DNA of 64,000 nucleotides, from positions 439,001 to 503,000 of the forward strand of contig NZ_CP117969.2 of assembly GCF_028743515.2 (NCBI RefSeq), given 5' to 3'. Under the pieces are notes generated by a model. It was not told the origin of the DNA and did not search any database. It saw only the letters and a program-made list of their open reading frames with translations. The position numbers and the translations under genes are program-made. This DNA comes from Imtechella halotolerans (lineage in GTDB: Bacteria > Bacteroidota > Bacteroidia > Flavobacteriales > Flavobacteriaceae). Shown here in pieces: positions 1 through 64,000 of the stretch (its first letter is position 1; each line of letters starts with the position of its first letter).

Positions 1-2
1 GT

Positions 3-92
3 GAAAGTACGGAATTACCTGATAAAGAAATATCTTATAAATTCAAATATATTTCTCCTACTGAATATTTTATTCAATTGAAAATGAAATAG
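3..92 (+). CDS. 3' end of an unidentified gene (partial)
   Basis: An open frame enters from the left edge and runs 29 codons to a TAG at 90-92. It ends in a charged, tyrosine-rich tail. It lies 59 bases upstream of the response regulator on the same strand, so it could be the last gene before that operon or its first member. Too little is left to assign a family. The other two forward frames are broken early, which is why this frame was chosen. Confidence 0.4.
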   Translation, partial: ESTELPDKEISYKFKYISPTEYFIQLKMK

Positions 93-151
93 CTATAGGT
101 CACCAAAAAAAAATGTCTAATTTTAGAATTCTTAAATCTAAAATTGGTTGA

Positions 152-772
152 ATGAAAATTTTACTAGCTGATGATCATTTTTTGGTATTGGATGGTTTAG
201 AAGTGCTTTTATCAACGTTACCTTTTGTTGAAAGTACGACTAGAGCCTTGGATTATTTTTCACTTAGGGAGCAATTAGAAAAGGAAACTTTTGATCTTCT
301 TTTGCTGGATATTCATTTTGGTAAACACGATGGCCGTGAAATTATCCATGAGATTAAAGAGTTGAATTCTAAGATGAAAATTATTGCATTGACTAGTCAT
401 TCAGACTCTGTGACAATTAAATCATCTATAAGTGCTGGATTCGATGGGTATCTATTAAAAATTGATGGGAGAGAAGAGATTGAAAGGGCGTTAAAAGCGG
501 TTTTGAATGATCAAAGGTATATTAGTACTAAAACACAACAGTTTTTTTTTGATTCACAAATAGGCAGAAACAAAATTGAATTGACCGAAAGGGAAAAGGA
601 AATTTTGCAGCTAATTGTACATGAGAAAACAACCAGGGAGATAGCTGATATTCTTAATCTTTCGGAGAAAACTATTGAAACCCATAGAGGAAACATCATG
701 TTAAAACTTGAAGTACACAACATTGCTGGGATGGTAAAAAAAGCAATAATGCAAGGGTTGGTACATCTCTAA
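152..772 (+). CDS. LuxR/NarL-type response regulator
   Basis: A 206-residue two-domain response regulator. The receiver domain (about 1-120) has the acidic pair D7/D8, the phospho-acceptor D53 in the segment LLLLDIHFG, T81 and K103, so the full phosphorylation site is present. The C-terminal LuxR/GerE helix-turn-helix (about 143-200) carries the TEREKEIL and SEKTIETH segments. It should bind DNA as a dimer after phosphorylation by the kinase encoded 11 bases downstream. Having the regulator first and the kinase second suggests one transcript. The regulated genes cannot be told from the sequence. The neighbouring SulP gene converges on the operon and is not an obvious target. Confidence 0.93.
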   Translation: MKILLADDHFLVLDGLEVLLSTLPFVESTTRALDYFSLREQLEKETFDLLLLDIHFGKHDGREIIHEIKELNSKMKIIALTSHSDSVTIKSSISAGFDGYLLKIDGREEIERALKAVLNDQRYISTKTQQFFFDSQIGRNKIELTEREKEILQLIVHEKTTREIADILNLSEKTIETHRGNIMLKLEVHNIAGMVKKAIMQGLVHL

Positions 773-783
773 GAGGAAGAGTT

Positions 784-2679
784 ATGAAAGTAATCATTGC
801 ATTTTGTCTGATTTTGTTTTCAACATTACCACTTCAAGGACAGGGGTATCAGGACCTACTTATGGGTACTCACAAAGAATTGGTGTTAAAAGGCCTTACA
901 TGTTGGTCAGAAGGGGGCGATAATTGTATAGATTACATTACACAAGCCTATAAAACCGCCAAGAATTCGAAGGTTCATTATATGGGTTGTATTGAGGTGG
1001 AATTAGGGAAGTCCTATGCCTATTTAAGTGAGTTTGATTCGGCCCAACATTATCTTGCGTTGGCAGAAAATTCATTAAAAAAAATGGATTATTCAGATGT
1101 TCGAGTGAAAGATCTTGATGCTGAAATTCAAAATAGCAAGGCAATGAATTTTTATTACGTGGGTAAAATTGATTCCGCTATTGTGTATCTCAAAAAGAAT
1201 ATTGAAATCATAGATCAAATAGGAAATAAAAAATCTTCGGCCTTTGCAAAAATTAATCTTGGAAGTATTTATAGCTCAATTAGTGATTTCTCCTCATCCG
1301 CAAGGTATTATTTGAAGGCATACCAGGAGCTTGCGGATCTTAAAACTCTTGACGATAGACGGGTTGCCGTATTAGCTGGTAATTTAGCCAAGGTATATTA
1401 TGAACTTGAAAAGCGTGATTCCTCTATTCATTGGGCAAAAAGGGCAATGCAATTAGGAAAACAAACGAATAATGTAACGGCTCAATTTTTTGGAAATTAT
1501 TTAATGGGGGTTAACCTATCCAGAACTCAAGTAGATTCCTCACTTGTATATTTAGAGCAGGCTTACCATTTTGCTAAACAAAGTGGTAGACCCTCCTATT
1601 TGGGGATGTATTATATTATCAAAGGGATTGTCTTAGGTGAAATGAAAAGATATGTAGAGGCAGAAGAAAACCTATTGAATGGTGTTGAACTATTAAAGGA
1701 ACAGCCGGAAGATGAAGATTATATAAGCGCAATTTACAATTTAGGATTAATAGCAAATAAGAGCGGTAATTATGCGGTTTCATCCCATTATCTTAAAGAA
1801 TATGTCTTGATTAGTGATTCATTAAATGTGGCAAAAAATCAGGAGCTAATTCATGAGTTTCAAACAAAATATGAAACAAAGCAGAAAGAAAATCGGTTGG
1901 CGGCTCAGGAATTAAAAATTCAGAAGCAACAATCAAATCTGTTTCTGGCTATTTTAGGAGGTAGTTTACTAGCATCAATTTTGGGAGGGATTTATCTCTA
2001 TAATCGAAAGTCTCATTCACTCAAGCTAAAACAATTACAACAAGAAAAAGAGAATGCTATATTGAATGCATTTATACGTGGAGAAGAGCGGGAAAGAAAT
2101 CGTATTTCTCATGATTTACATGATGGAGTAGCTGCCATGATAGGTGCCGCAAAAATGACCTTGGAATCGATTCCTCATTTATCGGAAGATAAACAAATGG
2201 AACAATTATCAAAGGTAAAGTCAATATTGGAAAACACGCATGCCGATGTAAGACATATAGCCCATAACCTTCTTCCAACAGTTCTAGAAAAGGAGGGATT
2301 AATAAAGGCTACCGAGCAATTTGCATCGGAAGTAAATGAAACAGGGCTAGTTAGAATATTAGTTAAAGATAAGGGAAGTAATGCGCATGAAATTTCTAGT
2401 CAGTTTCAATTAATGCTCTTTAGAATTATTCAGGAATTGGTCAATAATATTATTAAACATTCACAAGCCCAGAACGCAATGATAACATTTGGTCGGAATA
2501 AAAAAGGATTGATGATTGAAGTGGTAGATGATGGAATTGGATATAATGGGGATATCAATACAGGAAATCAAGGACTTTATGGCATATCGCAACGATTAAA
2601 ATCAATTGGAGGAGATTTTAAAATTATAAGTAAGCGTGAAAAAGGAACACAAGCCATGGTTGAGGTGCAAGTACCATAA
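784..2679 (+). CDS. TPR-containing sensor histidine kinase (HisKA_3 class)
   Basis: A 631-residue kinase with a signal peptide (MKVIIAFCLILFSTLPLQGQ). A periplasmic array of tetratricopeptide repeats covers about residues 30-360. A coiled linker and one membrane segment (about 386-408) follow, then a HisKA_3 dimerisation domain with the motif HDLHDG (His446 is the likely phosphorylated residue). The HATPase domain has an N-box around NN554-555 and a G1 box DDGIG at 582-586. This layout is typical of Bacteroidota kinases paired with LuxR-type regulators, and the partner lies directly upstream. The periplasmic TPRs probably sense a protein or peptide partner rather than a small ligand, but that is inference. 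Confidence 0.9.
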   Translation: MKVIIAFCLILFSTLPLQGQGYQDLLMGTHKELVLKGLTCWSEGGDNCIDYITQAYKTAKNSKVHYMGCIEVELGKSYAYLSEFDSAQHYLALAENSLKKMDYSDVRVKDLDAEIQNSKAMNFYYVGKIDSAIVYLKKNIEIIDQIGNKKSSAFAKINLGSIYSSISDFSSSARYYLKAYQELADLKTLDDRRVAVLAGNLAKVYYELEKRDSSIHWAKRAMQLGKQTNNVTAQFFGNYLMGVNLSRTQVDSSLVYLEQAYHFAKQSGRPSYLGMYYIIKGIVLGEMKRYVEAEENLLNGVELLKEQPEDEDYISAIYNLGLIANKSGNYAVSSHYLKEYVLISDSLNVAKNQELIHEFQTKYETKQKENRLAAQELKIQKQQSNLFLAILGGSLLASILGGIYLYNRKSHSLKLKQLQQEKENAILNAFIRGEERERNRISHDLHDGVAAMIGAAKMTLESIPHLSEDKQMEQLSKVKSILENTHADVRHIAHNLLPTVLEKEGLIKATEQFASEVNETGLVRILVKDKGSNAHEISSQFQLMLFRIIQELVNNIIKHSQAQNAMITFGRNKKGLMIEVVDDGIGYNGDINTGNQGLYGISQRLKSIGGDFKIISKREKGTQAMVEVQVP

Positions 2680-2683
2680 ATAT

Positions 2684-2709
2684 GGTATTTATAAAAAGCT
2701 ATAAATACC
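2684..2709. terminator. AT-rich hairpin between convergent genes
   Basis: The inverted repeat GGTATTTATA / TATAAATACC (2684-2693 and 2700-2709) has a 6-base loop and sits exactly between the ends of the kinase and SulP genes. It is a plausible two-way terminator, but it is AT-rich and lacks a clean T tract. Confidence 0.35.
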
Positions 2710-4217
2710 TAGTATTCCTTTGAAGGTAAAAGGTGAATATTTATCATCTTGTCCGCTTTTATAAGGAGTTTGTGACTTGCTCCTGATACATTGGTGATAT
2801 ATACTTTCTTGCCCACTTTATGGTAACGTTCTGTAAGTTTATTTACCGCTTCGATAGCAGACATATCTACAATGCGACTTTCCTTAAAATCGATTATAAT
2901 TTCTTTAGGATCCTCTGCAATATCAAACTTTTCATTAAACATTTTGATGGATCCGAAAAATAGTGGTCCATATATTTCATAGTGTTTCACACCCTTTTCA
3001 TCTAAGTGTTTTCTAGCTCTAATTCGTTTTGCACTATCCCATGCAAATACCAGCGCAGCAATGACTACACCTACTAGTACTGCCAATGCTAAATCGTCAA
3101 ATAATAAGGTTATAAGCATTACAACTCCCATGATTATAATATCGGAGATAGGGTATTTGTTAAGGATCTTTACACTAACCCATTCAAATGTTCCTATAGA
3201 TACCATGATCATAAGCCCTGTTAGTGCAGCCATAGGTAGCCGTTCTACCAAAGATGCTCCAAACATGATAAACATGAGAAGACCAACAGAGGCTACGATT
3301 CCTGAAAGACGAGCACGAGCTCCATTAGAGATATTTATAAGGCTCTGTCCAATCATGGCACAACCTCCCATTCCTGAAAAAAATCCTGATGTAATATTTG
3401 CAATTCCCTGGGCTACGGCTTCTTTATTTGTTCTTCCTCTGGTTTCTGTTATTTCATCTATAAGTTCGAGTGTTAACAGACTTTCAATGAGTCCTACACT
3501 GGCCACCATAGCTGCGTATGGTAGGATGATAGTGAGAGTTTCCCATGTAAAGGGAATTTCGGGTATATGAAATGGTGGAAAACCTCCTTGAATAGAGGCA
3601 ATATCTCCCACTGTTTTTGTGTCAATTCCAAAGATAAGCACCAGAGCAAACACTACTAGTATGGCCACCAGGGAAGCCGGAATAGCTTTGGTAATTTTTG
3701 GTAGTCCCCAAATAATTAACATAGTAAGTACTACTAATCCTAAAATGATATATAGTGTGCTGCCTGTTAGCCAATTACCAGAGGTGTCCTTAAATTGATC
3801 AAGCTGAGCCATGAATATTATTATTGCCAATCCATTTACAAATCCGTAAACTACAGGTAAAGGAACAAGTCTCATTAATTTTCCAAGCCTCAGTGCACCA
3901 GCCGATATTTGAATAATTCCAGCAAGAATGACTGTAGCAAAGATGTATTCTACTCCATGGGATTTTACTAATGAAACTATTACAATGGCTACAGCTCCTG
4001 TGGCTCCTGAAATCATTCCCGGTCTTCCACCTAAAACAGAAGTTACCAGCCCCATGACAAAAGCAGCATAGAGACCCACCAGTGGGGATAATCCTGCTAT
4101 TAAAGCAAAGGCAACAGCTTCAGGTACCAAAGCAATGGCTACGGTTAATCCTGATAGTATTTCGGTTTTGTAATTTACTTTTTGAGAAAAATCAAATAAT
4201 CGGATGTATTGTTTCAT
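2709..4217 (-). CDS. SulP-family anion transporter with STAS domain
   Basis: A 502-residue inner-membrane transporter of the SulP (SLC26) family. The N-terminal Sulfate_transp domain spans about residues 1-380 with many membrane helices and the family segment GGCAMIGQSLINISNGARAR. A cytoplasmic STAS domain follows (about 400-500). Substrates in this family are sulfate, bicarbonate, chloride or other small anions, and sequence alone does not decide which. An upstream in-frame ATG at 4256 would add 13 residues. I chose the ATG at 4217 because the added residues (MHPQNQQLLLLIT) look non-family and a good promoter box (4254-4261) would otherwise overlap the start codon. The gene is monocistronic and converges on the histidine kinase. 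Confidence 0.9.
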   Translation of the reverse strand: MKQYIRLFDFSQKVNYKTEILSGLTVAIALVPEAVAFALIAGLSPLVGLYAAFVMGLVTSVLGGRPGMISGATGAVAIVIVSLVKSHGVEYIFATVILAGIIQISAGALRLGKLMRLVPLPVVYGFVNGLAIIIFMAQLDQFKDTSGNWLTGSTLYIILGLVVLTMLIIWGLPKITKAIPASLVAILVVFALVLIFGIDTKTVGDIASIQGGFPPFHIPEIPFTWETLTIILPYAAMVASVGLIESLLTLELIDEITETRGRTNKEAVAQGIANITSGFFSGMGGCAMIGQSLINISNGARARLSGIVASVGLLMFIMFGASLVERLPMAALTGLMIMVSIGTFEWVSVKILNKYPISDIIIMGVVMLITLLFDDLALAVLVGVVIAALVFAWDSAKRIRARKHLDEKGVKHYEIYGPLFFGSIKMFNEKFDIAEDPKEIIIDFKESRIVDMSAIEAVNKLTERYHKVGKKVYITNVSGASHKLLIKADKMINIHLLPSKEY

Positions 4218-4253
4218 AGTAATAAGTAGCAAGAGCTGCTGATTTTGAGGGTG

Positions 4254-4284
4254 CAAAACTAAAGAACATAATCATGGCGGACAA
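4254..4284 (-). promoter_or_regulatory. Bacteroidota-type promoter of the SulP gene
   Basis: Read on the minus strand, a -7 box TAGTTTTG (4254-4261) matches TAnnTTTG. A TTG (4282-4284) lies 20 bases upstream at the usual -33 distance. Transcription would start about 30 bases before the chosen ATG at 4217. The call rests on consensus match and position only. Confidence 0.5.
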
Positions 4285-4557
4285 CTTTAACAAAAGTTTA
4301 TTTCATGAAATACGATCCAAACCAACGCACATTAGCCACTACTTTTAAAATGATGTATAGTATGTTTTTAGAAAATTAAAGTGCTAAAAATAAATGGGTT
4401 ATGATATATTAAGCTCGACGTTTGGAATTTATTTGATATAATGACAACTCTTCCCCATTAAAGTTTACTTGAATAGACATAGACTTTTAGCCTCTATAAT
4501 AGATACATCCTATGGTGAATACCATTCATTAGTTAATATTCTACTTATTTTTGCTGT
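4285..4557. other. Intergenic region between divergent SulP and YdjM-like genes
   Basis: No coding frame or strong hairpin is seen. A perfect -7-like box TATTTTTG at 4546-4553 lies only 5 bases before the downstream ATG. If used, it would give a leaderless or near-leaderless transcript. No matching TTG is present at -33, so it is weak. Confidence 0.4.
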
Positions 4558-5553
4558 ATGGATTCGCTTACTCAAATTGTTTTAGGAGCTGCCGTTGGGG
4601 AGGTAGCTTTGGGGAAAAAGGTTGGAAATAAGGCCATGTTGTATGGGGCAATAGCTGGAACTATCCCAGACCTTGATGTCTATATTGGGAAACTATTTGA
4701 TACTGTTACTGCATTAGAAGTACATCGTGGATTTACACATTCTATAGTTTTTGCCCTAATTTTTGGAGGTTTGTTTGGATGGCTTATTTCATTATATGAA
4801 AAACAGGCCAGCTGTTGGCAATGGTCAAAACTTATGTTTCTTGGTTTTTTAACACATGCACTTCTTGACGTTCACACCACATGGGGAACACAACTATTCT
4901 GGCCATTTGATGTGAGATTGGCCTTTAAGAGCATTTTTGTGATTGATCCACTTTACACTTTGCCATTTATGATATTTCTGATCATGGCTATGCTCAAACC
5001 CAAAGGATCCGATAAGAGGAGGAAATATAATGCATTGGGACTCATTGTAAGTAGTTCCTACTTAGTGGTGACATTAGTAATAAAATTAGGAGCCTATTTA
5101 GCATTTACCCATGCTTTAGATGCACAACGGATTGCTTATATAGATATTGATACCAAACCTACAGCATTTAATACCATGCTTTGGTCAGCCAATGTGGATA
5201 CGGAAGATGCGTATTATATAGGGTATTACTCATTTCTGGACACGCAACCTATTACATTTTATAGATATCCTAAAAATCACGAATTGTTGGAATCTTATAA
5301 AGACGATAGGTCAGTTAATAGGCTTATTGCTATTACCCAAGGCTGGTACACCGTATCTAAAGTTGAGGAAACCCTTTTTATAAATGATTTACGCTTTGGG
5401 TTACTTAGTGTAACGCCAGGTTTTCAACAATTTGCCTTTAGCTATAAGTTGCTAGATGTCGGGGGTAGTGTTCAAATAGAAGAGGTGCCAAAAAGCAGAG
5501 AAGATGCTCAAAGACTATTTAAAGCACTTTGGCAAAGGATTCAAGGAAATTAG
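4558..5553 (+). CDS. YdjM/DUF457-family membrane-bound metal-dependent hydrolase
   Basis: A 331-residue membrane protein of the DUF457 (YdjM, often annotated metal-dependent hydrolase) family. The conserved acidic and histidine residues are visible: D38 and D40 in IPDLD, HRGFTHS with H56 and H61, and LTHALLD with H100 and D104. These probably form a metal site facing the membrane. Several hydrophobic segments lie between 25 and 190, and a soluble C-terminal domain follows (about 190-331). The E. coli relative YdjM is LexA-regulated, but the biochemical role of the family is not settled. The gene stands alone and converges on the DUF983 gene. Confidence 0.85.
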   Translation: MDSLTQIVLGAAVGEVALGKKVGNKAMLYGAIAGTIPDLDVYIGKLFDTVTALEVHRGFTHSIVFALIFGGLFGWLISLYEKQASCWQWSKLMFLGFLTHALLDVHTTWGTQLFWPFDVRLAFKSIFVIDPLYTLPFMIFLIMAMLKPKGSDKRRKYNALGLIVSSSYLVVTLVIKLGAYLAFTHALDAQRIAYIDIDTKPTAFNTMLWSANVDTEDAYYIGYYSFLDTQPITFYRYPKNHELLESYKDDRSVNRLIAITQGWYTVSKVEETLFINDLRFGLLSVTPGFQQFAFSYKLLDVGGSVQIEEVPKSREDAQRLFKALWQRIQGN

Positions 5554-5716
5554 TGCAGGATAGTTTGGATTATTCATCACCACTTTAGTGCTGGGCATCA
5601 TTTATATTCTGTCTGCAATCTAAATGTTAAAGAATTAAAGAGATTTCTTGATTTCATAAGATCGGAATGGTTGGTTATCGGACTTAACTCAAAACCAAAC
5701 CAAACCATGTACCATC

Positions 5717-6085
5717 CTACGACAGTTCTTTCTTAGGATCTTTATAGAATAAGTAAATCCAAATGGATCTAGATAGTCTGAAATTTAGTGTACTGGTTGC
5801 TATTGCAATAAGTACTATTAATATAAAAACATGTAGTGGGGACATATCTAGTAGGACCCAAAACAGCACAAAACTAGCAATCATTACAGCGGAAGTAAGC
5901 GAATAGCTTACATACATTGCCCCAAAGAAAAAACCGGTTTCTTTTTCAAACTTGTAATTGCAATTTGGGCATCTTTCATTCATTTTAGGAACTTTGAAAG
6001 CAGGTAGTTTTCCATTACTTTTAAAGATATTACCTTTTTTACATTCCGGACATTTGCAATTTAAAGCGTTCATTACTTTGCTCAT
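5717..6085 (-). CDS. DUF983 family zinc-ribbon membrane protein
   Basis: A 122-residue protein with an N-terminal zinc ribbon made of CPEC (C12, C15) and CPNC (C39, C42). The conserved segment ETGFFFGAMYVSY follows, then two membrane helices (about 55-79 and 84-102). This is the standard DUF983 layout in Bacteroidota, whose function is unknown. It is divergent from the AraC-type gene. The 163 bases before it, up to the YdjM-like gene, hold no recognisable gene. Confidence 0.85.
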   Translation of the reverse strand: MSKVMNALNCKCPECKKGNIFKSNGKLPAFKVPKMNERCPNCNYKFEKETGFFFGAMYVSYSLTSAVMIASFVLFWVLLDMSPLHVFILIVLIAIATSTLNFRLSRSIWIYLFYKDPKKELS

Positions 6086-6176
6086 AGAGGTATTTTTTAT
6101 GGTGCGTAAAATTAATAGAAGAGGCGTGATTTAAAGTTATATTATGTACGCCATTATTTGTACTTTTAGGACATTT

Positions 6177-7052
6177 ATGATAAAGATACCCATTTTACAT
6201 ATAAGTCAATTTAAGGAGTCAACATCGCTCAGTGAGGTGTATGTGAATACCGTTACGGATCATATTCAACTAGATAATCCTCTAATTGCAAAACCACATA
6301 GTCATAATTTTTATTTATGTGTAATGTTCACCCAAGGGAGTGGAGTCCATGAAATCGATTTCAACTCCTATGAAATTAAACCAGGGACTGTTTTTTTTCT
6401 AAGACCGGGTCAAACTCATTTTTGGAAATTTGATACCTCTCCGAAAGGTTATATTTTCTTTCATTCACAAGAGTTTTACGAGATACAGTTTTTAGAACAC
6501 CGCATTCATTCTTTTCCCTTCTTTTACACCTACCAGAATCCTCCGGTACTAAGGATAAATAGTAAAGTTATGGGACGGCTTAACCAAATGTTTGAAGAGG
6601 CCTATACAGAATATAACCAAACTGCTGTAATGAGAGAATTAAAGCTCACCAGTATTATAACAGGAATCTACATTGAATTCACCCGTTTGTATTCTAGTAG
6701 TGAACCTTTAGAAAATTTCCACTCTTCTCATTATTCAAAAATATTGGCCAATTTAGATCGTTTAATTGATACTCATTTTTACAGAGAAAAGCTGCCTAAA
6801 TTTTATGCAGGGGAGTTAAATATTACGGCAAAACACCTCAATAGGGTTGTGAAAAGTACCATCAATAAAACTACAGGACAATTAATTTCGGATCGAATAG
6901 TATTGGAGTCTAAACGACTAATTGTACATAAAAATGTAAATATGGCTGAAATAGCTGATTCTCTGGGTTTTTCAGATTACGCATATTTTTCTAGGTTTTT
7001 TAAATCAAAAACAGGAATTACTCCTATGGAGTTTCGAAAAAACTATATGTGA
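6177..7052 (+). CDS. AraC-family transcriptional regulator
   Basis: A 291-residue regulator with an N-terminal cupin-like sensing domain (segments KPHSHNFYLCVMF and FLRPGQTHFW) and a C-terminal AraC double helix-turn-helix ending in GFSDYAYFSRFFKSKTGITP, the family hallmark. The upstream in-frame ATG at 6144 would add 11 residues (MYAIICTFRTF) unlike the family. The ATG at 6177 gives the usual short basic/hydrophobic start, so it was preferred. The 3' end overlaps the ECF sigma gene on the opposite strand by 10 bases. The effector and targets are unknown. Confidence 0.88.
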   Translation: MIKIPILHISQFKESTSLSEVYVNTVTDHIQLDNPLIAKPHSHNFYLCVMFTQGSGVHEIDFNSYEIKPGTVFFLRPGQTHFWKFDTSPKGYIFFHSQEFYEIQFLEHRIHSFPFFYTYQNPPVLRINSKVMGRLNQMFEEAYTEYNQTAVMRELKLTSIITGIYIEFTRLYSSSEPLENFHSSHYSKILANLDRLIDTHFYREKLPKFYAGELNITAKHLNRVVKSTINKTTGQLISDRIVLESKRLIVHKNVNMAEIADSLGFSDYAYFSRFFKSKTGITPMEFRKNYM

Positions 7053-7639
7053 TTTGAGAAATGTGCTAGGCTATACAATAAGCACACAAAAGCCAATGGC
7101 TCTAATTCTTGTCGTATGTGTTTTAATGCCTTCGTTAGATGATTTTCTACCGTACGTGTTGAGATATTCATCTCTTTTGAAATTTCTTGAATACTTAAAT
7201 TTTCGAAGCGACTCATTTTGAATACTAATTGACACTTCTTTGGTAAAGATTCTACAATTTCATCAATTAAGGCTTTTAAATCATTCACAGCTATTAAATC
7301 TTCAGTAGGGTTTTCATAGTTGATTAATAGATAATTAGCTAAATTAGTGGCATACTCTTTTCTTACTTTTTCTGATCTGATATGATTTAATATCTGATAT
7401 TTGGCCGCTGTAAATAAATATGATTTTAATGAGGTTGTTATTTCTAAAGAGGAACGTTTATTCCAAAGAGATAGAAAAACTTCTTGAACAATTTCTTCAC
7501 TTATAAATAGATCATTTATTCTACTGTTACAATAGTGGAAAATCCCATTACCCAATTCATTATAGATAATTTCAAATGCTCGATCATCATTGTGTTTTAA
7601 TCGGGTAAGAAGTGATTTTTCATCGATCATAAATCTCAA
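7043..7639 (-). CDS. ECF RNA polymerase sigma factor 1
   Basis: A 198-residue ECF sigma factor of the Bacteroidetes expansion type. Region 2 spans about 20-88 (AFEIIYNELGNGIFHY to YLFTAAKYQILNHIR). Region 4 spans about 131-179 with a helix-turn-helix at LSIQEISKEMNISTRTVENH. An extra hydrophobic tail after residue 181 (FVCLLYSLAHF) is seen in some members of the group. It is transcribed away from fecR1, 238 bases from it, so both can share one control region. By analogy with FecI it would be held by FecR1 and released when the STN receptor SusC1 binds its substrate. No promoter copy matching the TGTCAC/GCGTCC motif lies next to it, so its targets probably use a different sequence. Confidence 0.92.
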   Translation of the reverse strand: MRFMIDEKSLLTRLKHNDDRAFEIIYNELGNGIFHYCNSRINDLFISEEIVQEVFLSLWNKRSSLEITTSLKSYLFTAAKYQILNHIRSEKVRKEYATNLANYLLINYENPTEDLIAVNDLKALIDEIVESLPKKCQLVFKMSRFENLSIQEISKEMNISTRTVENHLTKALKHIRQELEPLAFVCLLYSLAHFSNHI

Positions 7640-7877
7640 ATATTAACTTTAAGTAAGTAGAAAGTTATGAGCAAGTTATGTAAAAAAAATAATAATGTGG
7701 CTTTAGTGCATCTCGTGGAATTAAAAAAACTACCTTTTTTTAGGCGCTGAAGCCCCACTAATAAAGGGATTGCATTTTTTTTAAAAATATTGTTATATAA
7801 AAAAATTAGGAAAAAATGTGTGTTATTGTTGAATTAAGTTACTTATTAGTATAGAACTGATAAAATGAGCAGTGAAT

Positions 7878-8837
7878 ATGTCAAAGTTTGAGGATTTAAT
7901 TGAGAAATACCAGAAGGGTCTTTTAGACGAAAGGCAAAGCAAATTGCTTGATGCTTGGTTTGATAATTTAAGTGAGATCGACAATGAAGTAAAATGGCCA
8001 GAATCACGAAAAGAACATGTCAAACTTCAGTTGTTGGCTAAAATAAATAACGACAATCCTAAGAAAAGAATATATCCAATGTATTCTAGGAAATGGGTTT
8101 CTATGGCGGCATCTATAGCTGCACTGATTGTTTCTGTGTTTTTTGTTTGGAACTATACAGCCGCCATTAAATCAAAAAGTGTTATTGAAATGCACAAAAT
8201 ATCCTCTGCTAATATTTCAAAAGTAATTCTGCCAGATGGCAGTATTGTATGGTTAAAGGCATATAGTAAGCTTTCATATCCCGAACAGTTTTCGGATACG
8301 AATAGAGAAGTAAAATTGGAAGGTGAAGCTTTGTTTGAAGTGGCTGAAAACCCTAAAAAACCCTTTGTTATAACTTGTGGAGAGTTAAAAACAACTGTCT
8401 TAGGAACGAGTTTTAATATTAGGGCTAATAGGAAGGATATAGAAGTAAATGTACTGACCGGAAAAGTGGCACTATCTTCTGAGTATTCAGATTCCAATAT
8501 GATTTTATTACCTAATGAAATGGGGGTGTTTGATAAAGGAGATCAAAAAATTACTAAAAAAAGGAGTCCTGAGCAGACTATTCAGTCCATTAAAGCAGGA
8601 ACAAGATATACGATGCAATTCGAAGATGTTCCCATGGAATTGGTAGCTAAAGAGATGGAAAGAAAGTACAATGTTGGAATTGCATTCAAAAACAAAAAAA
8701 TTAACAATTGCCTAATCACTGCAGATTTTTCGGGACAAACTCTTGATATGACCCTTCATATGATAGGTCAAGTACTTGGAGTGTCGTACACGATTGATGA
8801 AAATTTGGTGCTAATTGAAGGTAATGGATGTGAGTAA
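7878..8837 (+). CDS. FecR-family anti-sigma factor 1 (DUF4974)
   Basis: A 319-residue anti-sigma factor. A short cytoplasmic sigma-binding region (1-70) is followed by one membrane helix (about 73-93, WVSMAASIAALIVSVFFVW), a periplasmic FecR domain (about 113-205) and a C-terminal DUF4974 domain (about 247-316) that resembles the STN fold. It would carry the signal from the STN domain of SusC1 to sigma factor 1. An in-frame GTG two codons earlier (7872) is possible, but ATG at 7878 (MSKFEDLIEKYQKG) fits the family. No gene lies between it and susC1 except a 17-codon leader ORF and a terminator. Confidence 0.9.
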   Translation: MSKFEDLIEKYQKGLLDERQSKLLDAWFDNLSEIDNEVKWPESRKEHVKLQLLAKINNDNPKKRIYPMYSRKWVSMAASIAALIVSVFFVWNYTAAIKSKSVIEMHKISSANISKVILPDGSIVWLKAYSKLSYPEQFSDTNREVKLEGEALFEVAENPKKPFVITCGELKTTVLGTSFNIRANRKDIEVNVLTGKVALSSEYSDSNMILLPNEMGVFDKGDQKITKKRSPEQTIQSIKAGTRYTMQFEDVPMELVAKEMERKYNVGIAFKNKKINNCLITADFSGQTLDMTLHMIGQVLGVSYTIDENLVLIEGNGCE

Positions 8838-8856
8838 AAACTAAACTTAATTAAAT

Positions 8857-8910
8857 ATGCTAACGACTATTAATGACCCACCTCCTGAATTAGAAGAACA
8901 GGAGTGCTAG
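8857..8910 (+). CDS. 17-residue leader peptide (putative)
   Basis: The frame ATG to TAG encodes MLTTINDPPPELEEQEC. It starts 19 bases after the fecR1 stop. Its three consecutive proline codons (8878-8886) overlap the first strand of a possible antiterminator, and its stop codon lies directly after the ascending arm of the terminator. That placement is what makes translation believable. There is no homology evidence and no clear Shine-Dalgarno site. Confidence 0.4.
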   Translation: MLTTINDPPPELEEQEC

Positions 8911-8930
8911 GAACACTCCTGTTTTTTTTT
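8881..8930 (+). promoter_or_regulatory. Candidate transcription attenuator before susC1
   Basis: CTCCTG occurs twice (8882-8887 and 8916-8921), and both copies can pair with the single CAGGAG at 8899-8904. Pairing with the first copy gives an antiterminator with an 11-base loop. Pairing with the second gives the terminator. The first copy lies inside the proline codons of the leader ORF, so ribosome position could decide between the two folds. Confidence 0.45.
8899..8930 (+). terminator. Intrinsic terminator between fecR1 and susC1
   Basis: A perfect 8-bp stem CAGGAGTG/CACTCCTG (8899-8906, 8914-8921) with a 7-base loop is followed at once by nine T residues (8922-8930). It would stop most transcripts coming from fecR1 before susC1 unless relieved. 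Confidence 0.8.
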
Positions 8931-8999
8931 CATCCCCTTACTATGGAAATGTGAAAGGGGAAAGTCAAATTCTGAATTAGAAAATAACCTTGTAAAATT

Positions 9000-11900
9000 A
9001 TGAAAAAAAACCTTTCGCTTTATCGAATTCGCGATATAGCAATTCGAAAGCATTTTAACCAACCACCACGAATATTATTATTTTATTTTCTTCTTTTTAC
9101 GAATCTATTAATGTCTCAAGATCTTTTAAAGAGAGAAATTACAATAAATCTTCAAAATGTCACATTGAAAGCGGCCCTTAATGAGATTGAAAAAAAAGGG
9201 AAAGTTAGCTTTGTATACAGTAGAAGTCAACTTCCATTAAATCAAGAAATTTCAATCGATGTTACTGGGGAATCCTTAGAACGAACACTTAATAGTTTTC
9301 TTACTCCTCTTCATATTAAATATGAAGTTCAGGAGTCAAACAAACATATTGTACTAACCCAACAAAAAAATGTGAACTCTACAAATTCATTAAGGGAGTC
9401 TAACGTAGGAGTAGCCATTGGTAGTGATCAACATTTGAATACAATAACAGGTAAGGTAATTGATAAAAGTGGAAAACCTATTCTCGGAGTTACTGTACTG
9501 GTTAAAGGTACAAATGTTGGAACTACCACAGATGTTGATGGCTTATATGTTGTAAAAGCATATGATAATCAGATACTTGAATTTAGGTTGATAGGATTTG
9601 CTACAAAAGAACTGGCAGTGAGTGGACAATTATCACTAAATGTAGTTCTTGAGGAAGATGTGATTTCTTTGGATGAGGTTGTGGTAAGTACTGGTTACCA
9701 AAAAATTCCTAAGGAAAGAGCAACAGGATCCTTTGTAATTGCGAATGAAGAGAGACTTAATACCCAAGTTGGGGTTATTAGTATTAGAGAGAAAATTCAA
9801 GGGTTGCTTCCTGGCGTATTAGTTCAAGGAAATAGTATTGTAATTAGAGGACAGTCAACTATAAATGCCAATACACAACCAGCTATAATTGTTGACGGGT
9901 TTCCAACTTCACTTTCATTAGATGATATAAATCCAAATGATATTGAGAGTATTACGGTTCTTCGGGATGCAGCTGCTGCTTCTATATGGGGAGTTAGAGC
10001 TTCTAATGGTGTTATAGTAATTACAACGAAAAGAGGGGATGAATCGAGCAAACCAAAATTTGCCTACACCACCTCTTTGAGGATTACTGAGATGCCAGAA
10101 ATAGGCGCCTTACAACTTGCTAATTCTAGTCAATATATCGATGCTGAATTAGAATCCTTAGATAGGGGATGGTTTAATTTATCGTTGCCAAACGGAAATA
10201 TTGGGTATTCAAGAGTGTATGAGATATATAAGAACAGACATGATGGCATCATATCAAATGAAGAAGCAGCGCAGCAATTTAACATACTTCGCTCCAATAA
10301 TAGTTATGGTCAAACAGATTTGTTTTTTAGAAATAGTATGTCTCAACAACATGATTTAAGTGTTTCAGGAGCAACTAAAACAAATAACTACTATGTGTCC
10401 TTAAACTTTCAAGAGAATAAGTTCCAAAGTATAGGGAACAATGACTCCCGAATTAAATTAAGTATCAAAAATACCTATCAGATTCATCCTAAGATTGCCA
10501 TTAGTACAAATGTCAATATTTCACAGATACAGTCTGATAATAACGGTGTTGGTGTGTATAGTTTTGTGCGACAAAAGCCATATGAACTATTTGTGGATGC
10601 AAATGGAGATTATGTACCTGTGTATGACGGTATGCGTTCTCAACAACGAGTTTCCGATTTGATGGCAATGGGCTTTTATGATTGGAACAATAATTTGAAA
10701 AGAGATTTGGATAACAGTGATAACTCCACTATAAATTTTGCTCCGAAAATAATTACAGGTCTATCCATTGATTTATTAGATGGCCTTAAATACAGCGGTA
10801 GTTTTATGTATGAATCTAGACGCTATAGAAATGAAGCATTTTTTAATGAAGAGATGTACAAGACAAGAGATCTAGTTAATAGATTTACTAGGATAACAGG
10901 ATCTGGTTTAGATTCACAACTACCTAGAGGACCTATTTTTGAGTATAATAACTATAATCTTGAATCACTTACCTTAAGAAATCAATTAACATATTCTAAA
11001 AATTTAAATGAAGATAAGCACAGAATTGATGCTGCTTTAGGGACTGAGATTTCAAAGGTTAAAAGCAAACAAGAGAAGGGCCGTTATTTTAATTATGATA
11101 AAAAATTATTAACCTATAGTGCCATTGATGAAAAGACCTTAGGAGAAGGAGTTACAGGTTGGAATGGTTCAGTTCAATACCTGCCACCGATTTGGAGACC
11201 TATTTTTGAAGAAGAAAATAGATATTTCTCTTATTATTTTAATGGAGCCTATACCTATGACAATCGATTTACAGCTTCTGTAAGTGGAAGAATAGATAAA
11301 TCCAATCTATTTGGGGCTTCCGCTAATGATCGTATCACCCCTTTGTATAGTATTGGTGGTTCTTGGAATATTAGTAATGAAAGATTTTTTAACTCAAAGG
11401 TTATTAATTCTCTTAAGGTTAGAGCTACTACGGGTGAAAATGGAAACGTAGATAAAAGTACAAGTAAAGTCTTGGTAGCTATACCTATGGTCAATTCGTA
11501 TTCCACAGGCGAAGAATACTTAACTATTGAATATCCAGAAAATAAGGAATTAAAATGGGAAACCACTCGGACCCATAATTTTGGACTTGATATGGGGATG
11601 TTGAATAATCGAATTTCATTAAGTCTTGATTATTACATTCGAAATAGTTATGATTTACTTGCATTTTCAGAAGCAGACCCTTCTTTAGGTTTTTCCAAGG
11701 TGTATAGAAATACTGCTAGTGTCGAAAATAAAGGCTTCGATTTGGCTGTAAGAACCCTACTATTTGATAATGACTTTGGATGGAACGTTGATTTTAATAT
11801 TTCCCATAATAAGAATAAAGTTACCAAAGTCTATATGCCTAGTCCTACAGTTGATAATTACCTTACCGGTGGTTACACTCGACAGATAGAGGGCTACCCT

Positions 11901-12536
11901 ATTGATTATGTATATAATTATAGATGGGCTGGATTGTCTACAGATGGTCATCCTCAGATATATGATAATCAAGGGAATGTTTATGCATCTAGTGATCCAG
12001 ATGTGACCCCTGAAATTGACTGGTTAACATATGCGGGAAGCACTTCTCCAAAGTTCTATGGGTCTTTAATAAACAACTTGAGGTATAAAAGATTAAAATT
12101 AAATACTGTATTTACTTATAAGTTTGGGCATGTAATGCGTCTACCAACAGTGTATGTTCGTGGAAATGGACATGTCCTTGCGGAAGTAGATCAAAGATGG
12201 AGACAACCTGGGGATGAGAATCATACTGATATTCCAAGAATGTATGATGTACTCAACGAACCTTACTTAAGATCCCAATTTGCAAATGCAAATGATAACA
12301 GAACTAAAGATGCTTCATTCGTTAGGTTTAGTAGTTTAAGTCTAGTATATGATTTTGCCAATGGAATATTAGGAAAGGATATCAAAATGCTTCAATTGCA
12401 GGCTCAAGCAACTAATATAGCTCTTTGGACTAAGAATGATAGAGGAATTGACCCGGAGGCCATTGATCTGAGATATGGACATCTTAGTCTTCCTAATCCT
12501 TCTGTGTATACTCTAGGATTAAGAGTTGAATTTTAA
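9000..12536 (+). CDS. SusC/RagA-type TonB-dependent receptor with STN domain (system 1)
   Basis: A 1178-residue outer-membrane receptor. A long N-terminal leader with a signal peptide (hydrophobic part about 24-38) is followed by an STN signalling domain (about 46-119), a CarboxypepD_reg-like domain (about 149-220), a segment DEVVVSTGY (225-233) near the TonB-contact region, a plug (about 235-350) and a 22-strand-type barrel. The barrel has the SusC motifs DAAAASIWGVRASNGVI and RWRQPGDE. The STN domain links it to FecR1 and sigma factor 1. It forms a SusCD pair with the next gene. Given the neighbouring M16 peptidase and ABC genes the cargo may be peptide rather than glycan, but that is inference. 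A 6-bp stem (CCCCTT/AAGGGG, 8934-8960) lies in its leader. Confidence 0.93.
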   Translation: MKKNLSLYRIRDIAIRKHFNQPPRILLFYFLLFTNLLMSQDLLKREITINLQNVTLKAALNEIEKKGKVSFVYSRSQLPLNQEISIDVTGESLERTLNSFLTPLHIKYEVQESNKHIVLTQQKNVNSTNSLRESNVGVAIGSDQHLNTITGKVIDKSGKPILGVTVLVKGTNVGTTTDVDGLYVVKAYDNQILEFRLIGFATKELAVSGQLSLNVVLEEDVISLDEVVVSTGYQKIPKERATGSFVIANEERLNTQVGVISIREKIQGLLPGVLVQGNSIVIRGQSTINANTQPAIIVDGFPTSLSLDDINPNDIESITVLRDAAAASIWGVRASNGVIVITTKRGDESSKPKFAYTTSLRITEMPEIGALQLANSSQYIDAELESLDRGWFNLSLPNGNIGYSRVYEIYKNRHDGIISNEEAAQQFNILRSNNSYGQTDLFFRNSMSQQHDLSVSGATKTNNYYVSLNFQENKFQSIGNNDSRIKLSIKNTYQIHPKIAISTNVNISQIQSDNNGVGVYSFVRQKPYELFVDANGDYVPVYDGMRSQQRVSDLMAMGFYDWNNNLKRDLDNSDNSTINFAPKIITGLSIDLLDGLKYSGSFMYESRRYRNEAFFNEEMYKTRDLVNRFTRITGSGLDSQLPRGPIFEYNNYNLESLTLRNQLTYSKNLNEDKHRIDAALGTEISKVKSKQEKGRYFNYDKKLLTYSAIDEKTLGEGVTGWNGSVQYLPPIWRPIFEEENRYFSYYFNGAYTYDNRFTASVSGRIDKSNLFGASANDRITPLYSIGGSWNISNERFFNSKVINSLKVRATTGENGNVDKSTSKVLVAIPMVNSYSTGEEYLTIEYPENKELKWETTRTHNFGLDMGMLNNRISLSLDYYIRNSYDLLAFSEADPSLGFSKVYRNTASVENKGFDLAVRTLLFDNDFGWNVDFNISHNKNKVTKVYMPSPTVDNYLTGGYTRQIEGYPIDYVYNYRWAGLSTDGHPQIYDNQGNVYASSDPDVTPEIDWLTYAGSTSPKFYGSLINNLRYKRLKLNTVFTYKFGHVMRLPTVYVRGNGHVLAEVDQRWRQPGDENHTDIPRMYDVLNEPYLRSQFANANDNRTKDASFVRFSSLSLVYDFANGILGKDIKMLQLQAQATNIALWTKNDRGIDPEAIDLRYGHLSLPNPSVYTLGLRVEF

Positions 12537-12569
12537 TTATTGGGATAGCTATACTTAAAACAGAAAATT

Positions 12570-13961
12570 ATGAAAAAAATATTTTTATTATTAATTGTTA
12601 TAGCCTTCTATGGATGTAATGATTACTTAGATATAGAAGAAAAAGGTAAGGTTATACCAGAGTCTGTGGAGGATTTAAATCTTTTAATGGCGGACTATAC
12701 CAAGTTTATTCGTAGTACTGTCAATGTATTCTTTACAAATGATGAGATAAAATTGTATGAAGATGAGGTAAGTAGGATTTTTTGGGGACCTGAACCTTTA
12801 GTAAACGGGTATCGATGGAAAGATTTTATATACGATAATCCTGATATGAATGACGCTGATTGGAATAATTTTTATGCTCAGATTTATATAAGTAATGTTG
12901 TTCTAGATAAAATAGAGGAAGCCTCTGGTACAAATGAGGATTTGCGAAAAATGACTAAAGGGGAGGCGTTAGCTCAACGTGCATATGCTTATTTTATGTT
13001 AGTCAATATTTATGGAAAGCATTATAATTCAGCTACTAGTTTAACTGATTTAGGGGTACCTCTCTATTTGGATTCTGATATTAATAAGTTGAAAGGAAGG
13101 GCAACTGTAGAAGAAGTGTATAATCAAATTGAAAGCGATTTACTAGAGGCACTTCCGTTATTACCAGAAACTCAAGAGTTCCCTTATCATCCTTCTCAGG
13201 GGGCAGTCCATGGCCTATTAGCAAAGTTGTATTTATATAAGGGAGCATGGGAGGAATCTCTATATCATGTAGAAGAGGCCTTGTCTATAAATTCATTCTT
13301 GTATGATTATAATGATTATGATTTTATACCGGGAGCGCCCAAATTTGCAGGATTATTAGGCTTTCCTAGACAAACCTTTGAACATAAGGAAACCTTATGG
13401 ACCAAAAAAGCGGATCATCCATTTGTATATGGGGTTGCTGTCTATATGAGTGATGAACATCTTAGCTTGTATGAACCAGGAGATAGAAGACTTTATTTTA
13501 CCAATATAGATGCTTATTTTTTTGGTCCAAATCAACATGGCCCTGTTATTTTTTCAAAAGAGAATTATTACAAGGCAGGAGTGCATACACCGGAATTGTA
13601 TTTGATTAGAGCAGAATGTAATTCTCGTTTAAACCAGCCTGAATTAGCTATTGCAGATTTGAATACTTTAAGAGGAAAAAGATTTAATTCCGATGCTTTT
13701 GTACCGTATGAAGATGTAATGACAGGTGAACAGACTTTAGACTTAGTTCTAAAAGAAAGAAGGGTAGAACTTTTTCTTGAACCATGGCGTTGGTTTGACT
13801 TGAAGCGGTTAAATCTAGAGCCGAATAGGCAAGTAACATTGAGTAGAACCTTTAATGGGGAAACCTATGAACTTACCCCTACAAGCAATAATTACATATT
13901 TGCGATACCAAAAAGAGTAATCAATCTTAACCCTCTTGTAGAGCAGAATCCTAGAAACTAA
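12570..13961 (+). CDS. SusD/RagB-like surface lipoprotein (system 1)
   Basis: A 463-residue substrate-binding lipoprotein with lipobox cysteine C16 (FYGC). It has the SusD-type helical TPR scaffold: KGEALAQRAYAYFMLVNIYG near residue 130, and a C-terminal RagB/SusD segment with KERRVELFLEPWRWFDLKR. It lies 33 bases after susC1 and forms the lid of the SusCD transporter. At 463 residues it is shorter than glycan-binding SusD proteins (usually 500-600). RagB, which binds peptides, is of similar size, but size alone does not prove the cargo. Confidence 0.92.
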   Translation: MKKIFLLLIVIAFYGCNDYLDIEEKGKVIPESVEDLNLLMADYTKFIRSTVNVFFTNDEIKLYEDEVSRIFWGPEPLVNGYRWKDFIYDNPDMNDADWNNFYAQIYISNVVLDKIEEASGTNEDLRKMTKGEALAQRAYAYFMLVNIYGKHYNSATSLTDLGVPLYLDSDINKLKGRATVEEVYNQIESDLLEALPLLPETQEFPYHPSQGAVHGLLAKLYLYKGAWEESLYHVEEALSINSFLYDYNDYDFIPGAPKFAGLLGFPRQTFEHKETLWTKKADHPFVYGVAVYMSDEHLSLYEPGDRRLYFTNIDAYFFGPNQHGPVIFSKENYYKAGVHTPELYLIRAECNSRLNQPELAIADLNTLRGKRFNSDAFVPYEDVMTGEQTLDLVLKERRVELFLEPWRWFDLKRLNLEPNRQVTLSRTFNGETYELTPTSNNYIFAIPKRVINLNPLVEQNPRN

Positions 13962-13976
13962 ATAAGGGAAAAATTA

Positions 13977-14006
13977 ATAGTTAACTCCGTTGACAGGGAT
14001 AACTAT
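13977..14006 (+). other. Intercistronic hairpin susD1-ABC gene
   Basis: An inverted repeat ATAGTTA/TAACTAT (13977-13983, 14000-14006), extended by three more pairs after one mismatch, sits in the 75-base gap. There is no T tract. It may mark partial processing or reduced read-through. Confidence 0.35.
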
Positions 14007-14036
14007 ATCTATTAATGAAATATTAAAAATATATTT

Positions 14037-14924
14037 ATGGAAAACGTTGTAGAGTGTATAAACCTCACTCACTACTATGGAAAAAAAATGGTATACGAAG
14101 ACCTTAATTTTAAGATTAAGCGTGGCAGCATACTAGGTCTACTAGGGAAAAATGGAGCTGGTAAAACAACTACTATTAACATTATTAATGGGTTTCTAAC
14201 ACCCAAAAGCGGTAAGTGTATAATTCTAGGAGAAGATTCTAGGTATCTTTCTTCTCACACAAAATCTAAAATAGGGTATTTGATTGAAGGCCATGTTCAA
14301 TATGCATTTATGAACATCTATCAAATAGAGAAATTCTACTCTGGATTTTTTCCGAATTGGAAGCGAGAAGCCTATTTTGACTTAATGGCCAAATTGAAAG
14401 TAACTCCAAAGCAGAAGATATCTACCATGTCTTGTGGTCAAAGATCTCAAGTGGCTTTAGGGCTAATTTTGGCGCAGGATCCAGAACTTCTGGTGTTAGA
14501 TGATTTTACCTTAGGGTTGGATCCGGGGTATAGGAGGTTGTTTATAGATTATTTGCGAGATTATGCCAAAGCTACTAATAAAACCATATTTACCACATCA
14601 CATATCATTCAGGATATGGAAAGGTTAATTGATGACTGTATGATTATGGATTATAACAGAGTATTGGCCTATATGCCGGTAAAGAAATTTTTGAATGATT
14701 TTAAAGAATACACCATAGAGCTTGAGAATCCTGATTTAGAAATTAAAGTGGAAGGGCCCATAGTAAATCTTGAAAGAGTAAACAACAAATTGGAGATTTA
14801 CACCTATTCAAGTCCTGAAGAAATCAAAAGTTATCTTGATTCAAATGGGATAAGACATAATGATTTTCAGGAGGTTGAGATGTCTTTGGAAGACGCGTTT
14901 ATAGGTTTAACAGGAAAATACTAA
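14037..14924 (+). CDS. ABC transporter ATP-binding protein with unusual motifs
   Basis: A 295-residue ATPase. Walker A is GKNGAGKTT (37-45). The signature motif reads MSCGQ (131-135) instead of LSGGQ. Walker B is LLVLDD (151-156), with Asp156 in place of the usual catalytic glutamate and Phe157 in place of proline, and the H-loop is H189. E84 stands near the Q-loop position. Such changes occur in YtrB-like and lantibiotic-immunity ATPases and usually mean slow hydrolysis. The C-terminal 80 residues form a separate small domain. The permease starts 5 bases downstream, so the two are surely co-translated. It probably moves a peptide or lipid-like substrate, but direction is unknown. Confidence 0.88.
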   Translation: MENVVECINLTHYYGKKMVYEDLNFKIKRGSILGLLGKNGAGKTTTINIINGFLTPKSGKCIILGEDSRYLSSHTKSKIGYLIEGHVQYAFMNIYQIEKFYSGFFPNWKREAYFDLMAKLKVTPKQKISTMSCGQRSQVALGLILAQDPELLVLDDFTLGLDPGYRRLFIDYLRDYAKATNKTIFTTSHIIQDMERLIDDCMIMDYNRVLAYMPVKKFLNDFKEYTIELENPDLEIKVEGPIVNLERVNNKLEIYTYSSPEEIKSYLDSNGIRHNDFQEVEMSLEDAFIGLTGKY

Positions 14925-14929
14925 AATCA

Positions 14930-15598
14930 ATGATTAAATCAATTATTTATAAGGAATGGATAAAAATTAAAAAGGTATCCTTGTTTTTGGCCCTAATTGG
15001 GATTTTAATAATTATCGGAATTTATTCTAATGTACGGCATGAACTTATAATCAAGGATGCTGAGACCTATTGGAATAATATTTTACAACAGAGAGCTATA
15101 TATTTTACAGTTCTTAAGTTTATACCCCTACTTATTGGGTTGCTCATTTCGGTGGCTCAGTTTGTGCCAGAAATTGTAGAAAAGCGAATAAAACTCACCC
15201 TACATCTACCTACTAACGAAGAGACTATAGTGTTAAAAATGGTACTTTTTGGATTGTTTTGTATATGTATGATATTTCTGATTCAGTTAGGACTATTCGC
15301 AGGTATGGGGCTTTATTTTTTTCCGTATGAAATTGTAAAGATGGCACTACTGACAATTGCACCATGGTTTTTAGCTGGAATTTCAGCCTATTTACTAGTG
15401 TCATTTATAGTGTTAGAGCCTCTATGGAAGCAACGAATATTTTATATGTTGTTTGGTGCCGTTTTTATTAGTGTGTTCTTCAAAGGGAATTTTCCGGGGG
15501 CAAATGAATTCATGCTTTGGCCATTTGTTATTATGATTGCTTGTATAAGCATCGCAACGTTATTTTCAATTTATAGATTTAGAAAAGGAGAAATGTAA
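14930..15598 (+). CDS. ABC-2-like membrane permease
   Basis: A 222-residue membrane protein with about six hydrophobic helices (near 17-33, 60-80, 97-120, 132-160, 168-182 and 190-212). It begins 5 bases after the ATPase stop and ends 2 bases before the DUF4857 gene. It resembles small ABC-2-type permeases that pair with YtrB-like ATPases and probably works as a homodimer. No soluble substrate-binding protein is encoded nearby, which argues for export or lateral membrane transport, or for delivery by the periplasmic proteins of the region. Confidence 0.75.
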   Translation: MIKSIIYKEWIKIKKVSLFLALIGILIIIGIYSNVRHELIIKDAETYWNNILQQRAIYFTVLKFIPLLIGLLISVAQFVPEIVEKRIKLTLHLPTNEETIVLKMVLFGLFCICMIFLIQLGLFAGMGLYFFPYEIVKMALLTIAPWFLAGISAYLLVSFIVLEPLWKQRIFYMLFGAVFISVFFKGNFPGANEFMLWPFVIMIACISIATLFSIYRFRKGEM

Positions 15599-15600
15599 TT

Positions 15601-16836
15601 ATGTTACCAAAATTAAGCAGATATTTACTCGTATTTGTAGCCATATTTGTTATGAGCTACATACTTCCAAGCATATACAAAACGTTTTTTGATGTGCGTA
15701 TTAATACACCCAATGTTGCATATAGTGTAGTTAATGAGAAGTTTTATTTAACGCGTTATGAGAATGGTCAAACGCAATTTATTGATGAACAAGGTACTTC
15801 GTATTCCAGAGAGGAGTACATGGATGAATTACCAATAAATAACTTTTACTATCATTTGGGTAAAGGAACATTCCCAGATTCATTAGCAGGGATTAGGTTA
15901 GATCCCAATCAGTTACGCAGAGAATCTTTTTACCAAGGAAACGGTTCTTTTGAATTCTCGATGCCTGAATATGGACTTTACCCTATGTTTGAGTCAGCTT
16001 CTGACTTTGGGATAGCCTTACCGAAGGATGTCTTTAGAATTAATGATCAAATTGAGTTTTTAGTTGCAAAGACTAATGAGGTAGATGTGCAAAAATCAAA
16101 GGTATTTACAGATGCCATGTTGGAAGCAGGTTTTACCTTTCCAAGTGTGGCCATTGGCGGGATACCTTCCTTTATGAAAAGTAGAGATGATGGTTGGTTC
16201 ATTCAAGATAAAAACCTCCAACTTTTTCACCTTAAGATGGTAAAAGGTGAACCTTTTGTAAAAAAGATTGCAATGCCTGCTGGTTTTGAAATTAAAAAGA
16301 TTGTATGTAATGACCATCAGTCAGGTGAATTTTACGCTACTATTTTTGACAATAAAGGGGGTATTTATCTCTTGATGACAAAAGATTATTCATTGCAAAA
16401 ATTACCAATTGATAAGTACAATCCTAAAAAGCATTCGATGGTAATGAGTGGTAATTTATTCAATAAAACTGCTGTATTCATTGGAGAAGAGAGTGTAGAT
16501 GCTTTTGTAGTGGACAGAGATTTTAACCTTGTGGACACTTATAAGGAGCAATTGCCGAAAAAATCTGAAATGACTTATGGTAAAGTTAAAGATGTTTTAT
16601 TTCCGTTTGTAACAAGTTTTGACTCACCAAGTTCATTATTTATTGGGATTTATAGCAGTATGGCCACTACGTTTTATTGGATGATTATTAGTTTGATTTT
16701 GACAATTATTACTCTTGTAATGTTGCTTAGACAAAATAAATCAATTAAAAATAACCTACTGGATTTACTACTTGTGCTTGGGACAGGAATATTCGGATTT
16801 ATTGCTGTTCATATGTTCCCTAATAAGGAATACTAA
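15601..16836 (+). CDS. DUF4857 domain protein, partner of the ABC transporter
   Basis: A 411-residue protein with one membrane helix near the N terminus (about 8-28), a large extracytoplasmic domain (about 30-350) and two closely spaced helices at the C terminus (about 357-375 and 387-405). The sequence fits DUF4857, known from Bacteroidota next to ABC ATPase/permease pairs; its function is unknown to me. The large periplasmic part may receive or present the ABC substrate. It is the last gene of a tight three-gene unit, followed by a hairpin. Confidence 0.75.
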   Translation: MLPKLSRYLLVFVAIFVMSYILPSIYKTFFDVRINTPNVAYSVVNEKFYLTRYENGQTQFIDEQGTSYSREEYMDELPINNFYYHLGKGTFPDSLAGIRLDPNQLRRESFYQGNGSFEFSMPEYGLYPMFESASDFGIALPKDVFRINDQIEFLVAKTNEVDVQKSKVFTDAMLEAGFTFPSVAIGGIPSFMKSRDDGWFIQDKNLQLFHLKMVKGEPFVKKIAMPAGFEIKKIVCNDHQSGEFYATIFDNKGGIYLLMTKDYSLQKLPIDKYNPKKHSMVMSGNLFNKTAVFIGEESVDAFVVDRDFNLVDTYKEQLPKKSEMTYGKVKDVLFPFVTSFDSPSSLFIGIYSSMATTFYWMIISLILTIITLVMLLRQNKSIKNNLLDLLLVLGTGIFGFIAVHMFPNKEY

Positions 16837-16850
16837 AAAAGTCTAATTAT

Positions 16851-16875
16851 ATAGGCCCGAAAGGGCCTATTTATT
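16851..16875 (+). terminator. Hairpin terminator after the ABC/DUF4857 unit
   Basis: The perfect 8-bp stem ATAGGCCC/GGGCCTAT has a GAAA tetraloop (16851-16870) followed by TTATT. The T tract is short, so termination may be partial. The first M16 gene starts at 16886. Confidence 0.6.
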
Positions 16876-16885
16876 CATTTTCTAT

Positions 16886-19705
16886 ATGTATTTAATAGTA
16901 CCCAAGTATCGTATATTATTGGGAGTGCTTTTAATTGTATGTCAATTACATGCACAATCCAATTTAAAAACAAAATTGTTGGACCCTGAAGTTAGACATG
17001 GGGTTCTAGAAAATGGTATGGAGTATTTTATAAAGAAAAATCCCCAACCTAAGAAAAGGGCTAGCTTTTATCTGGTGCAAAAGGTAGGAGCCATCCTAGA
17101 GGAAGATCATCAGAATGGATTAGCCCATATGTTAGAACATTTAGCGTTCAATGGTTCTCAAAATTTTCCAAACAAAGAAATGCAAGGTTTTTTAGAACGT
17201 CATGGAGCTGAGTTTGGTAAAAGTATGAACGCTTATACTGCTTTAGATGAAACTGTGTATAATATAAGTAATGTTCCTATAAGTGAAAAAGTATTGGATT
17301 CATGTGTTTTAATTTTACATGATTGGTCTGGCAAATTGACACTTTCTCCTGAGGAAATTGATGCGGAAAGAAATGTTGTTCAAGAGGAATGGAGAACTAG
17401 AAATAATGCGAATTTTCGTATGGATAAAATAGTGTCTAATCTCCGATATAATAATTCCAAGTTTGCTCGTCGTGATGTAATAGGCGATATGAATATAATT
17501 ATAAACTTTGAGCATGAATCCTTATTAGATTTCTATCGAAAATGGTATAGACCTAATTTACAAGCAATTGTTATTGTAGGGGATTTTAATGTAGATGAAA
17601 TGGAGCAAAGGGTGAGGAAGATTGCCTCTTCTTTGGAGAATCCGAAACAGAGCCCAGAAAGGACTGTGTACACCATAGAAGATAATAAAGAATTGCTCTA
17701 CGGGGTAGCAACTGATATAGAAGCTAAGAATGTGAGCTTTGAATATGCCATGAAGCATCCTGCGACTTCAAATGCTGAAAAAAATGAGGGTTATGTTTTT
17801 CAGCAAATGAAGATGAATATAATTCAGCAGCTTCTAGCTAGAAGATTTAAAGAAGAATTACAAATTCAAGGGACCACTTTTACTCAGGCTCAAGCTGGAT
17901 ACTATCCTTTTTTGGGAGGTAAAGATATTTTTGTAGTAGCTGGGGTATTGAAGGAGCAGGGGATGCATGATGGAATAAAGGATGTAATAGCTGTAGTTGA
18001 AAAGGCAAAGCAAACTGGTTTCACTCCAAATGAATTAAATCTAGTGATGATTAACTTCCTGAAGGGATATGAGTATCGTAACTCAATCAAAGAAGATATT
18101 AATAATGACAGTCATGCTGAGGGTTTAATAGCCTCCTTTTTAAGTAATGAGCCTTATTTGGATACAGCACGCATGCTTGAACTAGCTGAAAAATTTGCTA
18201 GTACCATATCTTTAGATGAAATAAATAAAGGATTGAATTCCTGGTTTAATCATGAAAATGCATGGTTCACAATAAAAGGTCCTAAGAAGGAATCTATTAC
18301 GTATCCGACTGAAAAGGAAGTTTCAACGATTATTGCTACCGTTAGATCACAAACCTATGAAGTATCTAAAGAAGATACTTCAGCAAAGACTTTATTGTCT
18401 GAAGTTCCAAAAAGCGGAGAAATACTAGCCATAAATTCCTTTGAAGGATTTGATAAGGCCAAATCAATTAAACTTTCAAATGGGGCTACTGTTTGGATGT
18501 TTCCTACAGAAAACTCACAAAATGATGTTCACTATTCTGCAATAAGTAAAGGAGGTATTTCACTTTTAGAAGAACAGGAAATTCCGTCAGCGAAATATTT
18601 GGTTTCAACAGTTTTGCAATCTGGATTAGGTATACACAAGCAAAATCAATTACTAGACATATTAGCCGGTAAGGCGTTACAAATCCAACCTGAACTAGGG
18701 AATTATACCGAAGGATTCGCAGGAGGAAGTTCACAACAGGATTTAGAAACCTTATTACAGCTTCAGTATTTATATTTTACCGAACCTAGATTTGACCAAG
18801 AATCTTTTGATGTGTTCAAGGAAAGAATAGTATCTAGATTGCAAAGTCAGGAAGGGAACCCTGGAGTTGTATTTAATGATAGCTTAAGTAGCGTGATGAG
18901 TAACTACAGTAAAAGAAGGCCTTTGAATTCAAAGGAATTATTGGAAACTCAAGTGAAATTGGAAGATATTGAATCGATTTACAAAGAAAGATTTGGAAAT
19001 ATTTCAGATTTTACATTCATATTTGTGGGTTCTGTAAATGATTCTTTATTGTTACCATTAGTTAGAAAATACATTGGTAGTATAGAGGGTAATTCTACAA
19101 AAGAGCAATGGAAAAATGATATGGTTGCGCCTCCTTCGAAAAATATCAAAAAGCATTTCGAGTACCCAATGTCTGTAAGTAAGCATACCAATGCCGTAAT
19201 ATATTACAATCGCACCTATACTTATACGGCTGAAAATAATATTTATCTTGATATGTTTCGTGCCATTTTAGACCGTCGTTTGTTTGAAAGTATGAGAGAA
19301 AGGGCTGGTGGTACCTATGGGGTACGTGTGGATGTTAATTATAATTCTATTCCTAATTCAAGTGCAGGATTTTCTATGTTATTCGATTCAGATCCAGATA
19401 AAGGAGATTTATTACACCAAATCATTAATCAAGAAGTTTCATCTCTTGTGGAATTGGGAGTCACTGAAGAAGAATTTAATAATGCAATGGAGCTTCTACG
19501 TAATGATAGAGAACAGAATATGAAGAAAAATTCCTATTGGTTGGGTGCTATAAAAGAGTACGCATTAATTGGAATGAATCGACTGTTAAAAACAAATTTT
19601 GAAGAAGTGTTAAAGAATGTTGATGCCGTTAAACTTAATACTTTCATAAGAGAATTTGTTAGTGACACTAATACCTATGAGGTAATAATGAAACCTAAGG
19701 AATAA
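16886..19705 (+). CDS. Periplasmic M16 zinc metallopeptidase 1
   Basis: A 939-residue secreted M16 (pitrilysin/insulinase) peptidase with a signal peptide (about 1-24, ending LHAQ). It has two M16 halves in one chain. The N-terminal half has the inverted zinc motif HMLEH (H81, E84, H85) and a third ligand E161, so it is catalytically complete. The C-terminal half has the substrate-binding RERAGGTYG segment. M16 enzymes enclose and degrade peptides of up to roughly 70 residues. The size and two-half layout match FusC-type periplasmic proteases. It sits after the ABC/DUF4857 unit and before thioredoxin protein 1. Confidence 0.92.
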   Translation: MYLIVPKYRILLGVLLIVCQLHAQSNLKTKLLDPEVRHGVLENGMEYFIKKNPQPKKRASFYLVQKVGAILEEDHQNGLAHMLEHLAFNGSQNFPNKEMQGFLERHGAEFGKSMNAYTALDETVYNISNVPISEKVLDSCVLILHDWSGKLTLSPEEIDAERNVVQEEWRTRNNANFRMDKIVSNLRYNNSKFARRDVIGDMNIIINFEHESLLDFYRKWYRPNLQAIVIVGDFNVDEMEQRVRKIASSLENPKQSPERTVYTIEDNKELLYGVATDIEAKNVSFEYAMKHPATSNAEKNEGYVFQQMKMNIIQQLLARRFKEELQIQGTTFTQAQAGYYPFLGGKDIFVVAGVLKEQGMHDGIKDVIAVVEKAKQTGFTPNELNLVMINFLKGYEYRNSIKEDINNDSHAEGLIASFLSNEPYLDTARMLELAEKFASTISLDEINKGLNSWFNHENAWFTIKGPKKESITYPTEKEVSTIIATVRSQTYEVSKEDTSAKTLLSEVPKSGEILAINSFEGFDKAKSIKLSNGATVWMFPTENSQNDVHYSAISKGGISLLEEQEIPSAKYLVSTVLQSGLGIHKQNQLLDILAGKALQIQPELGNYTEGFAGGSSQQDLETLLQLQYLYFTEPRFDQESFDVFKERIVSRLQSQEGNPGVVFNDSLSSVMSNYSKRRPLNSKELLETQVKLEDIESIYKERFGNISDFTFIFVGSVNDSLLLPLVRKYIGSIEGNSTKEQWKNDMVAPPSKNIKKHFEYPMSVSKHTNAVIYYNRTYTYTAENNIYLDMFRAILDRRLFESMRERAGGTYGVRVDVNYNSIPNSSAGFSMLFDSDPDKGDLLHQIINQEVSSLVELGVTEEEFNNAMELLRNDREQNMKKNSYWLGAIKEYALIGMNRLLKTNFEEVLKNVDAVKLNTFIREFVSDTNTYEVIMKPKE

Positions 19706-19723
19706 ATTTGTTGAATTAGTTGT

Positions 19724-19763
19724 AAAAGGGGCTTTCTCATATGGAAAGTCCCTTTTCTTTTTT
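19724..19763 (+). terminator. Intrinsic terminator after M16 peptidase 1
   Basis: A 12-13 bp stem AAAAGGGGCTTTC / GAAAGTCCCTTTT (19724-19736, 19744-19756) with one G-T pair is followed by CTTTTTT. It separates the peptidase gene from the separately promoted thioredoxin gene. Confidence 0.8.
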
Positions 19764-19851
19764 GCTAACTTTATGTTAGTTATTTAAACTTGAAATTGTA
19801 ATTTCTGGAATTTGATAAGAAGATTTAATCGGTTTATTATTTTAAATACCT

Positions 19852-19880
19852 TGTCACTCCAAGTGATTATTTATGCGTCC
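19852..19880 (+). promoter_or_regulatory. ECF-sigma promoter, copy A (thioredoxin protein 1)
   Basis: TGTCAC (19852-19857), a 17-bp spacer and GCGTCC (19875-19880) lie 31 bases before the start codon. Flanking bases are shared with copy B: TTGTCACTCC upstream and GCGTCCTAT downstream. The GCGTCC part holds the CGTC core common in ECF -10 elements, and 17 bp is a normal spacer. Confidence 0.7.
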
Positions 19881-19911
19881 TATGTATAGAAAACCACCTT
19901 AAAAAAAATAT

Positions 19912-21264
19912 ATGAAAACTAAAAAATCAATAGTATCTGTTTTGTTCCTGTTAATTACCCAATTGTTTTTTGGACAGGGAATTGATTTTAAGAATATTCC
20001 TTTTGAAGATGCCTTAGCACTAGCTAAGACTAATGATAAACTTATATTTATTGACTTTCATACCGAGTGGTGTGGACCATGTAAAAAGCTAGCCAAAGGC
20101 CCATTTAAAGAACAAAAGAATGGTGAATTCTATAATAAAAACTTTATTAACCTTAAACTAGATGCGGAAAAAGAAGGGAAAGATGCTGCCCAAAGATATC
20201 AGGTAAATGCCTTTCCTACGTTGATGTTCGTTAATGGGGATGGTGAAATAGTTCACAAAGGAGTAGGGGTAGAAAATGGATATGATATGATTGGATTTGG
20301 AAAGGAGGCTTTAAATGCTTCTAATTCCAAATATAGCTGGGCGAAATTACAGGAAATGTTTCCGCAAAGACTTGATGACCAAGAGTTCCTAAAGCTTTAC
20401 TATGTAAAAATGGAAGAATTTGGAGTTGACCCAGCTGAAGGCATTGATGCTTGGTTGAAAGTTCAAACTGAATTTGATGAATCTAGTAGAGAAATGATGG
20501 AATTTCTGTTAAGTAAACAATATTCAATCTTTGCTGGGACTAAAGCGGAAGCTATATTTAATAGTAATTATGATCATTTTGTGAGCCTGGCAACAGAACG
20601 TCAAAAAACAAGCCTATCTCGTTTAAAAAGTTCAATGATTTTAAAATCAATTAATGCAGCCAGAAAGAAGCAAGATCCTAAGCTAATGCGAGTTGTAATA
20701 GACAGATTGATTGAAAACAGTGATTTAAAAACTCCATCTGGGGATAATGTACACACGTTACAAATGGATTATTATAGATACTCACAAGATTATACTGCAT
20801 TTAAACGATTAGCTGAGCGCTATGTGGATAGTTTAATGAGACTTCATCCAATTTCCGAAATAAGAGAAAAGGATGTCTTATATTATACTAATTATTCTAA
20901 AAATAAAGAGTTTGGGATGAATAAAACTACCGATATAATGCTTACAAAGTATAAGGAAGGCAAAATAGCCAATGAATTGGTAGATGGTATAATTGAAACA
21001 GCCACTTATTATTTTGAATACTTAGCTGACAAGAAGGAGGCTAAAACTTTAAATAAATGGATTGAGTTTTGTGATAAGTTAATTCCTGAAAAATATTTGG
21101 TTGACAATTTAAAAGCGGACATTCTGTATCGTGATGGAAAGATCAAAAAAGCAATAGCCCTTAAGACTAGAGCAGTTGACAATATGCCTTTTACTGTAAA
21201 AAAGAAGGTTAATTATCAGCATGAACTTGAAGTAATGAAGCAAAGTCAAAGGAAAACCAATTAG
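19912..21264 (+). CDS. Thioredoxin-fold protein 1 with helical C-terminal domain
   Basis: A 450-residue secreted protein with a signal peptide ending near FFGQG (residues 19-23). Its thioredoxin domain (about 25-145) has active site WCGPCK (C54, C57) and a cis-proline in AFPTLMF. The C-terminal 300 residues are helical and TPR-like, and share segments with proteins at 34194 and 35560 (for example FLK-YY-KM and DAWLKVQ). It is probably a periplasmic disulfide reductase that holds its partner or substrate through the helical domain and gets electrons from the DsbD-like protein at 40322. It is monocistronic, with its own ECF-type promoter and a terminator on each side. Confidence 0.85.
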   Translation: MKTKKSIVSVLFLLITQLFFGQGIDFKNIPFEDALALAKTNDKLIFIDFHTEWCGPCKKLAKGPFKEQKNGEFYNKNFINLKLDAEKEGKDAAQRYQVNAFPTLMFVNGDGEIVHKGVGVENGYDMIGFGKEALNASNSKYSWAKLQEMFPQRLDDQEFLKLYYVKMEEFGVDPAEGIDAWLKVQTEFDESSREMMEFLLSKQYSIFAGTKAEAIFNSNYDHFVSLATERQKTSLSRLKSSMILKSINAARKKQDPKLMRVVIDRLIENSDLKTPSGDNVHTLQMDYYRYSQDYTAFKRLAERYVDSLMRLHPISEIREKDVLYYTNYSKNKEFGMNKTTDIMLTKYKEGKIANELVDGIIETATYYFEYLADKKEAKTLNKWIEFCDKLIPEKYLVDNLKADILYRDGKIKKAIALKTRAVDNMPFTVKKKVNYQHELEVMKQSQRKTN

Positions 21265-21341
21265 TTTTAAATCCAGATAAGTAGGGTTATAGTCTTTGGT
21301 TTAAAGGCTCATTTAATATTATTTTGTTAGTTATATTTTTT

Positions 21342-21397
21342 CGCTCTTCTATAGTGTAAGGTAGGTTAACGCCCTAAGCTATAGAAGAGCGTTTTTT
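21342..21397. terminator. Strong intrinsic terminator after thioredoxin protein 1
   Basis: A perfect 13-bp stem CGCTCTTCTATAG/CTATAGAAGAGCG (21342-21354, 21379-21391) is followed by six T residues. An A/T-rich run (TTTTT) also lies before it, so it may work in both directions. It lies in a 374-base gap (21265-21638) that otherwise holds only the candidate promoter of sigma factor 2. Confidence 0.8.
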
Positions 21398-21512
21398 GTA
21401 TAAAGTGTTAATATCCTAAAAATGTTGAGTTGATTTTTACTCCACTGTGATATAATGCATGGTCTTTACCCTTTTTTGTAAGAAACTTGCCAATTCGCAT
21501 TCATATTCGATT

Positions 21513-21520
21513 TAACTTTG
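21513..21520 (+). promoter_or_regulatory. -7 box of a housekeeping-type promoter for sigma factor 2
   Basis: TAACTTTG matches TAnnTTTG exactly. The best TTG upstream is slightly too far, so the -33 part is weak. The predicted leader is about 110 bases. No TGTCAC/GCGTCC copy is present here, so sigma factor 2 is probably not self-activating. Confidence 0.4.
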
Positions 21521-21638
21521 CTAAACTTGCACTACTATTATATCAATTTCTTAATCATTTAGAAACCTAAAGGTGATTTTCGGTCATCTAATTGAAATTC
21601 TAAGTATACCAAGTCAAGTGAGATAGTATTGTGTTCCT

Positions 21639-22196
21639 ATGAAAATAGCTGGCAAAGTCATTTTATACAATAGTAAAGAGTTCAATGAAATATTTGACCG
21701 TCTGTTTGTGCATATGTTTATGCTTGCATCACGTATTTTAAAAAATGATGAACGCGGGAAGGATATTGCTCAGGAGGCTTTTGTGAAATTATTTCAAAAG
21801 GATACTGAAGATTTTGAAAGTGAAAAAGCATTGCAAACGTATTTATACGTGCTGGTAAAAAACGCTTGTATAAGTGAACTTAGAAAGGACAAGAAGGTTC
21901 AAAATTCCCCATTAGAGGATGGGCTTTCGGTATCTCAACAGGCTTTTTTAAATGAAATATTACGAGAGGAAACCTATAAGTTATTACATAAAGCGATTGC
22001 TGGTTTATCTCCAAAAGCAGAGCAGGTAGTACGTCTAACTCTTGAAGGTTATAGTAATGATGATATTGCAAATGAGCTAGGAGTAACCATAAATACTGTG
22101 AAAACTGTAAAGCGTAGGGCTTACAAGAATCTTCGAGAACTTCTTGGCGATCAGTATATTACAATTCTATTTACAAATTTCATACAATTTTTTTAG
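21639..22196 (+). CDS. ECF RNA polymerase sigma factor 2
   Basis: A 185-residue ECF sigma factor. Region 2 spans about 14-83 (EFNEIFDRLFVHMFMLASRIL, KDIAQEAFVKLF) and region 4 about 118-168 with the helix-turn-helix YSNDDIANELGVTINTVKTV. It shares little beyond the family pattern with sigma factor 1. Unlike system 1, it runs in the same direction as its fecR partner, 89 bases upstream. The nearby ECF-type promoters (copies A, B and C) are best explained as its targets, so it would drive fecR2-susC2D2 and the two thioredoxin units. Confidence 0.92.
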   Translation: MKIAGKVILYNSKEFNEIFDRLFVHMFMLASRILKNDERGKDIAQEAFVKLFQKDTEDFESEKALQTYLYVLVKNACISELRKDKKVQNSPLEDGLSVSQQAFLNEILREETYKLLHKAIAGLSPKAEQVVRLTLEGYSNDDIANELGVTINTVKTVKRRAYKNLRELLGDQYITILFTNFIQFF

Positions 22197-22212
22197 ATTA
22201 ATTTAACAGTGG

Positions 22213-22241
22213 TGTCACTCTCCTTTTAAATTTGTGCGTCC
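22213..22241 (+). promoter_or_regulatory. ECF-sigma promoter, copy C (fecR2-susC2 operon)
   Basis: TGTCAC (22213-22218), a 17-bp spacer and GCGTCC (22236-22241) lie 44 bases before the fecR2 start and begin 16 bases after the sigma factor 2 stop. Spacing is identical to copies A and B. The position before an anti-sigma/receptor operon is where an autoregulated ECF promoter would be expected. Confidence 0.7.
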
Positions 22242-22285
22242 TTATAGTATACAACTTGTTATTTTGTTGTAAATTAATGTAAGAT

Positions 22286-23476
22286 ATGGACGATATTAAT
22301 AAACAAATTGGGTATTCTAAACTTTTGACAGCTAGGGTGTTAGGCTCTTTGTCAAAGGAGAAGAAGAATACTTTAGAGCAATGGGAGTTAATAGGAACCA
22401 ATAAAGAGGTTTCTAAAGATATTCTTAATGCTCAGAATTTTTCTAATTGGGAACGCAAAAAAAAGGAAATTGACACGCAGGAGGAGTGGCGTGCTTTTTT
22501 GCTGCGTATGGAGGATTCTACCAAAAAATCTACAAAAGTACGTAGGTTAAATGCTATTAAGTGGATGTCTGCTATAGCGGCTATAATGGTTATAGGATTC
22601 TTCTCATACAACTTTTTCACCTCCTCTGATAATCAATTTCAAACACTTGATAATGTGACCATAGCACCAGGGTCTTCGCGAGCTGAGCTTGTATTGTCTA
22701 CTGGAGAAGTAGTGAGCCTTGAAGAAACTCAAGGGAGCACAATACAAGAAGGACAGATGGCCATCGCTAATGATAAGGGTGTCTTAGAATATACTGATGC
22801 AACCAATGCAAATAAAACTGAGGCGAAGACTAATATTCTTAGGGTTCCAAGAGGTGCTGAGTATCAATTGGTGCTAGCCGATGGAACAAAAGTGTGGTTA
22901 AATTCAGATACAGAACTTACGTACACGGTTCCTTTTGTTGGTAATGAACGTAGAGTATCTCTTAAGGGAGAGGCTTATTTTGAGGTGTCACCTAATAAGG
23001 AGCTACCTTTTATCGTAGCTACCGTTAATCAAGAGGTGCAGGTTTTAGGTACGTCATTCAATGTTTCCTCCTATAGTGAAGAGGCTAGCGAAGTTACCAC
23101 TTTGGTTGAAGGTAAGGTTTTGGTATCAAGTGATTCCAATAAAGAAAAGATGTATTTAGATCCAAATGAACAAACGATTTTTAATAAACAAAATGCCAGT
23201 ATGAAAAAAACGTCTGTTGATGTTTATTCCTATATAGCATGGAAGGAAGGTCGTTTTGTATTTAACAATGTAACCTTTGAAGATTTTCTTTCTAAAGTGG
23301 CACGATGGTATAATGTTGATATCATCTATCATACTAATAGTGTTAAGAAATTAAGATTTACAGGTGATCTGCCTAGATATAGTGATATGACCAGTATTTT
23401 GAAAATCTTGGAAGAAGAAATGTCTGTAACAATTAATGTAGAAGGGAATAGAAATATTCACGTATACAGTAAATAA
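22286..23476 (+). CDS. FecR-family anti-sigma factor 2 (DUF4974)
   Basis: A 396-residue anti-sigma factor with a cytoplasmic region (1-88), a membrane helix (about 91-112, WMSAIAAIMVIGFFSYNFF), a periplasmic FecR domain starting near residue 190 (PRGAEYQLVLADGTKVWLN) and a C-terminal DUF4974 domain (about 324-394). It sits between sigma factor 2 and the STN receptor SusC2, the canonical arrangement for trans-envelope signalling. Its transcription would start at ECF promoter copy C. Confidence 0.92.
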   Translation: MDDINKQIGYSKLLTARVLGSLSKEKKNTLEQWELIGTNKEVSKDILNAQNFSNWERKKKEIDTQEEWRAFLLRMEDSTKKSTKVRRLNAIKWMSAIAAIMVIGFFSYNFFTSSDNQFQTLDNVTIAPGSSRAELVLSTGEVVSLEETQGSTIQEGQMAIANDKGVLEYTDATNANKTEAKTNILRVPRGAEYQLVLADGTKVWLNSDTELTYTVPFVGNERRVSLKGEAYFEVSPNKELPFIVATVNQEVQVLGTSFNVSSYSEEASEVTTLVEGKVLVSSDSNKEKMYLDPNEQTIFNKQNASMKKTSVDVYSYIAWKEGRFVFNNVTFEDFLSKVARWYNVDIIYHTNSVKKLRFTGDLPRYSDMTSILKILEEEMSVTINVEGNRNIHVYSK

Positions 23477-23557
23477 CCTACGTTTGGCAAAGACAAGCGC
23501 GCAATTTCCTTGCCTTACTATTTTAACTAAATTAAATTAATCAACAACTTTAGAATT

Positions 23558-23626
23558 ATGAATAATACAGTATTAATTGCTGCTCTTTTGGCTATAAAGA
23601 GCACTAAAATCAGTGATAAGGTATGA
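23558..23626 (+). CDS. 22-codon ORF overlapping the susC2 start
   Basis: An ATG-started frame of 22 codons ends in a TGA that overlaps the susC2 ATG as ATGA (23623-23626). Its last residues, KSTKISDKV, resemble the positively charged leader that usually precedes the hydrophobic part of STN-type SusC signal peptides. It may be a translationally coupled leader, or a frameshifted piece of the real SusC2 N terminus: one inserted base would fuse the two as KISDK-x-MRLSVIL. Confidence 0.4.
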   Translation: MNNTVLIAALLAIKSTKISDKV

Positions 23627-26600
23627 GGCTGTCAGTTATTTTAATGCTAAGTGCCATATTTACTATTAATGCGGCTACTTTCTCGCAGTCGAAACGAGTT
23701 AATTTAAACTTGAATAATGTTAGTTTCTCAGCGTTGTTTCAAGAAATTAGAAAACAGACAGGATATAGTTTTTTCTTTAATGAAGAGAAAATTAATGAAT
23801 TGTCCGCTGTTTCTGTTAAGAAAATTAATGCTCCCGTTGAAGAGGTGCTTAATAATGTGTTAGCAGGAACTGGATTGGTATACAAATTTGTAGACGGGGT
23901 CGTAATAATTGTAGAAGAAGAGAAAAGGCCAATTCAGACAAAAACAGTGACTGGTACTGTTGTCGACTCTAAAACCAAAGAACCTTTACTTGGAGTTAAT
24001 GTAATGGTTAAAAATAGTCGCTTGGGAACCGTTACCGATTTTGATGGGAATTTCTCAATAAAAATTCCTCAGAATGATGCAGTCTTGGTATTTTCATATA
24101 TAGGATATGTTAACCATGAAGTAAAGATTACCGAAAGTACTCATTTGCAGGTTAAAATGGAGGCTGAAACCTTAGGACTAGAAGAGGTAGTGGTTACAGG
24201 CTACCAGACTATTGATAAGAGGGAATTAACCAGTTCCATTGCTTCAGTTACTGCTGAAGATTTGGATATTGTTGGTGCCTTATCTATTGATAAAATGTTA
24301 GAAGGAAAGGCAACAGGTCTAATGGTCACCAGTTTGAGTTCAACTCCTGGTGCAGCTTCAAAAATTAGGGTGCGAGGAGGAAGTACCTTTACAGGTAACC
24401 AAAGTCCACTTTGGGTAGTAGATGGTGTAATTTATGAAGACCCTGTACCTCTTTCGGCAAGTGACATAAATAGTTTTGACAATGTAAATATTATAGGTAA
24501 TGCCTTGACCGGTATTAATCCGTCTGATATAGCAAAGATTGATATTTTAAAAGATGCCTCTGCAACGGCTATCTATGGAACACGTGCCGCTAACGGGGTG
24601 ATAGTTATCACTACAAAGAGAGGTGAAAAAGGGAAGCCTGTAATGACCTATTCTGGTGGATATAGCCTTACTCAAGCACCTCAGTATTCTGATTTAAATC
24701 TTATGAATTCAAGGGAACGTATCGATGTATCAAGAGAGATGTATGAACGTAATTTAGGGTATAGTAACTCGTATGAGAATATAGATCGACTTGGGTATGA
24801 AGGAGCTCTTATGAATTTATGGGATGGTACTTATACCTATGATGATTTCAAAAAAAGGGTAAATTATCTTGAGACTTTAAATAGTGATTGGTTTGGGAAA
24901 TTGTACAGAAATTCTTTTACTGAAACACACTCCTTAAGTGCTTCTGGAGGAAGTGATAATGCTAAGTATTATTTCTCCATAGGATACGATGACCAGAAGG
25001 GGGCGGAACAAAATGTAGATTTAAACCGAATTACTGCCCGTTCAAATGTAGATCTTAATGTAAGAGATAATGTATTGTTGTCTTTACGTATGAATGGTTC
25101 TATTCAAAAGGGACATTATAATCATGGTTCAGTTAATGTGTTTAATACTGCGTATTACACCAGTAGAACCATTCCTATTTACAATGAAGATGGTAGCTAT
25201 TTTATGCAGAGTCAGGAAATTAGATCTGATGGTTATGGGATAGAATATGCAGGATATAATGTGCTAAATGAAATGAACAATTCTGAGCGCAATATCACTA
25301 ATAAGGACTTTTCAGTAGCAGCATCCTTGCGTTGGGACTTTTGGGATAAGTTTAGATTTACCAGTCAGGCTAGCTATAGAAATACCACGAACCTTACTGA
25401 GGAATGGATTACTGAAGATACTTTTTATGCTTCAAAACTACGTACCTATCAATATTTTGAAAATTTAATTGATGAGCGCGTAAATAATAATGGGTTACTT
25501 CCTTTCGGTGGTGTGTATACAGGTGGAATGGTAAATCAAGACACCTATTCTATTACCAATCAATTAAACTATAATACATTATTAGGAGGTAAACATTCCA
25601 TAAATGTTAACTTAGGACAAGAGGCACGTTCTATAAATTATTGGGGAGCAACTGGATTCACTGTTCCAGGGTATAATCATTATCAGGGTAGAGGGTTTGT
25701 AGCTTTGCCTAGTCCCGGAGTTGTCTCAGTTGATGGAGTTAGTACTATAGACTTTTCGGAATATGATTATGACAACATGATCAACTGGCTTACCACAAAA
25801 GGCGGCCTTAATGTGTATCCTAATATTACCGATCGAGTTAATAATTTTATGTCTGTATTTGGGATAGTTAACTATGTGTATGATGGTCGTTATGTACTTA
25901 ATTTTAATATGCGTAGTGATGGTTCAAATGCATTTGGCCAATATGAGCGCTATAAATTTAAGCCTACATACTCATTTTCTACACGTTGGAATTTACATAA
26001 TGAAAAATTCTTGAGTGATGTTCAATGGCTGGATGAATTAGCTCTTAGAGGGTCTTATGGGGTAAGAGGAACCATGCCTGATGCTAGTCCCTACCTTGTA
26101 ATATCTAATTATGGAAGAAATGATGTGTATTACTATCCTGAAAATGTGGCTAGTTTAGGGTCTTTTCCAAATGCAAACCTTAGGTGGGAAAAAACTCAAA
26201 CAACCGATTTAGGTATTAACTATAGTTTATTGGGTGGTAGAATTAGTGGAGCATTGGATTATTCCTATTCTAAAAGTACAGATCTTCTACAAGCAAGACC
26301 GGTTTCTTTAGTGAATGGTACAGCTGTACAGGCATTTAATTCAGGGAGTAAGGATGTAAGTAGTTATGAGTTTTCTATAAGAACTATAAATATCAAAAAG
26401 AAAGATTTGGCATGGAGTACTCATTTTAATTTCTCTTATAATAAGGATAGAGTTCTCAAAGGGTTTGAGGATGGTGCGCTCGCTAATTTGACGGTTAATA
26501 ATTACCTGAGAGGTAGTATATATCGAGAAGGATTCCCAACCAATGGTTTTTTCTCTTATAAATTTGAAGGATTAAATGAACATGGACTTCCAACTTTTGC

Positions 26601-27249
26601 TCATCTAGTAGAGGAAAATATGACTCCTGAAGAGCAATTAAAGGCAGCATTAGTGTATCAGGGAAGTAGAGTTCCATTGTATTATGGAGGTTTTGGTACC
26701 CAAATAAAATCTGGAAACTTCACGCTTTCTGCTAATTTCACATACAAACTGGGGTATAAGACGAGATTATTAAGCTTGTATAATGGCAATCAAAATTTAC
26801 CATTGCCTTATGAAAACATGCATGCAGATTTTAATAATAGATGGAGACAACCAGGTGATGAAGCGTTTACGAATATTCCAGGAATATCTAATTATGATTT
26901 AAGATTTACAAGTAATCCATCAGCTGATGGTTTTAATAGTATTTATGTAACTAATATAAGATATATGGTGCCAAGTGGATCAAATGCCTGGTGGATGTAT
27001 GACAATAGTGATGCCAGGGTGGTAAGTGCTAGTCACATTCGATTTCAGTCAGTAACACTTTCTTATAATTTACCTAAAAGCTTAATTGAAGGAACTGGGA
27101 TAAATCATATGAATATTGGAATTCAAGGTAGTAATCTAGGATATTTTGCCTTTGATGGAAAGCTTAGAGGACAGGATCCTGAGCAGGTATCAGGTATAGG
27201 GTTACCAACCTTGCCAAACTATAGTTTAAGTGTTAACATGAGTTTCTAA
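23623..27249 (+). CDS. SusC/RagA-type TonB-dependent receptor with STN domain (system 2)
   Basis: A 1208-residue outer-membrane receptor with a signal peptide (1-18, MRLSVILMLSAIFTINAA), an STN domain (about 25-98), a CarboxypepD_reg-like domain (about 109-180), the segment EEVVVTGYQ, and a plug and barrel with DASATAIYGTRAANGVIVIT and NNRWRQPGDEAF. The STN domain should contact FecR2. Its start is uncertain: SusC3 of this window carries about 20 extra residues before the hydrophobic part, and the overlapping ORF at 23558 could encode the equivalent. It forms the transporter pair with the next gene, which follows after 10 bases. Confidence 0.92.
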   Translation: MRLSVILMLSAIFTINAATFSQSKRVNLNLNNVSFSALFQEIRKQTGYSFFFNEEKINELSAVSVKKINAPVEEVLNNVLAGTGLVYKFVDGVVIIVEEEKRPIQTKTVTGTVVDSKTKEPLLGVNVMVKNSRLGTVTDFDGNFSIKIPQNDAVLVFSYIGYVNHEVKITESTHLQVKMEAETLGLEEVVVTGYQTIDKRELTSSIASVTAEDLDIVGALSIDKMLEGKATGLMVTSLSSTPGAASKIRVRGGSTFTGNQSPLWVVDGVIYEDPVPLSASDINSFDNVNIIGNALTGINPSDIAKIDILKDASATAIYGTRAANGVIVITTKRGEKGKPVMTYSGGYSLTQAPQYSDLNLMNSRERIDVSREMYERNLGYSNSYENIDRLGYEGALMNLWDGTYTYDDFKKRVNYLETLNSDWFGKLYRNSFTETHSLSASGGSDNAKYYFSIGYDDQKGAEQNVDLNRITARSNVDLNVRDNVLLSLRMNGSIQKGHYNHGSVNVFNTAYYTSRTIPIYNEDGSYFMQSQEIRSDGYGIEYAGYNVLNEMNNSERNITNKDFSVAASLRWDFWDKFRFTSQASYRNTTNLTEEWITEDTFYASKLRTYQYFENLIDERVNNNGLLPFGGVYTGGMVNQDTYSITNQLNYNTLLGGKHSINVNLGQEARSINYWGATGFTVPGYNHYQGRGFVALPSPGVVSVDGVSTIDFSEYDYDNMINWLTTKGGLNVYPNITDRVNNFMSVFGIVNYVYDGRYVLNFNMRSDGSNAFGQYERYKFKPTYSFSTRWNLHNEKFLSDVQWLDELALRGSYGVRGTMPDASPYLVISNYGRNDVYYYPENVASLGSFPNANLRWEKTQTTDLGINYSLLGGRISGALDYSYSKSTDLLQARPVSLVNGTAVQAFNSGSKDVSSYEFSIRTINIKKKDLAWSTHFNFSYNKDRVLKGFEDGALANLTVNNYLRGSIYREGFPTNGFFSYKFEGLNEHGLPTFAHLVEENMTPEEQLKAALVYQGSRVPLYYGGFGTQIKSGNFTLSANFTYKLGYKTRLLSLYNGNQNLPLPYENMHADFNNRWRQPGDEAFTNIPGISNYDLRFTSNPSADGFNSIYVTNIRYMVPSGSNAWWMYDNSDARVVSASHIRFQSVTLSYNLPKSLIEGTGINHMNIGIQGSNLGYFAFDGKLRGQDPEQVSGIGLPTLPNYSLSVNMSF

Positions 27250-27259
27250 AAGAAGAATT

Positions 27260-28675
27260 ATGAAAAAAATTATATATATACTAGCACTTTTGCCTTTATG
27301 GGGGTGTAGTGGTTTTTTGGATGAAGTAGATCAAGACAAGTTGATTCCTGAAAAAGTAGAACACTATGAGGCCCTTCTTCTTAAAGAGTTTAATGGGACT
27401 TATCCGCTAATGAGGACTGTAGACCATATGACAGATAATCTTGTTGAAGATCCCACAGCTACTACTTCTCGTAAGTTTTCAGTAAAAACTACCTATACTT
27501 GGCAGAGGGAGATAGAGATCGATGAAAATGGTAATAGAATATCAGGTATTAATTCCTCATGGGAATTTATGTATGAGGATATTGCCATAGCCAACTATGT
27601 AATTGAACTTATAGATGATGCCTTAGGAGAAGAAAATCAGAGAAATTATACCAAAGGTGAAGCCTATTTTATTCGTGCTTTGAGCTATTTTAATTTGGTA
27701 AACCTGTATGGTTTGCCATATAATGAGGCTACTGCAAATGTAGATTTGGGTGTTCCATTAAGAGATAATATCGGAGTAGAACTTACGTATAGTAGAAATA
27801 CTGTAGCAGAATGTTATGCTTTCATTGAAAATGATTTGGAAAAGGCAATTGAATTAATCACTTTGAGTGCTGCAGAAAAGAGTATATGGCATCCAAACCT
27901 GGCAGCATGTAACTTATTAATGTCTAGAATTAAACTTTACCAGCAAAAATGGGATGAAGCTATTGATTTTGCAGATAAGGTTATAGAAAGCCGAAGCCTT
28001 GTGAAAATTACTCCAAATGCACCGTTTGTTACCCAGAGTAATTCAGAAATACTGTATTCTTATTATACTACAAATCCAATACGATTAACAGACGATATTC
28101 CATTTAAAGCAAATCCTCAGCTTATAAATATGTATGAAGCAAAGGATCTACGTAAGGCAGTGTTTTTCTCTTCGATTGATGATGGAACTGGAAGATTTAA
28201 TTATTATTCAAATAAATACATTAGAGATACTTACACTGAATTAGGGTTTGCGAATTTTAGAGTTGCAGAAGCGTATCTTAATAGAGCTGAAGCCTATGCC
28301 AAAAAAGGAGAATCTGCCAATGCATTAAATGATATCATGGCTTTGCACGCTAAGCGTTATTCGGATGTGTCTGGAATTGTCTATCCTAGCAATCCAACAG
28401 AGGTGCTTACTTTGGTACTTAATGAAAGACGTAAAGAATTCTGTTTTGAAGATCATCATAGATGGTTCGATCTAAGAAGAATGGAAAACAGACCAGAGAT
28501 CCAACATGAGTTTACCTTGATTGAAAACAATGGTACGCGATTAGGCAAGGAAGTGTATACTCTGTTATCAAACGATCTTAATTATACACTGCCTATTCCT
28601 ATTCAGGAAAGAAATAACAATCCGCTGATTAGAAATAATGAGCGCTATGAGAAGATTCCGATAATCGTTGATTAA
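27260..28675 (+). CDS. SusD/RagB-like surface lipoprotein (system 2)
   Basis: A 471-residue lipoprotein with lipobox cysteine C16 (LWGC), SusD helices (KGEAYFIRALSYFNLVNLYG) and the C-terminal SusD segment LNERRKEFCFEDHHRWFDLRRM. It lies 10 bases after susC2 and is followed by two more lipoprotein genes in the same direction, so the surface complex of this system probably has three or more lipoproteins. It is as short as SusD1 and shares its opening pattern (a FLDE/YLDIE start, then VIPES/LIPEK), which suggests the two systems are related by duplication. Confidence 0.92.
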   Translation: MKKIIYILALLPLWGCSGFLDEVDQDKLIPEKVEHYEALLLKEFNGTYPLMRTVDHMTDNLVEDPTATTSRKFSVKTTYTWQREIEIDENGNRISGINSSWEFMYEDIAIANYVIELIDDALGEENQRNYTKGEAYFIRALSYFNLVNLYGLPYNEATANVDLGVPLRDNIGVELTYSRNTVAECYAFIENDLEKAIELITLSAAEKSIWHPNLAACNLLMSRIKLYQQKWDEAIDFADKVIESRSLVKITPNAPFVTQSNSEILYSYYTTNPIRLTDDIPFKANPQLINMYEAKDLRKAVFFSSIDDGTGRFNYYSNKYIRDTYTELGFANFRVAEAYLNRAEAYAKKGESANALNDIMALHAKRYSDVSGIVYPSNPTEVLTLVLNERRKEFCFEDHHRWFDLRRMENRPEIQHEFTLIENNGTRLGKEVYTLLSNDLNYTLPIPIQERNNNPLIRNNERYEKIPIIVD

Positions 28676-28717
28676 TTGGGATTTGGTAACATTAACTTCA
28701 ACCTTTTATAAAGAATT

Positions 28718-29824
28718 ATGAAAAATAAAATATTTGCATATGGGGTGTTATTAGCGTTGGTATTCACAGCATGTAGCACTGAAGATGATCTGGAACCATC
28801 AGATCTAGATAATGATAGAGTGTCCACCCAATTGGATATGTCAAACCCACTAGTAAAACGTTGGTTCACGGATTATAATACGGGGGTTTTGTATGAATAT
28901 GACAGATTACTTGATTTTGTATACGTAGCCTCTTCCGCTCAGGAGGCTGCCTCCTGGGAAGGTGTTGAATTACCGGAGCTTAGTACCTTATATTCGGATG
29001 AGAATGGTGTCTTTATTCCCTCTGAAGAGGAGGCCTATAAAGCCCATGTACAGGCATCTCTGGAGTTTTTGGATGCAAACTTATTTGCTTATTTTAAACC
29101 AAATTCGAAAGTAGCTACTTTAATGCCTCATAAAGTATTAATTAGTGAGTCTATTTTTAGTAATGGTAATATTCCAGGTGGCAAAGTGCTTACAGAATCA
29201 GAAGAGAGATTCAGTTCTTCAAATCAATATGGACAAAGAGCCGTATTTAATAGACACTCCATTGTTTTTGCCCTTAATCAAGACGAATTTCAAAATGATC
29301 CAGAAGGATATACGAAGGATAATTTTTATATTTTCTTAACTCGACTAATGAATATGCATAATTTGTATGCACAACTTCCTGAATCCTTTTTTACTTCCAA
29401 AGAAAACTATTATGGGAAGGAAATGGAAGCTATCTATAGAGAAGAATTAGGTATTGGAGAGGAAAAAACAGTCTATGTTATTGACAAAAATTGGTTTTAT
29501 TCTAAAGGATTTATTGACGCCATATATTTCTATAATGGATCTTCGGGATTACGTAGTTATACCCAAAGTTTTGATGAAGATGGCAATAGGTTGCCAACTC
29601 GTATTACCCATTTAAAGGCTATCAGACCTAACTATGATTTTGTTGATAGTAGAGAAATTGATGTACGAAGCTATATCAATGAAATGATTTATAGGGATGC
29701 GGATGAGTTCTTGGAATTCCCACAAAATATTCAAGATAATTTAAAGGCCTTACTGGATTTGTTTACAGATTTAGGAATAGATATTCTTGCCTTGAATCCT
29801 GATTTGGAAGTACTAAACCAATAA
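28718..29824 (+). CDS. Surface lipoprotein resembling Peptidase_Mx1 without HExxH
   Basis: A 368-residue lipoprotein with lipobox cysteine C19 (FTAC) followed by the acidic run STEDDLEPSDLDND, typical of surface-exported lipoproteins. The middle part resembles the putative zinc-binding metallopeptidases (Peptidase_Mx1) that often follow susD genes: an NPLVKRWF-DYN-GVLYEY start, FLDANLFAYF-P-KVLI, and a histidine-bearing segment. Where those proteins carry HExxH, this one reads LTRLMNMHNLYAQL, so the zinc motif is absent. It is therefore probably a non-catalytic binding subunit of the SusC2D2 complex. The family link is from memory of the motif pattern and is moderate. Confidence 0.55.
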   Translation: MKNKIFAYGVLLALVFTACSTEDDLEPSDLDNDRVSTQLDMSNPLVKRWFTDYNTGVLYEYDRLLDFVYVASSAQEAASWEGVELPELSTLYSDENGVFIPSEEEAYKAHVQASLEFLDANLFAYFKPNSKVATLMPHKVLISESIFSNGNIPGGKVLTESEERFSSSNQYGQRAVFNRHSIVFALNQDEFQNDPEGYTKDNFYIFLTRLMNMHNLYAQLPESFFTSKENYYGKEMEAIYREELGIGEEKTVYVIDKNWFYSKGFIDAIYFYNGSSGLRSYTQSFDEDGNRLPTRITHLKAIRPNYDFVDSREIDVRSYINEMIYRDADEFLEFPQNIQDNLKALLDLFTDLGIDILALNPDLEVLNQ

Positions 29825-29840
29825 ATTACCTAAAGAAATT

Positions 29841-31322
29841 ATGAAAAAAACAATAACATATACAATTATATTGGGGCTTTCATTTTTGCTCTTGCTGCAA
29901 TCATGTCAAGAGGACCCTAGTTTTCCTGATCCAGGATTTGAAATCGGAGATCAACGTGTCGAAGTAAGAAGAGATACCGCTGATTATTACGATATTAAAA
30001 TGAAAATGGATGTGCCTAATCAAGTAAAAGAAATCTTATTACTAGACGCACTTGATTATTCCCTATTAGAAACGATTAATGAGTATAATAATAAGACGAA
30101 ATTTGATTTTAACTATCGCGTAGACCTAACTTCCTTTGACAAGGATACGGTACTTAACTATATTATTAAGGTTACCGATAAGGATGCTCGTAGTTTTAAT
30201 AGAGGTATTCGTATTTCAGTAAAAAGATTTTCTTTCCCTGAGATTAAATTGATAGGTGGTTCCAGTATTGCTCTCGCCGCACCTGCTTACAATGTGAAAG
30301 GTAAAATTTCAACTGGACTTAACCTTATTAGCTCAGTTAAGGTGCTGTTTGAAGGAGAAGAACAGTATTCTTTTGTACCTCAAGCGGGGGAAGAACTACA
30401 TGAAATGGATTTAAAAGCTTTGGTATTCTTAGGGGACCTGGATCCATCTCAACAGTATACAATTGATATAGTTATTGCTGATAATATGGGCCAAGAATCA
30501 ACCACGAACATAACAGTTAGAAAAAGTGAGTTTGTTAAAAAGCCTTATAGGATTAATTACCTGAACACCTCTGGTATTATTATTCATATTGAACCTACCT
30601 ATAACGAAGATGGTAATATAGTTGCTTTTGATTATAAGTGGACCAATAATGGCAATAATTATCGAAATGAATTCCATTATAATGATCAAAAAATGATAGA
30701 TACCGTTTTATATCGTTCTTTAGATGCTGATGGTAATTATTCTAGAGACTGGTATACGTATATTAATTATGTGGAAGGTACTAAACAAATATCCACCATA
30801 GAATCTCAATCTTTTGAATATGATGGAGGAAATGTGAGTGTAGGTAGCGTAGATGTTGAGGCTTCAAGTTTTGTCTATACTCCAGAAGGAACGGTATCTT
30901 CATTTAGAACCAGTTCCACAGTTAGTAATGTCTATTATTCAGATCCGTTTAATTTAGGCGAAAGTGTTTTTGGTGAATATTGGCAATTAGCAAGTTATAT
31001 GACTAATAATGCTTCTAGAAGGCAACACAGAGAAGAGTATGACCCTATCCTAATTCCTACATTTATCGAAGGGCTACCACCTTTTTACGATTATAACAGC
31101 TCCGTTTTTTTAAATGTGTTTAATGATATCTTCTGGCATAAATATATGATGACGAAAACAGTTCCTACTGATCCTACTTATACAGGAACATTTTTAAGAG
31201 AACCTAGTTTTACCTATGAAACAGATGATGAAGGGAATATTATTTCGATTTTGAAGACGTATACTTCAGGAGGTTCTCAGTTTGAAGGTAAGACAGAGAG
31301 ATATACTTTCTTTTATGACTAA
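29841..31322 (+). CDS. Surface lipoprotein of unknown function (system 2)
   Basis: A 493-residue lipoprotein with lipobox cysteine C22 (LLQSC) and an acidic start (QEDPSFPDPG). The first half (about 35-230) is rich in beta segments with repeated Lys-Val-Thr-Asp patterns and looks like two immunoglobulin or cadherin-like domains. The second half contains YNEDGNIVAFDYKW and YINYVEGTKQISTIES, a pattern of short YD-type beta strands. I do not recognise a named family. Its place between the Mx1-like lipoprotein and the second M16 gene suggests an accessory substrate-binding subunit on the cell surface. Confidence 0.6.
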   Translation: MKKTITYTIILGLSFLLLLQSCQEDPSFPDPGFEIGDQRVEVRRDTADYYDIKMKMDVPNQVKEILLLDALDYSLLETINEYNNKTKFDFNYRVDLTSFDKDTVLNYIIKVTDKDARSFNRGIRISVKRFSFPEIKLIGGSSIALAAPAYNVKGKISTGLNLISSVKVLFEGEEQYSFVPQAGEELHEMDLKALVFLGDLDPSQQYTIDIVIADNMGQESTTNITVRKSEFVKKPYRINYLNTSGIIIHIEPTYNEDGNIVAFDYKWTNNGNNYRNEFHYNDQKMIDTVLYRSLDADGNYSRDWYTYINYVEGTKQISTIESQSFEYDGGNVSVGSVDVEASSFVYTPEGTVSSFRTSSTVSNVYYSDPFNLGESVFGEYWQLASYMTNNASRRQHREEYDPILIPTFIEGLPPFYDYNSSVFLNVFNDIFWHKYMMTKTVPTDPTYTGTFLREPSFTYETDDEGNIISILKTYTSGGSQFEGKTERYTFFYD

Positions 31323-31339
31323 AATATAAATTATTAAAT

Positions 31340-34027
31340 ATGAATATGTTTTTTTTAAATATCAAAAAAACAATTATTTCACTCCTATTCATTAGTATTT
31401 CTGCCCATAGTTTTGGGCAGAAATTTTTTATGCCAGAGAGTGTTATTTATAAAAAATTACCGAATGGATTCTCCTATTATCTACTACCTGATGATGGAGA
31501 GCGAGGAAAGATCACAGTGCATTTACTTTCTTCTGTTGGATCATTGGTTGAGGCCCCTAATGAAAGGGGAGTAGGACATTTTATTGAACATATGGTCTTT
31601 AAAGGGAGTAAAAATTTTCCTGGAGAAGGGACTATGAAGGAGTTGGATAAAATGGGTCTTAGGATCGGTAGGGATTATAATGCTAGTGTAAGTAATACAT
31701 TGACAGAATATCATATTAATCTTCCGCAAGACAATTGGGATTATTTGCAGCAAACATTGTTGCTAATGAAGGATTGGGTTTCTGATCTAGAGATGGAGGA
31801 AGAATCTTTCAAAGTGGAACAAAAAGTAGTTATAGAAGAGATTCGTAAACGTAATTCATCAGTGTCTCCTTACCTTATCGGTACTCCATTGGAGGGACAT
31901 GATGGATTAGGGACGGAAGAACAGATAAATAGTATTACATCTGAAGAAGTGAAAACATTTTATCATAAATATTATACTCCTGATAATGTGGCTTTAGTTA
32001 TTCAAGGAAAGGTTAATGAAAAAAAAGTTATAAGGTTCATTGAAAGTACTTTTGGTCAAATCCCAGCCAAAAAAAATACGTTAGAAAATAAATATATTGA
32101 TTTAACGAAGAAAACGGTTATCGATTCTACCTATGTTTCTTCATTTAAGAGTAATGTACCTTCTCTTGTATTGGCATTTAAAGCCCCAAGTGTAGCTATT
32201 ACTAGTTACGAGTCCTTTAAAATAAATTACATTGACTATCTCTTTAGCATGATTTTAGAGAACAGATTGATGACTTTTTCTGATGATGATTTAAATGAGA
32301 CCAATGTAATGATAAGTGAGATATTGCCTGGGTCAATGATGTATAATATTAGGATGCAAGGCAAAAATCAGATTAGTTATTCTAAAATGTTAGACATATT
32401 CGTAAAAGTAATAGCCGAAGCAAGGAAAAATGGATTTTCTCAGGAAGAAATTGATTATTTTCTGGATAGACTTATCAAGAAAAATGAAGCAGAAGGTTCA
32501 GATGAAATAATACGGTTTGCAGCTGCACAAAAGCATTTTTTAACGGGTGATACTCCTTTGTTAAAGATGGATAGGCGTGCATACTTTAAAGAGTTACAAG
32601 AGACTATTACGCCTGAAGACTTTAAATCTGTACTGCAAAATTTTACAGATTATCACAAAACCATTTTATATGATCGTAATTCAGTTTCTTTTACTTCTGA
32701 TTTTCAAGGTTCCTATATATTAAGTAAACTGGGAAATAGTATCAATGAGGTCGGAGACTTCCCGAAATATGTATTTTCAGAACCTAAAGGTGGTTTTATG
32801 ATTAGGGTAGCAAAAAATCTTTCGGATATTGAAGTACCTCAAAATAATCCTTTAGCTGTTTATAGAAAAAAGAATCTGGGAGAAGGGTTATATCTATTAG
32901 AGTTTAAAAACGGGATGTCGGTATTGGTTAACAATGCTCCTACGGTTAAGGCTCAAATTAAATTGATTTCCAAACATGGATTGTCCACGTTGCCAGAAAA
33001 TGATACCCTTATTTTTAAGCAAACTTTAGCTCTTTTTAATAAGACCTTTGGTGGTTATGATGAAAAGCAAGCTTCAAATTTGTTAAGAGAATATATGTTT
33101 AAATTACGAGATGATATAAGTCCGGCTCATTATCAGTTAGAACTTACAAGCGTAGCTAAATCTTTAGAATATAAACATTTATTGCAGGCATTCCATCTAA
33201 TTTTAGGGAGTGAATATATGCCTGAATGGTCTGCTTTTAAGGAAGAAGTGAAATCTGACAGAGAACTCAAAAAAAGGAGCAATATTGAGATTGATGAAGA
33301 TGTTCTGAAACGAATGTATGCATATAATCAGGAGTTCAAACGAAACTTCAAAGATGCCTATATATATGTAGGAGGTAACTTACCAGCTAATATTGATGAA
33401 CTTATATCCTTGTATTTAGCTACGATCAAACCCTTAGATTTATCAAAATCTAATAGACTTACTACTTTGAGTACGGAAGACAATGTTTCAAAATATATAG
33501 AAGAAGCCAGAGGTAAGATTCAATCACGTGCTAGTTTTAATTTTGAAAAAACATATGCTAGAAATTATACATTTAAAGAGTTATTGGTAGCTGAGGTGAT
33601 TTCAGAATATGGATATCAACGTATTTTTGATGTTTTACGAAAAAAACATGGATTAGTATATTCCTCTGGAACCAGTGCTGGAGGTAAAGTAGAAGAAAAT
33701 ACTTTATGGGTTAGTTTGAGGTACATTGCCGATAATACAAATTTACTCAAGGCTAAGAATATAATGATTAATGAAATTTTGAAACCTATGAGTAAGGGAG
33801 AAATCTCAAATGAAGAAATAGCTATAATCAAGGCAAAATTAGCTGGTAAATTAGATTTATATTTTTATGACGATGAGGTTGTAAGTGATGTCTATATTAA
33901 AAGAGCACTTAAGTTTAATAAGTTATTTACCGTCAAGGAATTGAATAAACTGGTAAACAGTATTTCTAATAAAAGAATTAGAGAGGGGTTGAAATCATAT
34001 ATTGATTATTCGAAAGGGTTTGAGTAA
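31340..34027 (+). CDS. Periplasmic M16 zinc metallopeptidase 2
   Basis: An 895-residue secreted M16 peptidase with a signal peptide ending near SFGQ. The zinc motif is HFIEH (H80, E83, H84) with third ligand E160, so it is predicted active. The C-terminal half ends with a weaker copy of the substrate segment (LRKKHGLVYSSGTS). It is more divergent from M16 peptidases 1 and 3 than they are from each other, both of which have AHxLEHxAFNG and GGTYGV. It is the last gene of the fecR2-susC2 unit (17-base gap to the lipoprotein gene) and is closed by a strong terminator. It probably degrades peptides delivered by SusC2D2. Confidence 0.9.
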   Translation: MNMFFLNIKKTIISLLFISISAHSFGQKFFMPESVIYKKLPNGFSYYLLPDDGERGKITVHLLSSVGSLVEAPNERGVGHFIEHMVFKGSKNFPGEGTMKELDKMGLRIGRDYNASVSNTLTEYHINLPQDNWDYLQQTLLLMKDWVSDLEMEEESFKVEQKVVIEEIRKRNSSVSPYLIGTPLEGHDGLGTEEQINSITSEEVKTFYHKYYTPDNVALVIQGKVNEKKVIRFIESTFGQIPAKKNTLENKYIDLTKKTVIDSTYVSSFKSNVPSLVLAFKAPSVAITSYESFKINYIDYLFSMILENRLMTFSDDDLNETNVMISEILPGSMMYNIRMQGKNQISYSKMLDIFVKVIAEARKNGFSQEEIDYFLDRLIKKNEAEGSDEIIRFAAAQKHFLTGDTPLLKMDRRAYFKELQETITPEDFKSVLQNFTDYHKTILYDRNSVSFTSDFQGSYILSKLGNSINEVGDFPKYVFSEPKGGFMIRVAKNLSDIEVPQNNPLAVYRKKNLGEGLYLLEFKNGMSVLVNNAPTVKAQIKLISKHGLSTLPENDTLIFKQTLALFNKTFGGYDEKQASNLLREYMFKLRDDISPAHYQLELTSVAKSLEYKHLLQAFHLILGSEYMPEWSAFKEEVKSDRELKKRSNIEIDEDVLKRMYAYNQEFKRNFKDAYIYVGGNLPANIDELISLYLATIKPLDLSKSNRLTTLSTEDNVSKYIEEARGKIQSRASFNFEKTYARNYTFKELLVAEVISEYGYQRIFDVLRKKHGLVYSSGTSAGGKVEENTLWVSLRYIADNTNLLKAKNIMINEILKPMSKGEISNEEIAIIKAKLAGKLDLYFYDDEVVSDVYIKRALKFNKLFTVKELNKLVNSISNKRIREGLKSYIDYSKGFE

Positions 34028-34075
34028 GTCCCTACTACAGTAGCTTAATAATACGAATAGTATTTTCTAATGGAG

Positions 34076-34108
34076 GTAGAGTTGTGTTTTCACAGCTCTA
34101 CTTTTTTT
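34076..34108 (+). terminator. Intrinsic terminator after M16 peptidase 2
   Basis: An 11-bp stem GTAGAGTTGTG/CACAGCTCTAC (34076-34086, 34091-34101) with one G-T pair, a TTTT loop and seven T residues. It closes the system 2 operon just before ECF promoter copy B. Confidence 0.85.
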
Positions 34109-34117
34109 ATAAGGCAT

Positions 34118-34146
34118 TGTCACTCCCAGACCCCAGTTTTGCGTCC
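34118..34146 (+). promoter_or_regulatory. ECF-sigma promoter, copy B (thioredoxin 2-3, M16-3, DsbD unit)
   Basis: TGTCAC (34118-34123), a 17-bp spacer and GCGTCC (34141-34146) lie 47 bases before the start codon and directly after a terminator. Bases around both boxes match copy A (TTGTCACTCC, GCGTCCTAT). Confidence 0.7.
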
Positions 34147-34193
34147 TATTAGTAAAAGGCCATATTGGCTATAACCTTACCTTAATTAAAAAT

Positions 34194-35540
34194 ATGAAAA
34201 GAACCCTATTCACGTTTATAACGTATATACTAATAGGTTGTTGGACACTATCGGCCCAAGGAATCGATTTCCAAAAGTTATCCTTGGAGGAGGCTTTAGC
34301 CAAAGCTTCTATTGAAAAAAAATTAGTGTTTATTGATTTTTACACGACTTGGTGTGCCCCGTGTAAAACCATGACTAAGCTAATTTTTCCACTTCCTGAG
34401 GTTGGAGAAGTCTATAATAAAGAATTTGTAAATATTAAACTTGATGCTGAAAAGGAAGGTCTTAAGGCGGCTAAAAAATACAATGTCCAAAGCTATCCTA
34501 CCTTATTATTTTTAGATTCTCAAGGGAACGTGGTATTCAAAGAGACGGGTTTACGTCCTGTAAATGATTTTATTGAATTAGGTAAAAACGCCGTATCAGC
34601 TCATAGAAGTGAATTAAGTTTACAACGTTTACAGGAGGAGTTTCCTAAAAGACAAAATGATGCTTCATTTCTAAAAATCTATTATACAAAAATGATTGAG
34701 TACGGACAAAGTCCTATTGAAGGTATTAATGCTTGGCTTAAAGTGCAAAAGGAAATTGATGAGGATGATGAGGATATGATGGAATTTTTGTTTAAGTACA
34801 AAAATTACATTGTGGCAGGATCCAAAGGAGAGGCAATATTGCAAGCCAATTTTGATGAATATATGGATATTGCTACTAAAAAGGAAGAAGACGAATTAGA
34901 GCGCTTTAAAGTTCAGATTCTTCAGAATACTAGAGATTTAGCGTATCAAACTCAAAATCCGGATTTATGGTTAACCTTTATGGAAGGATTTAATAAATTA
35001 CCTGAAAAGTTTAAAAAACGAGGTAATCCAGTGGAGTATAAGATGACATACGCTGCTTTACTTAAAGATGATCAAACTTTTAAAATTCTTACTAAAAAAT
35101 ATATAGATAGTCTAATAAGTCAAAAATCTATAACTGAAATTACGGAAACAGATACTAAAGAGTATGAGAGGAGAGCTAAGTCTCTTGAAAATAGCAATTC
35201 TCCAGAGGTTACTCGAATACTTCAGGCCTATAAGAATGGTATGGGAGCGGGTTCAATTGTAGAAGACATTCATCAAAAAGCGCAAGCATACCTTGCTCGT
35301 GTGGATTCAAATTCAGAGTACAAAGACATTGAAAATTGGATTGCATATGGCGATCAATTAGGAGCTAGTTCATATTACATGGATAACCTTAGGGCTGATA
35401 TGTACTATAAAAGAGGAAAAGTAAAAAAGGCGATTAACTATAAAAAACAAGCATTAGCTAATTGGCCTGATTACGACAAAAAGCGTGATACCAGAGTCTA
35501 TGAGCTATCACTGATGGAAGGAACACAAAAGATAAAATAA
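34194..35540 (+). CDS. Thioredoxin-fold protein 2 with helical C-terminal domain
   Basis: A 448-residue secreted thioredoxin-fold protein with a signal peptide ending near LSAQG. The active site is WCAPCK (C54, C57), with cis-proline in SYPTLLF. It is clearly paralogous to protein 1 over the whole length: FPKRQNDASFLKIYYTKM and INAWLKVQKEIDED align with FPQRLDDQEFLKLYYVKM and IDAWLKVQTEFDES, and the C-terminal TPR-like part with DNLRADMYYKRGKVKKAI also aligns. It is first in a unit with thioredoxin protein 3, M16 peptidase 3 and the DsbD genes. It is likely a periplasmic disulfide reductase for imported peptides or for cysteines of the M16/DsbD partners. Confidence 0.85.
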   Translation: MKRTLFTFITYILIGCWTLSAQGIDFQKLSLEEALAKASIEKKLVFIDFYTTWCAPCKTMTKLIFPLPEVGEVYNKEFVNIKLDAEKEGLKAAKKYNVQSYPTLLFLDSQGNVVFKETGLRPVNDFIELGKNAVSAHRSELSLQRLQEEFPKRQNDASFLKIYYTKMIEYGQSPIEGINAWLKVQKEIDEDDEDMMEFLFKYKNYIVAGSKGEAILQANFDEYMDIATKKEEDELERFKVQILQNTRDLAYQTQNPDLWLTFMEGFNKLPEKFKKRGNPVEYKMTYAALLKDDQTFKILTKKYIDSLISQKSITEITETDTKEYERRAKSLENSNSPEVTRILQAYKNGMGAGSIVEDIHQKAQAYLARVDSNSEYKDIENWIAYGDQLGASSYYMDNLRADMYYKRGKVKKAINYKKQALANWPDYDKKRDTRVYELSLMEGTQKIK

Positions 35541-35559
35541 CAGAAAACGGAATAATTAG

Positions 35560-36891
35560 ATGTTACATAAAATATTATTAGGATTTTGTATGCTGATGCT
35601 TTCTTTTGTTAGCAATGCTCAAGGTATACAATTTGAAAAAGGAACGTTTAAACAAGCTTTACAAAAGGCAAAGAAGGAAAACAAGTTGTTATTTATTGAT
35701 GGATATGCTGATTGGTGCGCTCCATGTAAAAAAATGGAAAAAACTGTTTTTCAGGAAGAAGAAGTGGGTACTTATTTTGACGAACATATTGTCGCTCTTA
35801 AAGTAGATGTGGAAAAGGGTGACGGCCCAAAAATCAAGGAAAAATATGATATTCAGGGCTTGCCTGGTTACGTCTTTATTGATGGAAATGATGAGGTGGT
35901 ATATCGATTTTCTAGAGCCATGCCCACTGAGGAGTTTATGAAAGAGGTGAAGTCTGCCGTTGCCTATTCTAAAGATCCAAATAGTCTTGGTCGATTAAGA
36001 GAGCGTTATGCTGTCAATAAGCAGGATGAGACACTCGTTAGGATGTATATGGATAAGATGCTTTTTCAAGGGGAAACACAAAATTATACAGATGTTTTAG
36101 AACATTACCTTCGTATTCAAAAAAGTGTTCCTGATTCTAGTAAGGCGATGGTAAAGTTATTAGCGGATCATTACAAACAGCTTGTTTTAGGAGGAGAGGC
36201 TGAACGAATTATAAGTGATAATATTGAAACAAAGGCTTGGAAAAAGCATGTTAGAAAGGACATCCGTGAAATTTATCAGAAGATACCAAAAGAAATGATC
36301 ACTACAACCACGGAGTATGCCATTTTGAAGCGTGACACAACCTATTTAGAGTTGGCAATTAAAAATGCTAGTAATGCTGGTTTTTCTACTGATGACGCAC
36401 AAAAAAAGCGTATTTATACCTATTACTATTTAAAAACAGGACAAGGTGAGAAGTACAAAGCTTTTGTCTATAACGACATCGTTGGGTATTTAAATAATAT
36501 AGATAAAGAGGAGTTAAGAAGCTTTTATGTAGATTGGCTTGAGAGGACTGCTCAGGGAGATCCTGAAGCATTGCGAATTTCTAGACCAAATTCCGTTCGT
36601 CACAGTATGGATATATACAATATGGTGAAAAACTATGCCCAGTTTGCAAGAACAAAAGATGAGAAAAGTGAAGCATTGTCATGGATGGAAGTAGCTTTTT
36701 ACATACGTCCAAATTCTCAGGAAAATACAAATAACTATGCCAATATATTGTATGTGTTGGGCCATAAAACGAAGGCGATAGAGCTCAAAGAACAAGCCTA
36801 TGAGATGGGCCTAAAGGAGGGAATTAAAAGAATTTCATTTCTAAAGCAAGAATTAGATTTAATGAAGGCTGGTGAGCCAATACAATTGTAG
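35560..36891 (+). CDS. Thioredoxin-fold protein 3 with helical C-terminal domain
   Basis: A 443-residue secreted protein with a signal peptide ending SNAQG, active site WCAPCK (C53, C56) and a cis-proline loop GLPGYVF. The glycine after the cis-proline differs from the threonine of paralogs 1 and 2 and may change substrate or redox preference. The C-terminal helical domain is recognisable (MDKMLFQGE, YANILYVLGHKTKAIELK) but more divergent. It lies 19 bases after thioredoxin protein 2. The tandem pair suggests division of labour, for example one reductase and one isomerase or shuttle; this is inference. Confidence 0.83.
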   Translation: MLHKILLGFCMLMLSFVSNAQGIQFEKGTFKQALQKAKKENKLLFIDGYADWCAPCKKMEKTVFQEEEVGTYFDEHIVALKVDVEKGDGPKIKEKYDIQGLPGYVFIDGNDEVVYRFSRAMPTEEFMKEVKSAVAYSKDPNSLGRLRERYAVNKQDETLVRMYMDKMLFQGETQNYTDVLEHYLRIQKSVPDSSKAMVKLLADHYKQLVLGGEAERIISDNIETKAWKKHVRKDIREIYQKIPKEMITTTTEYAILKRDTTYLELAIKNASNAGFSTDDAQKKRIYTYYYLKTGQGEKYKAFVYNDIVGYLNNIDKEELRSFYVDWLERTAQGDPEALRISRPNSVRHSMDIYNMVKNYAQFARTKDEKSEALSWMEVAFYIRPNSQENTNNYANILYVLGHKTKAIELKEQAYEMGLKEGIKRISFLKQELDLMKAGEPIQL

Positions 36892-36959
36892 TTAAGAGAT
36901 TTTTTTAATGAGTTTAGAAGTAGTTTTCATTACTTCTAGGTTTGCTCAAAACAATAGCA

Positions 36960-39797
36960 ATGCGAAACATAATATTATATATAGCTGGACTTTTATTATT
37001 CTCAAATCAATTACATGCTCAATTGCGGTATAATGATTTAACACAAGAAGTTCCCTTTGATAAATCCTTTCGTAAAGGAGTATTACCCAATGGGCTGACC
37101 TATTTTATTAGACATAATAAAGTCCCAAAAGAGCGAGCGAGTTATTATATTATTCAGAATGTAGGTTCTGTATTAGAAACCGATGAACAATCTGGATTAG
37201 CTCACTTTTTGGAACACATGGCCTTTAATGGTACAAGCACGTTTCCTGGGAATTCTATGGTAGATTTTCTAGCCCGACATGGTGTAAAGTTCGGTAAGGA
37301 AGTTAATGCATATACCTCTTATAATGAAACTGTGTATAATATAAGTAAAGTACCTACTATTGATAGAAAGGTAGTAGATTCTTGTTTACTTATTCTTCGT
37401 GATTGGTGTAATGAATTATCACTAACGGAAAAAGAAATAGATGCCGAGCGAGGAATTATTCAAGAGGAATGGCGCTCTCGTTTAGGATTAGGGACACGCT
37501 TATCTGAAAAAATTGATCCGATTCGATATAATGGTTCTAAGTATGCAGTTCGACCACCAATAGGGAGCATGGATGTGGTTCGTAATTTTGACTATGCCTC
37601 CTTACGCAGTTTTTATCACGATTGGTATCGTACCGATTTACAAGCAGTGGCCATTGTGGGGGATATTGATGTGGATGCAGTTGAACAGCGTGTAATAGAA
37701 TTGTTTTCGGTTATTCCTGCTGTTGAGAATCCAAAAGAACGTGGTTTTGTTACCATCCCAGACAACAAAGACCCACTGTATGTTTTTGCTACTGATAAGG
37801 AAATCAAAAACACCAGTGTTACCCTTAGCATTAAGCATAAGGTCACTTCAGGAAATACATTGGCTGAACTTCGAGAAAAGCATATAAACAGCTTTTTCAA
37901 TTCACTTATGATTAATCGTCTTCGTGAAGCAGCCATGGAAAAGAATGTTCCTTTTTTAAAGGGTTCAGTAGGGAATACTAGTTTTGTTCAAGGCTATGAC
38001 GTATTTAAGGTCAGTGTTTCTGCCAAACCCGGCAGATCCCTAGAGGCCTTTGAAGCGGTGTATGATGAGCTACAAAGGGTTATTCTTCATGGATTCACTC
38101 AAGGTGAATGGGATCGATTAAAAACGAATTCACTGATGAACATTGAGGACAAGTATAAAAAAAGAAATAACATAAGCTCTGAGGGGTATGCCAAGGCAGT
38201 GAAAGACGCTTATTTACAAGGAACTTCCATTCCGGATTCAGAGTTTACCTATCATTTTTCTAAAGAAGTATTATCCACAGTAAGTTTAGAAGAATTACAA
38301 GCCTATGCTTCTAAATATCTTAGTTCTGAAAATAGATTTTACCTTGTGACGGCACCTGAAGGACGTGAAGAAACCTATCCAGGAGTAGAAGAATTAGAAT
38401 CAATTGTACATAAAGCCACTACCAAAAACCTTGATCCTTATGTAGAACAGGTTCCCACTGATATGGAATTGTTATCCAAAGAGCCTGAAGGGGGAGCTAT
38501 TGTTTCAGAACGTAGTTTGGATAATTTCAAAGCGACTGAGTGGAAACTTTCCAATGGAGCCACTGTAGTATATCGTTATGCAGCTTATCAGAAAAACAAT
38601 GTATCATTACAAGCAATTAGTAATGGAGGAGGATCTTTATATGGGGTTGATGACATTCCTTCCTTTGCTGGCGCAGCTGAATATGTAAAACGCTATGGTT
38701 TGGGAGCATTTAATGCCACTGATTTACCTAAAGTGTTAACTGGAAAGTCAGCAAGTACCGCCTACAGTTTAGGAGATTATACGGAGTCAGTTAATGGTTC
38801 ATCAACTACTAAAGATATAGAGACAATGCTTCAAATGGTTTATATGCGTTTTGAGGAACCTCGTTTTGATGAAGAAATGCATGAAGATTTGATCGAGCGT
38901 TTAAAGGAATCTGTAGCCAATAAAGTAGTCACTCCAAAATCTGCTTTGAATGAGAAGTACGGAGAAATTGTAAATAATGGTGATCCCAGAAAACTTCCTT
39001 TTGATCAGGACTATCTGGAAAAAATTAGCTATGATCGCGTAATGGAGATTTATCAAGAGCGATTTACTGATGCCAGTGATTTTATCTTTTATATTGTAGG
39101 AGATGTATCCAAAGAGGTACTGAGACCACTAGTGGAAAAGTACCTTGGCTCAATAAGGGACCTTGATAGACAAGAATCTTGGGTGGCGCATGCTGATTAT
39201 TATCCTTCAGGTAAGCATGAATACGCAATAAAAATTCCCATGGAGCAACCAAAAGCAACAGTTTTAGTTAAATTACGTGAATTAAGGGACTATTCTAGAG
39301 AAGACGTTATTTATCATTCCATAATGGGAGCCATTTTAAATATGCGTTATAAAGAGAGTATTCGTGAGAAGGAGGGAGGTACCTATGGGGTTAGTGTTCA
39401 AACACAATCCGGGAGAAATCCAAAGCTAAATGCTAGTAAACAAATGGAGCAAGGAATGAATATTTCATTTTCTTGTGATCCTGAAAAGGCCTCTTATCTA
39501 AAGACTTTAGTGTATAATGAACTAGATCTTATTCAACAAAAGGTATCAGAATCAGATTTAGAAAAGGTAGTAACGAATTTGAAGAAGGATAATGAGCATC
39601 GTACTCGTAGCAATGGTTTCTGGATGAATGCCTTACAGTCTTATTATACGACAGGCGAGGACATGAGTGCTCCGGCGTATTTAGAGGATATACTCTCTCA
39701 GGTAACCACCAAGGATATACGTAAAGCAGCAAAACGATTTTTAAAGAATGCAGATATACTAGATATTATTTTTTATCCTGAGGATTTTCAGGAGTAA
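36960..39797 (+). CDS. Periplasmic M16 zinc metallopeptidase 3
   Basis: A 945-residue secreted M16 peptidase. I chose ATG at 36960, which gives a clean signal peptide (MRNIILYIAGLLLFSNQLHA). A TTG 18 bases upstream only adds residues. The zinc motif is HFLEH (H82, E85, H86) with third ligand E163, and the C-terminal half has EKEGGTYGVSV. It is close to M16 peptidase 1 in length and motif context. The 68-base gap after thioredoxin protein 3 contains an 8-bp palindrome (36915-36938). It probably acts with the thioredoxin proteins on disulfide-containing peptides. Confidence 0.92.
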   Translation: MRNIILYIAGLLLFSNQLHAQLRYNDLTQEVPFDKSFRKGVLPNGLTYFIRHNKVPKERASYYIIQNVGSVLETDEQSGLAHFLEHMAFNGTSTFPGNSMVDFLARHGVKFGKEVNAYTSYNETVYNISKVPTIDRKVVDSCLLILRDWCNELSLTEKEIDAERGIIQEEWRSRLGLGTRLSEKIDPIRYNGSKYAVRPPIGSMDVVRNFDYASLRSFYHDWYRTDLQAVAIVGDIDVDAVEQRVIELFSVIPAVENPKERGFVTIPDNKDPLYVFATDKEIKNTSVTLSIKHKVTSGNTLAELREKHINSFFNSLMINRLREAAMEKNVPFLKGSVGNTSFVQGYDVFKVSVSAKPGRSLEAFEAVYDELQRVILHGFTQGEWDRLKTNSLMNIEDKYKKRNNISSEGYAKAVKDAYLQGTSIPDSEFTYHFSKEVLSTVSLEELQAYASKYLSSENRFYLVTAPEGREETYPGVEELESIVHKATTKNLDPYVEQVPTDMELLSKEPEGGAIVSERSLDNFKATEWKLSNGATVVYRYAAYQKNNVSLQAISNGGGSLYGVDDIPSFAGAAEYVKRYGLGAFNATDLPKVLTGKSASTAYSLGDYTESVNGSSTTKDIETMLQMVYMRFEEPRFDEEMHEDLIERLKESVANKVVTPKSALNEKYGEIVNNGDPRKLPFDQDYLEKISYDRVMEIYQERFTDASDFIFYIVGDVSKEVLRPLVEKYLGSIRDLDRQESWVAHADYYPSGKHEYAIKIPMEQPKATVLVKLRELRDYSREDVIYHSIMGAILNMRYKESIREKEGGTYGVSVQTQSGRNPKLNASKQMEQGMNISFSCDPEKASYLKTLVYNELDLIQQKVSESDLEKVVTNLKKDNEHRTRSNGFWMNALQSYYTTGEDMSAPAYLEDILSQVTTKDIRKAAKRFLKNADILDIIFYPEDFQE

Positions 39798-39851
39798 AAT
39801 GGTACAGTTTTAGTGTATCAACATTAGTAACCTAAAGAACACAAATTAACA

Positions 39852-40307
39852 ATGAAAGCGATGAAGAAAGTAATTTTATTGATGGCCTTATTAGGCTTAG
39901 TAGTGGCTCATGGACAAGTATTAGAGCCAGTAAAGTGGAGTACCTCTGTAAAGAAAATTACGGATACTGAATATGAATTGATAGCCACTGCTACTATTGA
40001 CAACGGTTGGCATTTATATTCCCAAGTTGTTCCTGAGGATGGTCCCATTCCTACTCGTTTTAGTTACCAAAGTAATGAGAAGTATTTAAAGAAAGGGAAT
40101 ACCCAGGAAGAATCCGGTGAGACTGTTTTTGATCCTGTCTTTGAGATGGACATTAAGTATTTTGACAGCAAAGCTACCTTTAAGCAACGCATACGTTTAA
40201 AAGGGAAGGTACCCTTTACAGTAAAAGGCACTGTAGAGTTTATGGTGTGTGATGAATCTCGTTGTTTACCACCAACGGAAGTAGAATTGGTGTTCAACGT
40301 AAAATAA
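39852..40307 (+). CDS. Stand-alone DsbD alpha-domain protein
   Basis: A 151-residue secreted protein with a signal peptide (about 1-21). It aligns over its whole length with the first 150 residues of the next gene: GWHLYSQVVPEDGP here and [14 protein letters not shown] there, and the ends VCDESRCLPPTEV and [13 protein letters not shown]. The cysteine pair C133/C138 would be the redox-active pair of the N-terminal DsbD domain, which passes electrons from the membrane to periplasmic partners. It starts 54 bases after M16 peptidase 3 and lies 14 bases before dsbD. A separate copy could serve a second set of partners, for example the three thioredoxin proteins. Confidence 0.85.
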   Translation: MKAMKKVILLMALLGLVVAHGQVLEPVKWSTSVKKITDTEYELIATATIDNGWHLYSQVVPEDGPIPTRFSYQSNEKYLKKGNTQEESGETVFDPVFEMDIKYFDSKATFKQRIRLKGKVPFTVKGTVEFMVCDESRCLPPTEVELVFNVK

Positions 40308-40321
40308 AGTAGGCCTACCGC

Positions 40322-42274
40322 ATGAGAAAATTTCTTATTGCTTTTGCAGCGTTGGTTAGTTTTTTGGGTGCTTTTGCACAAGGCGATTCCCCAATTCAAT
40401 GGACCACCTCTGTTGAGAAAGTATCCGATACCCAATACCTGTTAGTAAGCAAAGCCACCTTAAAGAAGGGGTGGCATTTGTACTCCCAAACTGTACCTGA
40501 GAACGGTCCTAGTCCGACCATGTTTCTCTATGACGATAGTGAGGGTACTTTTACCATAGAGGGTAATACCACCGAAGAAGAAGGTCGTGTGGGTAACGAC
40601 CCTGTATTTTCCATGGATTTAAAGCGGTTTGAAAACACGGCAGTTTTCACCCAAAAAATAACTACCTCCTCGGAAGTTTCCAGTATTACTGGCTACGTTG
40701 AATTTATGGTATGTGATACTGCCAAATGCTTACCTGCTTCTGAGGTTACCCTTACATTTGATCTAACAAAAGCAAGTAGCCCTGATGCGGTTGTAAATAC
40801 CGCTGCAGGCACAGCAGCCCCAGTAGAAGATACCCCCCAACGAGGCCTATGGTCGATATTTATCATCGCTTTTTTCTCTGGTTTTGCGGCTCTTTTAACC
40901 CCATGTGTGTTTCCGATGATTCCGATGACGGTTAGCTTTTTCACCAAGCAAAGTAAGACCAGAGCTAAAGGGATTAAGAATGCTATTTTGTATGGGATCT
41001 CCATTATAGTGATCTACGTACTCCTAGGCTCGTTAATCACAGGAATCTTTGGAGCAGACTCCTTGAATGCCCTTTCGACCAATGTATGGTTTAACCTTTT
41101 GTTCTTTTTATTGTTGCTGGTCTTTGCCGCCTCTTTTTTAGGAGCCTTTGAAATCATGCTACCCAACTCATGGGCCAATAAGGTAGACCGGCAGGCCGAC
41201 AGAGGCGGGCTACTAGGGATTGTCTTTATGGCCCTGGCTCTAGCCATAGTTTCCTTCTCCTGTACCGGTCCTATTGTAGGTACCCTTCTAGTAGAGGCAG
41301 CCAGTAAAGGGGGAATCGCCCCCATCATAGGGATGCTCGGATTCTCTTTGGCCCTAGCCTTACCCTTTATGCTATTTGCGATGTTCCCCGGCTGGTTAAA
41401 CAGTCTCCCAAAGTCAGGAGGCTGGTTAAACACAGTGAAAGTAGTACTGGGCTTTTTAGAACTAGCCCTAGCCTTTAAGTTTTTATCAAATGCCGATTTG
41501 GTATTACAGTTACACCTATTGGAGCGAGAAGTATTTATCGCCATCTGGATTGCTATATTTGGGACCCTGGCCTTTTACCTATTTGGGAAGCTTCAGTTAC
41601 CCCATGATTCCCCTGTGAGTCATATCTCTGTGGGACGACTAGGTCTAGGCCTTTTAGTACTATCCTTTACCATCTATATGATCCCTGGCCTTTGGGGCGC
41701 CCCATTAAACCTTATCAGTGCCTTTCCACCCCCACAGCACTATAGTGAATCCCCTTATGGAGTGGGGTATACCCAACTAAGTAGTGGCGGTGTTGATGTA
41801 AGCGGAGAGAGCCTGCCTGAGGGAGCTCATCTACTGGCCCCACATAATATCGTCGCCTTTACCGATTATGACAAAGGACTAGCCTATGCCAAGGAAGTAG
41901 GCAAACCAGTGATGCTAGACTTTACCGGCCATGCCTGTGTGAACTGTCGCAAGATGGAGCAGCATGTATGGGTAAAGCCTGAGGTACTGAGCATTCTAAA
42001 GAATGAAGTGGTGCTAATCTCATTGTATGTAGACGACAAGCGAGCTTTAGAGGCGGATGAAGTGGTAGACTCGAAGCTTCGCCCTGGTAAGAAGTTGAAG
42101 TATATAGGTCAGAAGTGGAGTGAGCTACAGACGCTGCGATATCAGACCAACTCACAACCTTTCTATGTTCTTATGGACCATAAGGAGGAGAATCTGAATA
42201 CGCCCGTAGGCTATACCCCAGATGTGGAGGCCTACCATAACTGGTTACAAGAAGGAATCTCCCAATTTAAATAA
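40322..42274 (+). CDS. dsbD: DsbD-type thiol:disulfide interchange protein
   Basis: A 650-residue electron importer. It has a signal peptide (1-20), a periplasmic alpha domain (about 22-150) with C131/C136, a membrane domain with eight helices (about 176-470) carrying the two catalytic cysteines in TPCVFPMIP (C195) and FSCTGP (C314), and a C-terminal thioredoxin domain with CVNC (C539/C542). All three cysteine pairs needed for electron flow from cytoplasmic thioredoxin are present. It is the last gene of the unit started by ECF promoter copy B and is closed by a terminator. Base composition is unusual: G+C is clearly higher than in the neighbours, especially 41100-42250. Confidence 0.92.
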
Positions 42275-42333
42275 CATGATAAACATGTAAAACCGCTTAA
42301 AATCTTAATGATTTTAAATTTGAATTAGCTAGC

Positions 42334-42368
42334 AAAGGCTGTGAGTATCTCACAGCCTTTATTTATTT
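42334..42368 (+). terminator. Intrinsic terminator after dsbD
   Basis: A perfect 12-bp stem AAAGGCTGTGAG/CTCACAGCCTTT (42334-42345, 42349-42360) with a 3-base loop, followed by ATTTATTT. The T tract is interrupted but the stem is strong. Confidence 0.7.
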
Positions 42369-42400
42369 AAGAGGACAAATAAGAGCACTTATTTCAAATT

Positions 42401-42431
42401 AATAACGGCAAAGATATTCTTTGCCGTTATT
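42401..42431 (-). terminator. Hairpin after the TlpA-like gene (minus strand)
   Basis: A perfect 13-bp stem AATAACGGCAAAG/CTTTGCCGTTATT (42401-42413, 42419-42431) with a 5-base loop lies 33 bases beyond the stop of the minus-strand operon. It has only a weak T tract on that strand. Confidence 0.6.
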
Positions 42432-42464
42432 CGTAAACATAAGATTAATACCCTAGTAACTAAT

Positions 42465-43859
42465 TCAAAGAATTTCTTTAAACATCTCTTCTAACTTACC
42501 AGTAGAAGGTAAGGGTGCATATACATCTACGATATTTTGGTCTTTGTCAATAACAAAGAAACGTGGTATTGAATAAATTTGATAAGCAGCCAAATCACTT
42601 CTATTGATATGAAGCTGTATTCCTTTTTCTTTTTCTTTCGTAAAGTAGTTGGTCCAAACTTTGTGTGTATCTATAGAAACTGCAAGTAGCACAATGTTGT
42701 CATTATCTTTGTATTTTTCTACCAAGGCCTCATAATATGGTTTTTCAACCATACAAGGACCACACCATGTTGCCCAAAGATCGATGACTACAACTTTGCC
42801 ATGGAAAGTACTCAATGGAATTTCTTCTCCTTTAAGATTCGTAAATGTTATTTGAGGAGCAGGAGAACCTGGTTTTAGAAGTTTGTACTTGTCTAGTTCT
42901 TTTGTGAGTGAGCCTATATACTTTTTCTCTTTAATCTTTACAATTTCTTCATTGTAATAATCTAAGAATTCTTTAGTGTACCCTTGTCGTGTGAAGGCAT
43001 ATTTCAAATTGCTTGCCCTAATATAATCTTTAAGCTCGTTGTTAAGTGGCGTAAGATTGTTTTTAGTTATGTATTCATCATTGTTGAGGGTGAAAATACT
43101 TCCTTGAAACACTTCGAATTGTAAGTAGTCTACATTGTTATAATCTATTTTTTTGTAAGTTTCGACAATGTATGGGGTAAGATAGGTTTCCGCATCTGCT
43201 ATTTTAGCATTCATTTCATCTTCTGTAATTTTCTTTTGATAGTAGTCGCTATAATAGAGATACCCACTGCTTTCTAATGTATTGGCATATTCTAAATAAA
43301 GTCTAGCCGTCTCTAGTTCTTTAAAGGTATTTGAAACATTGGTGAGCTCTTGAACTTGTGTAAGTTTTTCATCCAATATAGGTTTAAAAGTACCGACCAT
43401 TTCTTCCTTGGATTTTAATTTGAGATCTCTGTCTCTTAATTCTCCGAAAAATGATCCTCCTTTTGGATACGGTAAAGATCTGAGGTAATTATTGGCATCC
43501 GCTCCCTGTCCTTTAAAAATGGCATCTGCTCTAGAACCAGTATCCAGTTTCATTTCAAGGGAATCTCCAGGTGAAAGGTATAAATAGGTACGTGATATTT
43601 TAAAGTATCTTGGTTCTTCGAGGGTGAATGTATAAGAGAATTCATTATTCTTGTTTAGAGGGATTTTATGCGTATTTGCCTCTAAATATTTGTAATTTGA
43701 CGTATAATCATCCATAAAGAGCGTATCCTGTTCATAGTTTGATATAGTACCATAGATTACTACCTTTTTTACAGGTTGCTCTTGAGAACTATTTTTACAA
43801 CTCATCAGTGAACTAACCGCTAGTATAGCGGTTAGTAAGCCAATCATTGATTTATTCAT
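42465..43859 (-). CDS. TlpA-like thioredoxin lipoprotein with DUF4369-type N-terminal domain
   Basis: A 464-residue lipoprotein with lipobox cysteine near residue 21 (SLMSC). The first ~100 residues are a beta-rich DUF4369-like domain, followed by a helical linker (about 130-320) and a C-terminal AhpC/TSA-TlpA thioredoxin domain with WCGPC (C366, C369) and cis-proline in YSIPRFFV. The layout differs from the three thioredoxin proteins of the plus-strand region, whose thioredoxin domain is N-terminal. It begins 2 bases after the susD3 stop, so it is part of system 3. The shared theme of SusCD plus a thioredoxin suggests handling of disulfide-containing cargo here too. Confidence 0.88.
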   Translation of the reverse strand: MNKSMIGLLTAILAVSSLMSCKNSSQEQPVKKVVIYGTISNYEQDTLFMDDYTSNYKYLEANTHKIPLNKNNEFSYTFTLEEPRYFKISRTYLYLSPGDSLEMKLDTGSRADAIFKGQGADANNYLRSLPYPKGGSFFGELRDRDLKLKSKEEMVGTFKPILDEKLTQVQELTNVSNTFKELETARLYLEYANTLESSGYLYYSDYYQKKITEDEMNAKIADAETYLTPYIVETYKKIDYNNVDYLQFEVFQGSIFTLNNDEYITKNNLTPLNNELKDYIRASNLKYAFTRQGYTKEFLDYYNEEIVKIKEKKYIGSLTKELDKYKLLKPGSPAPQITFTNLKGEEIPLSTFHGKVVVIDLWATWCGPCMVEKPYYEALVEKYKDNDNIVLLAVSIDTHKVWTNYFTKEKEKGIQLHINRSDLAAYQIYSIPRFFVIDKDQNIVDVYAPLPSTGKLEEMFKEIL

Positions 43860-43861
43860 TT

Positions 43862-45391
43862 TTAATACGTATTTTGTTTAATTATCCAATCGGAAGTTAA
43901 CAGTTCCTGTTCTGGTATAGGGTTAGCAAATCTTCTTGAGTTTTTTTCTAATGTGTATAGTATTGGTGCATCGTTTTTAAGGATGATACTCGCATTATAT
44001 GGATAGAAAATCTTTGTCATTTCAACATCATCTATGCCTGTTTCATTATTGTTATACCGTCTAACATCATGCCATCTGGATACAAAAGGCATTTCTCGTC
44101 TTCGCTCTTCTAGAATTTTGACCAATGCTTCATCCTGAGTGGTTGCATTTAATTGGATAAGGGTAGAAGGAGCTGATTGATCCATGCGTGCATTTCGAAG
44201 AATGTTGACAGTTGTAAGACCTTCATTCCATCTGCCTTGTCTAGTTTGGGCCTCTGCTTTAATTAGTAACATTTCAGGCACAGAAGGACCACTTAAAATA
44301 TCAGATTTGAAGAAAAATATATATCCTGGTTGGCTATATGGAGGATCAACAATTCCTCTGGCATAAGAGTAGTTCTCAACAATATGATATTTGTATCGGA
44401 GGTCATTATCTTGATCATAGAGATTTAAAAGTTCTTGAGACGGGTAATAGTTCCAGCTCCCATTGGTCAAAAAACGATAGTAATAAGATTCTCCCCATTC
44501 AAATTTATCCGTAGGGATATTTTGTTGGTCATGAGTGTATGGATATAGTATATCTACATTTTCCGGCTCTGGATTGAAAATAGTTACCTGGGTAGGCAGA
44601 TCAGAATAACGCATGTCCGTATTGTAGTTTCTTAAATAGCTATATTCTGAAAGTGCCAGATCAGCATATTCTTCAGCTTTTTCATAGTCATTTAATGTCA
44701 GATAAAAACGAGCTGCAAAGGCATTTACTGATACTGTACTTGCTCTCCATATTTTCTTTTGTCCTTGGAAAGTTCCGAATTCTTTTTCAAGAGTAAGGGC
44801 TATTTCCATATCCTCTTTCATCATGTCCCATGTGCTTTCAAGACTTGCTCTTTCAATAGGTTCTTCAAAACTAGTTGACTTCTTAATGGGTAGTCCCATT
44901 TCATTTTTAGTTGATTGGTTGTAGGGCAAGCAATAAACATCCGCTAGTTTAAAATAGCTATAAGCTCTTATAAAATGAGCCTCAGCCCTCAACTGTTCTT
45001 TAGTTTCAATAGATCCCTCAACACGATCTAAATTTTCAAGCACCATGTTGGCTATAAAAATTTTTTTCCATTCTGTGGTCCAATAAGGGGCATCGGCGTT
45101 TGGAATATATTGTTTGTCCCAAGTAGCAAATTGAACTGTCATAATTCCATATGCCGAATTACTGGCATTAAAAAAATCTGTGGATAAACCAAAATCATCT
45201 GTCCCAAAAGCAATTTCTCTGGAAGGTTCAGAAGCAAAATTTCCGTAATTGTTAAGAAGTCTTTCTAAATGTTCAACGGTGGACGGTACTACCGTTGAAG
45301 TTTTTGTAGGTTCTTCTTCCAAAAATTCGGTGCAGCTGGCCAAAAGAGCCATTGAAAATGCTGCTATAGTTATATATCTAAGTTTTTTCAT
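43862..45391 (-). CDS. SusD/RagB-like surface lipoprotein (system 3)
   Basis: A 509-residue lipoprotein with lipobox cysteine C20 (LLASC), SusD helices (KEQLRAEAHFIRAYSYFKLADVY) and the C-terminal segment EERRREMPFVSRWHDVRRYN. It lies 12 bases after susC3 and 2 bases before the TlpA-like gene. It is closest in layout to SusD1 and SusD2 (the VVPSTVEHLERLLNNYG opening parallels their VIPESVEDLNLLM and LIPEKVEHYEALL), which suggests the three signalling-type systems share an origin and differ from SusD4. Confidence 0.92.
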   Translation of the reverse strand: MKKLRYITIAAFSMALLASCTEFLEEEPTKTSTVVPSTVEHLERLLNNYGNFASEPSREIAFGTDDFGLSTDFFNASNSAYGIMTVQFATWDKQYIPNADAPYWTTEWKKIFIANMVLENLDRVEGSIETKEQLRAEAHFIRAYSYFKLADVYCLPYNQSTKNEMGLPIKKSTSFEEPIERASLESTWDMMKEDMEIALTLEKEFGTFQGQKKIWRASTVSVNAFAARFYLTLNDYEKAEEYADLALSEYSYLRNYNTDMRYSDLPTQVTIFNPEPENVDILYPYTHDQQNIPTDKFEWGESYYYRFLTNGSWNYYPSQELLNLYDQDNDLRYKYHIVENYSYARGIVDPPYSQPGYIFFFKSDILSGPSVPEMLLIKAEAQTRQGRWNEGLTTVNILRNARMDQSAPSTLIQLNATTQDEALVKILEERRREMPFVSRWHDVRRYNNNETGIDDVEMTKIFYPYNASIILKNDAPILYTLEKNSRRFANPIPEQELLTSDWIIKQNTY

Positions 45392-45403
45392 GTTGTACCG
45401 TTG

Positions 45404-48400
45404 TTAAAAATTGAAATTAAATCCAAATGTATAAGCAGCCTGAGGTCTAAGTGTCCCAATTGGGTATTCAGGATCTTCTCCAAACTCATTAAATTTGAAA
45501 ACACCAAGGTTATTGGCTTGTAAATAGAATTTCAATGAATCTATTTTTAATTTTTCAGTAATACTGCTTGGTAACGAATAGGATATGCTCACCTCTTGAA
45601 ATCTAATGTGAGATGCATCTTCTGTTAAATAATCTAGAAATGGATGAAATCTACTGTAGAAATAATATCTAGGTTCCCCATTTACTAAATCAGGCAATGG
45701 AAGTATTTTATTTGGATCACCATTGGCTACTTCTGAAAACTTGTTGTTTATTCCAGAATTTCCTCTGTTAGAACTTGGGTAATTAAAGGAGTGTCTTCGA
45801 TATACGTGTCCAAATTTAGCAGTTAGAATAAAAGATAGGTCAAAGTCATATACTTTGAAATTATTTCTAAACCCTATTACAGTTGGTGCTACCAAGGTTC
45901 CTTGTGGCTTTACAAATTCTATCATATTTCCAGCTGCCCATGTTGTAAGTCCTACTTTTTCACCATTAGCACCATAAATGGAGGGTTTATATACTGGGTT
46001 TGCTTCTGTGCCTACATTCATTAATCCTCCATATTGGAACGACCATAAAGTACTGGCATTGTATCCTTCTACATAGGCACCACTGCCTCCTGCGATTAGA
46101 TCATATGATCTATGGCTATAGTTAGTTCTAAAAAATTTCTCTATTTTATTATCGTTATGAGCAAAATTGAAGCTACCTGACCATACAATATCATTCTCTT
46201 TAATTGGTAAATAGGTTCCAAGAGTAACTTCTATACCCTTGTTCAGCATTTCTCCATTGTTAAAACTTTGACTGGTAGTACCATGTACAGAAGGTATGGA
46301 TTGATCAACAATTAGATCCACACTTCTTTTATTATAAACATCAACAGACCCGTGTAGTTTTCTGTTGAAAATGGAAAAATCTAAACCTAGGTTAAGTGTT
46401 TTAGTTTTTTCCCAACGCAGGGTTGGATTTCCAAAACTTGAAATGCTTGCTGTAGACTCCCCAGTGTATAAATTATTTGAACTCGCAAGGGAGATTAGAG
46501 GTTTAAAGGAGGTACGAGTACTAATGTTTCCGTTTAGGCCGTAAGTAGTTCTTAAACTTAAACGATCAACCCAATGAATATCTTGGAAAAAGTCCTCTTT
46601 ACTAATATTCCAACTTGCTCCAATGGATAAAAATGGATTAAACCGAATACTTGGATCATCTGTTATGAGGTTGGAAGCATCTGTTCTATAACTACCTGTA
46701 ACTACGTATTTATCCTTGAAAGAATATCCTAAATTCCCGTATACTGAAAAAAAGCGGTCTGTATTTTCTCCAAATACATGAGTTGGTGATAGTCTAAATG
46801 GGTAGAACCAATCCGCATAAGACAATTGAAATCCATCCCACATTTTAGATCCTTGAATTGGATTCAATAGGGGAGAACTTCCTAGTCTTTTATCATTGTA
46901 TCCAAAAGTAGTAGGGTTAGTAACTCTTTTAGTAACTCTGTTTACCAATTCTGTTCCTCCTACAAAGTTAATCGTATGTTTTCCTTGGAAGGTTCTATTG
47001 AAGGTAATTTGGTTTCTAAAGTTGTATGAGGACGTTTCTGTATTTCCCTTTTGAAGAATACCTCCTGAAGGTACATTCTGGGTTGGGACTTGATGGTAGT
47101 TTTTATTCCAACCTGAGGTTTCATTTATATATTGTCTAACAGTAAAGGTTTTATCTCCATAGTAATCATTGTACTCTGATTTGTATAATTCATATTGAAT
47201 TTTGGAAGAAAACTTTAATCCTTTTAGAACATCTAAAGTCAAGCCAGTTTGAATTCTGGTATTAAAATTTTTGCTATTTAGATCTCTGTTGTTGATATCC
47301 GTAAGTGGATTATAAGACCAGTCGGCATAGGGGAATTTGTCCAAAGGAACGAACTCATTTAAGTTTGGAGTATAGTATTTTAAATAAGACATGTCGGTTA
47401 GGCTTCCGTCTTCTTTTTTTAGCATATCCCAAGGAGCTAATTCCCTAATATCACTAAGGTCAACTCCATTTCTCGTCGTATTAGCGAGTTGAAGAATACC
47501 TGAAAAGTCAAAATGAAGCTTGTCTGTAATTTTTGTCTGGTTATTAAAATTTACTAGAAATTTGTTGTTTTCATTCTTCTGGAAGAAGTCTCTGCTGTCC
47601 TCAAACAAAAGTGACAAACTATTTCTATTTATCTCGCTTCCACCTGCAATGTTTAGGTTGTATTGTTTAGTTAATGGAGCTTGTAATAAGTGATCTTTAA
47701 TTTGTTTGCTATTATCAAGGCTCTTTAACCTTAGAAGTGTTGCGTCTCGCTCTTCGTTGCTTATTCTTCCTAAACGAGCTTCATTCATAGCTGTCATTGC
47801 TAATGAGTAAGGGTCAAGGTAATTAACACTTGCTCCCTGAAGTGGCCCTAATAGACTTCTGAAAAAACTTGATTCAAAATTCATTTGATCGAATTCCAGA
47901 TATTCCTCGGCTGAGGCATTAGGAACTACATAATCTAAATCCAGTTTACTAGACATTTTTAAGAAGGAAGAAATGGTGATTTTAGAGGTACCTGCCTTCG
48001 CTTTCTTTGTAGTTATTACAATAACTCCGTTGGCAGATTTTGCACCCCATATGGAAGCGGCTGCCGCATCTTTTAAAACCGTAATACTTTCTACATCATT
48101 AGGATTTATCGATCTAAATCCATCTTCTACAGGAAAGCCATCTACCACTATAAGGGGAGATGAGGAAGAGTAAAGGCTTGATTGACCTCTAATCTCAAAA
48201 CTAATATTTCCATTTGCACTTGTAGTTGTTTGTAAACCAGCAACCATGCCCACAAGTCTTTCCGAGATGGAAGAAGCGGGTTTTTCAATTTGGCTTTTGC
48301 TTATAGTTTCATAGGATCCTGTAGCGCGCTCCTCGGAAATTTCTTGATAACCCGTTGAAATAACAACTACCTCTTCAAGGGTGTTGGTTTGCTCTATCAT

Positions 48401-49006
48401 TGAAATGGTAAGTACTCGGGTGTCAGAAGTTACTGTTTTTTCTTGGGTGATGAATCCTAGGTAAGAAAAAACAATACTTTCTCCAGAGTTTGCTGTAATT
48501 GTAAAATTACCTTTCTCATCAGTACTAGTTCCTCGGTTAGTGTCTTTGATATACACACTTACTCCAGGTATTGGTAACCCATTGGAATCCACAACGTTTC
48601 CTGTTATTATTTGCTGTAGTTCTTTTGTCATCTCCTTGTCTGATGTAGTTTCAGATTTTTTTAGGATGATTTGTTGTTTGACAAGTGTATACTGGATATC
48701 TTTTGAAAAGATACCTTCCAATATGTGTTTTACACTTGTATTTTTATAGGCTACAGAAACTTTGCGATGTACGTCAATTTCATCGGATTTAAAAAAGAAT
48801 TTATAATCACTTTTAGCCTCGATATCCTCCAATATTTTTTCAATTGGTGTATTGACAGCTTTAATTGAAATTTTAGTATTCTGTGAATAAGAGTTCGCGT
48901 ATACATTCATCAATGTAATTGCAGACAAAAAAAATGTTAGTTTCAATTTTAGGTAGTTTTTTTGACTGCTTTCCCATATGAAGGAAAACAATGGTGTTTT
49001 TTCCAT
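45404..49006 (-). CDS. SusC/RagA-type TonB-dependent receptor with STN domain (system 3)
   Basis: A 1200-residue receptor. A charged leader (1-22) precedes the hydrophobic signal (about 23-38). An STN domain (about 44-116), a CarboxypepD_reg-like domain (about 134-205), the segment EEVVVISTGYQ, and a plug and barrel with DAAAASIWGAKSANGVIVIT follow. The STN domain implies signalling through FecR3, encoded 107 bases upstream. No sigma gene is next to FecR3. A candidate antisense RNA lies opposite its leader. Confidence 0.92.
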   Translation of the reverse strand: MEKTPLFSFIWESSQKNYLKLKLTFFLSAITLMNVYANSYSQNTKISIKAVNTPIEKILEDIEAKSDYKFFFKSDEIDVHRKVSVAYKNTSVKHILEGIFSKDIQYTLVKQQIILKKSETTSDKEMTKELQQIITGNVVDSNGLPIPGVSVYIKDTNRGTSTDEKGNFTITANSGESIVFSYLGFITQEKTVTSDTRVLTISMIEQTNTLEEVVVISTGYQEISEERATGSYETISKSQIEKPASSISERLVGMVAGLQTTTSANGNISFEIRGQSSLYSSSSPLIVVDGFPVEDGFRSINPNDVESITVLKDAAAASIWGAKSANGVIVITTKKAKAGTSKITISSFLKMSSKLDLDYVVPNASAEEYLEFDQMNFESSFFRSLLGPLQGASVNYLDPYSLAMTAMNEARLGRISNEERDATLLRLKSLDNSKQIKDHLLQAPLTKQYNLNIAGGSEINRNSLSLLFEDSRDFFQKNENNKFLVNFNNQTKITDKLHFDFSGILQLANTTRNGVDLSDIRELAPWDMLKKEDGSLTDMSYLKYYTPNLNEFVPLDKFPYADWSYNPLTDINNRDLNSKNFNTRIQTGLTLDVLKGLKFSSKIQYELYKSEYNDYYGDKTFTVRQYINETSGWNKNYHQVPTQNVPSGGILQKGNTETSSYNFRNQITFNRTFQGKHTINFVGGTELVNRVTKRVTNPTTFGYNDKRLGSSPLLNPIQGSKMWDGFQLSYADWFYPFRLSPTHVFGENTDRFFSVYGNLGYSFKDKYVVTGSYRTDASNLITDDPSIRFNPFLSIGASWNISKEDFFQDIHWVDRLSLRTTYGLNGNISTRTSFKPLISLASSNNLYTGESTASISSFGNPTLRWEKTKTLNLGLDFSIFNRKLHGSVDVYNKRSVDLIVDQSIPSVHGTTSQSFNNGEMLNKGIEVTLGTYLPIKENDIVWSGSFNFAHNDNKIEKFFRTNYSHRSYDLIAGGSGAYVEGYNASTLWSFQYGGLMNVGTEANPVYKPSIYGANGEKVGLTTWAAGNMIEFVKPQGTLVAPTVIGFRNNFKVYDFDLSFILTAKFGHVYRRHSFNYPSSNRGNSGINNKFSEVANGDPNKILPLPDLVNGEPRYYFYSRFHPFLDYLTEDASHIRFQEVSISYSLPSSITEKLKIDSLKFYLQANNLGVFKFNEFGEDPEYPIGTLRPQAAYTFGFNFNF

Positions 49007-49019
49007 AACTTTGGTTGAT

Positions 49020-49092
49020 TTTGATTAGTTAATGTTTGACGGTTGAAATCGGTTTTGAGTCGAGAATCGTGGCCGCGATTCTCGACTTTTTT
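49020..49092 (+). ncRNA. Candidate cis-antisense small RNA opposite the susC3 leader
   Basis: On the plus strand, opposite to susC3, an exact -7 box TAACTTTG (49006-49013) is followed 45 bases later by a perfect 11-bp stem GTCGAGAATCG/CGATTCTCGAC (49059-49069, 49076-49086) and six T residues (49087-49092). The T tract exists only on this strand, where no protein gene needs a terminator. The predicted product is about 70 bases and fully complementary to the leader between fecR3 and susC3. This resembles in size and place the antisense RNAs (such as DonS) reported to repress susC genes in Bacteroides. No -33 TTTG is seen. Confidence 0.45.
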
Positions 49093-49113
49093 GGTGGTAT
49101 TTAGTTCATAGTT

Positions 49114-50244
49114 TTAGTTGTTTTTCGGTTTAGTTATAATTATTTGATTGTTTTGGATGCTGTAGTCAAAAAGGGCACTTTCTTTAAAGGTTTCTAACAT
49201 ATCAATTATGGATTCATTATCGAACTTTCCTCTGAATTCTACATTGTTATAAGCTTCGTAAGTGTTTATGATTTGAACGTTATATCGACGTTCAATTTTC
49301 TTAATAATTTCCAGGAATGGTTCATTTTCAAATACTAATTCTCCATGAATCCAAGAGAGATAGTTGGCTGTGTTTACTTGTTTAATTTCGAATTTTTGAG
49401 ACTTCAATGTGGCTTTTTGACCTGGGATTATAACCGTTTTTGGTGATGGTTGGTCAGCTATTTGTAATGCTACACTTCCTTCAGTTAACACCGCAAAAGG
49501 ATCTTGATTGTAGGTGTTCACTAAAAACTGTGTTCCAAGTACCGTTATTTTAAGGTCATTAGTTTGTACTTTAAATGGAGCATCTTTGTTCTCAACTACT
49601 TCAAAATAGGCCTCACCATTTAGAAATACTTCTCTATCCTTTCCTGGATGAAAATTTGAGGGAAAGGTAAGTTTAGTGTCGGCATTTAAGTGTACCACAG
49701 TACCATCCGATAATACTAAGGTGAAGGTTTTTCCTTTTGGGACATAGATTTCATTATACACTATATCGTTTATGGAGGCATTGTCCTTAAAACTTAGTTG
49801 ATTTCCCGTTTGGATTGCTATTACATGGCCTTGTTTGTTGGTAATGGTATGATTATCATTTGATTCTAATGATTGTTTTTCGTTTTTGGAATTCGTAATG
49901 GTGATACTTTGATCCTCTATAAATAGCTCTTTAGAATTTGTTGGAGTGGTATACCACTTCAGCAATTGTGCGGCACTAATAATGCATATCAAGATGGCTG
50001 CATATCGTAGTAAAGGAGTGATTCTTCTTTTTTTCTGCCCCTTCGTGTGTGTTTTTTTGGAGATTTTGTCCCAAAGTTTTCTTTTAAAAGCATCTTTACT
50101 ATCGTATCCAAGAGATGTTACATCATGGGAGCCTCGTTGGTAAGAATCTAGAAACTTGTGTAATAAAGTTATTTCTTCAGTAGTACATTCGTTGTTGATG
50201 TACTTATCGAAAAGCTTATGTATGTTATTTGAATTTAATTCCAT
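49114..50244 (-). CDS. FecR-family anti-sigma factor 3 (DUF4974), without adjacent sigma gene
   Basis: A 376-residue anti-sigma factor: cytoplasmic region (1-72), membrane helix (about 76-97, LLRYAAILICIISAAQLLKW), periplasmic FecR domain (about 165-265, VPKGKTFTLVLSDGTVVHLN) and DUF4974 domain (about 305-372). It should work with the STN domain of SusC3. Normally an ECF sigma gene precedes such a fecR, but here the next gene upstream is the potassium transporter pair. Its sigma partner must be encoded elsewhere, possibly sigma factor 1 or 2 of this window. Confidence 0.9.
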   Translation of the reverse strand: MELNSNNIHKLFDKYINNECTTEEITLLHKFLDSYQRGSHDVTSLGYDSKDAFKRKLWDKISKKTHTKGQKKRRITPLLRYAAILICIISAAQLLKWYTTPTNSKELFIEDQSITITNSKNEKQSLESNDNHTITNKQGHVIAIQTGNQLSFKDNASINDIVYNEIYVPKGKTFTLVLSDGTVVHLNADTKLTFPSNFHPGKDREVFLNGEAYFEVVENKDAPFKVQTNDLKITVLGTQFLVNTYNQDPFAVLTEGSVALQIADQPSPKTVIIPGQKATLKSQKFEIKQVNTANYLSWIHGELVFENEPFLEIIKKIERRYNVQIINTYEAYNNVEFRGKFDNESIIDMLETFKESALFDYSIQNNQIIITKPKNN

Positions 50245-50364
50245 TTTTTAAAAAGCAACGTATGATTAGTAAGTACCATAAGTTAACATGTGGTACACTT
50301 CCAATGAAGTATTTTTTTGAAAGGAATTAAATTCTGCTACCTATACTTTAGAATTGAGAATTAT

Positions 50365-51054
50365 TTATTCTTTGAATTTCAAGAATTTTTGAACATCCTT
50401 GTTTGAGCCAAACAACACCAGTATATCAGTGGCTTCAAGTACCATTTCCGGAGTAACAACTCCTTGAACTTTCCGTTCGGTGTGAGTTTTTCCTAAAATA
50501 CTTTGTACTTGAATTGGTTTTATAATGGTAAGAACAAGAAGATTAAATTGAGGTCGAAACCCAATTTCTAAAATACTTTTGCCTATATATTCTTTAGGTA
50601 CATTGGCTTCAATGATGGAATATTGATCACTAAGTTCGAAGGAATCAATTACGTTGTTAAGACATAGCTTTTTAGCCCATCTTTCGGCAGTTTCTTCCTC
50701 TGGGTGAACTATTTCATCCACACCTATTGCGTGCAGCACTTTTTCATGGAGAGGATTAATAGCTCTACTGATAAGACGCTTTACCTGAAAGTTTTTAAAT
50801 AGAGCAGTGGCCATTACGTTTGCACCTTGATCTTCCCCAATGGCAACCACAATCACATCAGTATCTTTAAGGGGTAGGCCAGATACTGTAAACTCATCGG
50901 TGGCATCCATACAAATGGTGTGTGAGATGCGTTCTTTATATAAATCCACTTTGGCCATTCGGGTGTCAATTCCAATAACCTCATTTCCTTGAGCTGTAAG
51001 TTTTTCGGCTAAAGAGGCTCCAAAGTTTCCAAGTCCAACAACGATATATTTCAT
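50365..51054 (-). CDS. TrkA/KtrA-type potassium channel regulatory subunit
   Basis: A 229-residue cytoplasmic RCK protein. An N-terminal Rossmann fold with VVGLGNFGASL (GxGxxG) binds nucleotide, and a C-terminal RCK_C domain covers about 135-220. It gates the membrane subunit encoded 10 bases upstream in the same operon. A longer frame to 51132 exists, but it overlaps the trkH-like gene and adds 26 non-family residues. The ATG at 51054 gives the standard MKYIVVGLGNFG start. Confidence 0.92.
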   Translation of the reverse strand: MKYIVVGLGNFGASLAEKLTAQGNEVIGIDTRMAKVDLYKERISHTICMDATDEFTVSGLPLKDTDVIVVAIGEDQGANVMATALFKNFQVKRLISRAINPLHEKVLHAIGVDEIVHPEEETAERWAKKLCLNNVIDSFELSDQYSIIEANVPKEYIGKSILEIGFRPQFNLLVLTIIKPIQVQSILGKTHTERKVQGVVTPEMVLEATDILVLFGSNKDVQKFLKFKE

Positions 51055-51064
51055 GATTTTACAA

Positions 51065-52804
51065 TTAGTTAATGGTAATTTCCTCTGTAGGATAGTTGTA
51101 ATTTTTATGTTTTTCTTTTTTGAAAAATGCAATTATAATGGAAAGCATGCTCACCCGTCCAATGAACATTATAGCGATAATAACAAGTTTTCCTGTCATA
51201 CTTAGACTACCTGTTATTCCTAGGCTAAGCCCAACAGTGCTATAAGCTGAAAAACATTCAAAAGCAATGCTTATTAGGGATTTTTCGGGATCTGAAATGG
51301 AGATAATTAGCACCCCTGTTCCAATGACAATAAGCGATAAAGAAATAATGGCAAACGCTCGTCGTACCGAACTATCTGCTATTTCTCTTCGAAATACTTC
51401 GATACGATCTTTCCCTTTAGCCAGACTAAATATATTAAGAGTAGCGATGGCAAATGTACTGGTTTTTATCCCCCCTCCTGTGGAAGACGGGGAAGCACCA
51501 ATCCACATAAGAAGAATAACCATCATCAGGGCAGGGAAGGACATAGCAGCGGTATCTATGGAGTTAAAACCGGCAGTCCGTGGAGTTGTTGCCCCAAAAA
51601 GAGCTACTACCAATTTTCCAAAGCCATCATGTTCAGCTAGCGTATTACTGTATTCAAGTATATAAAATAAAACAAAACCAATAATAGATAATGAAGCAGT
51701 GGTAATAAGGGTTATTCTACTATTTAAATTTAATACCCAGGGTTTAAATTGCTGTTTTTTCTTTTTGAAAATAGTAGCGATACGATATTTTAGATAATTT
51801 TTAATATTCACAACAATAGGGAAACCAAGACCACCCAATACAAATGTGCAAATAAGTACTAACTGTAAGGAATAATTAAATCTAAAACCACCTTCGTATA
51901 AACTATTAGGGAGTGTTGAGAATCCGGCATTGCAAAATGCAGATATAGCATGAAAGGCGGAAAAATATAATTGTTCGAAGGAGGAATTAAAATGTTGACT
52001 ATCTATAGTCGTATAAATTAAGATGGCGGCAATAAATTCAATTCCAAATGTGATCAATAAAATGTATTTTAAAAGTGAGAAAACCTCGCCTAACTTTTTG
52101 GAATTGGTCATGTCACTTAACACAAGATGGTTTTCATAGGAGGATACTCCTTTAAAGAAATAGCTGAAGTAGCTTGCGAAGGTAAGAATTCCTAATCCTC
52201 CAATTTGAATGAGAGCTACAATAATTGTTTGGCCAAAAAGGGTAAAATAACTGCCGGTATCTACCACAATAAGTCCTGTTACACAGACAGCACTGGTAGC
52301 CGTGAATAAGGCATTGGTAAATGATATGCCTTGATAGGTAGCATTTGGAAGCATTAATAACAAGGCTCCAAGCAGAATAACGGTAAGAAAGCTGATCACA
52401 AACAGCTGGGCTGGGTTTAGGATTGTGCGCTTATAGTTCATTTTTAATTCAGAGAATTCTCTGATAAAAGAGAAAAATACGGCAAGGTTTATCCATATGT
52501 CATCGTAGAATATGGAGTGTAAATGTTCTTGCCAAGCCTTCGATACATGTAAGTATACCGCAGTTAAGGTAAAAAGGATACTTCCAATATCGAACAGAAC
52601 TACTGATAATTTGAATTCTCTATGGGTAGTTAAGTAACGCAAAACGGTCGCCAACATACCCATTGCTAGAACTATAAAATAAAAAACGTTTAATAGCCAT
52701 TGGGTTTGTTCGGATTGTGAAAAACCGAGATCAGCAATAAAAGCTAGAATCCCTAATAGACTCATTACAAAGGCAGTATAATGGATGTATTTAAAATCAA
52801 TCAT
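51065..52804 (-). CDS. TrkH/KtrB-type potassium uptake membrane subunit
   Basis: A 579-residue inner-membrane potassium transporter. An extra N-terminal membrane region (about 1-140, four helices) precedes the TrkH core, which has four pore-loop repeats whose selectivity glycines are seen in SAVCVTGL, AFCNAGFS, PRTAGFN and AYSTVGLS. The segment GGGIKTSTFA is also typical. With the RCK subunit it takes up potassium using the membrane gradient. This is a housekeeping function with no visible link to the SusCD systems. Confidence 0.92.
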   Translation of the reverse strand: MIDFKYIHYTAFVMSLLGILAFIADLGFSQSEQTQWLLNVFYFIVLAMGMLATVLRYLTTHREFKLSVVLFDIGSILFTLTAVYLHVSKAWQEHLHSIFYDDIWINLAVFFSFIREFSELKMNYKRTILNPAQLFVISFLTVILLGALLLMLPNATYQGISFTNALFTATSAVCVTGLIVVDTGSYFTLFGQTIIVALIQIGGLGILTFASYFSYFFKGVSSYENHLVLSDMTNSKKLGEVFSLLKYILLITFGIEFIAAILIYTTIDSQHFNSSFEQLYFSAFHAISAFCNAGFSTLPNSLYEGGFRFNYSLQLVLICTFVLGGLGFPIVVNIKNYLKYRIATIFKKKKQQFKPWVLNLNSRITLITTASLSIIGFVLFYILEYSNTLAEHDGFGKLVVALFGATTPRTAGFNSIDTAAMSFPALMMVILLMWIGASPSSTGGGIKTSTFAIATLNIFSLAKGKDRIEVFRREIADSSVRRAFAIISLSLIVIGTGVLIISISDPEKSLISIAFECFSAYSTVGLSLGITGSLSMTGKLVIIAIMFIGRVSMLSIIIAFFKKEKHKNYNYPTEEITIN

Positions 52805-53213
52805 AGAAGAGGAGTTGAAAAAGTAAAATGGATGTTTGTCTACCTACGACTGTACCAAGGTGGATCCAAATTGAATCTATAAATGACAAGGTTAGTATGG
52901 AAGTGGATGGTATTCCTTTTTGAAGGTGTCACCCATCTAAGCATTTTCATGTGGATATATTTATGTCAAAAAATCCATGAGCTAGTAAAACATCAAGCAA
53001 CATGAGTGGGACCTAAAGTATAGTTTAAAGGTACAATAATTAGGATGGAAATTACTACTCCATTACAAAAATTCAGAATTTGTCTAGGTGATATCTGATT
53101 TTTTATTCTTTAACATTCTGTGTATCAATATCATTTTTAATGTTGACATTAAAATTTAATAACATTTAAAAACAATTTTTTACCTTTCGTTAAAGTTTAA
53201 ACCAAATACTGTT
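52805..53213. other. Intergenic region between divergent trkH-like and regulator genes
   Basis: 409 bases, AT-rich, without a credible coding frame, perfect hairpin or ECF motif. The two genes diverge, so promoters for both must lie here. The closest matches to TAnnTTTG (for example TTACCTTTC near 53180) have a mismatch and are not assigned. Confidence 0.5.
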
Positions 53214-56054
53214 TTGATTTTTAGATTCCCCAACATTTCAAGTCATATTTTATATAATATAGTAAAACTAGTACTGTATACTTTCTTTCTATGTGTAAGT
53301 CCTAATGTCTTAGGACAGCATACCCCTTATTTTCAAAATTATGCACTTTCTGGTTACGGAGCAGGCAATCAAAATTGGGGAATATCCAAAGGTGATAATG
53401 GAAAACTATACACTGCTAATAATAATGGATTATTAGAATATGATGGTTTAAAATGGACTTTATATCAATTGCCGAATAAGACTACCCTTCGTTCCGTATT
53501 GGTACATGATAACCTTGTGTATACTGGGTCGTATGAAGATTTTGGGTATTGGAAAAAAGACAAGAAGGGAGTATTGCAATATACCTCTTTGACCACTTCA
53601 ATACGAGAGTCAATCACCATTAATGATGAAATCTGGCAGATTGTGCCCTACAAGGAAACTATTGTTTTTAGGTCATTTTCAAGTTTATATATCTATCACA
53701 ATGACGGAAGTATCAAAAAACTTACACCTCCTTCCGTTATTATGTCTTGTAATATAGTTAATGATGAATTTTACCTTTCTACATTACAACACGGTATCTA
53801 TAAAATTGAAAATGAAGAATTACAGCCTTACTTCTTTCATGAACTTTTAGTAGATGCAAAAGTAATAGCAGTATCTAGCTATAATGATAAATTATTAGTG
53901 AGTACTTCATTAAAAGGAAGTTATTTTATTGAAAAAGATAAACTGATAGGGACCAACTTTACGGTCAATAAAGCAATAATTGCCCATCAACTAAATAGTT
54001 TTAGCACCCTTAATGATGGGCGAATGGTTTTTGGGACTATTAAAGATGGAATCTATATTACCGACAAGCATGGTACTGTCTTATCTCACTTAAATAAAGA
54101 AAATGGACTGAGTAATAACACAGTTCTAGCCATGCATGTGGAACCTGATAATAAAGTATGGCTTGGGTTGGACAATGGGATTTCCTTTGTGGATCTAAGT
54201 AGTCATAATTATTTCTTTAATGATATTTCAGGGAGGTTAGGAGCAGTATATGATGTAGTAAAGTTTAAAGATACCCTATACATTGGAAGCAATACTGGGT
54301 TGTTTTATCTCGATAGCAATAATGCACTTCAATTTGTGGAAGGCTCTCAAGGTCAAGTGTGGGACTTAGAAATAATTGAAGGACAATTGTTCTGTGGACA
54401 TAATAACGGGACCTATATAGTGGAAGGATTTACACTGAAAGAAATAAGTCCATTTACAGGAGGTCTGACTATTAAAAAGGTTCCGGAGAAATCCAATTTG
54501 TATATTCAGGGGGCGTATACAGGATTAATTCGGTTTTCTAAAAATGACTTAAACTGGAATGCAAAACATTTAGGAGGCACTTCCATGTTAGCACGTTATC
54601 TCGTATTTGAAGACAGAAACCAAGTTTGGGTATCACATGCATATAAGGGATTGCATAAGGTAACTCTAGGTTCAAATTATGATACGATAACTTCGGTAAA
54701 AAGTTATAAAGACAAGGGCATTTGGTCCAATTTTAATGTGAGTGTTCATCAAATTAAAAAGGATATCTGTTTTAAGAGTAATAATGGTTGGCAAAAGTAT
54801 GAGCCTTTACAAGATACGATAATACCGTTTGATTTGTTAAATAACAAACTGGGTAAAGATTCGTATATCATTTCAGATTTTGACACTGATTTGTTGGTTG
54901 TTAAAACTAAAAATGAGACTATTGAATTTATTTCGTTAACCAATTTGGATAAGGTTTTAATACTCAACAATCAATATTTTAAAGATAGGTTAGTGGTGGG
55001 ATATGAGCGTGTTTCCTATGTGGGAGATTCCTTGTATGCCTTAAGTTTAATGGATGGTTTTATGCTCATAGATGGTAAGGAGTATCATGAGCACTCCAGT
55101 CTACAATTACCTTTATTGGAACAGATTGAAATTAATGATGAGTTAATTGATTTAGGTATTCTTAAGAATCAGACCATTGACTTGGATTATGGAAAGTCTA
55201 TTAGTTTTTCATTGACTTCAGCCACCTCTGAAAATTACTATCTTGAATATGCATTAGAAGCCGACGGGGAACCATATAAGTGGTATAAGATGAAAGGTGA
55301 TAAGCTTAAATTAGCAAATTTAAGTTCAGGAGGTTATAAGCTACAGTTTAGGGCTGTCAATGATTTTGGTGAAGCCTCAGAAGTATTCGCCATTCAACTT
55401 AATGTATTATATCCTTGGTATAGGGATACGCCAGGGCTCCTGTTGTTTTTCGTATTGGCTGGAATTATTGCGTTGGTATTTTTTGTCCTACATAAACGTA
55501 AAATAGCTAAGGAACAACGATTGCTTTCCATGAAATATACTAAGGAACAAGAAGAATTATTGCTACAACAGACATTAGAAAGTGATAGGAAATTGGTAGA
55601 ATTAAAGAATGAGTCCTTACGCAATGAAGTGAAGTTAAAAAGTAAGCAATTAGCTAATACAGCGATGGCTTTGGTTAAAAAGAATGAGACTTTACTGGAA
55701 ATAAAGAATGAACTTACCAAGCATAAGGATGAATTTACCAATTACTTTTCATACAAGCGATTGATTAAGAAAGTTGATAATTCAATTGATCACAAGGACG
55801 AATGGGAGGTCTTTGAGTTCAACTTTAATCAGGTTCATGAAGAGTTTTTCAATAAATTGAAGGAAAGACATCCTGATTTAACGCATAAGGATTTGAAGGT
55901 ATGTGCCTATATAAAAATGAATTTATCTACTAAGGAAATTGCCCCTCTAATGAATATCTCTATACGCGGAGTAGAAACAAATAGGTATCGTCTAAGAAAG
56001 AAACTGGATTTAGAAAATGACAATTCATTGGTAGATTATTTACAGAATATCTAA
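53214..56054 (+). CDS. Membrane-spanning propeller/Y_Y_Y sensor with LuxR-type HTH
   Basis: A 946-residue one-component transmembrane regulator. Signal peptide (hydrophobic part about 16-33), two-component-regulator propeller repeats (about 40-640, for example MHVEPDNKVWLGLDNGISFV), Y_Y_Y domain (about 655-735), membrane helix (about 740-762), coiled coil (about 763-830) and a C-terminal LuxR-type helix-turn-helix (about 885-946, HPDLTHKDLKVCAYIKMNLS). It has no kinase or receiver domain, so ligand binding outside would directly alter DNA binding inside. The frame contains no early ATG. TTG at 53214 is the best start because it keeps the signal peptide. It most likely controls the susC4 locus that begins 227 bases downstream. 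Confidence 0.88.
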   Translation: MIFRFPNISSHILYNIVKLVLYTFFLCVSPNVLGQHTPYFQNYALSGYGAGNQNWGISKGDNGKLYTANNNGLLEYDGLKWTLYQLPNKTTLRSVLVHDNLVYTGSYEDFGYWKKDKKGVLQYTSLTTSIRESITINDEIWQIVPYKETIVFRSFSSLYIYHNDGSIKKLTPPSVIMSCNIVNDEFYLSTLQHGIYKIENEELQPYFFHELLVDAKVIAVSSYNDKLLVSTSLKGSYFIEKDKLIGTNFTVNKAIIAHQLNSFSTLNDGRMVFGTIKDGIYITDKHGTVLSHLNKENGLSNNTVLAMHVEPDNKVWLGLDNGISFVDLSSHNYFFNDISGRLGAVYDVVKFKDTLYIGSNTGLFYLDSNNALQFVEGSQGQVWDLEIIEGQLFCGHNNGTYIVEGFTLKEISPFTGGLTIKKVPEKSNLYIQGAYTGLIRFSKNDLNWNAKHLGGTSMLARYLVFEDRNQVWVSHAYKGLHKVTLGSNYDTITSVKSYKDKGIWSNFNVSVHQIKKDICFKSNNGWQKYEPLQDTIIPFDLLNNKLGKDSYIISDFDTDLLVVKTKNETIEFISLTNLDKVLILNNQYFKDRLVVGYERVSYVGDSLYALSLMDGFMLIDGKEYHEHSSLQLPLLEQIEINDELIDLGILKNQTIDLDYGKSISFSLTSATSENYYLEYALEADGEPYKWYKMKGDKLKLANLSSGGYKLQFRAVNDFGEASEVFAIQLNVLYPWYRDTPGLLLFFVLAGIIALVFFVLHKRKIAKEQRLLSMKYTKEQEELLLQQTLESDRKLVELKNESLRNEVKLKSKQLANTAMALVKKNETLLEIKNELTKHKDEFTNYFSYKRLIKKVDNSIDHKDEWEVFEFNFNQVHEEFFNKLKERHPDLTHKDLKVCAYIKMNLSTKEIAPLMNISIRGVETNRYRLRKKLDLENDNSLVDYLQNI

Positions 56055-56091
56055 AAATAACTGTCTTAAAAACGAATTCCAGCAAATAAAT

Positions 56092-56202
56092 ACTACGTCA
56101 CAACTACGTCATTTAACTAAATTAACAACTATTCTTTTCGCTTTTACATATCTTTAACATGTTGTAAATGCTTGTATTTGTGTTATTTAGCATTTTGACG
56201 TA
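56092..56202 (+). promoter_or_regulatory. Candidate operator: ACTACGTCA direct repeat plus inverted copy
   Basis: ACTACGTCA occurs at 56092-56100 and again at 56103-56111, a period of 11 bases or one helical turn. The reverse complement core TGACGTA lies at 56196-56202. All are in the 227-base gap between the regulator and susC4. This is the expected place for binding sites of the LuxR-type regulator upstream. Confidence 0.5.
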
Positions 56203-56281
56203 TTTAAAATGTAAGTCTGTTTTATACTTCGTTGCAATTACATTTTAATTTAGATTCGAAACATTTCTAACTCAAACACAC

Positions 56282-59200
56282 ATGAAAACAAAAATTAATC
56301 AATTACTATTTTTTCTATTTGTTTTCTCCATTTCTTATGTGAGTGCACAGCAAATTGTTGTTGAGGGAACGGTAAAAAGTTCTGAAGACAATATGCCTGT
56401 GCCTGGTGTCAATGTCGTTGTAAAAGGTACAACTCGTGGCACCAGCACTGATTTTGATGGTAAGTATACCATTTCGGTTGCATCTGGAGAAACGCTAGAA
56501 TTCAGTTACGTAGGTTTTAAAACCGTTGATGTAGTCATCAACAATCAGAGAAGATTAGATATTGTCCTGCAGGCAGATGTAGCTGCCCTTGATGAGGTAG
56601 TTGTTATCGGGTTTGGAACGCAAAAGAAATCAGATCTTACAGGTGCCGTTTCAAGTATTAAGTCTGTGGAGTTATTAAAGCAACCAGCAGTTAATGCCGT
56701 GCAATCAATCCAGGGGAAATTATCTGGGGTGAATATTATTAACACTAATGCTCCTGGTAGTAGTCCCAATGTAATCATTAGGGGAACAGGTACAGCAGCC
56801 GCTGGTACCAATGTTTTATACGTTGTAGATGGTATTCAAATGCGTGATATTGCAAACATCAACCCTGCAGATATCGAAACCATGGACGTTCTAAAGGATG
56901 CTGCCTCAGCCTCTATATATGGTATGGATGCTGCCAATGGAGTGATTATAATTACTACCAAAAAAGGTAAAGATGGGAAAATGAAAATCAGTTTAGATTC
57001 CTATTATGGAGCAAAATCTACATTGAATGCAGTTGAAATGGCTAATGCAAGTCAATATGTGGAGTACTTTAATCAAAATAGAGCAAGTTTAGGTTTGACT
57101 ACCTTTCTTTCAGAAAATCAACCATACGACACAGATTGGTATAAGGCTTTGACAGATGTAGGGTTTACCAATAGCAACAATATGGCATTGTCTGGGGCAA
57201 GCGATATGTATAATTATTACTTTAGTTTTAATAATTATAATGAAGATGGTATTCTAAAAAACAATGAATACAATCGAAATACATTAAGAAGTAACAATAC
57301 GATAAAGCTTTTGGATGATCGTTTGAAGTTTACTTCAAATCTAAGTGCTTCATTTGTAAAGGCTACTCCTAAGCCTTTTAGTGCTTTTGACGGAGCCTAT
57401 AGACAAGCCCCTGTTATCCCTGTGTATTACCCAAGTGGTCAATTTGGTATGCCATTTTGGAATCAAACAACAGGAATAGCTACCTATGAGGGAGCTCCTG
57501 GAGAAATTGTTGGTTCTTTAAACTCAATAGGGAATCCAGTTTCATCCGTATTTTTTGCAAATGAAAAAAATTCAGGAACAGACCTACAAGGAGTATTTGA
57601 AGGAGAGTTAAAAATAACAGACTACTTAAAGGCAACTTCTCGTTTTGCTGCATCAAAGTCTTTTACACAGTCTCGAATTTTTAATGATACAAGAGGAAGA
57701 TGGCTAGCCGCTGATCCAACTAGAACCAATGCTGATTTTGATCAATTTAAGGCGAATAATCCTACCTCTACTAACTATACTGAAAACAGTTTGTCATTTA
57801 GTAAATATGAATCCTACAGATATAATTGGGACAGTTATTTAACCTTTGATAAAATGTTTAATGAAAAGCATTCAGTAAATGCGGTAGCTGGTATAACAAG
57901 AGGTATGAGAAATCAAAGTACTGAGGTGTATATGCAAGGGTATGATGTGCCATTACAAGAACAATATTGGAGTATAAACTATACTACAAGTGATTATGAA
58001 AGAACAGTAAGACAATCGTACAGCACACCTATTAAGCAACTTTCTTATTTTGGTCGTTTGCAGTATAATTTTGATTCCAAATATTATGCTCAAGTGAATT
58101 TTAGACGAGACGGTGTAAGTACTTTTAAGAACCAGTCAGATCAATATACTGGAACTGATTATTTTGGAAATTTCCCATCTTTTAGTTTAGGTTGGACTAT
58201 TTCCAAAGAAAATTTCTTTGCTGACGTTGATTTTATTGACTTCCTTAAATTAAGAGGAGGTTGGGGAAGATTAGGAAACTCGGAAGTTGATTTCAATGTG
58301 TATAGTTTTATCACAAATACAGGATCAAGTAATGTAAATTATACTTTTGGTCCAAATCAAGATTTATTTTTAGGAGCTGGTTTAGGTAGAGAAATTAAAC
58401 CTATTTCCTGGGAGGTTACAGAAGAAACCAACATAGGGTTTGATTTTGCAATGGTAAAATCAAAGTTATCAGGAGCGTTTAACTACTATAGTAGAAATAC
58501 TAATAATGCCATTTTGTTGGTTAAACCAGTATTAAGTTCACCAGGAACAGAGGATTATTTTGATCACGGTGCGGAGGTAACCAACAAAGGTGTGGAGATT
58601 GAGTTAAACTGGAAAGATTCAGTTTCTGAAGATTTTTCGTATAACGTAGGAGTTGTTTATTCGAATAACAAAAATAATGTTGAGAACGTAAAATCTGCCT
58701 ATGATGGACAAATTGGGGGAAGCCTAGGGAATGGTCAAATTACCAAACGTCTTCAAGAAGGACAGCCTTTGTATGCATGGTGGATGTATGAAGTAGATGG
58801 CGTATGGCAAAACCAAGATGAAATTGACAACAACGCTTCTATTGGAGGAGCAAGACCTGGACATCTTCGATACAAGGACCAAAATAATGATGGAATAATC
58901 GATGATAAGGATAAAAAATTCTTTGGATCATTTATGCCAACGTATAATGTAGGTATTAATCTTGGTGCAAATTATAAGAATTTTGATTTAGTTATAGAGG
59001 GGTATGGTGCCGGAGGAAATAAAGTGTATAATGGACTTAAAGGTACTCGAATTGATGGTGGTGAGAATATCACATCAGATGTATATCATTCTAGATGGAC
59101 TGGAGAAGGATCAACAAACTTACATCCAGGAGCAAATAGAGATTCATACGCTTCAACATATTATTTAGAAGATGGTGATTATTTTAGAATCAACAATATA

Positions 59201-59404
59201 ACCATTGGATATACCTTGAATAATGCGTTTGATTACGTATCAAGAATTAGAGTATATGCAACAGCACAAAATCCATTCTTATTTACTAAGTATAGTGGAT
59301 TTACTCCAGAGATTGTTGGTAGATCATCTGATAGAGCTGGTATAGAGCTTTCTGCGTATCCAATTACTAAGACTTTCTTGTTTGGTGTTAACATTGAATT
59401 GTAA
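56282..59404 (+). CDS. SusC-type TonB-dependent receptor without STN domain (system 4)
   Basis: A 1040-residue outer-membrane receptor with a signal peptide (1-22, ending YVSA), a CarboxypepD_reg-like domain (about 25-97), the segment DEVVVIGFG (104-112), a plug (about 115-225, with DAASASIYGMDAANGVIIIT) and a barrel. The STN domain of the other three receptors is missing, which fits control by the membrane regulator upstream instead of a sigma/FecR pair. The GH144-like genes downstream indicate import of beta-1,2-glucan oligosaccharides. Confidence 0.93.
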   Translation: MKTKINQLLFFLFVFSISYVSAQQIVVEGTVKSSEDNMPVPGVNVVVKGTTRGTSTDFDGKYTISVASGETLEFSYVGFKTVDVVINNQRRLDIVLQADVAALDEVVVIGFGTQKKSDLTGAVSSIKSVELLKQPAVNAVQSIQGKLSGVNIINTNAPGSSPNVIIRGTGTAAAGTNVLYVVDGIQMRDIANINPADIETMDVLKDAASASIYGMDAANGVIIITTKKGKDGKMKISLDSYYGAKSTLNAVEMANASQYVEYFNQNRASLGLTTFLSENQPYDTDWYKALTDVGFTNSNNMALSGASDMYNYYFSFNNYNEDGILKNNEYNRNTLRSNNTIKLLDDRLKFTSNLSASFVKATPKPFSAFDGAYRQAPVIPVYYPSGQFGMPFWNQTTGIATYEGAPGEIVGSLNSIGNPVSSVFFANEKNSGTDLQGVFEGELKITDYLKATSRFAASKSFTQSRIFNDTRGRWLAADPTRTNADFDQFKANNPTSTNYTENSLSFSKYESYRYNWDSYLTFDKMFNEKHSVNAVAGITRGMRNQSTEVYMQGYDVPLQEQYWSINYTTSDYERTVRQSYSTPIKQLSYFGRLQYNFDSKYYAQVNFRRDGVSTFKNQSDQYTGTDYFGNFPSFSLGWTISKENFFADVDFIDFLKLRGGWGRLGNSEVDFNVYSFITNTGSSNVNYTFGPNQDLFLGAGLGREIKPISWEVTEETNIGFDFAMVKSKLSGAFNYYSRNTNNAILLVKPVLSSPGTEDYFDHGAEVTNKGVEIELNWKDSVSEDFSYNVGVVYSNNKNNVENVKSAYDGQIGGSLGNGQITKRLQEGQPLYAWWMYEVDGVWQNQDEIDNNASIGGARPGHLRYKDQNNDGIIDDKDKKFFGSFMPTYNVGINLGANYKNFDLVIEGYGAGGNKVYNGLKGTRIDGGENITSDVYHSRWTGEGSTNLHPGANRDSYASTYYLEDGDYFRINNITIGYTLNNAFDYVSRIRVYATAQNPFLFTKYSGFTPEIVGRSSDRAGIELSAYPITKTFLFGVNIEL

Positions 59405-59421
59405 AAAATAACTCAAAGAGT

Positions 59422-60828
59422 ATGAAAATTAAATTTTTAAAAATAGGACTTATCTTAACTGGACTTTCCTTTATGGTAAGTTGTAGCGAAGATTTTTTAG
59501 ATGTTGACAGTAGAGACAGTCTTGAAGCTGAAGATACTGAGAATGTAACTCCGGAGGAAATGGTTACCGGAGTATATGGAATGCTTACTGAGTGGGATTA
59601 TGCTTTTTCCTATCTAGGAATTACTGAAATCATTTCTGATAATGCCGATAAAGGAAGCTCGCCTACTGATACAGGAGGTGATAAGCACCTTTTGGATGGA
59701 TTGACTCATAACACCTCTAGTGGTTCTATTTCTGCAATGTGGACACGTTGGTATAAAAGTGTTGGAAGGGCTTCCATTGCTATTGATTATACAGAGAACT
59801 ATGCTTTAGAAAATGAAGCTTATAAGAATAGGCTTATTGGAGAGGCAAAGTTTTTAAGAGCTCTTAATTATTTTTGGTTGGTAAGATCTTTTGGAGATGT
59901 ACCACTGCAACATATTGATTATGCAGTTCGAGCACCTAAATCAGATGTGTATGCTTTTATCGAACAAGATCTTTTAGATGCCATTGACGCACTACCATTG
60001 AAGAGTGATTATGACGCAGATGACTTGGGAAGAGCTACCAAAGGAGCAGCCCAAGGATTACTGGCAAAGGTGTATATGTATCAGGAAAAGTGGCCTGAGG
60101 CTTATGCCATGACTACTGCGGTTATTAATTCTCAAGAGTATAATTTACATTCTAATTATGCAGAGCTTTGGAGAGCTTCACAAGAAAATGGTATTGAATC
60201 CCTTTTTGAAGTGCAAGCTCGTGGTGTAGCAATTGCACACGGTGTTCAACAGTATTCTCAAACACAAGGAGCTCGCGGAACCAGTGGATGGGGATGGGGT
60301 TTTAATACACCTTCTCAGAATTTAATGGATGCTTTTGATGCCGAAGGAGATGCTATCAGAAAAAATGCAACGATTATTTTCCCAGGAGAGACGTTATGGG
60401 ATGGGCGATTTGTCAGCACTTCAGTAGAGAACATTGGTTATAATGAGAAAGCATATTCGAGTAATAATGCAGGAGCTTCAGACGGGGATAAAAACGTTCG
60501 TATTTTACGATTTGCTGAAATTCTTTTAATTCGAGCTGAGGCAGCCATACATACAGGTGCCGACGCAGCTACCCCATTAAATTTGGTTAGAGAAAGAGTT
60601 GACTTAGATCCAATAGCTAATCCGACATTGCAAGATGTATGGAAAGAAAGAAGACTTGAATTAGCATTTGAACATGACCGTTGGTTCGATTTGATTAGAA
60701 CTGGTCAAGCATCACAGGCAATGACAGCTAATGGTAAGACATTTGTTATAGGCAAGCATGAATTGTTTCCTATTCCAAATAATCAGCTGATCCAAACTCC
60801 AGATATGGGACAAAATCCTGAGTGGTAG
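59422..60828 (+). CDS. SusD-like glycan-binding surface lipoprotein (system 4)
   Basis: A 468-residue SusD-like lipoprotein with lipobox cysteine C21 (MVSC) followed by SEDFLDVDS. SusD helices include GEAKFLRALNYFWLVRSFGDVPL, and the C-terminal segment is WKERRLELAFEHDRWFDLIRTG with the typical ending LFPIPNNQLIQTPDMGQNPEW. It lies 17 bases after susC4. This is the classical SusD type of glycan loci and is unlike SusD1-3. It would capture beta-1,2-glucan fragments at the surface. Confidence 0.93.
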   Translation: MKIKFLKIGLILTGLSFMVSCSEDFLDVDSRDSLEAEDTENVTPEEMVTGVYGMLTEWDYAFSYLGITEIISDNADKGSSPTDTGGDKHLLDGLTHNTSSGSISAMWTRWYKSVGRASIAIDYTENYALENEAYKNRLIGEAKFLRALNYFWLVRSFGDVPLQHIDYAVRAPKSDVYAFIEQDLLDAIDALPLKSDYDADDLGRATKGAAQGLLAKVYMYQEKWPEAYAMTTAVINSQEYNLHSNYAELWRASQENGIESLFEVQARGVAIAHGVQQYSQTQGARGTSGWGWGFNTPSQNLMDAFDAEGDAIRKNATIIFPGETLWDGRFVSTSVENIGYNEKAYSSNNAGASDGDKNVRILRFAEILLIRAEAAIHTGADAATPLNLVRERVDLDPIANPTLQDVWKERRLELAFEHDRWFDLIRTGQASQAMTANGKTFVIGKHELFPIPNNQLIQTPDMGQNPEW

Positions 60829-60840
60829 TTTTATCTCTTA

Positions 60841-60877
60841 ATGAGTAGGCTTGGGGTTTCACTCCAAGCCTACTCAT
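60841..60877 (+). other. 14-bp intercistronic hairpin between susD4 and GH144 gene
   Basis: A perfect inverted repeat ATGAGTAGGCTTGG/CCAAGCCTACTCAT (60841-60854, 60864-60877) with a 9-base loop, starting 13 bases after the susD4 stop. The following bases lack a run of T, so it more likely protects the susCD mRNA end or causes partial termination than closes the operon. Confidence 0.6.
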
Positions 60878-60910
60878 ATTATCCTATTAATACCTACAAA
60901 TACCTTACAG

Positions 60911-62275
60911 ATGAAATATGTATATTGTCTGCTTGGAGCTGCATTTTTGGCTTCAGGCTGTCATAATATTACCAAGAGTGCAAGCTCAAAAGTACCTTCG
61001 AAAGGAACTTCTTCCTCGAATACAATCACTGTTGATCCATTATTGGATACCTTACAAAGACAAACTTTCGAATACTTTTGGAGTGGTGCTGAAGAAAATT
61101 CAGGTCTGGCCCGAGAACGAATTCATATGGATGGAGTGTATCCACAAAATGATCAAGATATTATTACTACGGGTGGATCGGGATTTGGAATGATGGCTAT
61201 TCTTATAGGGGTTAAAAATGGATATATTACTCGAGCACAAGCTTTAGAACGATTTGAAAGAATAGTAAACTTTTTAGAAAAAGCAGATCGTTTTCATGGC
61301 GTATGGCCACATTGGCTTAATGGAAAAACAGGGAAGGTAAAGCCTTTTTCAAAGAAGGATAATGGAGGGGATTTGGTAGAAACTGCATTTTTAATTCAAG
61401 GATTACTAACGGTTTCTGAATATTTTAAAGAGGGTTCAACTCGTGAACAAAATATAAGTCTACGGATTGAAAAATTATATGATGAAGTAGAATGGGATTG
61501 GTATACCAGAGGTGAAGATGTATTGTATTGGCATTGGTCACCTGAGTATGAATGGGAAATGAACTTTCCTGTAAGCGGTTACAATGAATGCCTAATTATG
61601 TATGTACTGGCAGCTTCTTCAAGAACGCATAGCATAACACCCCAGGCCTATCATAAAGGGTGGGCAATGTCTGGAAAAATCGCTAACAGCACTACCTATT
61701 ATGACTTACCAACAGTTCTTAACTATTATGGGAACGATTCGGTTCCTACAGGTCCATTATTCTGGTCTCATTATTCGTACTTAGGTTTAAATCCTAAGGG
61801 ACTAAAGGATACCTATGCAGATTATTGGCAACTTGTGCAAAATCATGCACTTATACATTATAAATACGCCATTGATAATCCTAAGGGATATAAAGGGTAT
61901 GGTAAAAATCAATGGGGGATGACCTCTAGTTATTCTATGAAAGGATATGCTGGACATAGACCAGGGTTAGATTTAGGTGTTATATCACCCACAGCAGCAT
62001 TATCTTCTATTGCCTATACTCCAAAGGAATCAATGCAAATGATAAAATATTTATACCAGCAGGCTGACTCACTTGTAGGGCCATATGGACCTTATGATGC
62101 CTATAGTCATGAAAATAACTGGTATACAAAACGATATTTAGCCATAGATCAAGGCCCCATTGTTGTAATGATAGAAAATTATAGAAGTGGAATGATTTGG
62201 GATCTTTTTATGGGAAGAGAAGACATACAAACGGGCCTAAAAAAACTAGGTTTCCAAAGTCCATATTTTAACTAA
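60911..62275 (+). CDS. GH144-like endo-beta-1,2-glucanase lipoprotein, first copy
   Basis: A 454-residue lipoprotein (lipobox cysteine C17, LASGC) of the glucoamylase-like PF10091/GH144 family with an (alpha/alpha)6-barrel pattern. The acidic residues D150, D154 and E157 in DNGGDLVET, plus E226 in GYNECL, have the same spacing (0, 4, 7, 76) as the active-site residues I recall for the Chitinophaga endo-beta-1,2-glucanase (D135, D139, E142, E211). It should cut beta-1,2-glucan into sophoro-oligosaccharides. A TTG-started frame from 60851 lies inside the hairpin and was rejected. It overlaps the next gene by one base (TAATG), implying translational coupling. Confidence 0.87.
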   Translation: MKYVYCLLGAAFLASGCHNITKSASSKVPSKGTSSSNTITVDPLLDTLQRQTFEYFWSGAEENSGLARERIHMDGVYPQNDQDIITTGGSGFGMMAILIGVKNGYITRAQALERFERIVNFLEKADRFHGVWPHWLNGKTGKVKPFSKKDNGGDLVETAFLIQGLLTVSEYFKEGSTREQNISLRIEKLYDEVEWDWYTRGEDVLYWHWSPEYEWEMNFPVSGYNECLIMYVLAASSRTHSITPQAYHKGWAMSGKIANSTTYYDLPTVLNYYGNDSVPTGPLFWSHYSYLGLNPKGLKDTYADYWQLVQNHALIHYKYAIDNPKGYKGYGKNQWGMTSSYSMKGYAGHRPGLDLGVISPTAALSSIAYTPKESMQMIKYLYQQADSLVGPYGPYDAYSHENNWYTKRYLAIDQGPIVVMIENYRSGMIWDLFMGREDIQTGLKKLGFQSPYFN

Positions 62276-63651
62276 TGAAGAAGATTTTATACATAATATG
62301 TGGTGCTAGTCTTATTCTTTTTGGATGCTCAAAAAGTGAGATTAAACCACCAACCGTTCCTGATGGAGAGAAACCTGTGCCACCGCCACTAGTAAAGCAA
62401 ATTTCAGATGAGGCACTTTTAGATTATGTGCAGGCCCAAACCTTTAAATATTTTTGGGATTTGGCAGAGACCAATTCTAAAGCTGCTAGGGAACGTTATG
62501 TGTCGGGCTCACCCGGCCAAAGCAGTAATGTGGTTGCAACTGGAGGATCTGGATTTGGTTTGATGGCTATTTTAGTAGGAATAGAAAGAGGGTTTGTTAC
62601 CCGTGCAGAGGCAGTTTCTAGATTACAAACTATTTTGGAGTTTTTCGAGAATGCCGATCGTTTTCATGGAGCTTGGCCACATTGGCTTGATGGAAATACA
62701 GGTAACGTATTGCCTTTTAGTACAAGAGATAATGGAGCGGATCTGGTAGAAACTAGCTTTTTAGTCCAAGGCCTTATCTGTATTCAGGAGTATTTTAAAA
62801 ATGGGACCTTGGAAGAAAAATTAATTTCCCAAAAAGCGGAGGTTTTATGGAAAGGTGTGGAGTGGGATTGGTTTACCAATGAACAAAATAAACTTTTATG
62901 GCATTGGTCACCCACGTATAATTTTGATATTAATTTAGGAATAACGGGGTATAATGAATGTCTGATTACCTATGTTTTGGCAGCCGCCTCCCCTGACCAT
63001 TCTATAACTGCAAATGTGTATAAAGAAGGTTGGGCACGCAATGGAAGTATGGTAGCCACAAATTCAAAGTATGGTTATCCGTTACTAGTAAAACATGCTG
63101 GTAACCAAGAATATGGGGGGCCACTTTTCTGGTCTCATTATTCGTACTTGGGATTGGACCCACGTAATCTCGCGGATCAATACGCTGACTATTGGGAAGT
63201 AAATGTTAATCATACCAAGATTAATTATTCCTATTGTGTAGAAAATCCTTCTGATAGGCCTTATTACGGGTCTTATTGTTGGGGACTTACTGCTAGTTAC
63301 ACTATGGGAGCTAATGGAGGACTTAGTTATGCAGCACATTCTCCAAGTCAGGACTATGGGGTGATTTCACCAACTGCAGCAGTGAGTGCCATTAATTATA
63401 CACCTGAAGAGTCTCTCAATGCCATGCATTTCTTCTATAATCAAAGAAATATATTAGTTGGAGAAGCAGGATTCTATGATGCCTTCAAACCTAGTTTGAG
63501 TAATTTTTGGGTGGCTAAGGCCTATTTGGCTATTGATCAAGGCCCTCAGATAATTATGATAGAGAACTACAGATCAGGCTTGCTTTGGAATTTGTTTATG
63601 CAAAACGAGGATGTTCAAAATGGACTGAACAAATTAGGGTTCACCTATTAA
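62275..63651 (+). CDS. GH144-like endo-beta-1,2-glucanase lipoprotein, second copy
   Basis: A 458-residue lipoprotein (lipobox cysteine C18, LFGC) followed by a proline-rich linker (about 24-40) and a PF10091/GH144-type barrel. It aligns with the upstream gene along the whole domain (GGSGFG-MAIL-GI, ADRFHG-WPHWL-G-TG). The acidic set D152, D156, E159 and E228 keeps the same spacing as in the first copy, so both are predicted active. The differences lie in the loop after the ARER motif and in the linker. Two copies may split roles, for example surface cutting and periplasmic cutting. The next gene starts 12 bases downstream. Confidence 0.87.
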   Translation: MKKILYIICGASLILFGCSKSEIKPPTVPDGEKPVPPPLVKQISDEALLDYVQAQTFKYFWDLAETNSKAARERYVSGSPGQSSNVVATGGSGFGLMAILVGIERGFVTRAEAVSRLQTILEFFENADRFHGAWPHWLDGNTGNVLPFSTRDNGADLVETSFLVQGLICIQEYFKNGTLEEKLISQKAEVLWKGVEWDWFTNEQNKLLWHWSPTYNFDINLGITGYNECLITYVLAAASPDHSITANVYKEGWARNGSMVATNSKYGYPLLVKHAGNQEYGGPLFWSHYSYLGLDPRNLADQYADYWEVNVNHTKINYSYCVENPSDRPYYGSYCWGLTASYTMGANGGLSYAAHSPSQDYGVISPTAAVSAINYTPEESLNAMHFFYNQRNILVGEAGFYDAFKPSLSNFWVAKAYLAIDQGPQIIMIENYRSGLLWNLFMQNEDVQNGLNKLGFTY

Positions 63652-63663
63652 TATTTTTAAGTT

Positions 63664-64000
63664 ATGAAATCGATAAAAATTATTGCCTTAGTATGTGTAC
63701 TTACGCTTGTAAATAGGCTTGGAGCTCAAGAATTGTATGACTCAGATGTACTGATACAAGGGAAAGATACTTTGAAGTATCGTATTATGTATCCAAAGGA
63801 TTTTTCTAAAGATAAACAGTATCCCTTGGTTTTATTTTTACATGGAGCCGGAGAAAGAGGAAATGATAATCAAAGACAACTCACGCATGGTAGTGCTCTT
63901 TTTGCCAGCCAGGAGAATAGAGAATCGTTTCCAGCCATTGTAATTTTTCCGCAATGTGTTCCTGAAAGTTATTGGTCTAACGCAAAGGTCGATCGCACTT
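63664..64000 (+). CDS. Alpha/beta-hydrolase (esterase/dienelactone hydrolase-like), 5' part
   Basis: A partial gene, 112 codons to the window edge. A signal peptide (about 1-20, VLTLVNRLGAQ) is followed by the start of an alpha/beta-hydrolase fold with KQYPLVLFLHGAGERGNDN, the oxyanion-hole region of phospholipase/carboxylesterase-like enzymes. The Gly-x-Ser-x-Gly nucleophile is beyond the edge. It lies 12 bases after the second GH144-like gene, so it belongs to the beta-1,2-glucan locus. It may remove ester substituents such as acyl groups from the glucan, which is inference. Confidence 0.8.
   Translation, partial: MKSIKIIALVCVLTLVNRLGAQELYDSDVLIQGKDTLKYRIMYPKDFSKDKQYPLVLFLHGAGERGNDNQRQLTHGSALFASQENRESFPAIVIFPQCVPESYWSNAKVDRT

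Follow-up and report, generated by a model that had tools for sequence, protein, structure and literature searches.

A probable two-box promoter shared by a SusCD receptor operon and thioredoxin/M16 peptidase genes as the putative regulon of a FecI-like sigma factor in Imtechella halotolerans

Main finding

Three copies of a two-box site, TGTCAC-17 bp-GCGTCC, occur within 14.3 kb of the Imtechella halotolerans genome, and it is very probable, judged from sequence comparison, that they serve as promoters for sigma factor 2 (sigma2), a FecI-like ECF sigma factor, and that by computation they constitute its whole regulon. This assignment, which a sequence-only reading of the same DNA had put forward, is supported by the uniqueness of the sites in the genome, by their conservation in nine genomes, by the way in which the site tracks sigma2, and by the fit between the second base of the -35 box and a residue of the sigma factor. 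Sequence data sufficed to fix the promoter, the sigma factor and the complete predicted regulon, and related sigma factors, when compared, supply a recognition rule that can be tested.

Gene organization around the sites

The DNA that was analysed (the window) comprises 64,000 nucleotides, positions 439,001 to 503,000 of contig NZ_CP117969.2. The genes and elements concerned are the following, with positions in the window:

19852..19880, +, putative sigma2-type promoter 1 (TGTCAC-17-GCGTCC) of trx1, with a T run upstream at 19840-19843
19912..21264, +, trx1, thioredoxin-domain protein of 450 aa (Pfam PF00085 and relatives), by eye probably exported
21639..22196, +, sigma factor 2, FecI-like ECF sigma of 185 aa (Pfam Sigma70_r2/r4_2)
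22213..22241, +, putative sigma2-type promoter 2, between sigma2 and fecR2, kept in 9/9 sigma2 genomes
22286..23476, +, fecR2, FecR-type anti-sigma/sigma regulator, the next gene to sigma2 (Pfam FecR 2.5e-17, FecR_C 1.7e-17)
23623..27249, +, susC2, TonB-dependent transducer (STN 1.1e-11 at the N-terminal residues 48-97; Plug 4.5e-14; TIGR04056, SusC/RagA, 668 bits)
27260..28675, +, susD2, surface lipoprotein partner (Pfam SusD-like_3, SusD_RagB)
28718..29824, +, u368, lipoprotein by eye, with a modelled fold that resembles 4l7a, without HExxH
29841..31322, +, u493, lipoprotein by eye, with Ig-like plus further beta domains in the predicted structure
31340..34027, +, m16b, M16 peptidase with HxxEH (HFIEH) (Pfam and motif)
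34073..34108, +, hairpin plus T run, probable terminator of the m16b operon (-19.8 kcal/mol; missed by a simple terminator scanner), the T run lying just 5' of promoter 3
34118..34146, +, putative sigma2-type promoter 3 of the trx2 operon, with equivalents at trx2-type genes in 9/9 genomes, three of them degenerate
34194..35540, +, trx2, thioredoxin-domain protein (CAPC), by eye probably exported (Pfam and motif)
35560..36891, +, trx3, thioredoxin-domain protein (CAPC), by eye probably exported (Pfam and motif)
36942..39797, +, m16c, M16 peptidase (HFLEH) (Pfam and motif)
39852..40307, +, dsbDn, DsbD N-terminal-domain protein (Pfam PF11412)
40322..42274, +, dsbD, DsbD-like transmembrane thiol reductant carrier (Pfam DsbD_TM 3.3e-25)

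The gene sets behind the sites were: trx1 alone (site 1), fecR2-susC2-susD2-u368-u493-m16b (site 2) and trx2-trx3-m16c-dsbDn-dsbD (site 3). No copy of the site was found between trx1 and sigma2 in the pattern scans of window and genome. The Pfam matches of sigma2 were confined to region 2/4 (or ECF/HTH) models, with no further domain, and its best NCBIfam match was TIGR02985 (the Bacteroides expansion ECF family) at 103.6 bits, under the cut-off of 126.4.

The window also contains, at 7043-19705, a second SusCD/FecR cluster without a TGTCAC site, which comprises a divergent sigma gene, fecR1, susC1, susD1, an ABC transporter, DUF4857 and an M16 peptidase, and behind whose terminator trx1 stands with site 1. 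A third SusCD cluster (42465-50244, -) contains a redoxin gene and fecR3, which abuts trkA, and has no adjoining sigma gene.

Position, sequence and rarity of the sites

The coordinates, strand, boxes and 17-bp spacers given for the three copies by the sequence-only reading were all confirmed, and so was the claim that they lie 31-47 bases before a start codon, the distance from the end of GCGTCC being 31 (Trx1), 44 (FecR2) and 47 (Trx2) bases. The further claim that two copies directly follow terminators held for the 34118 copy only, where a hairpin (~34073-34104, -19.8 kcal/mol) lies immediately 5'; the 19852 copy is found ~90 bp downstream of a terminator (stem 19724-19756 plus tail), and the 22213 copy lies 17 bp past the sigma2 stop codon, where the strongest hairpin is weak (-0.3 kcal/mol). 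The part that is common to the three copies is longer than the boxes noted earlier and reads TGTCACTC-N14-TGCGTCC, the remaining spacer and flank sequence being dissimilar.

We searched the genome, one contig of 3,113,111 bases, with the exact pattern TGTCACTN{14,17}TGCGTCC and with the reversed pattern as a control, and recovered three exact matches, all within the window before the named genes, and no control match. The sequence-only reading had named many random hits outside promoter regions as evidence that would count against it; the genome contained just these three. The chance expectation for the 12 fixed bases is 0.043 (base composition) or 0.021 (first-order Markov), both estimated from the window composition, and the Poisson probability of at least three copies is 1.3e-5. 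When up to two mismatches were allowed, the genome gave 51 matches (3 exact, 0 with one mismatch, 48 with two) vs 53 for the reversed control, and the window 4 matches vs 0.89 expected, a number reached in 1 of 100 shuffles. Since one-mismatch copies are lacking and two-mismatch copies are at background, the three sites form a sharp and isolated class.

A candidate for a fourth, degenerate site at G000:C1:2064227 (two mismatches; G000 is the I. halotolerans genome) was rejected as it is located inside an open reading frame. At G000:C1:1834918-1837739 eight identical pattern matches were spaced exactly 399 bases apart, and represent a long tandem repeat.

Conservation in other genomes

The search of named genomes for sigma2 recovered eight loci, of which one (L039, 25% identity) was left out as a non-orthologue. 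The seven orthologues, 58-72% identical, were found in a Flavobacterium MAG, three Aestuariibaculum, Zhouia, Robertkochia and an uncultured Carboxylicivirga, and an eighth (64% identical; genome G261) was added from the family scan described below. Carboxylicivirga belongs to another class, Bacteroidia, and the nine genomes thus span two Bacteroidota classes.

The site is present between sigma2 and fecR2 in all eight further genomes, with the same gene order in 9/9, and fecR2 is followed by susC2, susD2, u368 and u493 in seven of the eight, the contig of the Flavobacterium MAG ending inside fecR2. A site, at times degenerate, also precedes the trx2 operon in all eight, so that each of the nine genomes has a site 5' of fecR2 as well as one 5' of a trx/M16 unit. 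The proposal that the sites join the receptor operon with a thioredoxin/M16/DsbD unit fits the trx/M16 part in 9/9 genomes, and is not general with respect to DsbD, for which linkage to a site was found only in I. halotolerans and, as DsbD_N alone, in G261; in Carboxylicivirga DsbD_N is located before sigma2.

A loose pattern, TGTCACYCN{14,16}GCGTC, was run over the I. halotolerans genome and the seven named genomes, from some of which it had been derived, and gave 18 matches vs 1 control match. All but one of the 18 precede fecR2 or a trx gene. The exception, an extra sigma2-type site in Carboxylicivirga (L073:697-4081), is located in the same locus between u493 and m16b, before a gene whose product ends in a type IX sorting domain. 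These 18 matches, three degenerate sites and the fecR2 site of G261 make up a set of 22 sites in nine genomes, which are not independent because most are orthologous. The weaker trx2 copies are those of Robertkochia, the Flavobacterium MAG (353 bases 5' of the called start) and G261.

Within the set TGTCAC and CGT are present in 22/22 and the C two bases after TGTCAC is invariant; position 7 of the -35 region is T in 18/22 and C in 4/22, and never A. The spacer is 17 bp in 20/22 sites and 18 bp in the other two, both in Carboxylicivirga, and the called start follows at 31-76 bases in 19/21 cases. One of the Robertkochia sites is on a different contig, far removed from sigma2, and precedes an orthologue of trx1 (63% identical); it had no part in the derivation of the motif and repeats the trx1 link of the window.

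A T run precedes the -35 box, with T in 20-21 of the 22 sites at each position from -14 to -10 relative to the box; the fecR2 site of the window, where the run is interrupted, is among the exceptions. Hairpins of -12 kcal/mol or lower (raw energies) run into the T run at 6/10 trx2 sites, where the promoter and the terminator of the operon upstream are closely packed, and at 0/9 fecR2 sites. We considered whether the T run is a mere terminator tail and rejected this, as the hairpin is found at none of the nine fecR2 sites and 8/9 of these still have an unbroken T run.

Co-occurrence of site and sigma2 within the family

In 299 genomes of the family, that of I. halotolerans included, sigma2 candidates were scored among the best ≤11 per genome with E 1e-25 or better, a selection in which a carrier might have been overlooked. 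Orthologues (64-100% identical) were recovered in at least 4/299 genomes, well separated from the next matches, which were ≤39% identical; two of the four carriers, G115 and G249, are the A. suncheonense and Zhouia genomes that were counted already. The loose pattern was found in 4/4 carriers (9 matches, 0 control) and in 11 of the 295 other genomes (12 matches, below the 22 control matches), which gives a Fisher probability, calculated by hand, of ~4e-6. Because some of these genomes had gone into shaping the pattern, this is not a blind test. The stricter pattern, based on the window only, had the Zhouia fecR2 site as its sole match in the 298 other genomes, and the control had none.

Promoter recognition by regions 4.2 and 2.3

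More distant FecI-like sigma factors (34-39% identical) often have in the same place a T run, TTTAACCC or TTTCACCC, ~17 bp, and CGTC or CGTT. Columns 157 and 160 of the alignment are the only ones in the region 4.2 helix that fully split the nine sigma2 proteins from 14 such distant sigmas, and a paralogue of I. halotolerans itself, L092, whose promoter is TGTCACCC, also has Arg160. By eye alignment we take column 160 to be Arg176 of E. coli RpoE. The groups can also be told apart by columns beyond the helix, as would be expected from their relatedness alone.

We collected two further sets of sigma factors, one of them queried with L092, and searched for their promoters with a pattern in which bases 2 and 4 of the -35 box may be any base. 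With Arg160, base 2 of the -35 box is G in 29/29 pairs, 20 of them recovered by this blind finder (19 of the L092 kind plus L148, which has TGACACCC) and the other 9 contributed by the sigma2 proteins with their own sites; all 13 pairs with Ile160, which come from the same blind finder, have T there. The region 4.2 residue of sigma2 fits base 2 of its sites as far as these sequences go. Nine genes for which the pattern gave no promoter were left uncounted: L150 and L152 (Arg), L151=L158 (Ile), L157 (Val), L149 (Lys), L078 and L089 (Asn), and L085 and L087 (Gln). Rows that duplicated a gene (L151, L153, L156, L160) were excluded from the counts; at L093 and L095 (2/17 FecR regions) an internal start had been called, which makes the upstream DNA uninformative; and the loci of the TGTC clade were cut at the start of the 143-residue query, so that columns 1-42 were uncompared there. 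In the tree the three groups appeared as three supported clades that need at least two changes, and the rule for residue 160 therefore has about two independent events.

The first base of the -10 box varies with column 79 in region 2.3: CGT occurs with Ser (9) and Asp (14), and TGT with Asn (19); column 88 was less clean. L148 (Asp79, CGTC) falls, on a long branch, within the TGT clade, a placement that, if right, makes a second event for column 79. The reading of a single flipped -10 base by the region 2.3 loop is known for ECF sigma factors according to the part of the literature consulted (PMC8103513).

In the sigma-fecR gap of L079, L081, L084, L086, L088, L090 and the I. halotolerans locus L096 (G000:C1:703583 region) a T run and TTTAACCC-N16-CGTC were observed, and this class is apparently the more general form of the sigma2-type promoter. 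L092 (G000:C1:1305700-1308000) and L129-L147 make up a separate clade with TGTCACC[C/T] and a TGTC -10; they have the -35 of sigma2 and a different -10.

We tentatively propose, at somewhat less than an even chance, a joint reading: many FecI-like promoters of the Bacteroidota could be read from the genome by a code of residues 160 and 79, and the sigma2 regulon would be a SusCD route for importing proteins or peptides with disulphide bonds, which would be reduced first and proteolysed afterwards. In such a code the promoter would lie in the sigma-fecR gap and consist of a T run, T-[G/T]-T-[C/A]-A-C-[C/T]-C, ~17 bp and a -10 ending in GTC; at -35 base 2 residue 160 would specify G (Arg) or T (Ile), and at the first -10 base residue 79 would specify C (Ser/Asp) or T (Asn).

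Proposed regulatory wiring

Binding of a substrate at SusC2/SusD2 would be reported by the STN domain of SusC2 to FecR2, which would free or activate sigma2, and RNA polymerase with sigma2 would then bind the T run plus TGTCACYC (-35) and GCGTC (-10), so that (a) the operon from fecR2 to m16b, (b) the operon from trx2 to dsbD and (c) trx1 would be transcribed. At the scanned loci no exact or one-mismatch site was found before sigma2 on its strand, and a two-mismatch one in Robertkochia lies ~500 bp upstream. Since sigma2 has no site directly before it, the receptor and FecR2 would rise while sigma2 itself is probably set by another promoter. Feedback would then be positive through the receptor and negative through FecR2, and read-through from trx1 into the sigma2 gene may add a weak positive loop. 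Cross-recognition is possible because the paralogue L092 shares the -35 box, the -10 (TTGTC) being different.

Alternative explanations

That paralogue leads to the foremost alternative, which we consider unlikely: the sites would be ECF promoters that are read wholly or partly by another FecI-like sigma factor (e.g. G000:C1:1306126), and the regulon would not be sigma2's own. The paralogue carries the same Arg160 and has TGTCACCC-17-TTGTCA as its own promoter, and PMC9723704, in the part available, allows for overlap between ECF regulons in a related species. However, 19 of the 20 members of its clade with a promoter have a TGTC -10 (the exception is L148, on its long branch, with TGACACCC and CGTC), and these 19 differ from sigma2 at column 79 in region 2.3. 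Moreover, an L092-type sigma is present in genomes without a sigma2-type site, for instance G021 and G049; the 295 family genomes that lack sigma2 show no more than background matches to the motif; and the site adjoins sigma2 in 9/9 genomes.

Co-occurrence with sigma2 also bears on the idea that an unlinked DNA-binding regulator uses the sites as operators and that they are not promoter elements. Being short, common to the set and upstream of genes, they could pass for operators, but they are non-palindromic, have a fixed spacing of 17 (18) bp with CGT at -10 and, in 19/21 cases, lie 31-76 bases before the called start, and related sigma factors have the pair TTTAACCC-CGTC in the same place, so that we regard operators as quite improbable. 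Less credible still, to the point of being negligible, is chance or the recent duplication of an upstream region, which the confinement of the copies to 14.3 kb and the position of two of them before paralogous trx genes might suggest: the spacers and flanks are unlike, 0.02-0.04 copies are expected in the genome, and the site is kept across genera and in a second class. Promoters read by sigma2 remain the reading that we prefer.

u368, u493 and the purpose of the regulon

The two lipoproteins that follow susD2 were inspected by structure prediction and domain search. The model of u368, built from seven orthologues, has a mean pLDDT of 76.4 (four sister models: 63.4 to 39.3) and resembles 4l7a, a putative zinc metallopeptidase of Bacteroides caccae (Z 11.0, next row 5.8; rmsd 4.2 over 211 aligned residues); a Foldseek search with the model gave no significant match (best 4l7a, E 0.2). 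Because HExxH is absent in 7/7 orthologues we read u368, on the basis of its model, as a binding protein with a metallopeptidase-like fold. The model of u493 (pTM 0.60) consists of beta domains with many Ig-like matches, none of them informative, and suggests that u493 is a probable surface binding protein. For the two proteins of the window Pfam gave nothing at E 0.001, and at E up to 1 all u368 and u493 orthologues gave weak and mixed matches, the best being RHS_repeat in 3/7 u493 orthologues (E 3.6e-4).

The link of a SusCD receptor with a thioredoxin/DsbD/M16 set points to the uptake of a protein or peptide and not of a glycan. The most likely purpose of the regulon, at somewhat less than an even chance, would be to import a protein or peptide with disulphide bonds; the thioredoxins, fed by DsbD, would reduce it and the M16 peptidases would cleave it.

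Comparison with known systems

The sigma2 system is a further case of a kind that is already known, FecI/FecR cell-surface signalling. In the literature searched (mostly without subscription papers) we found no report of this motif, regulon or gene set, no Flavobacterium ECF promoter with CGTC and, by title or abstract opening, no SusCD/M16/thioredoxin/FecR system.

With FecI/FecR/FecA of E. coli the system shares an ECF sigma factor, a FecR-type regulator and an STN-bearing TonB-dependent receptor, whereas here the promoter stands before the anti-sigma gene and receptor, the receptor is SusC/SusD and there is a separate Trx/M16/DsbD operon. In the parts of PMC9249621 consulted, fecIR transcription is described as not autoregulated, and HasI of Serratia as raising expression of the anti-sigma gene hasS while hasI is not autoregulated. 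The wiring of HasI/HasS/HasR is the one that we infer for sigma2, but the Has system serves haem uptake, and no M16/thioredoxin operon is mentioned in those parts.

The promoter of ECF41, TGTCACA-n16-CGTC (from the part of PMC3426412 consulted), is close to TGTCACYC-GCGTC in that TGTCAC and CGT are common to both, position 7 of the sigma2 sites never being A. ECF41 sigma factors have a C-terminal regulatory extension and drive adjacent COE genes, whereas sigma2 is FecI-like and consists of the sigma regions only; membership of sigma2 in ECF41 was rejected, given its 185 aa and no C-terminal extension in the Pfam scan. The SM6 promoters of F. psychrophilum differ as well, their named targets including type IX secretion genes. 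SigW-1 (ECF251) of B. thetaiotaomicron resembles sigma2 as an ECF sigma factor that acts on genes of a SusCD-type locus, also at a distance, but has a -10 motif TGTT from a motif search that was not significant, and polysaccharide/sulphatase genes as targets (PMC12596196, as far as consulted).

The Fus and YddB/PqqL systems, finally, combine a TonB-dependent receptor with M16 peptidases and are proposed to import and cut proteins (PMC6793856, consulted in part); in its main text SusD, thioredoxin and disulfide are absent, and sigma occurs only in a supplier's name. M16 peptidases with HxxEH (m16b, m16c) are linked with a receptor here too, but FusA is not SusC-like, and the receptor of the sigma2 system is set apart as SusC/RagA by its family match (TIGR04056). 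By this analogy we infer that the sigma2 regulon may be a parallel to the Fus systems, with a different receptor.
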